Source: Candidatus Yonathbacteria bacterium (GTDB lineage Bacteria; Patescibacteriota; Minisyncoccia; Phycocordibacterales; UBA1550). Taken from it: a DNA stretch of 14,687 bases. Under the pieces are notes generated by a model. It worked only from the letters and a program-made list of their open reading frames with translations. It searched no databases and was not told the origin of the DNA. The translations under genes and the position numbers were made by a program. Each line of letters starts with the position of its first letter. The stretch's first letter is position 1. Shown here piece after piece: positions 1 through 14,687 of the stretch. The stretch lies in the NCBI GenBank assembly GCA_003489395.1, contig DNMN01000039.1, positions 1 to 14,687 on the forward strand, written 5' to 3'.

Positions 1-125
1 TCCATAAGATTTTGCTCAAACGCGGAAAGTTCAAACTTTTCTAGGAGTTCCTTCTTGTAAAGCTTGAGCCACGTGTTTTTGGGACAGAAAACATAATCAA
101 GAAATATGGTTTTTGAGATTATCAT
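1..125 (-). CDS. N-terminal fragment of a DUF2779-like (PD-(D/E)XK nuclease-type) protein
   Basis: A partial reading frame begins with ATG at 125 and runs off the window edge, giving 41 residues without a stop. The N-terminus reads MIISKTIFLDYVFCPKNTW and continues with a basic, Leu/Lys-rich helix. A short beta/helix start followed by Tyr-x-x-Cys-Pro-x-x-x-Trp (Cys14, Pro15, Trp19) is how DUF2779-family proteins and other Cas4/RecB-like nucleases commonly begin. In those families the early Cys can ligate an Fe-S cluster; that is family knowledge and is not shown here. The catalytic part lies outside the window, so the assignment rests on the N-terminal motif only. An extended -10 box (TGT TATAAT, 138-146) sits 12 bases before the ATG and supports this start. 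It is independent of the upstream 75-aa gene, whose terminator lies between them. Confidence 0.55.
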   Translation of the reverse strand, partial: MIISKTIFLDYVFCPKNTWLKLYKKELLEKFELSAFEQNLM

Positions 126-137
126 TTTGTAGGTCTT

Positions 138-146
138 ATTATAACA
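138..146 (-). promoter_or_regulatory. Extended -10 promoter of the DUF2779-like gene
   Basis: Read on the minus strand: TGT followed by a perfect TATAAT hexamer, ending 12 bases before the ATG at 125. A transcript starting about 7 bases downstream would have a leader of only about 5 bases. No SD site is present. The box overlaps the T-tract of the upstream gene's terminator. Confidence 0.55.
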
Positions 147-170
147 AAAAAACACCAGGTTAGGTGTTTT
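144..170 (-). terminator. Intrinsic terminator overlapping the stop of the 75-aa gene
   Basis: An 8-bp stem (149-156 with 163-170) and a 6-base loop are followed on the minus strand by a run of seven T (146-152). The last base pairs overlap the TAA stop at 169-171, so the terminator is built into the end of the gene. Confidence 0.65.
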
Positions 171-396
171 AGTCTGAATTGCGTGGAAGCCAATCCATTA
201 GTTTTTTTCTGTGCTGATCTAGTGACCAAAGGTCGCCATGAGTAAAGAGCGACGCGTGAGCGTCTCTAAACTTTTGTAGGAGCGCTCCAGTGACTCGAGG
301 CCACCCAGCAGGCATATTTTTGTTGTAGGATTCCAAGAATTCTGAAACTGGAATCAACACAGGCGCCTCCTTCATATTTTTCTTGTTTCCAATCAT
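169..396 (-). CDS. Small hypothetical protein, 75 aa
   Basis: I do not recognise a named family. The product is soluble, with no signal peptide or membrane segment. It has a basic N-terminus, a central Ser-Glu-Phe-Leu-Glu helix and a C-terminal half rich in His, Trp and Arg (for example HGDLWSLDQHRKKLMDWLP), which suggests a compact helical fold. Start: ATG at 396 is preferred because an extended -10 box ends 9 bases upstream; an internal ATG at 375 (residue 8) is the alternative, with only a weak purine-rich upstream sequence. The gene lies 32 bases after folD on the same strand, so it may also be transcribed by read-through. Its stop is embedded in a clear terminator, which supports it being a real gene. 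The tail of the protein looks conserved in style, but no function can be given. Confidence 0.6.
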   Translation of the reverse strand: MIGNKKNMKEAPVLIPVSEFLESYNKNMPAGWPRVTGALLQKFRDAHASLFTHGDLWSLDQHRKKLMDWLPRNSD

Positions 397-405
397 GTTC
401 TAATA

Positions 406-414
406 ATAATAACA
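406..414 (-). promoter_or_regulatory. Extended -10 promoter of the 75-aa gene
   Basis: On the minus strand TGT is followed by TATTAT, ending 9 bases before the ATG at 396. No SD site lies in between, so a nearly leaderless mRNA is implied. The surrounding TTA repeats make the exact register slightly ambiguous. Confidence 0.4.
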
Positions 415-428
415 CAAAAAATGAAGGA

Positions 429-1232
429 TTACAAGAGATTTCGTAATAGGCTAACAATAGTGATTGGACCGACTCCACCGGGGACTGGCGTCATAAAGGA
501 AGCTACTTTTTCGCACTCGGGGTCTATGTCGCCCACGAGTTTGCCAGCCTGTTCACTCGTGCCCGCGTCTATAAGTACAACTCCTTTTTTAATCATATTT
601 AGTTTAATGCCGTGCGGTACGCCCATCCCGGAAATAATAATGTCGGCATTTTTAAATAAAGAAAGTTTTTCTTCATCACTTGTTTTAATATCAACTACAT
701 CATGCGTAACTTTCATCCGCTTGAACATTAAATGTACCGGCTCCCCCACGAGTCTGCCATGACCTGCCACAACAATCTTTTTTCCTTTGAGTGAGCTGTT
801 GTGCGTCTCAAGTATTTCATGCACAGCCTGCGCTACTGGCGGAGTTTTGTTTATTTTTCCGTTTTCATAACTTTCTTTTGCGACCGTGCCTAGCACGTCA
901 ATGTCTTTGAGCGGTGGAATTGCGTCTAGCACCTGTTGTGTGTCTATCCCTTGCGTGAGGGGGAGCTGTACCACAATGCCGTCATAATCTTTCTCACCAA
1001 GCGCGCGGACTTCTTTTACTGCTTCGGCTGTGGTTTTTATGTTTGAATATTTTTTTACTTCCACAGAAATTCCAACTCGCTCCGCCACACGCGATTTCAT
1101 TTTTACAAATTGTTCTGTGGCTGTGTTCCCGCCAAATACCACAAAGCAAACTTTTTTCGGCGTAGAAAAAAGGAGCTCTGTTGCAAGCTTTTCTTCAAGA
1201 GTCTTTGCGATTTTGTTCCCATCAACAAGCAT
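429..1232 (-). CDS. folD: Bifunctional methylenetetrahydrofolate dehydrogenase / cyclohydrolase, divergent
   Basis: FolD interconverts 5,10-methylene-THF and 10-formyl-THF in the cytosol using NADP, supplying one-carbon units for purines and formyl-Met. The 267-aa length is slightly shorter than the usual 280-300. Visible landmarks are the catalytic lysine region (QFVKMKSR, Lys46 at the expected spacing), the VQLPL motif near residue 88, a NADP-binding GHGRLVGEP segment, the GKLVGDID segment and a C-terminal PVPGGVGPIT signature. Three signatures differ from textbook FolD: the conserved Tyr four residues before the lysine is Phe42; the KDVDGFH motif reads KDIDVLG; and the cofactor-loop GRSxxVG reads GHGRLVG. 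The start codon overlaps the cupin stop as TAATG, so translation is probably coupled and both share the promoter upstream of the cupin gene. Family assignment is firm; whether both activities remain is open. Confidence 0.92.
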   Translation of the reverse strand: MLVDGNKIAKTLEEKLATELLFSTPKKVCFVVFGGNTATEQFVKMKSRVAERVGISVEVKKYSNIKTTAEAVKEVRALGEKDYDGIVVQLPLTQGIDTQQVLDAIPPLKDIDVLGTVAKESYENGKINKTPPVAQAVHEILETHNSSLKGKKIVVAGHGRLVGEPVHLMFKRMKVTHDVVDIKTSDEEKLSLFKNADIIISGMGVPHGIKLNMIKKGVVLIDAGTSEQAGKLVGDIDPECEKVASFMTPVPGGVGPITIVSLLRNLL

Positions 1233-1618
1233 TATTCTGTCGTAACTCCGTCAAAGTGTTCCTCCCGTTCGTCAGCTTTGGTTTTATGCACAGTGCCGTC
1301 CTTGTGCTCAGCCGGCGAGTAAATACTATAAAGCTTTAAGTGTGTGCTGCCAGTGTTGATGACATTGTGTTTTGTGCCTTGTGGGATGACTACCGCAAAT
1401 CCGTCAGAGACATTGTGTTCCACTCCATCTAGAATTACTTTCCCTTCTCCTTCTTCAAAACGAAGAAATTGATCAAGGTGGTGCGTCTCCTCGCCAATTT
1501 CATCTCCCAGAGCGATGCTCATCAAAACAAGCTGGCTGTTTTTTGCAGTATAAAGTACGCGACGATAGTCTGTGTTCTCCAAAGTCGCTTTCTCAATATT
1601 TGAAATGTATCCTTTCAT
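1232..1618 (-). CDS. Cupin-domain protein, 128 aa
   Basis: A single-domain cupin (small beta-barrel) covers most of the protein. The first cupin motif is near residues 42-60 (GEETHHLDQF, with His46/His47 and Gln50 as likely metal ligands) and the second near 79-88 (PQGTKHNVIN, His84). The tail is rich in His, Lys and Asp. Cupins of this size bind a metal and may be isomerases, dioxygenases or sensors; the sequence does not reveal the substrate. It overlaps folD by one base (TAATG), so the two form an operon, but a functional link to folate metabolism is only suggested by that coupling. An extended -10 box ends exactly 6 bases before the ATG, supporting this start and a leaderless mRNA. Confidence 0.85.
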   Translation of the reverse strand: MKGYISNIEKATLENTDYRRVLYTAKNSQLVLMSIALGDEIGEETHHLDQFLRFEEGEGKVILDGVEHNVSDGFAVVIPQGTKHNVINTGSTHLKLYSIYSPAEHKDGTVHKTKADEREEHFDGVTTE

Positions 1619-1624
1619 AAGGAA

Positions 1625-1633
1625 ATTATATCA
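1625..1633 (-). promoter_or_regulatory. Extended -10 promoter of the cupin-folD operon
   Basis: On the minus strand TGA is followed by a perfect TATAAT with 6 bases (TTCCTT) before the ATG at 1618. Transcription would begin at or beside the A of the start codon. No SD site exists. Confidence 0.65.
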
Positions 1634-1649
1634 CATATAAATTTGCATG

Positions 1650-1681
1650 AAAAAAGACGGTCCTTTTTGGGGACCGTCTTT
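1650..1681 (-). terminator. Intrinsic terminator of the 102-aa gene
   Basis: An 11-bp perfect stem (1653-1663 with 1671-1681, core GACGGTCC/GGACCGTC), a 7-base loop and a minus-strand run of six T (1650-1655). It closes the 102-aa gene and insulates it from the cupin-folD promoter. Confidence 0.8.
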
Positions 1682-1705
1682 GGTTTTACTACGACCTCGC
1701 TCAGG

Positions 1706-2014
1706 TTAGGTGAGGTTTGCGGGAGCCTGCATCTTGTAGCCCATGCCGGTCAGGATCTGCACCGCTGCGACTTCGAACTCGGCTAGCGAGACGGAGAGCA
1801 CTGGACCGCCGGTGTTTTTGCGGAGGATCAGGGATTTAGCGATTGTGGCTGACTGCAAGCTGTCGACTTTCTGGCCTGTCGCCGTTTTTCCGTGATGGTG
1901 GTTCCACTTGTCTTCCGGGATATCCTGCGGTTTCATCGTGGCAGTAATGCCAGTGTCCAGCACGATTGGGACGATCTTGTTGGTTTGGTGGCTACCCTTT
2001 TTTTGGCTTTTCAT
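1706..2014 (-). CDS. Hypothetical protein, 102 aa, unusual codon use
   Basis: I do not recognise a family. The protein is basic at the N-terminus (KSQKKGSHQTNK), has a short His cluster (KWNHHHGKT, residues 36-44), no membrane segment, and a C-terminal half of alternating hydrophobic residues (PVLSVSLAEFEVAAVQIL). Its codons are strikingly C/G-ending: six of seven Ile codons are ATC and none ATA, whereas neighbours such as dinB use mostly ATT and ATA. It also has an SD-like GAGGG 9 bases before the ATG, while its neighbours have none. It is a self-contained unit with a terminator on each side (its own at 1650-1681, dinB's at 2070-2101). This combination may point to recent acquisition or to high expression. 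Confidence 0.7.
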   Translation of the reverse strand: MKSQKKGSHQTNKIVPIVLDTGITATMKPQDIPEDKWNHHHGKTATGQKVDSLQSATIAKSLILRKNTGGPVLSVSLAEFEVAAVQILTGMGYKMQAPANLT

Positions 2015-2023
2015 TTTTTAAAT

Positions 2024-2028
2024 CCCTC
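2024..2028 (-). promoter_or_regulatory. Shine-Dalgarno-like site of the 102-aa gene
   Basis: GAGGG on the minus strand, 9 bases before the ATG at 2014. A purine-rich SD site is exceptional in this window, and it supports the chosen start. I could not place a convincing -10 box for this gene. Confidence 0.45.
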
Positions 2029-2069
2029 GTAGTTATGGTTGAAAGAACATTCGCTTTTGCCCTCTCGGT

Positions 2070-2101
2070 AAAAAACGAAATCGGCCCGGATGGGTCGATT
2101 T
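2070..2101 (-). terminator. Intrinsic terminator of dinB
   Basis: A 10-bp stem with one G-T pair (2078-2087 with 2092-2101), a GGAT tetraloop on the plus strand, and a minus-strand run of six T (2070-2075) two bases beyond the stem. It lies about 50 bases after the dinB stop. Confidence 0.75.
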
Positions 2102-2152
2102 GCATATACTACACTACTATGGTTTTTATGTCAAATTTTGGGAAAAAGGGAG

Positions 2153-3397
2153 CTACAAAAACAGCAAATCGCGGTCAAGCTCGTCGGCATCAGTGCCGAG
2201 CTCTTTGTGGTCAAGTGCCTGCTTGGTTGAACCAAGGTAAACCACGCGTTTGCCAAGTTTGTTCTCCAAAAAATCAATCTGCTTGTGTATAAGGTCAAAT
2301 TTGTCGCCCTTTGCTGTGTCTCCAAACAAATCTGCTTGAGGCGCAAAATCGGCAGTGAGGGCGTCCAATGTTACGCCTGCAGTTCTGTACAAAATGCCTT
2401 TTGTATGAATTTTTTTAAACAACTCGCGCGCGACTGAAAGAGATATTTCTGGCGAGTTTGATGGCGATGGAAGAGTGGTTGAAGCCGATGCTATTTTGAA
2501 ATCATTTGTCTTTAGAAAAATAGAAATCTTTTTTGGAGTCAATTCGTAATGTCGCGCCTTTCTGCACGCATCCTCTATGTGTTTTGAAATCTGCGACCAC
2601 AGAAACGCTTTGTCATTTGTAGCAGGATGAAATGTTCGCGTTTTTTGAATGGAAGAATACGCGTTCTTTACTTCTGTGTTCACACCCATAACCAAAACGC
2701 TGTTTAGCTCCAGCCAAATTGCTTCATAAGGTTTTGATAGGCACTTTTTTACCCATAAGAGATCCTTCTCGCGAAAATCAAGCGCAGTTTTTGCGCCTCG
2801 GCGTATTAGGACATCTGCAGTTCTCGGTCCTATTCCCCACACTTTTCCGATAGGCACTTTGGCAAGAAAATCTCCCGCAGTGCTTGTGTCAATTATTGTC
2901 AGACCATTTGGCTTCACCCAGTTGGATGCAACTTTCGCGAGAACTTTTGTTGGCGCGAGACCAATGGACACCGAAAGTCCCAGCTCGTCCGCGATTTCCT
3001 TTTTAATTTTTTCAGCAATTTCTCTATAAGTTTTTTTTAGAGTTCTATCCAAACCAGTAACATCGGCAAAACATTCGTCAATGCTGTACTCCTCCACGCC
3101 ATACGCGTATCTGTTTACGATTTCAAACATCTTGCTGGAATACTCTACGTACGATTTGTAGTCGCCCGGAAGGACGACGACGTTTGGGAATTCTTTTTTA
3201 ATTTTAAATATCGGCATCCCACGCACAACGCCAAGCGCCTTTGCTTCATATGAAAGAGCTGAAACAATTCCTCTCTCCTCTCCTGTCACTACTGGCAAAC
3301 CCTTTAGCTTAGGATTTTTTGCGCATTCAACACCCACAAAAAACGCATCGCCGTCTATGTGCAAAATTACTTTATTTTTTGTGGCTACGGCGCTCAT
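2153..3397 (-). CDS. dinB: Y-family translesion DNA polymerase (DinB/UmuC type)
   Basis: This enzyme copies past damaged template bases and is loaded on the sliding clamp. The 414-aa product shows the palm metal ligands: HIDGD near residues 13-17 (Asp15) and YSIDE near 104-108 (Asp107, Glu108). It also has the SIGLAPTKVLAKVAS region (144-158), helix-hairpin-helix-like WGIGPRTADVL (187-197) and a C-terminal clamp-binding motif QADLF at 354-358, close to the consensus QLxLF. The text around GIVSALSYEAKALGV and the C-terminus recall UmuC as much as DinB, so the subfamily is uncertain. The frame is open back to 3454, but ATG at 3397 is preferred: a perfect extended -10 box lies 6 bases upstream, inside the longer version, and the conserved core begins soon after. 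The promoter overlaps the stop of the upstream VTT gene, so dinB can be transcribed separately. Confidence 0.92.
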   Translation of the reverse strand: MSAVATKNKVILHIDGDAFFVGVECAKNPKLKGLPVVTGEERGIVSALSYEAKALGVVRGMPIFKIKKEFPNVVVLPGDYKSYVEYSSKMFEIVNRYAYGVEEYSIDECFADVTGLDRTLKKTYREIAEKIKKEIADELGLSVSIGLAPTKVLAKVASNWVKPNGLTIIDTSTAGDFLAKVPIGKVWGIGPRTADVLIRRGAKTALDFREKDLLWVKKCLSKPYEAIWLELNSVLVMGVNTEVKNAYSSIQKTRTFHPATNDKAFLWSQISKHIEDACRKARHYELTPKKISIFLKTNDFKIASASTTLPSPSNSPEISLSVARELFKKIHTKGILYRTAGVTLDALTADFAPQADLFGDTAKGDKFDLIHKQIDFLENKLGKRVVYLGSTKQALDHKELGTDADELDRDLLFL

Positions 3398-3403
3398 TCG
3401 CCA

Positions 3404-3412
3404 ATTATACCA
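3404..3412 (-). promoter_or_regulatory. Extended -10 promoter of dinB
   Basis: On the minus strand TGG TATAAT is followed by TGGCGA and then the ATG at 3397, a 6-base gap. The box overlaps the TAA stop of the VTT-family gene (3405-3407). It decides the dinB start and implies a leaderless mRNA. Confidence 0.65.
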
Positions 3413-4043
3413 AATCCGAATGTGTCGTGCGGAACGCAACAATGATGACCACAAACAATATTCCTATGAGCCCAAAGAATTTCATAGTGTCGCCAAGCAA
3501 CACAGCCTCGCTCGCATATGTGGAAATAATAGCAAACGGCAACTCTGCTAGAAATGTAATAAATATGTATAGATTCAATGGGTAGCGAATGATGCCAAAT
3601 GCGTATCCCAGCTCGGCAGGCAAAGCAACACGCAAAAGCAGAGCGGTAGAAAAAGTCGTGTGTTTTTTAACCATACTGCTCCAATCATCAAGTTTTTCTT
3701 TAGACACAAAATATGAGACTGCCTTGTAGCCAAAGTAGCGTCCGATGAGATACGCAACGATGTCGCCAATGAGCCATCCAACGAGCAAAAAAATTATAGT
3801 AGGTATAGGCCCCCAAATTAATGTCGCGATTGGTACAAGTGGGATGTTTGTTAGCGGGCTGACAAGCGCGGCAAGAGCTGATGTTATAACAAAGACAAAA
3901 ATCGCGAGGATCTCATTTTCTACGGCGAGCGTATTTAGGTATCCCGCGATGGTATAAAAAGCGCTCTGAAGAACGCTTGAATACCAAAATAGAAATGCAA
4001 TTATTATTGCAACACAAAGGAAAATGATGAGACGCTTATTCAT
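3405..4043 (-). CDS. VTT/DedA-like integral membrane protein
   Basis: A 212-aa membrane protein with an N-terminal hydrophobic segment (residues about 4-22) and several more (about 45-62, 65-90, 130-150, 155-180, 185-205). The central part resembles the VTT domain (formerly SNARE-associated, TVP38/DedA): a re-entrant-like stretch with conserved prolines (SPLTNIPLVPIATLIWGP) followed by GWLIGDIVAYLIGRYFG, matching the family's Gly-x3-Gly and Tyr-x-x-Gly-Arg pattern. Family members act as lipid scramblases or flippases and in membrane homeostasis; the substrate here is unknown. It lies just before dinB with only 7 bases between the stop and the dinB start. An extended -10 box ends 7 bases before its ATG. 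Confidence 0.8.
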   Translation of the reverse strand: MNKRLIIFLCVAIIIAFLFWYSSVLQSAFYTIAGYLNTLAVENEILAIFVFVITSALAALVSPLTNIPLVPIATLIWGPIPTIIFLLVGWLIGDIVAYLIGRYFGYKAVSYFVSKEKLDDWSSMVKKHTTFSTALLLRVALPAELGYAFGIIRYPLNLYIFITFLAELPFAIISTYASEAVLLGDTMKFFGLIGILFVVIIVAFRTTHSDLV

Positions 4044-4050
4044 ATACTCA

Positions 4051-4059
4051 AGTATACCA
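4051..4059 (-). promoter_or_regulatory. Extended -10 promoter of the VTT-family gene
   Basis: On the minus strand TGG TATACT is followed by 7 bases (TGAGTAT) and the ATG at 4043. There is no SD site. Confidence 0.55.
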
Positions 4060-4086
4060 AATGTGTACAGCGGTTCACGCTCATTG

Positions 4087-4230
4087 CTGGGAGGCTTGGA
4101 CGCTTCGCTGTCTCACTCCTGGGAAACCCACGGTTTTCCCAATCCTTCCTCCACGGCGAATCAGCTGATTCGCGTCTTGGACGTAGACTAAATCTTCCCC
4201 GACCCCCTTCCCGTTCGATTCCAAGCCACG
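4087..4230. other. GC-richer non-coding segment carrying copies of the tRNA-Gln 3' end
   Basis: The gap between the VTT-family gene and dnaX (4044-4422) holds no plausible gene. It contains tRNA-Gln, its terminator and this segment, which is visibly richer in G+C than its flanks. Positions 4087-4100 repeat, in the same orientation, the last 14 bases of tRNA-Gln (4286-4299). Positions 4213-4227 are a 15-base inverted copy of its T-arm and acceptor bases (4292-4306). Between them are a perfect 18-base palindrome at 4156-4173 (GCGAATCAGCTGATTCGC) and an imperfect hairpin around 4120-4141. One minus-strand frame is open for about 50 codons but has no clear start or family. It could be an attachment-site scar, a degraded tRNA locus or a structured RNA. 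I cannot choose among these from sequence alone. Confidence 0.5.
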
Positions 4231-4234
4231 AAAG

Positions 4235-4283
4235 TTACAACTAAAAAAACACTCTTATGAGAAGAGTGTTTTTTTAGTTGTAA
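4235..4283 (-). terminator. Long hairpin terminator of tRNA-Gln
   Basis: A perfect 22-bp stem (4235-4256 with 4262-4283) with a 5-base loop. Seven T occur within each arm, and the stem starts 2 bases after the tRNA 3' end. It works on paper in both directions, but position and orientation fit the tRNA. Confidence 0.7.
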
Positions 4284-4285
4284 AA

Positions 4286-4356
4286 CTGGGAGGCTTGGAA
4301 TCGAACCAAGATTGACGGCTTCAAAGGCCGCTGTCCTACCATTAGACGATCTCCCA
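4286..4356 (-). tRNA. tRNA-Gln, anticodon UUG
   Basis: The 71-nt cloverleaf reads on the minus strand as follows: 7-bp acceptor, UC at positions 8-9, D-arm GTC/GAC with loop TAATGGTAG, anticodon stem GCGGC/GCCGT, loop CTTTGAA giving anticodon TTG, 4-base variable loop, T-arm CTTGG/CCAAG with loop TTCGATT. U1-A72, discriminator G73 and C9 are typical of tRNA-Gln. The 7-66 pair is an A-C mismatch. CCA is not encoded (TTTT follows G73), so a CCA-adding enzyme is needed. In bacteria without GlnRS this tRNA is charged through Glu-tRNA-Gln and GatCAB; the window does not show which route applies. Confidence 0.93.
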
Positions 4357-4422
4357 ATATTCTATTCAATTTTCTGCACATTCACTGACGCACAATACAC
4401 CAAAAAGTGTGATTCGGCAATA

Positions 4423-5457
4423 TTACTTTCCAGAAATTTTTAATAGGGTTAGCTCAAGCGCGAGCCCTGGCACGACTGCTACTCGTACGCTTTCGTACGC
4501 TTTCAAAACTTCTGCGAGTTCTTTTGACGTAAGAGTTTGAATTGCGTTTTTTGCGAGGTCTTCTATGAGCGCTACGTCTTCCACAGGAAAATTTTCCGAC
4601 ATTTCTTTTCGCGAATTCGCAACAAAACGAAACATCATCACTGCGCGCATTTTGCGAAGTAGCAAGTCTAGAAAAACCTTCTCTTCCACTCCTCTCTCTA
4701 CTGCACTTTGTAAAGCGGTTAATCCCGCTTCCACATCACGCGCAACAATCGCCTTTAGAAATGAGTTCACCAAACGGCTGTCCGGCGCGCCAGTAACCGC
4801 TTCCACTTCTTGCGCTGAAATCTTTTTATCAGAAGACGATGCAATCACTTTTTGTAAAATCCCAAGCGTATCCCGAAATGATCCGTCGCCAAGAAGCGCA
4901 ATGAGGTCGGCGGATGCGGGCTCTAACGAGTAACCTTCTTTTTTTGAAACAGTTTCAACAAGAGTTTTTAATGTCGGTTGTGAAGGTTTGTCAAAACGGA
5001 AACTCTGACAACGAGAAACAATAGTTTCAGGAATCTTTTCTTCATCTGTAGTGGCGAGAATAAATACCACATGTTTTGGAGGCTCCTCAAGCGTTTTCAA
5101 GAGCGCGGGAAACGCCTCACGCGACAGCATATGCGCTTCGTCTATTATGTACACCTTATATTTAGAGCGCATCGGTACTGTGTGCACCGCATCACGAAGC
5201 GCGCGAATGTCATCAATACCGCGATTGGAAGCCGCATCTATTTCATAAATGTCGTCATCATGCGCGCCTATAGCTCGCGCGAAAATACGCGCGATAGAAG
5301 TTTTGCCAGTACCGCGAGAGCCTGAAAAAAGGTATGCGTGCCCAATATTACCAGCTTTGATAGCCCCAAGAAGCGTTTTAATGACCTGCTCCTGCCCTAT
5401 TACCTCCTCAAAGGATTTTGGGCGATATTTTGTATAAAGTGCGAGGTTGGAGGACAT
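4423..5457 (-). CDS. dnaX: DNA polymerase III clamp-loader subunit (gamma-like, short)
   Basis: DnaX is the AAA+ motor subunit that opens the sliding clamp and loads it at primer-template junctions. The 344-aa product has Walker A GSRGTGKT at 46-53, Walker B VYIIDEAH at 102-109, sensor 1 LATTDE near 134-139 and the SRC arginine-finger motif at 148-150, followed by the helical lid and collar domains. Two parts are missing. The zinc-binding insertion with four Cys that normally lies between Walker A and EIDAAS is replaced by a short AIGAHDDDIY. The C-terminal tau domains that bind the helicase and polymerase are absent (E. coli tau is about 640 aa, gamma about 430). An extended -10 box ends 9 bases before the ATG. 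dus lies 20 bases upstream on the same strand without a terminator, so read-through from dus is likely too. Confidence 0.93.
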   Translation of the reverse strand: MSSNLALYTKYRPKSFEEVIGQEQVIKTLLGAIKAGNIGHAYLFSGSRGTGKTSIARIFARAIGAHDDDIYEIDAASNRGIDDIRALRDAVHTVPMRSKYKVYIIDEAHMLSREAFPALLKTLEEPPKHVVFILATTDEEKIPETIVSRCQSFRFDKPSQPTLKTLVETVSKKEGYSLEPASADLIALLGDGSFRDTLGILQKVIASSSDKKISAQEVEAVTGAPDSRLVNSFLKAIVARDVEAGLTALQSAVERGVEEKVFLDLLLRKMRAVMMFRFVANSRKEMSENFPVEDVALIEDLAKNAIQTLTSKELAEVLKAYESVRVAVVPGLALELTLLKISGK

Positions 5458-5466
5458 AGTAAGGAC

Positions 5467-5475
5467 AGTATACCA
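5467..5475 (-). promoter_or_regulatory. Extended -10 promoter of dnaX
   Basis: On the minus strand TGG TATACT lies in the 20-base gap between dus and dnaX, with 9 bases before the ATG at 5457. Predicted leader 2-3 bases; no SD site. Confidence 0.55.
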
Positions 5476-5477
5476 GA

Positions 5478-6479
5478 CTAAATCGTCTTCAAAAAATCGC
5501 GCGCAATTTTCTCCACCTCATCTGCATTTTTTGCATCCATCAGATGCACACGAAGTTCTTTCGCTCCATCAAAGCCGTGCACGTACGCTTTGTAATGCTT
5601 TTTCATAATGGCAAAGTTTTTAACATCACCGAGAAGTTTTTCAAATAGATGCGTGTGCTCTATAAGTATTTCAAATTTCTCCGCGAGAGTCGGTGGCGCT
5701 CCACGCTCGCGGTCAAAGAGCCACGGCGTGCCAAACATTGCGCGTCCTAGCATCACACCATCCGCACCGGTTGCGCGCGCTTTTTCACTCGCATCTACTA
5801 GGTCTCTCACATCTCCATTGCCGATGATAAGTGTGCCTGTGCCTTCGGCGAGCTTCACAGCGCGCGCGACTTCCTCCCAGCGCGCAGGAACGAGCGAGAG
5901 CTCTTTTCGTGTACGCGCGTGCACAGTAATCACCGCAGGCTTTGTTTCCAAAATCGCCCCAAGCCATTCCTCCAGATTTTCCTTGTTGTAACCAATGCGA
6001 GTTTTTACAGAAACTGGAAGTCCACCTGCACCATCCATTACCGCGCGAATTATCTCCTGAGCGTGTTTTATATCTTTCATATGCGCGGCGCCTGCTCCCT
6101 GTTTCTCTATACTTCTATCTGGGCAACCCATATTGATATCAATGCCGTCAAAACCAAGCTCTTTAATTAGCTCCGCTGTTTTTTTCATATGCTCTGGGTT
6201 TGAACCAAAGATTTGCGCGACGATTGGATGCTCATTTTTACCAAACGCAAGATCACGTTTTAAAACCTCACGTCCCGCGCTACAAAGTCCGTCCGCGGAA
6301 ACAAACTCCGTCCAAAAAACATCCGGACCACCGCCTTTCTCACCGTGTCTGCTGTACTTTGCAATCATCTGCCTAAATGCCTGGTCCGTAACATCCGCCA
6401 TTGGCGCCGACACAAAAAAAGGCTTTGGCAAGTCTGCCCAAAATCCCATTATTGGTTTTTGTGATTCGTCTTTCTTCAT
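5478..6479 (-). CDS. dus: tRNA-dihydrouridine synthase (DusB-like)
   Basis: This FMN enzyme reduces specific uridines in tRNA D-loops to dihydrouridine using NADPH. The 333-aa product is a TIM barrel with FMN-contact segment FFVSAPMADVTDQAFR near 21-36, catalytic DINMGCP at 114-120 (Cys119), SVKTRIG, TVHARTR, a phosphate-binding GNGDV, GVMLGRAMFGTPWLF and a C-terminal helical domain containing HYKAYV. All key residues are present and the length is normal. The frame stays open to 6530, but ATG at 6479 is preferred: it gives the normal Dus N-terminus, and an extended -10-like box lies 7 bases upstream inside the longer version. It overlaps no neighbour at this start; ftsQ ends 34 bases upstream. 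The sequence does not decide whether it targets the DusA, B or C position. Confidence 0.9.
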   Translation of the reverse strand: MKKDESQKPIMGFWADLPKPFFVSAPMADVTDQAFRQMIAKYSRHGEKGGGPDVFWTEFVSADGLCSAGREVLKRDLAFGKNEHPIVAQIFGSNPEHMKKTAELIKELGFDGIDINMGCPDRSIEKQGAGAAHMKDIKHAQEIIRAVMDGAGGLPVSVKTRIGYNKENLEEWLGAILETKPAVITVHARTRKELSLVPARWEEVARAVKLAEGTGTLIIGNGDVRDLVDASEKARATGADGVMLGRAMFGTPWLFDRERGAPPTLAEKFEILIEHTHLFEKLLGDVKNFAIMKKHYKAYVHGFDGAKELRVHLMDAKNADEVEKIARDFLKTI

Positions 6480-6486
6480 TACACGC

Positions 6487-6495
6487 ACTCTATCA
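6487..6495 (-). promoter_or_regulatory. Extended -10-like promoter of dus
   Basis: On the minus strand TGA TAGAGT (four of six consensus bases plus the TG) ends 7 bases before the ATG at 6479. Weaker than the others, but at the same distance. Confidence 0.4.
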
Positions 6496-6513
6496 CAATT
6501 TGTGCGTTCATTT

Positions 6514-7359
6514 CTACTGTTCAAACCCAAAAATGACTTTATTGCCGAAACGCATATCTATATATTGAAGCTTCTTTTTTGGAGCAATGTTATTTGGAAA
6601 CTGAGTTAAAATCGCCTTCTCCAAATTATTTACTAAATTTGCAGGATCTGAGGTATCTTTAAAACGCATTACAACATCTGCGAGAAAAGGATGTTTGGCG
6701 CTCGTGTGTATAGTGACCTCAATTTCATCTTCTGATTTTATATAGATGCGAAATGGCTTGCCGATGTTCTCGCGAAGAAGCTTCGTAAAACCGTTTGCTA
6801 TGGCAAATCTGTCGTACGGAAGCGACGCGCGAAGTGGCTCACCAGCTTTTTTTTCTACAAGCTTTCCGTATACTTCTATATACACGCCTTTTGAAAACTC
6901 CGGCGCTTTGTCAAACACAAATCCGCCCTCATCTATAAACCAGCAATCTTTTGAGCTTGGTTCCTCCACGCACCATAGCGCGTATGGTTTACGCTCAGAA
7001 ATATTTATAGTGATTGTGTGCTCATCATCTCGAACTGCTGAAACACTCGCAATACGAGGAAAAGTGTGTAGAAGCGTTTGATTTATTTCACCTACTGGAA
7101 ACAAATGGCTATTGTTTCTTGCATACACAAGGAAATAATTTCCAATTATTTTATCAAGCGCAATCGCGCGAACCTCGTCCGTAGAAACCGCGTTCGCGCC
7201 TTCCACATTTATCTGAATAATCTGCCATTTTTTATTATGCGATACTCCCCCACCTGCGACAAAAAATATAAGTCCAAGAAGAACAAGAATAATAAACCTG
7301 CTAAACCAGATTTGAGATTGTTCACGGAGACGGAGAAAAATATTCGTCAAACGTGTCAT
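6514..7359 (-). CDS. ftsQ: FtsQ/DivIB-like cell-division protein
   Basis: The 281-aa protein has a short basic cytoplasmic N-terminus (residues 1-20), one transmembrane segment (about 21-37, FIILVLLGLIFFVAGGG) and an external part. The latter begins with a POTRA-like domain (about 45-115): INVEGANAVSTDEVRAIA, then a Phe-Pro-Arg-Ile turn and an ISERKPYALW strand, a typical FtsQ/DivIB layout. A beta domain (about 120-250) follows. FtsQ links FtsA/FtsZ-side proteins with FtsL/FtsB and septal peptidoglycan synthesis. The gene is not in a visible division-and-cell-wall cluster: serS lies 9 bases upstream and dus downstream, so it is probably in the serS transcript. Assignment rests on architecture and POTRA features; FtsQ sequences are poorly conserved. 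Confidence 0.75.
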   Translation of the reverse strand: MTRLTNIFLRLREQSQIWFSRFIILVLLGLIFFVAGGGVSHNKKWQIIQINVEGANAVSTDEVRAIALDKIIGNYFLVYARNNSHLFPVGEINQTLLHTFPRIASVSAVRDDEHTITINISERKPYALWCVEEPSSKDCWFIDEGGFVFDKAPEFSKGVYIEVYGKLVEKKAGEPLRASLPYDRFAIANGFTKLLRENIGKPFRIYIKSEDEIEVTIHTSAKHPFLADVVMRFKDTSDPANLVNNLEKAILTQFPNNIAPKKKLQYIDMRFGNKVIFGFEQ

Positions 7360-7368
7360 ATAAATTAT

Positions 7369-8634
7369 TTATCCAATCTTTTCCTTACCTCCCATATATG
7401 GACGAAGGACTTCAGGGATTGTTATAGAACCGTCAGCATTTTGGTAATTTTCCACAAGTGGCACCAAAATGCGTGGCATCGCAATAGCAGTATTGTTGAG
7501 AGAGTGCGCAAAGCGAAGCTTGCCTTCGTTGTCTTTGTAGCGAATATTCAAACGTCGTGTTTGGAAATCGTGGAAGTACGAAGCTGAGTGAGTCTCTCTG
7601 TATGTATTTTGAGAAGGCACCCATGCTTCTATGTCGTACTTTTTTACTTGTCCGAGTCCGAGGTCACCACCGCAGTTCAAAACAACGTGATATGGAATAC
7701 CGAGCTTCTGCATAAGCTTCTCGCTATTCTCAGTGAGGTACTCGTGGAACTTTACGCTCTCCTCGTGGCTCGCCTCGCACAAAATCACCTGCTCCCATTT
7801 GAAAAATTCGTGCACACGAATGAGGCCCTTTGTGTCCTTGCTGTGACTTCCAGCCTCTCGTCTGAAACTTGTTGAGAATGATAAATATTTTTTAGGAAGG
7901 TCTGAAAGTGACAATACCTCGTCCATATGGTAACCCATCGTTCCGACCTCTGCGGTTCCTGCAAGGAAATCCCCGTCCTGAGTTTTGTAGAGGTCCTCCT
8001 CTCCTTGTGGTAAAAATCCTGTGCCCACAAGTGGCGCGCGACGCACAAGAGATGGCACCATCATTGGAATAAAGTTCTCTTTTGAAAGTTCGTTCAATAC
8101 GAATTGCGAAAGCGCAAAAACAAGACGCGCTCCGTCGCCCTTCAAAACATATCCACGAAAGCCAGCAACTTTTGTTCCGCGTTCAAAGTCAGCCATATCG
8201 TGTTTTTCAAAAAGCTCAATATGGTCTTTTGGAGTAAACGAGAATTTAGGAATCGTGCCCCATGTGCGAACCTCCACATTGTCAGAGTCTTCCTTCCCCT
8301 CTGGAACAGAGACATCAGGAAGATTTGGCACCTGAACCATGAGCGCCTGCCACACGTGCATTGCTGCGGTGAGTTCAAGTTCTTTCGCCTGAAGGATGTC
8401 CTTCAGTGACTTGGACTCAGCTATAAGCTTTTCGCGCGCCTCTACATTTTCCGCGCGTGGCACGCTGTCTGCAATCTCGTTTTGCTTGCCACGCATTGCT
8501 TCCACCTCGGCTAAAATTGCCTTGCGGTTGTCATCGGCGCTCAAAAGCTCCTGCACGTCAAAAGCAATGTTCTTTTTCTGCGCCGCTTCCTTTACAAGTT
8601 CCGCATTCTCGCGAATGAATTTAATATCTAACAT
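7369..8634 (-). CDS. serS: Seryl-tRNA synthetase
   Basis: Class II synthetase that charges tRNA-Ser (and makes Ser-tRNA-Sec where present). Length 421 aa, normal. An N-terminal antiparallel coiled coil (about 1-105) contacts the tRNA long variable arm. The catalytic domain shows GTAEV at 226-230, motif 2 FRREAGSHSKDTKGLIRVHEF (257-277), a WVPSQNTYRETHSAS segment, DFQTRRLNIRY (356-366) and motif 3 ending at Arg388 then ILVPLVENYQ. Motif 3 reads NTAIAMPR where many bacterial enzymes have GSGLAVGR, and the serine-site ExSS element reads ETHSAS. These look like lineage variants rather than damage. It is divergent from dprA, and an extended -10 box ends 9 bases before the ATG. ftsQ follows after 9 bases. 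Confidence 0.95.
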   Translation of the reverse strand: MLDIKFIRENAELVKEAAQKKNIAFDVQELLSADDNRKAILAEVEAMRGKQNEIADSVPRAENVEAREKLIAESKSLKDILQAKELELTAAMHVWQALMVQVPNLPDVSVPEGKEDSDNVEVRTWGTIPKFSFTPKDHIELFEKHDMADFERGTKVAGFRGYVLKGDGARLVFALSQFVLNELSKENFIPMMVPSLVRRAPLVGTGFLPQGEEDLYKTQDGDFLAGTAEVGTMGYHMDEVLSLSDLPKKYLSFSTSFRREAGSHSKDTKGLIRVHEFFKWEQVILCEASHEESVKFHEYLTENSEKLMQKLGIPYHVVLNCGGDLGLGQVKKYDIEAWVPSQNTYRETHSASYFHDFQTRRLNIRYKDNEGKLRFAHSLNNTAIAMPRILVPLVENYQNADGSITIPEVLRPYMGGKEKIG

Positions 8635-8643
8635 ATATGGGCA

Positions 8644-8652
8644 AGTATAGCA
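8644..8652 (-). promoter_or_regulatory. Extended -10 promoter of serS
   Basis: On the minus strand TGC TATACT, with 9 bases before the ATG at 8634. It lies back to back with the dprA promoter, 4 bases away. Confidence 0.55.
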
Positions 8653-8656
8653 GACG

Positions 8657-8665
8657 TGATAGAAT
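8657..8665 (+). promoter_or_regulatory. Extended -10 promoter of dprA
   Basis: TGA TAGAAT, ending 10 bases before the ATG at 8676. The upstream in-frame ATG at 8664 overlaps the box itself, so a transcript from here would exclude it. This decides the dprA start. Confidence 0.5.
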
Positions 8666-8675
8666 GAGTAAAATT

Positions 8676-9566
8676 ATGAGCTCAGCACATTCGTATACTA
8701 TTAGTACACTTTCACCTGAGGAATTTCCAAAAGTGCTTTTAGAAATTCCTCAGGTTCCAGAAAAGCTTTTCGTTGTAGGCGAGCTACCCGACCCAAAGGA
8801 CTACTACTATTTGTCTGTCGTTGGCTCACGCAAGTACACAAGCTACGGTAAAGAAGCATGCGAGCGAATAATAAAAGGACTCGCTGGGTATCCCATTTGC
8901 ATTGTTTCTGGTCTTGCGATGGGGATTGACGGCATTGCTCACAGAGCTGCGCTTGATGCTGGGCTTCGCACTGTTGCGGTACCGGGCTCTGGTCTTGACC
9001 AAGCAGTCATCTATCCACGCACACACCTCGGCCTCGCAAAAGAGATTGTAGAAAATGACGGCGCGCTTCTTTCTGAATATGAACCAAACTTTCGCGCGAC
9101 TCCGTGGAGCTTCCCTCAGCGCAACAGGATAATGGCGGGGCTCTGCCAAGGCGTGCTAATTATAGAAGCCGAAGAAAAGTCTGGCACCTTAATCACCGCA
9201 CGCATGGCGCTCGACTACAACAGAAATGTATTCGTAGTCCCTGGCCCAATTTTCTCCGCGACCTCAAAAGGCACAAACAATCTTTTGAGACAAGGTGCAA
9301 CACCCATCACCTCTGCAAAAGATTTACTTGAAGAGATTGGTTTCGTTGAGCAGACCTTTGGAACCCTTGATCTCACACTTTTTACACCCGAAGAACAAGC
9401 AGTGCTCATACTATTAGATGAACCACGCGAACGCGAAGAAATAATCGCATCGCTTGATACACTGCCATCACAAACGCTTTCAATTCTAACCGTGCTTGAA
9501 ATAAAAGGAGTGATTCAGGAGCGAATGGGCAAAATTGAGCGAATATTAAAAAACAGCACGGTCTAG
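8676..9566 (+). CDS. dprA: DNA-processing protein DprA (Smf)
   Basis: DprA binds incoming single-stranded DNA during natural transformation and loads RecA on it. The 296-aa product has the Rossmann-like DprA core: SVVGSRKYTSYG (47-58), SGLAMGIDGIAHRAAL (78-93), AVPGSGLDQAVIYPRTH (101-117), LLSEYEP (131-137), PWSFPQRNRIMAGL (143-156) and SGTLITARMAL then VFVVPG (169-190). A C-terminal winged-helix-like part follows (about 238-292). The N-terminal SAM-like extension of longer homologues is absent. In-frame ATGs at 8637 and 8664 exist; 8676 is chosen because the -10 box lies over them. The stop codon sits in the loop of a hairpin that serves the convergent gene. Natural competence would fit bacteria that depend on outside DNA or nucleotides, but no other com genes are in the window. 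Confidence 0.93.
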   Translation: MSSAHSYTISTLSPEEFPKVLLEIPQVPEKLFVVGELPDPKDYYYLSVVGSRKYTSYGKEACERIIKGLAGYPICIVSGLAMGIDGIAHRAALDAGLRTVAVPGSGLDQAVIYPRTHLGLAKEIVENDGALLSEYEPNFRATPWSFPQRNRIMAGLCQGVLIIEAEEKSGTLITARMALDYNRNVFVVPGPIFSATSKGTNNLLRQGATPITSAKDLLEEIGFVEQTFGTLDLTLFTPEEQAVLILLDEPREREEIIASLDTLPSQTLSILTVLEIKGVIQERMGKIERILKNSTV

Positions 9567-9575
9567 CCGTGCTGT
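9548..9575 (-). terminator. Intrinsic terminator of the 9589-9909 gene, shared with the dprA end
   Basis: A 9-bp perfect stem (9553-9561 with 9567-9575) with a 5-base loop that contains the dprA stop codon (9564-9566). The T-tract of six is on the minus-strand side, so it terminates the minus gene best; the plus-strand side has no T-run. Confidence 0.7.
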
Positions 9576-9588
9576 CAGTTAAGAATGG

Positions 9589-9909
9589 TTACTCAAGCCC
9601 CTTAATTGTACTGAGACAATTTTCCTCTACGTTATAAATATACGTGGAGACAACAATTTTCCCATCATGAGGCTTCAATACTGTTCCATTGTAATATCGT
9701 TGGATTCTAAACTTCCATAATGAAGCCCAGGCCAGACGACTGCTCGAGACAAGCATTTGAATATTGTGTCGTCCTGGTTGCCCAGGAATTCCAAACGAAA
9801 TATTTGCGTCTACCAGCATCCCAACTCTGTATTGTGCTTTAAAGAACACATCATAGGAAACCAGTGAGGCAAGTATCAGAACAGCCACAACTAAAGAAAT
9901 GTTACTCAT
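9589..9909 (-). CDS. Small single-span membrane or secreted protein, 106 aa
   Basis: No family recognised. One hydrophobic segment at about residues 4-23 (ISLVVAVLILASLVSYDVFF) could be a signal anchor. The rest is likely external: beta-rich, with VGMLVDANISFGIPGQPGRHNIQM, a Trp/Tyr-rich middle and a single Cys near the C-terminus. Features supporting a real gene are a strong SD (AGGAGG, 7 bases before ATG), an extended -10 box further up and a matching terminator. The SD-led leader of about 30 bases sets it apart from the leaderless housekeeping genes. It faces dprA tail to tail and is divergent from topA. Confidence 0.65.
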   Translation of the reverse strand: MSNISLVVAVLILASLVSYDVFFKAQYRVGMLVDANISFGIPGQPGRHNIQMLVSSSRLAWASLWKFRIQRYYNGTVLKPHDGKIVVSTYIYNVEENCLSTIKGLE

Positions 9910-9916
9910 GTCTAAT

Positions 9917-9922
9917 CCTCCT
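9917..9922 (-). promoter_or_regulatory. Strong Shine-Dalgarno site of the 9589-9909 gene
   Basis: AGGAGG on the minus strand, 7 bases before the ATG at 9909. It fixes the start and is the strongest SD in the window. Confidence 0.75.
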
Positions 9923-9929
9923 GTTTATA

Positions 9930-9956
9930 GGTAATTTACCAGCCCTTTTTATATCA
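9930..9956 (-). promoter_or_regulatory. Extended -10 promoter and palindrome upstream of the 9589-9909 gene
   Basis: On the minus strand TGA TATAAA (9948-9956) would start transcription near 9941. Just there lies the perfect odd palindrome GGTAATTTACC (9930-9940), a possible operator over the start site. The role of the palindrome is inference from position only. Confidence 0.4.
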
Positions 9957-9995
9957 TCTTATTTAATTACCGTCAATATTGAGCCACTGGACAAT

Positions 9996-10025
9996 TTGCA
10001 AAATAAAATGGTTCGTAGTACTAAT
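9996..10025 (+). promoter_or_regulatory. Possible topA promoter
   Basis: TTGCAA (9996-10001) and ACTAAT (10020-10025) with an 18-base spacer; the -10 ends 8 bases before the ATG at 10034. No TG extension. A weak AGAGG also lies 3 bases before the ATG and could act as an SD if the transcript starts earlier. Confidence 0.3.
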
Positions 10026-10033
10026 AGAGGTTA

Positions 10034-12259
10034 ATGACCACTAAATCATACAAACTTCTCATCGTTGAATCACCATCAAAGGCGAAGACGATTGGAAAAT
10101 ATCTCGGTGATGATTACATTGTAAAGGCAAGCGTGGGACACGTACGCGACCTTCCAAAATCAAACAAACAAGCTATTGATATTCCCGGTGGCTTTATTCC
10201 GCATTACGAAATTTCAAAAGGAAAAGCGGAGGTGCTCTCTGAGATTGATTCTCTCGCAAAAAAAGCAAGCGAGGTGTTGCTCGCAACAGACCCCGACCGT
10301 GAAGGTGAAGCTATCGCATGGCACATTGCAGAGGCGTGCAAACTAAAAAACCCAAAGCGTGTTACGTACCACGAGATTACAAAGACTGCAATTGAGGAAG
10401 CTATCGCGCACCCACGTAAGATTGATCAGAACCTTCGCAAAGCGCAAGAGGCGCGACGTGTTTTGGACAGACTCGTGGGATACGACCTCTCGGGTCTCAT
10501 TTGGAAAAAGGTACGATACGGCCTTTCAGCTGGGCGTGTGCAGTCCCCCGCTCTACGTATAATAATGGAGCGTGAGCGTGAAATCCGCGCGTTCATTCCC
10601 GAAGCATATTGGTCGCTCACCGCAAAAGTAAAAACTGAGAAAGGTTTTGAACTTGAACTTTCATGTACAGAGGAGCCTCGCGATGAAAAAATCGTAAAAG
10701 ATATTTTAAAAATTGGTCGCTCAAATCAGTGGATTGTGCGTGAAGTAAAAGAAAGCGAAGTGGGTCGCGCGCCAAAAGCGCCGTTTATCACATCCACTCT
10801 CCAGCAGGCAGGCTCGTCTCGTTTCGGCTTTGCGCCTTCGCGTACTATGGGCATCGCGCAAAAGCTCTACGAAAAAGGTTTCATTACATATATGCGTACC
10901 GACAGCACGACACTTTCTGCTGACGCTCAAAAAGCAGTTATAGCAGAGGCAACGAAACGCTACGGCGCAGAGTCCGCAGAAGCGCGTGTATACAAAACAA
11001 AATCAAAGAACGCGCAGGAAGCGCACGAAGCTATTCGCCCTACCGATATGAGCAAGGACACCCTCGGCATCAACCCCGAGGAGAAAAAACTTTACAAGCT
11101 CATCTGGGCGCGCACAATGGCGTCGCAAATGGTGGACGCGAAGCTCGCAAGGACAACTATCCTCGCGAACGTGCGTGACTTTTCTATACCGAATTTCTCT
11201 GTAACTGGCTCGCGCGTTATTTTCCCCGGTTGGCTTTCCTCAGACCCAGACTCGCGTGGCGAGGATGTGGAACTTCCAAAAGTCGCCGAAGGCGAATCGC
11301 TGATTTTACTTTCATTGGATGATGAAGCAAAGTTTACAGAACCGCCTTCACGCTACTCCGAAGCAGGTCTCGTGAAGGAACTTGAAAAACGCGACATTGG
11401 TCGCCCTTCTACGTACGCGTCTATTATAAAAACTATTTGCGACCGTGGGTACGTGATCAAAGACGGAAAAACTTTAAAGCCCACAGACACTGGTGACGTG
11501 GTGAGCTCATTTCTTGAGGAACATTTCGCAAATTATATTTCTGATACATTTACCGCGGAGATGGAAAACAAGCTTGACGATATCGCAAACGGCGAACGCG
11601 AGTATGTAAAAGTTCTCAAAGAATTTTATGGACCCTTTACGAAGGACCTAAAGGCAAAGGACAAAATTGAGAAGCAGACCAACATGGGAGACGCTGACCC
11701 AAAGCACAAATGTCCAAAGTGCAATGGCCCGATGATTATCAAACTCGCTCGCAATGGAAAATTTCTTTCATGTAAAAAATATCCAGACTGTGAAGGCGCG
11801 CGCACAATAGACGGCGAGGAGCTAGAGGGACCGCGTGACACGGGCGAGCTTTGTCCAAAGTGCGAAAAAGCAAACCTTGTTGAGCGTGACGGACGTTTTG
11901 GAAGATTCATCGCCTGCGGAAGCTACCCTAAATGTAAGTTTATTAAAAAAGACGAGACTGCCGCGCTCCTAAACCACACAGGTGTTGGATGTCCTGTTTG
12001 CAAAAAAGGTTTTATGACTGAGCGCAAAGGGCGTTTTGGAATTTTTTATAGTTGCACCGGCTACCCAGACTGCAAGTACGCTATAAAGGCAAAGCCAACT
12101 GGAAAAATTTGTCAGTATCCAAAAGTAGACGGCACCCCTTGTGGCTCGCTTATGATGGATGGCACGAAGACAATTCCAGAACGTTGTTCCGACAAAACCT
12201 GCCCGAATCACAACCCACACAAGTTGGAAAAAGCGAAGATTGACGCCAAGGAGAAATAA
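10034..12259 (+). CDS. topA: DNA topoisomerase I (type IA)
   Basis: Relaxes negative supercoils by single-strand passage through a 5'-phosphotyrosine intermediate. The 741-aa protein starts with a Toprim domain (about 6-120; Glu12 in VESPSKAKTIG, acidic triad in ATDPDREGEAIAWH at 84-97). The RVQSPALRI segment (168-176) and the catalytic FITYMRTDS (283-291, Tyr286) follow, then AHEAIRPT and GRPSTYASII. The C-terminus carries three classical topoisomerase zinc ribbons (Cys clusters at 560-585, 607-633, 653-680) and a fourth, atypical Cys cluster (693-724, CQYP...CG...C...C). These ribbons bind single-stranded DNA and, in E. coli, RNA polymerase. All catalytic residues are intact and length is normal. 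A small membrane-protein gene follows after 38 bases on the same strand. Confidence 0.97.
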   Translation: MTTKSYKLLIVESPSKAKTIGKYLGDDYIVKASVGHVRDLPKSNKQAIDIPGGFIPHYEISKGKAEVLSEIDSLAKKASEVLLATDPDREGEAIAWHIAEACKLKNPKRVTYHEITKTAIEEAIAHPRKIDQNLRKAQEARRVLDRLVGYDLSGLIWKKVRYGLSAGRVQSPALRIIMEREREIRAFIPEAYWSLTAKVKTEKGFELELSCTEEPRDEKIVKDILKIGRSNQWIVREVKESEVGRAPKAPFITSTLQQAGSSRFGFAPSRTMGIAQKLYEKGFITYMRTDSTTLSADAQKAVIAEATKRYGAESAEARVYKTKSKNAQEAHEAIRPTDMSKDTLGINPEEKKLYKLIWARTMASQMVDAKLARTTILANVRDFSIPNFSVTGSRVIFPGWLSSDPDSRGEDVELPKVAEGESLILLSLDDEAKFTEPPSRYSEAGLVKELEKRDIGRPSTYASIIKTICDRGYVIKDGKTLKPTDTGDVVSSFLEEHFANYISDTFTAEMENKLDDIANGEREYVKVLKEFYGPFTKDLKAKDKIEKQTNMGDADPKHKCPKCNGPMIIKLARNGKFLSCKKYPDCEGARTIDGEELEGPRDTGELCPKCEKANLVERDGRFGRFIACGSYPKCKFIKKDETAALLNHTGVGCPVCKKGFMTERKGRFGIFYSCTGYPDCKYAIKAKPTGKICQYPKVDGTPCGSLMMDGTKTIPERCSDKTCPNHNPHKLEKAKIDAKEK

Positions 12260-12287
12260 GTATAGTCTTTCGGTAGATATTACTTAC

Positions 12288-12292
12288 GGAGG
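12288..12292 (+). promoter_or_regulatory. Shine-Dalgarno site of the 12298-12618 gene
   Basis: GGAGG, 5 bases before the ATG at 12298. A TATAGT hexamer at 12261-12266, two bases after the topA stop codon, could be its -10, giving a leader of about 25 bases. Read-through from topA is the alternative. Confidence 0.6.
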
Positions 12293-12297
12293 TTGTT

Positions 12298-12618
12298 ATG
12301 TTTGAAAAACTGGGTACAACAAGTTTGAGCTTTGCATGGCTTGGCTCAGTACTGATTTTCCTAGCAATAGTTTGTATTGTTTTTGCTTTTTACCTTCTTT
12401 ACAAAATCTGGACCGCGAACCCTGAGCTCCTCAAAGAATACCGAAAAATGAGAGAACTTTGTGATCTTGCAAATAGCGGACACAAAGGTGCACGCCTGCA
12501 GTGTGAGCATAATCCTCTAATAAACAAGGGTATGCGCCTTTGTGAGGATGGTGTGAACGTAGAGTCGACTTACTCAGTTCCTATGTATTTATTTTACCAA
12601 ATATGGGGTCATTATTGA
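12298..12618 (+). CDS. Small single-span membrane protein, 106 aa
   Basis: No family recognised. The N-terminal 12 residues are followed by one long hydrophobic segment (about 13-37, AWLGSVLIFLAIVCIVFAFYLLY). The rest is a soluble part rich in Leu, Glu, Lys and Arg (NPELLKEYRKMRELCDLANSG), with Cys at about 55, 69 and 82 that might form disulfides or bind metal. The C-terminus is aromatic (YLFYQIWGHY). It has a good SD site and its own strong terminator, so it is likely a real, separately ended gene. Like the other 106-aa protein across topA it is SD-led and membrane-anchored, but I see no clear sequence similarity between the two. Confidence 0.65.
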   Translation: MFEKLGTTSLSFAWLGSVLIFLAIVCIVFAFYLLYKIWTANPELLKEYRKMRELCDLANSGHKGARLQCEHNPLINKGMRLCEDGVNVESTYSVPMYLFYQIWGHY

Positions 12619-12628
12619 TCCCTAATTT

Positions 12629-12669
12629 CACCGCATGCAAACCTAGTTTGCATGCGGTGTTTGCTTTTC
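12629..12669 (+). terminator. Intrinsic terminator of the 12298-12618 gene
   Basis: A perfect 13-bp stem (12629-12641 with 12647-12659; arms contain CCGCATGC and GCATGCGG) with a 5-base loop, followed by an interrupted T-run (TTTGCTTTT). It begins 10 bases after the stop. Confidence 0.8.
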
Positions 12670-12681
12670 CTGACTTCTTCC

Positions 12682-12687
12682 CATAAT
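12682..12687 (+). promoter_or_regulatory. Possible -10 box of rel
   Basis: CATAAT, five of six consensus bases, ends 8 bases before the ATG at 12696, in the gap after the terminator. There is no TG extension; TTGCTT 15 bases upstream could be a weak -35. No SD site. Confidence 0.4.
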
Positions 12688-12695
12688 ATGGATAG

Positions 12696-14192
12696 ATGTT
12701 TACTCCTAAAAGCTACAAGAACTGTCCGACCGCCACAGAGATAATCGCTCTACTAAAAAAGCATACAAAAGAGGATGCGCTACTCATAGAAAAAGCATAC
12801 GATTTTTCCAAGAAGGCGCACGAGGGTCAAAAACGCTATTCCGGCGAACCGTATTTTTGCCACCTAGCGAATGTGGGAAGCTATCTCGCAGCTATAAATG
12901 TGGACGCGGCTACTGTCGCCGCGGGACTTCTTCATGACACGGTAGAAGACGTTGGTACTTCACCAAAAATTATTGAGGAGGAATTTGGTAAGGAAATCCT
13001 AACCCTTGTGGAAGGAACGACAAAACTTGGTAAATTGAAATACCATGGTGTGGAACGCCACGTTGAAAGTCTTCGCAAATTTTTCATTGCGATGTCGCAT
13101 GATATTCGCGTGCTTCTAATCAAGCTCGCTGATCGCCTGCACAATATTCAAACACTGGAACACGTGCCAGCGGAAAAAAGAAAACGAATTGCTCTAGAAA
13201 CTCTGGAAATACACGCTCGTCTTGCTGATAGATTTGGTATGGGAAAATGGAAAGCAATTTTTGAAGATTCGGCTTTTCCATACGCCTTTCCTGAAGAATA
13301 TGAAAAAGTAGTCGCCATCATAAAGACAAAAAGAATTGCTGATGAAAAATATGCGGAAAAGATGCATCACTCTATTCAGAAAGAACTTGTTGCAAACGGC
13401 ATCAAGAACGCGCGTGTGGACTACCGCGTAAAAAATCTTTTCAGTCTTTGGAAAAAGCTCAAGAGAAAAGATATGGACCCAGACAAGGTGTACGACATCC
13501 TCGCTGTGCGCGTTATTGTAAAAACTGTGGAGGACTGTTATCGCGCGCTTGGTATTATTCACAAGCACTGGATACCTGTTCCGGGGCGAATCAAGGATTA
13601 CATTGCTAGTGAAAAAGCAAACGGGTATCGCTCGCTTCACACCACTATTTTTCGCGGTGACGGAGGTATTATTGAAATACAAATTCGCACAGAGGAAATG
13701 CACGAGGAAGCGCAGTATGGTATCGCCTCGCATCTGTCGTACAAAGAAAAAAACGGTTCAAACGGAGACCTAGACAAAAATATGGCGTGGGTAAAGGAGC
13801 TCGCAAAATGGCAAAAGACAGTTGCCACATCAGATGAATTTTTGGAGCACCTTAATATGGATTTCTTCAAGAATCGAGTTTTCGTATACACACCAAAGGG
13901 CGACGTTATTGACCTTCCGGAAGAGTCCTGCCCGATTGATTTTGCGTACGCAATTCACTCAAACATAGGCGACCATGTTTCCAGCGCGAAAATAAACGGC
14001 AAACTTGTTTCTATAGATACAAAACTTAAAAACGGCGACATTGTTGAGATAGAAACAAAAGAAAGCGCGAGCCCAAAAAGAAAATGGTTGGATTACACAA
14101 AGACCACAATGGCAAAACGCCATATTCGCAACTACTTGGACAAAACTAGCGCGATAGGAGCAATAGCGCAAAAACTTTTTGGAAAGAAATAA
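12696..14192 (+). CDS. rel: RelA/SpoT homologue, bifunctional (p)ppGpp synthetase/hydrolase, short form
   Basis: Makes and degrades the alarmone (p)ppGpp. The 498-aa protein has an HD hydrolase domain (about 30-190): His56, HDTVED at 80-85 and the LADRLHN element (144-150) are intact. A synthetase domain (about 235-350) follows, with VDYRVKNLFSLWKKL, YDILAVRV, GRIKDYIA (297-304), ANGYRSLHTT, IEIQIRTEEMHEEAQYGIASH. The Arg-x-Lys-Asp motif (298-301) is the form seen in bifunctional Rel/SpoT enzymes rather than the Glu-x-Asp-Asp of RelA. A TGS domain (about 392-455) comes next, and the protein ends about 40 residues later. The helical, zinc-finger and ACT regulatory domains of full-length (700+ aa) enzymes are missing. 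A small substitution is SEKANGY where PKxNGY is usual. Confidence 0.95.
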   Translation: MFTPKSYKNCPTATEIIALLKKHTKEDALLIEKAYDFSKKAHEGQKRYSGEPYFCHLANVGSYLAAINVDAATVAAGLLHDTVEDVGTSPKIIEEEFGKEILTLVEGTTKLGKLKYHGVERHVESLRKFFIAMSHDIRVLLIKLADRLHNIQTLEHVPAEKRKRIALETLEIHARLADRFGMGKWKAIFEDSAFPYAFPEEYEKVVAIIKTKRIADEKYAEKMHHSIQKELVANGIKNARVDYRVKNLFSLWKKLKRKDMDPDKVYDILAVRVIVKTVEDCYRALGIIHKHWIPVPGRIKDYIASEKANGYRSLHTTIFRGDGGIIEIQIRTEEMHEEAQYGIASHLSYKEKNGSNGDLDKNMAWVKELAKWQKTVATSDEFLEHLNMDFFKNRVFVYTPKGDVIDLPEESCPIDFAYAIHSNIGDHVSSAKINGKLVSIDTKLKNGDIVEIETKESASPKRKWLDYTKTTMAKRHIRNYLDKTSAIGAIAQKLFGKK

Positions 14193-14200
14193 TGAACAGC

Positions 14201-14255
14201 AAAACTACCTGCATAATAAGAATGCGGTCGCATTCTTATTATGCAGGTAGTTTTT
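14201..14255 (+). terminator. Long perfect hairpin terminator of rel
   Basis: A perfect 25-bp stem (14201-14225 with 14230-14254) closing a GGTC tetraloop, followed by T. It begins 8 bases after the rel stop. The A-run at its 5' foot and T-run at its 3' foot form part of the stem. Confidence 0.8.
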
Positions 14256-14280
14256 ACACACAAAAAAAGAGTAATAAAAT

Positions 14281-14340
14281 AGAAAAACAAAATTAAGAAT
14301 AAGGTAGCGGTCGCTACCTTATTCTTAATTTTGTTTTTCT
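14281..14340 (-). terminator. Long perfect hairpin terminator of parB
   Basis: A perfect 28-bp stem (14281-14308 with 14313-14340) with the same GGTC loop. It lies 11 bases beyond the parB stop on the minus strand and is T-rich on both sides, so it may stop transcription in both directions. Confidence 0.78.
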
Positions 14341-14351
14341 CTTAATTTTGC

Positions 14352-14687
14352 CTAAAGTGAGAAATTTTTTACGTTATACAAATCTTCGTCTGGATCCTTT
14401 TCCATCACGTCTTCCCCGCCTTCAGCAAGGTCACCAGCCACCGCAGGTTGTTCCGCTTCTGCTTTAGTTTCACCCAATGGGGCTTCCGCTACAGACACGC
14501 CTTTCATTTCATTGTGCAAACGCTTCATAAAGGCTCGCACATCGTCGTTTGAGAAAAAATCAATGACTATCTTTCCACCCACATCCTTCTTTTCAATCTG
14601 AACACGAGTACCAAGCACTTCCGTAAGCTCTGCTTCAAATTCCGCAACCTCTGGATCTATGAGACTAATTTTCCGAACTTTTTCCAC
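14352..14687 (-). CDS. parB: C-terminal part of chromosome-partition protein ParB
   Basis: The frame enters from outside the window; the first codon visible is GTG, but it need not be the start because the protein clearly lacks its N-terminal and central domains. What is present is the ParB C-terminal dimerisation domain (visible residues about 8-60: DPEVAEFEAELTEVLGTRV, then GGKIVIDFFSNDDVRAFMKRL). This is followed by an Ala/Glu/Gly-rich acidic tail of about 45 residues ending in NVKNFSL. The leucine-rich first helix and the Gly-Lys-Ile-x-Ile-x-Phe strand are the usual pattern of this domain. The CTP-binding and parS-binding parts would lie beyond the edge, and parA is expected nearby. The acidic tail is longer than in many ParB proteins. 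Confidence 0.85.
   Translation of the reverse strand: MEKVRKISLIDPEVAEFEAELTEVLGTRVQIEKKDVGGKIVIDFFSNDDVRAFMKRLHNEMKGVSVAEAPLGETKAEAEQPAVAGDLAEGGEDVMEKDPDEDLYNVKNFSL

Follow-up and report, generated by a model that had tools for sequence, protein, structure and literature searches.

The window, a stretch of 14,687 nucleotides from contig DNMN01000039.1 of a Candidatus Yonathbacteria genome, which belongs to the Paceibacteria within the tiny, uncultured Patescibacteria (CPR), carries folD, ftsQ, topA and relA/spoT, the genes listed in Table 1 and a few small ORFs. An extended -10 box was defined as TGn followed by a TAnnnT hexamer with at least four of six matches to TATAAT, ending 6-12 bases before a start codon (the gap). 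Of the 16 window starts examined, such a box was found at exactly the nine named by the original prediction, and all nine lay where it had placed them; AGGA, GGAG and GAGG were absent from the 20 bases upstream in 9/9, which confirms its claim that these genes lack a Shine-Dalgarno (SD) site. The seven starts with no qualifying box were those of folD, ftsQ, topA, relA/spoT and three small ORFs (one of 102 aa, and one of 106 aa on each strand). The serS and dprA boxes stand back to back. The 75-aa gene is uncertain because it had no Pfam match and no homologue among the loci compared. It had also been proposed that the box fixes start codons; this is supported by the single example of dprA, where the box picks the ATG at 8676 and a coding-score caller picked the ATG at 8637.

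Table 1. Promoter-like and SD-like elements in the window (gap, bases between hexamer and start codon).
Element	Sequence	Positions	Strand	Gap	Following gene	Remark
Extended -10	TGTTATAAT	138..146	-	12	125..1	reading frame continues beyond the window edge
Extended -10	TGTTATTAT	406..414	-	9	75-aa ORF, 396..169	ORF uncertain
Extended -10	TGATATAAT	1625..1633	-	6	cupin gene, 1618..1232	Cupin_2
Extended -10	TGGTATAAT	3404..3412	-	6	dinB, 3397..2153	IMS
Extended -10	TGGTATACT	4051..4059	-	7	VTT-domain gene, 4043..3405	VTT_dom
Extended -10	TGGTATACT	5467..5475	-	9	dnaX, 5457..4423	
Extended -10	TGATAGAGT	6487..6495	-	7	dus, 6479..5478	Dus
Extended -10	TGCTATACT	8644..8652	-	9	serS, 8634..7369	
Extended -10	TGATAGAAT	8657..8665	+	10	dprA, 8676..9566	
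Weaker -10	CATAAT	12682..12687	+	8	relA/spoT, 12696..14192	
Shine-Dalgarno	AGGAGG	9917..9922	-		106-aa ORF, 9909..9589	SD-led class
Shine-Dalgarno	GGAGG	12288..12292	+		106-aa ORF, 12298..12618	SD-led class; TATAGT about 30 bases upstream

The arrangement was followed over a 337-kb sample of the same genome with 253 called starts; not counted were genes cut by contig ends and starts lying too close to one. A qualifying box preceded 47 of the 253 starts, against 7 of 1,511 internal in-frame ATGs (Fisher p = 3e-34, window included). With the window left out, the figures were 41/242 and 6/1,447 (p = 6e-30). Composition shuffles gave 17.2 ± 4.0 boxes where 54 were observed. Thus the enrichment at -6 to -12 that had been predicted genome-wide was strong in this sample, and a sigma-70-type -10 at a gap of about 6-9 was enriched over the controls. 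The spacing also showed a sharp cliff, with 102 boxes at gap 6 and 3 at gap 5; for the extended -10, the counts at gaps 0-5 and at gaps 6-9 were 0/35 in the source genome, 3/136 in its relatives and 2/41 in a sample of the order. A cliff between gaps 5 and 6 is what one would predict if the A of the AUG is the transcription start. As a leaderless positive control, a stretch of a D. deserti plasmid (0/27) was uninformative.

We considered the possibility that the boxes are accidental, TATAAT-like words being common in AT-rich intergenic DNA. The upstream regions are indeed AT-rich, and a few such boxes are present at most distances from the start. Yet the internal-ATG, shuffle, distance and outgroup controls were all far lower, which refutes this explanation, and we regard its probability as negligible. 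Moreover, the boxes recur at homologous starts. Of 72 related serS loci, 32 had a box resembling TATAAT at gap 6-9 and 4 had one at gap 2-5, with 5-11 boxes in each of four seven-base control windows further upstream; an SD core was present in 2/72. The eight outgroup serS loci had no box at gap 6-9, and four had an SD. Among the homologues listed, a box at gap 6-9 was seen by eye in 12/14 for dnaX, 10/13 for dprA and 4/5 for relA, and TAGAGT stood at gap 7 in 3/7 for dus (L041, L042, L043). The weaker box of relA/spoT (p = 0.06 versus internal ATGs) corresponds to CATAAT, CATAGT or CACAAT at gap 6-7 in L041, L042 and L044.

An expectation-maximization (EM) motif search without prior knowledge was run on unambiguous starts, i.e. 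excluding those with another in-frame ATG nearby (74/253 in the source genome). It recovered GnTATAAT, with a total weight of 0.61, a gap of 6-9 by posterior in 73/179 starts and a log-likelihood of 143 versus 27 after shuffling. In 72 related loci the weight was 0.47, with gap 6-9 in 262/685 and a log-likelihood of 583 versus 59, and the box was found again in a further sample of the order (weight 0.32). Small samples of E. coli, the D. deserti plasmid and the outgroup yielded purine-rich, SD-like motifs, and other classes with an anti-SD gave a mixture of -10 and purine-rich letters. A start-bound -10 was not found by EM in class members outside the order or in G108; among relatives analysed one by one, no -10-like motif emerged for G017, and the result for G018 hardly exceeded its own shuffle. 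The original statement that no consistent -35 exists proved only partly right: alignment on the -10 revealed a weak TT peak at the canonical 17-base spacer (T in 63% and 45% in the source genome, 49% and 48% in relatives).

By posterior, a box was present at 105/253 starts in the source genome and 377/946 in relatives, about 60% of starts having no clear box. To call the boxes the default, as was first done, therefore goes beyond a share of about four in ten. This share depended on gene placement: it reached 0.57 in divergent genes of the source genome and was 0.17-0.26, there and in relatives, where a gene overlaps its upstream neighbour or sits at most 5 bases from it. The start codon was ATG in 78/78 high-posterior versus 104/118 low-posterior starts (281/289 versus 459/490 in relatives). 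With all starts pooled, A was over-represented at -3 (0.46) and -6 (0.52), a pattern that may reflect Kozak-like, leadered initiation in some of the genes.

This last observation bears on another reading, in which the genes are leadered and transcribed from further upstream, and the AT-rich stretch is an unstructured, Kozak-like landing site for ribosomes as in Bacteroidetes, its resemblance to a -10 being incidental or a sign of secondary promoters. Such a reading would accommodate the A enrichment, the many starts with no clear box and the absence of the anti-SD in relatives, as described for some Flavobacteriia (PMC10783764). However, the motif before the starts comprises the whole TGnTATAAT, accompanied by a weak -35 at the 17-base spacing, and is not mere A/T; the boxes exceed the composition shuffles; and a leader gives no reason for the fall from 102 to 3 boxes between gaps 6 and 5. 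We consider leadered transcription very unlikely as the explanation.

SD sequences were at background: 9/184 unambiguous starts of the source genome (4.9%) had one, versus 13 in the control window, whereas the outgroup had 28/67 versus 4. CCTCC was missing from 22/22 readable 16S tails of the genus and order; of 178 genomes from other classes, at least 109 kept it. Beyond the order, five class-level tails make up a graded series. Twenty loci were taken from the 28 genomes with a 16S match, L139 having no readable tail. Because the 16S gene was not found in the source assembly, the loss of its anti-SD is deduced from five congeners and the order.

One could suppose an ordinary mixture as in Actinobacteria, with full use of both leaderless and SD-led genes and the anti-SD overlooked in a second, unassembled rRNA operon or on another exon. 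The unassembled 16S gene and the coverage of 20 of 28 relatives leave room for this, and so does a minority of SD-led genes with peaked SD spacing, conserved in two families. Against it, G017, a one-contig genome with 100% completeness, has one 16S match, which has no CCTCC; TGGATCACCTCCTT is present in 4/41 genomes and never at a 16S end; and SD at ordinary starts does not exceed background. An anti-SD on an intron-separated or downstream exon is likewise unsupported: in the 1,000 bases that follow the altered tail, as far as the loci extend (two reach just about 350-420 bases), ACCTCC occurred in 1/19 order-level loci (L121, 184 bases past the tail). Overall, such a mixture appears highly improbable. 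A relocated anti-SD within the 16S was also rejected, since GACCTCCACC, present in four loci, falls in the 5' portion, around E. coli position 305. Of the four TGGATCACCTCCTT matches in relatives, three have in common a similar flank, which by eye looks protein-coding on the opposite strand; one does not.

Era binds GAUCA and CCUCC of the 16S tail (PMC10582724). In none of 41 genomes did a match to Era reach the cut-off, which favours the leaderless reading. No match to bS21 reached its cut-off either (0/41, five weak matches), but this says little because only 6/14 control genomes have it. IF3 disfavours leaderless mRNAs in E. coli. It was present in 38/41 genomes, the source genome not among them, and the reading thus draws no particular support from bS21 and IF3.

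Taken together, the enrichment, the cliff and the background level of SD support the original reading of the boxes as leaderless promoters, transcription being deduced from promoter position. We estimate a probability of roughly 0.88 that the extended -10 placement produces leaderless mRNAs for a large share of genes, with initiation that does not involve SD pairing. From sigma-70-type TGnTATAAT promoters with a weak -35, RNA polymerase would start at the A of the start codon or 1-3 bases before it. Leaders of 0-3 bases would then be borne by about four in ten starts by posterior, and by over half of the divergent genes in the source genome. The 5'-terminal AUG would be bound by ribosomes without SD pairing; across the genus and order, the readable 16S rRNA tails have other sequence in place of CCUCC. 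No other recognisable initiation signal is as common here as the extended -10 at the start, and the probable cause is the loss of the anti-SD from the ribosome. Genes overlapping or abutting an upstream gene probably rely on re-initiation or coupling.

In Flavobacteriia/Bacteroidetes, non-SD genes are leadered and have Kozak-like A positions. SD is little used there and the anti-SD is lost or masked (PMC10783764). Low SD use and anti-SD loss (here in relatives) are shared with the present case, in which, unlike theirs, a promoter box abuts many starts. We take Candidatus Wolfebacteria and Candidatus Campbellbacteria to be Paceibacteria. They are tabulated, with Absconditabacteria and Peribacter, as SD-scarce genomes lacking CCUCC (PMC10783764), and resemble the present bacteria in the missing anti-SD and few SD sites. 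The section concerned deals with single genomes and mentions neither -10 boxes nor leaderless starts; here, CCUCC is lost from all readable tails of the order, alongside putative leaderless promoters. Zheng et al. (2011) take a TAnnnT box that precedes the start codon by about 10-12 bases as a mark of leaderless genes in Actinobacteria (about 20% of genes) and Deinococcus-Thermus (about 40%), with TG preceding the box in several low-GC genomes (PMC3160421); the word 'candidate' is absent from the main text of that survey. The box just before the start codon is common to both situations, but here SD does not exceed background at ordinary starts and the anti-SD is lost in relatives. Nanoarchaeia have leaderless mRNAs and have lost the anti-SD (PMC10783764), and Haloferax is mostly leaderless (PMC3986360); unlike these archaea, which have their own factors and whose TATA box lies some 30 bases upstream (PMC3160421), the present bacteria use a bacterial sigma-type -10. 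Leaderless genes elsewhere and anti-SD loss in a few CPR genomes (PMC10783764) were already known. Among the literature matches listed, no paper ties leaderless genes to Patescibacteria or joins them to anti-SD loss, a weak negative.

These bacteria probably begin reading their genes differently from textbook bacteria. If so, a large uncultured group would run many housekeeping genes leaderless, with ribosomes unable to use SD pairing. This would bear on the annotation of gene starts in their metagenome-assembled genomes, on attempts to express these genes in E. coli, on models for the loss of SD initiation, for which the graded 16S tails outside the order are relevant, and on ideas of minimal translation systems. 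It would also turn the SD-led minority into a testable puzzle.

This minority is unexpected if nothing reads SD. SD-led ORFs numbered 23 in the source genome, versus 6 in a reverse-complement control, and 13 versus 0 in G017. Their codon use is atypical. They are not simply contamination, since the window contig itself holds two of them, and in L041, L042 and L044 one family sits in synteny between topA and relA. CsrA, as a general reader of GGA motifs, was rejected, having no match in the source genome and exceeding the cut-off in 3/41. The genes are small and little known, with SD sites at the canonical spacing, conservation in two families and putative leadered promoters. We think it unlikely that their SD has a reader distinct from the cell's own 16S tail, be it an anti-SD on a separate RNA, a protein or, as the boldest option, the ribosomes of another cell such as the host. 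By eye, several of the SD-led small genes have hydrophobic N-termini.

The original prediction placed extended -10 boxes (TGn followed by a TATAAT-like hexamer) before nine gene starts of the window and proposed that transcription begins at or near the AUG. Scored as TGn followed by a TAnnnT hexamer with at least 4/6 matches to TATAAT, all nine were recovered with the claimed gaps between hexamer and ATG, and an SD core was found at 0/9 of these starts. Such boxes preceded 47/253 starts of the source genome vs. 7/1,511 of its internal in-frame ATGs, and 41/242 vs. 6/1,447 when the window was excluded. Pfam identified folD, cupin, dinB, VTT-domain, dus and ftsQ-type genes in the window, which lies (1-14,687) on contig C7 of an assembly of 639 kb in 62 contigs; dnaX, serS, dprA, topA and relA/spoT were named from that prediction or from reading of the ORFs. 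The motif was absent from 7 of the 16 window starts examined, namely those of folD and ftsQ, which both sit shortly after the gene upstream, topA, relA/spoT, which has a weaker box only, and three small ORFs. The start codons of serS and dprA are 41 bases apart, with their two boxes back to back between them. The nearest serS sequences among named genomes came from a Nomurabacteria MAG (90% identity) and then from Yonathbacteria MAGs (71-81%), and the source therefore belongs to the Paceibacteria within the Patescibacteria/CPR.

Enrichment was assessed in 336,618 bases of the assembly, with genes called by a home-made hexamer scorer that ignores upstream signals. As predicted, boxes were enriched before starts (54 vs. 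17.2 ± 4.0 in shuffled sequence). A TATAAT-like box at gap 5-12 was present at 53/210 starts vs. 28/1,390 internal ATGs, and at gap 25-32 of the same 210 starts in 11. A prior-free motif search on unambiguous starts returned G-n-TATAAT with a total weight of 0.61; because this weight is summed over all positions, the claim is for a large share of starts and not for most genes. By posterior, 73/179 of these starts had the motif at gap 6-9. The identical search on 1.09 Mb from 72 related serS loci again gave G-n-TATAAT (weight 0.47; 262/685 starts at gap 6-9), and the box was also recovered from a further sample of the whole order (weight 0.32). Among single genomes, it was clear in G025, scarcely above shuffle in G018 and not recovered in G017. 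Small amounts of sequence from E. coli K-12, from a D. deserti plasmid and from Planctomycetes/Chloroflexi loci yielded purine-rich, SD-like motifs (log-likelihood 34 vs. 28, 53 vs. 31 and 40 vs. 30 after shuffling, respectively).

The position of the box was informative. Extended boxes before unambiguous starts numbered 0/15/4/8/8 at gaps 0-5/6/7/8/9 in the source genome, 3/69/30/16/21 in the related loci and 2/18/7/8/8 in the further order sample; taken together, 102 boxes stood at gap 6 vs. 3 at gap 5. Since the -10 hexamer spans -12 to -7, a gap of 6 sets +1 at the A of AUG and a gap of 5 would leave part of the AUG out of the transcript. So sharp a drop over a single base is the best sign in the sequences that spacing would be set by a transcription start at the start codon rather than by base composition. 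TG preceded the hexamer in 55-62% of box-aligned starts. The same alignment qualified the statement that no consistent -35 exists, as a -35 (TT) appeared at a 17-base spacer, though only weakly.

Conservation at homologous starts was in line with this spacing. In the related loci, the serS start had a TATAAT-like box at gap 6-9 in 32/72 cases, 16 of them with TG, compared with 4/72 at gap 2-5 and 5-11/72 in seven-base windows further upstream; an SD core was present in 2/72. Eight outgroup loci had this box in 0/8 and an SD in 4/8. For other genes, at most 14 homologues each were listed, the best box was sought at gaps 5-12 only, and counts were made by eye. Among those listed, a box with at least 4 matches stood at gap 6-9 in 12/14 dnaX, 10/13 dprA and 4/5 relA homologues, and TAGAGT stood at gap 7 in 3/7 dus homologues; no standard box was seen at ftsQ and topA starts, and the listing contained no homologue of dinB or of the VTT gene.

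The suggestion that this arrangement is the default goes beyond these data: a large share of starts have the box, but with 105/253 starts expected to be leaderless in the source genome and 377/946 in the related loci, about 60% are without a clear one. The expected leaderless fraction was 0.57 for divergent genes; for genes in tandem it was 0.41 if the spacing exceeded 20 bases and 0.33 if it was shorter (0.48, 0.38 and 0.27 in the related loci, where it fell to 0.17-0.19 for genes overlapping or at most 5 bases apart). Closely packed genes need some other mechanism, perhaps coupling.

The 16S rRNA of the source genome was not found in its assembly. After helix 45, the 3' tail of the 16S is GTGAATCAATTCAAA in five congeners and GTGGAATATTTCAAA-like in members of the same order, instead of TGGATCACCTCCTT. 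The anti-SD CCTCC was missing in 19/19 readable tails (20 loci fetched; 28 genomes had a 16S match) and in 3 further tails of the order. Within the class, the anti-SD tail decays by degrees from intact to fully replaced (16S loci L181-L188); five tails from outside the order form such a series: ATCACCTCC (G108, intact), ATCACTTCTT (G121), AACACCTATT (G218), AACACTTAAA (G080) and AACAATTAAA (G148). A phylum-wide draw found the canonical tail (≤1 mismatch) in at least 109/178 genomes of other classes, a lower bound because a variant CCTCC tail occurs in several of the unmatched genomes and a 16S is absent from some, and in 2/13 other members of the class and order. One of the latter, G209, has it at C6:265-305, with its main 16S on a different contig, and this copy is possibly a contaminant in that assembly. 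Loss of the anti-SD has been published for single Wolfebacteria and Campbellbacteria genomes (PMC10783764). Era, which binds this very tail and is reported lost in most CPR (PMC10582724), reached its curated cut-off in 0/41 genomes of the genus and order. bS21 exceeded its cut-off in 0/41 (5 weak matches) and in only 6/14 control genomes; S1-domain matches occurred in 41/41, over the S1 cut-off in 0/41 (controls 2/14). IF3 was present in 38/41, the source genome being among the three without a match.

Box and SD coexist in other classes keeping the anti-SD, where 13/131 starts had an extended box at gap 6-9 (1.6 expected) and 44/131 an SD (control 10). G108 had 6/54 (0.6 expected) and 6/54 (control 2), respectively. 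In the other class members (97 starts), an extended box preceded 6.2% of starts and an SD 12.4% (control 7 starts), and the class is therefore mixed. Extended boxes reached 12-20% in the source and order samples, with SD at or near background (9/184, control 13, in the source genome; 4/38, control 2, in G018); the related-loci set was above background (77/711, control 43). We infer that leaderless genes came earlier and rendered the anti-SD dispensable. The observation of boxes at starts stands, and its setting is wider than originally stated. In kind, leaderless genes are nothing new in bacteria; the novelty, judging from sequence, lies in the apparent combination of many of them with background SD levels and a lost anti-SD across a CPR order.

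A minority of genes is SD-led. In the source genome, AGGAG/GGAGG lay 4-9 bases before ATG in 23 intergenic ORFs (≥40 aa), compared with 6 ORFs each when the reverse complement or GGTGG/GTGGT was sought and 12 with AGAGG/GGAGA; the spacing had a spike at gap 6 (12 for AGGAG). With a looser filter (26 ORFs), TATAAT-like boxes were mostly 24-70 bases upstream and 0 were at 0-15. An excess over control was also seen in G017 (13 vs. 0), a complete single-contig genome whose only 16S match is without CCTCC, and in G004 (16S likewise) plus G009 (5 vs. 0), but not in G018 (2 vs. 1) or G025 (1 vs. 3). The SD is conserved in two families. One, located between topA and relA, has it in the window, in L042 and in both L041 copies, and a weaker AAAGGA in L044. 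The other, a 75-aa family found in 5/16 genomes of the genus, keeps it in the source genome, G011, G004 and G002; it was not seen in two distant G014 matches. The SD-led genes of the source have atypical codon use. Their SDs may be old or foreign signals, may be read by a protein or by other cells, or may be matched by an anti-SD in another RNA. Separately, the csrA gene of G017 (C1:610578-610757, L255) has AGGAGG before its own start; the 16S tail of this genome is without CCTCC.

Further features of the window
Feature	Position	Strand	Remarks
102-aa ORF	1706-2014	-	GAGG 10 bases before ATG
Repeat of tRNA-Gln gene end	about 4085-4150		seen by eye
tRNA-Gln (TTG)	4285-4357	-	gene
SD-led ORF	9589-9909	-	leadered promoter
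TTTGCAAAA element	9995-10003		upstream of topA
SD-led ORF	12298-12618	+	leadered promoter
Inverted repeats, near-perfect	14201-14254 and 14278-14343		after relA/spoT; 26- and 32-nt arms, 2-nt loops

The 102-aa ORF had no Pfam match and no homologue among the loci compared. The part of the tRNA-Gln gene that recurs is its GGGAGGCTTGGA end. The two inverted repeats are probably bidirectional terminators. The TTTGCAAAA element was also seen by eye upstream of topA in 7/14 homologues listed (L041, L042, L044, L045, L058, L066 and L110). As the topA start is without a standard -10, this element may serve as a different promoter or as the site of a regulator.
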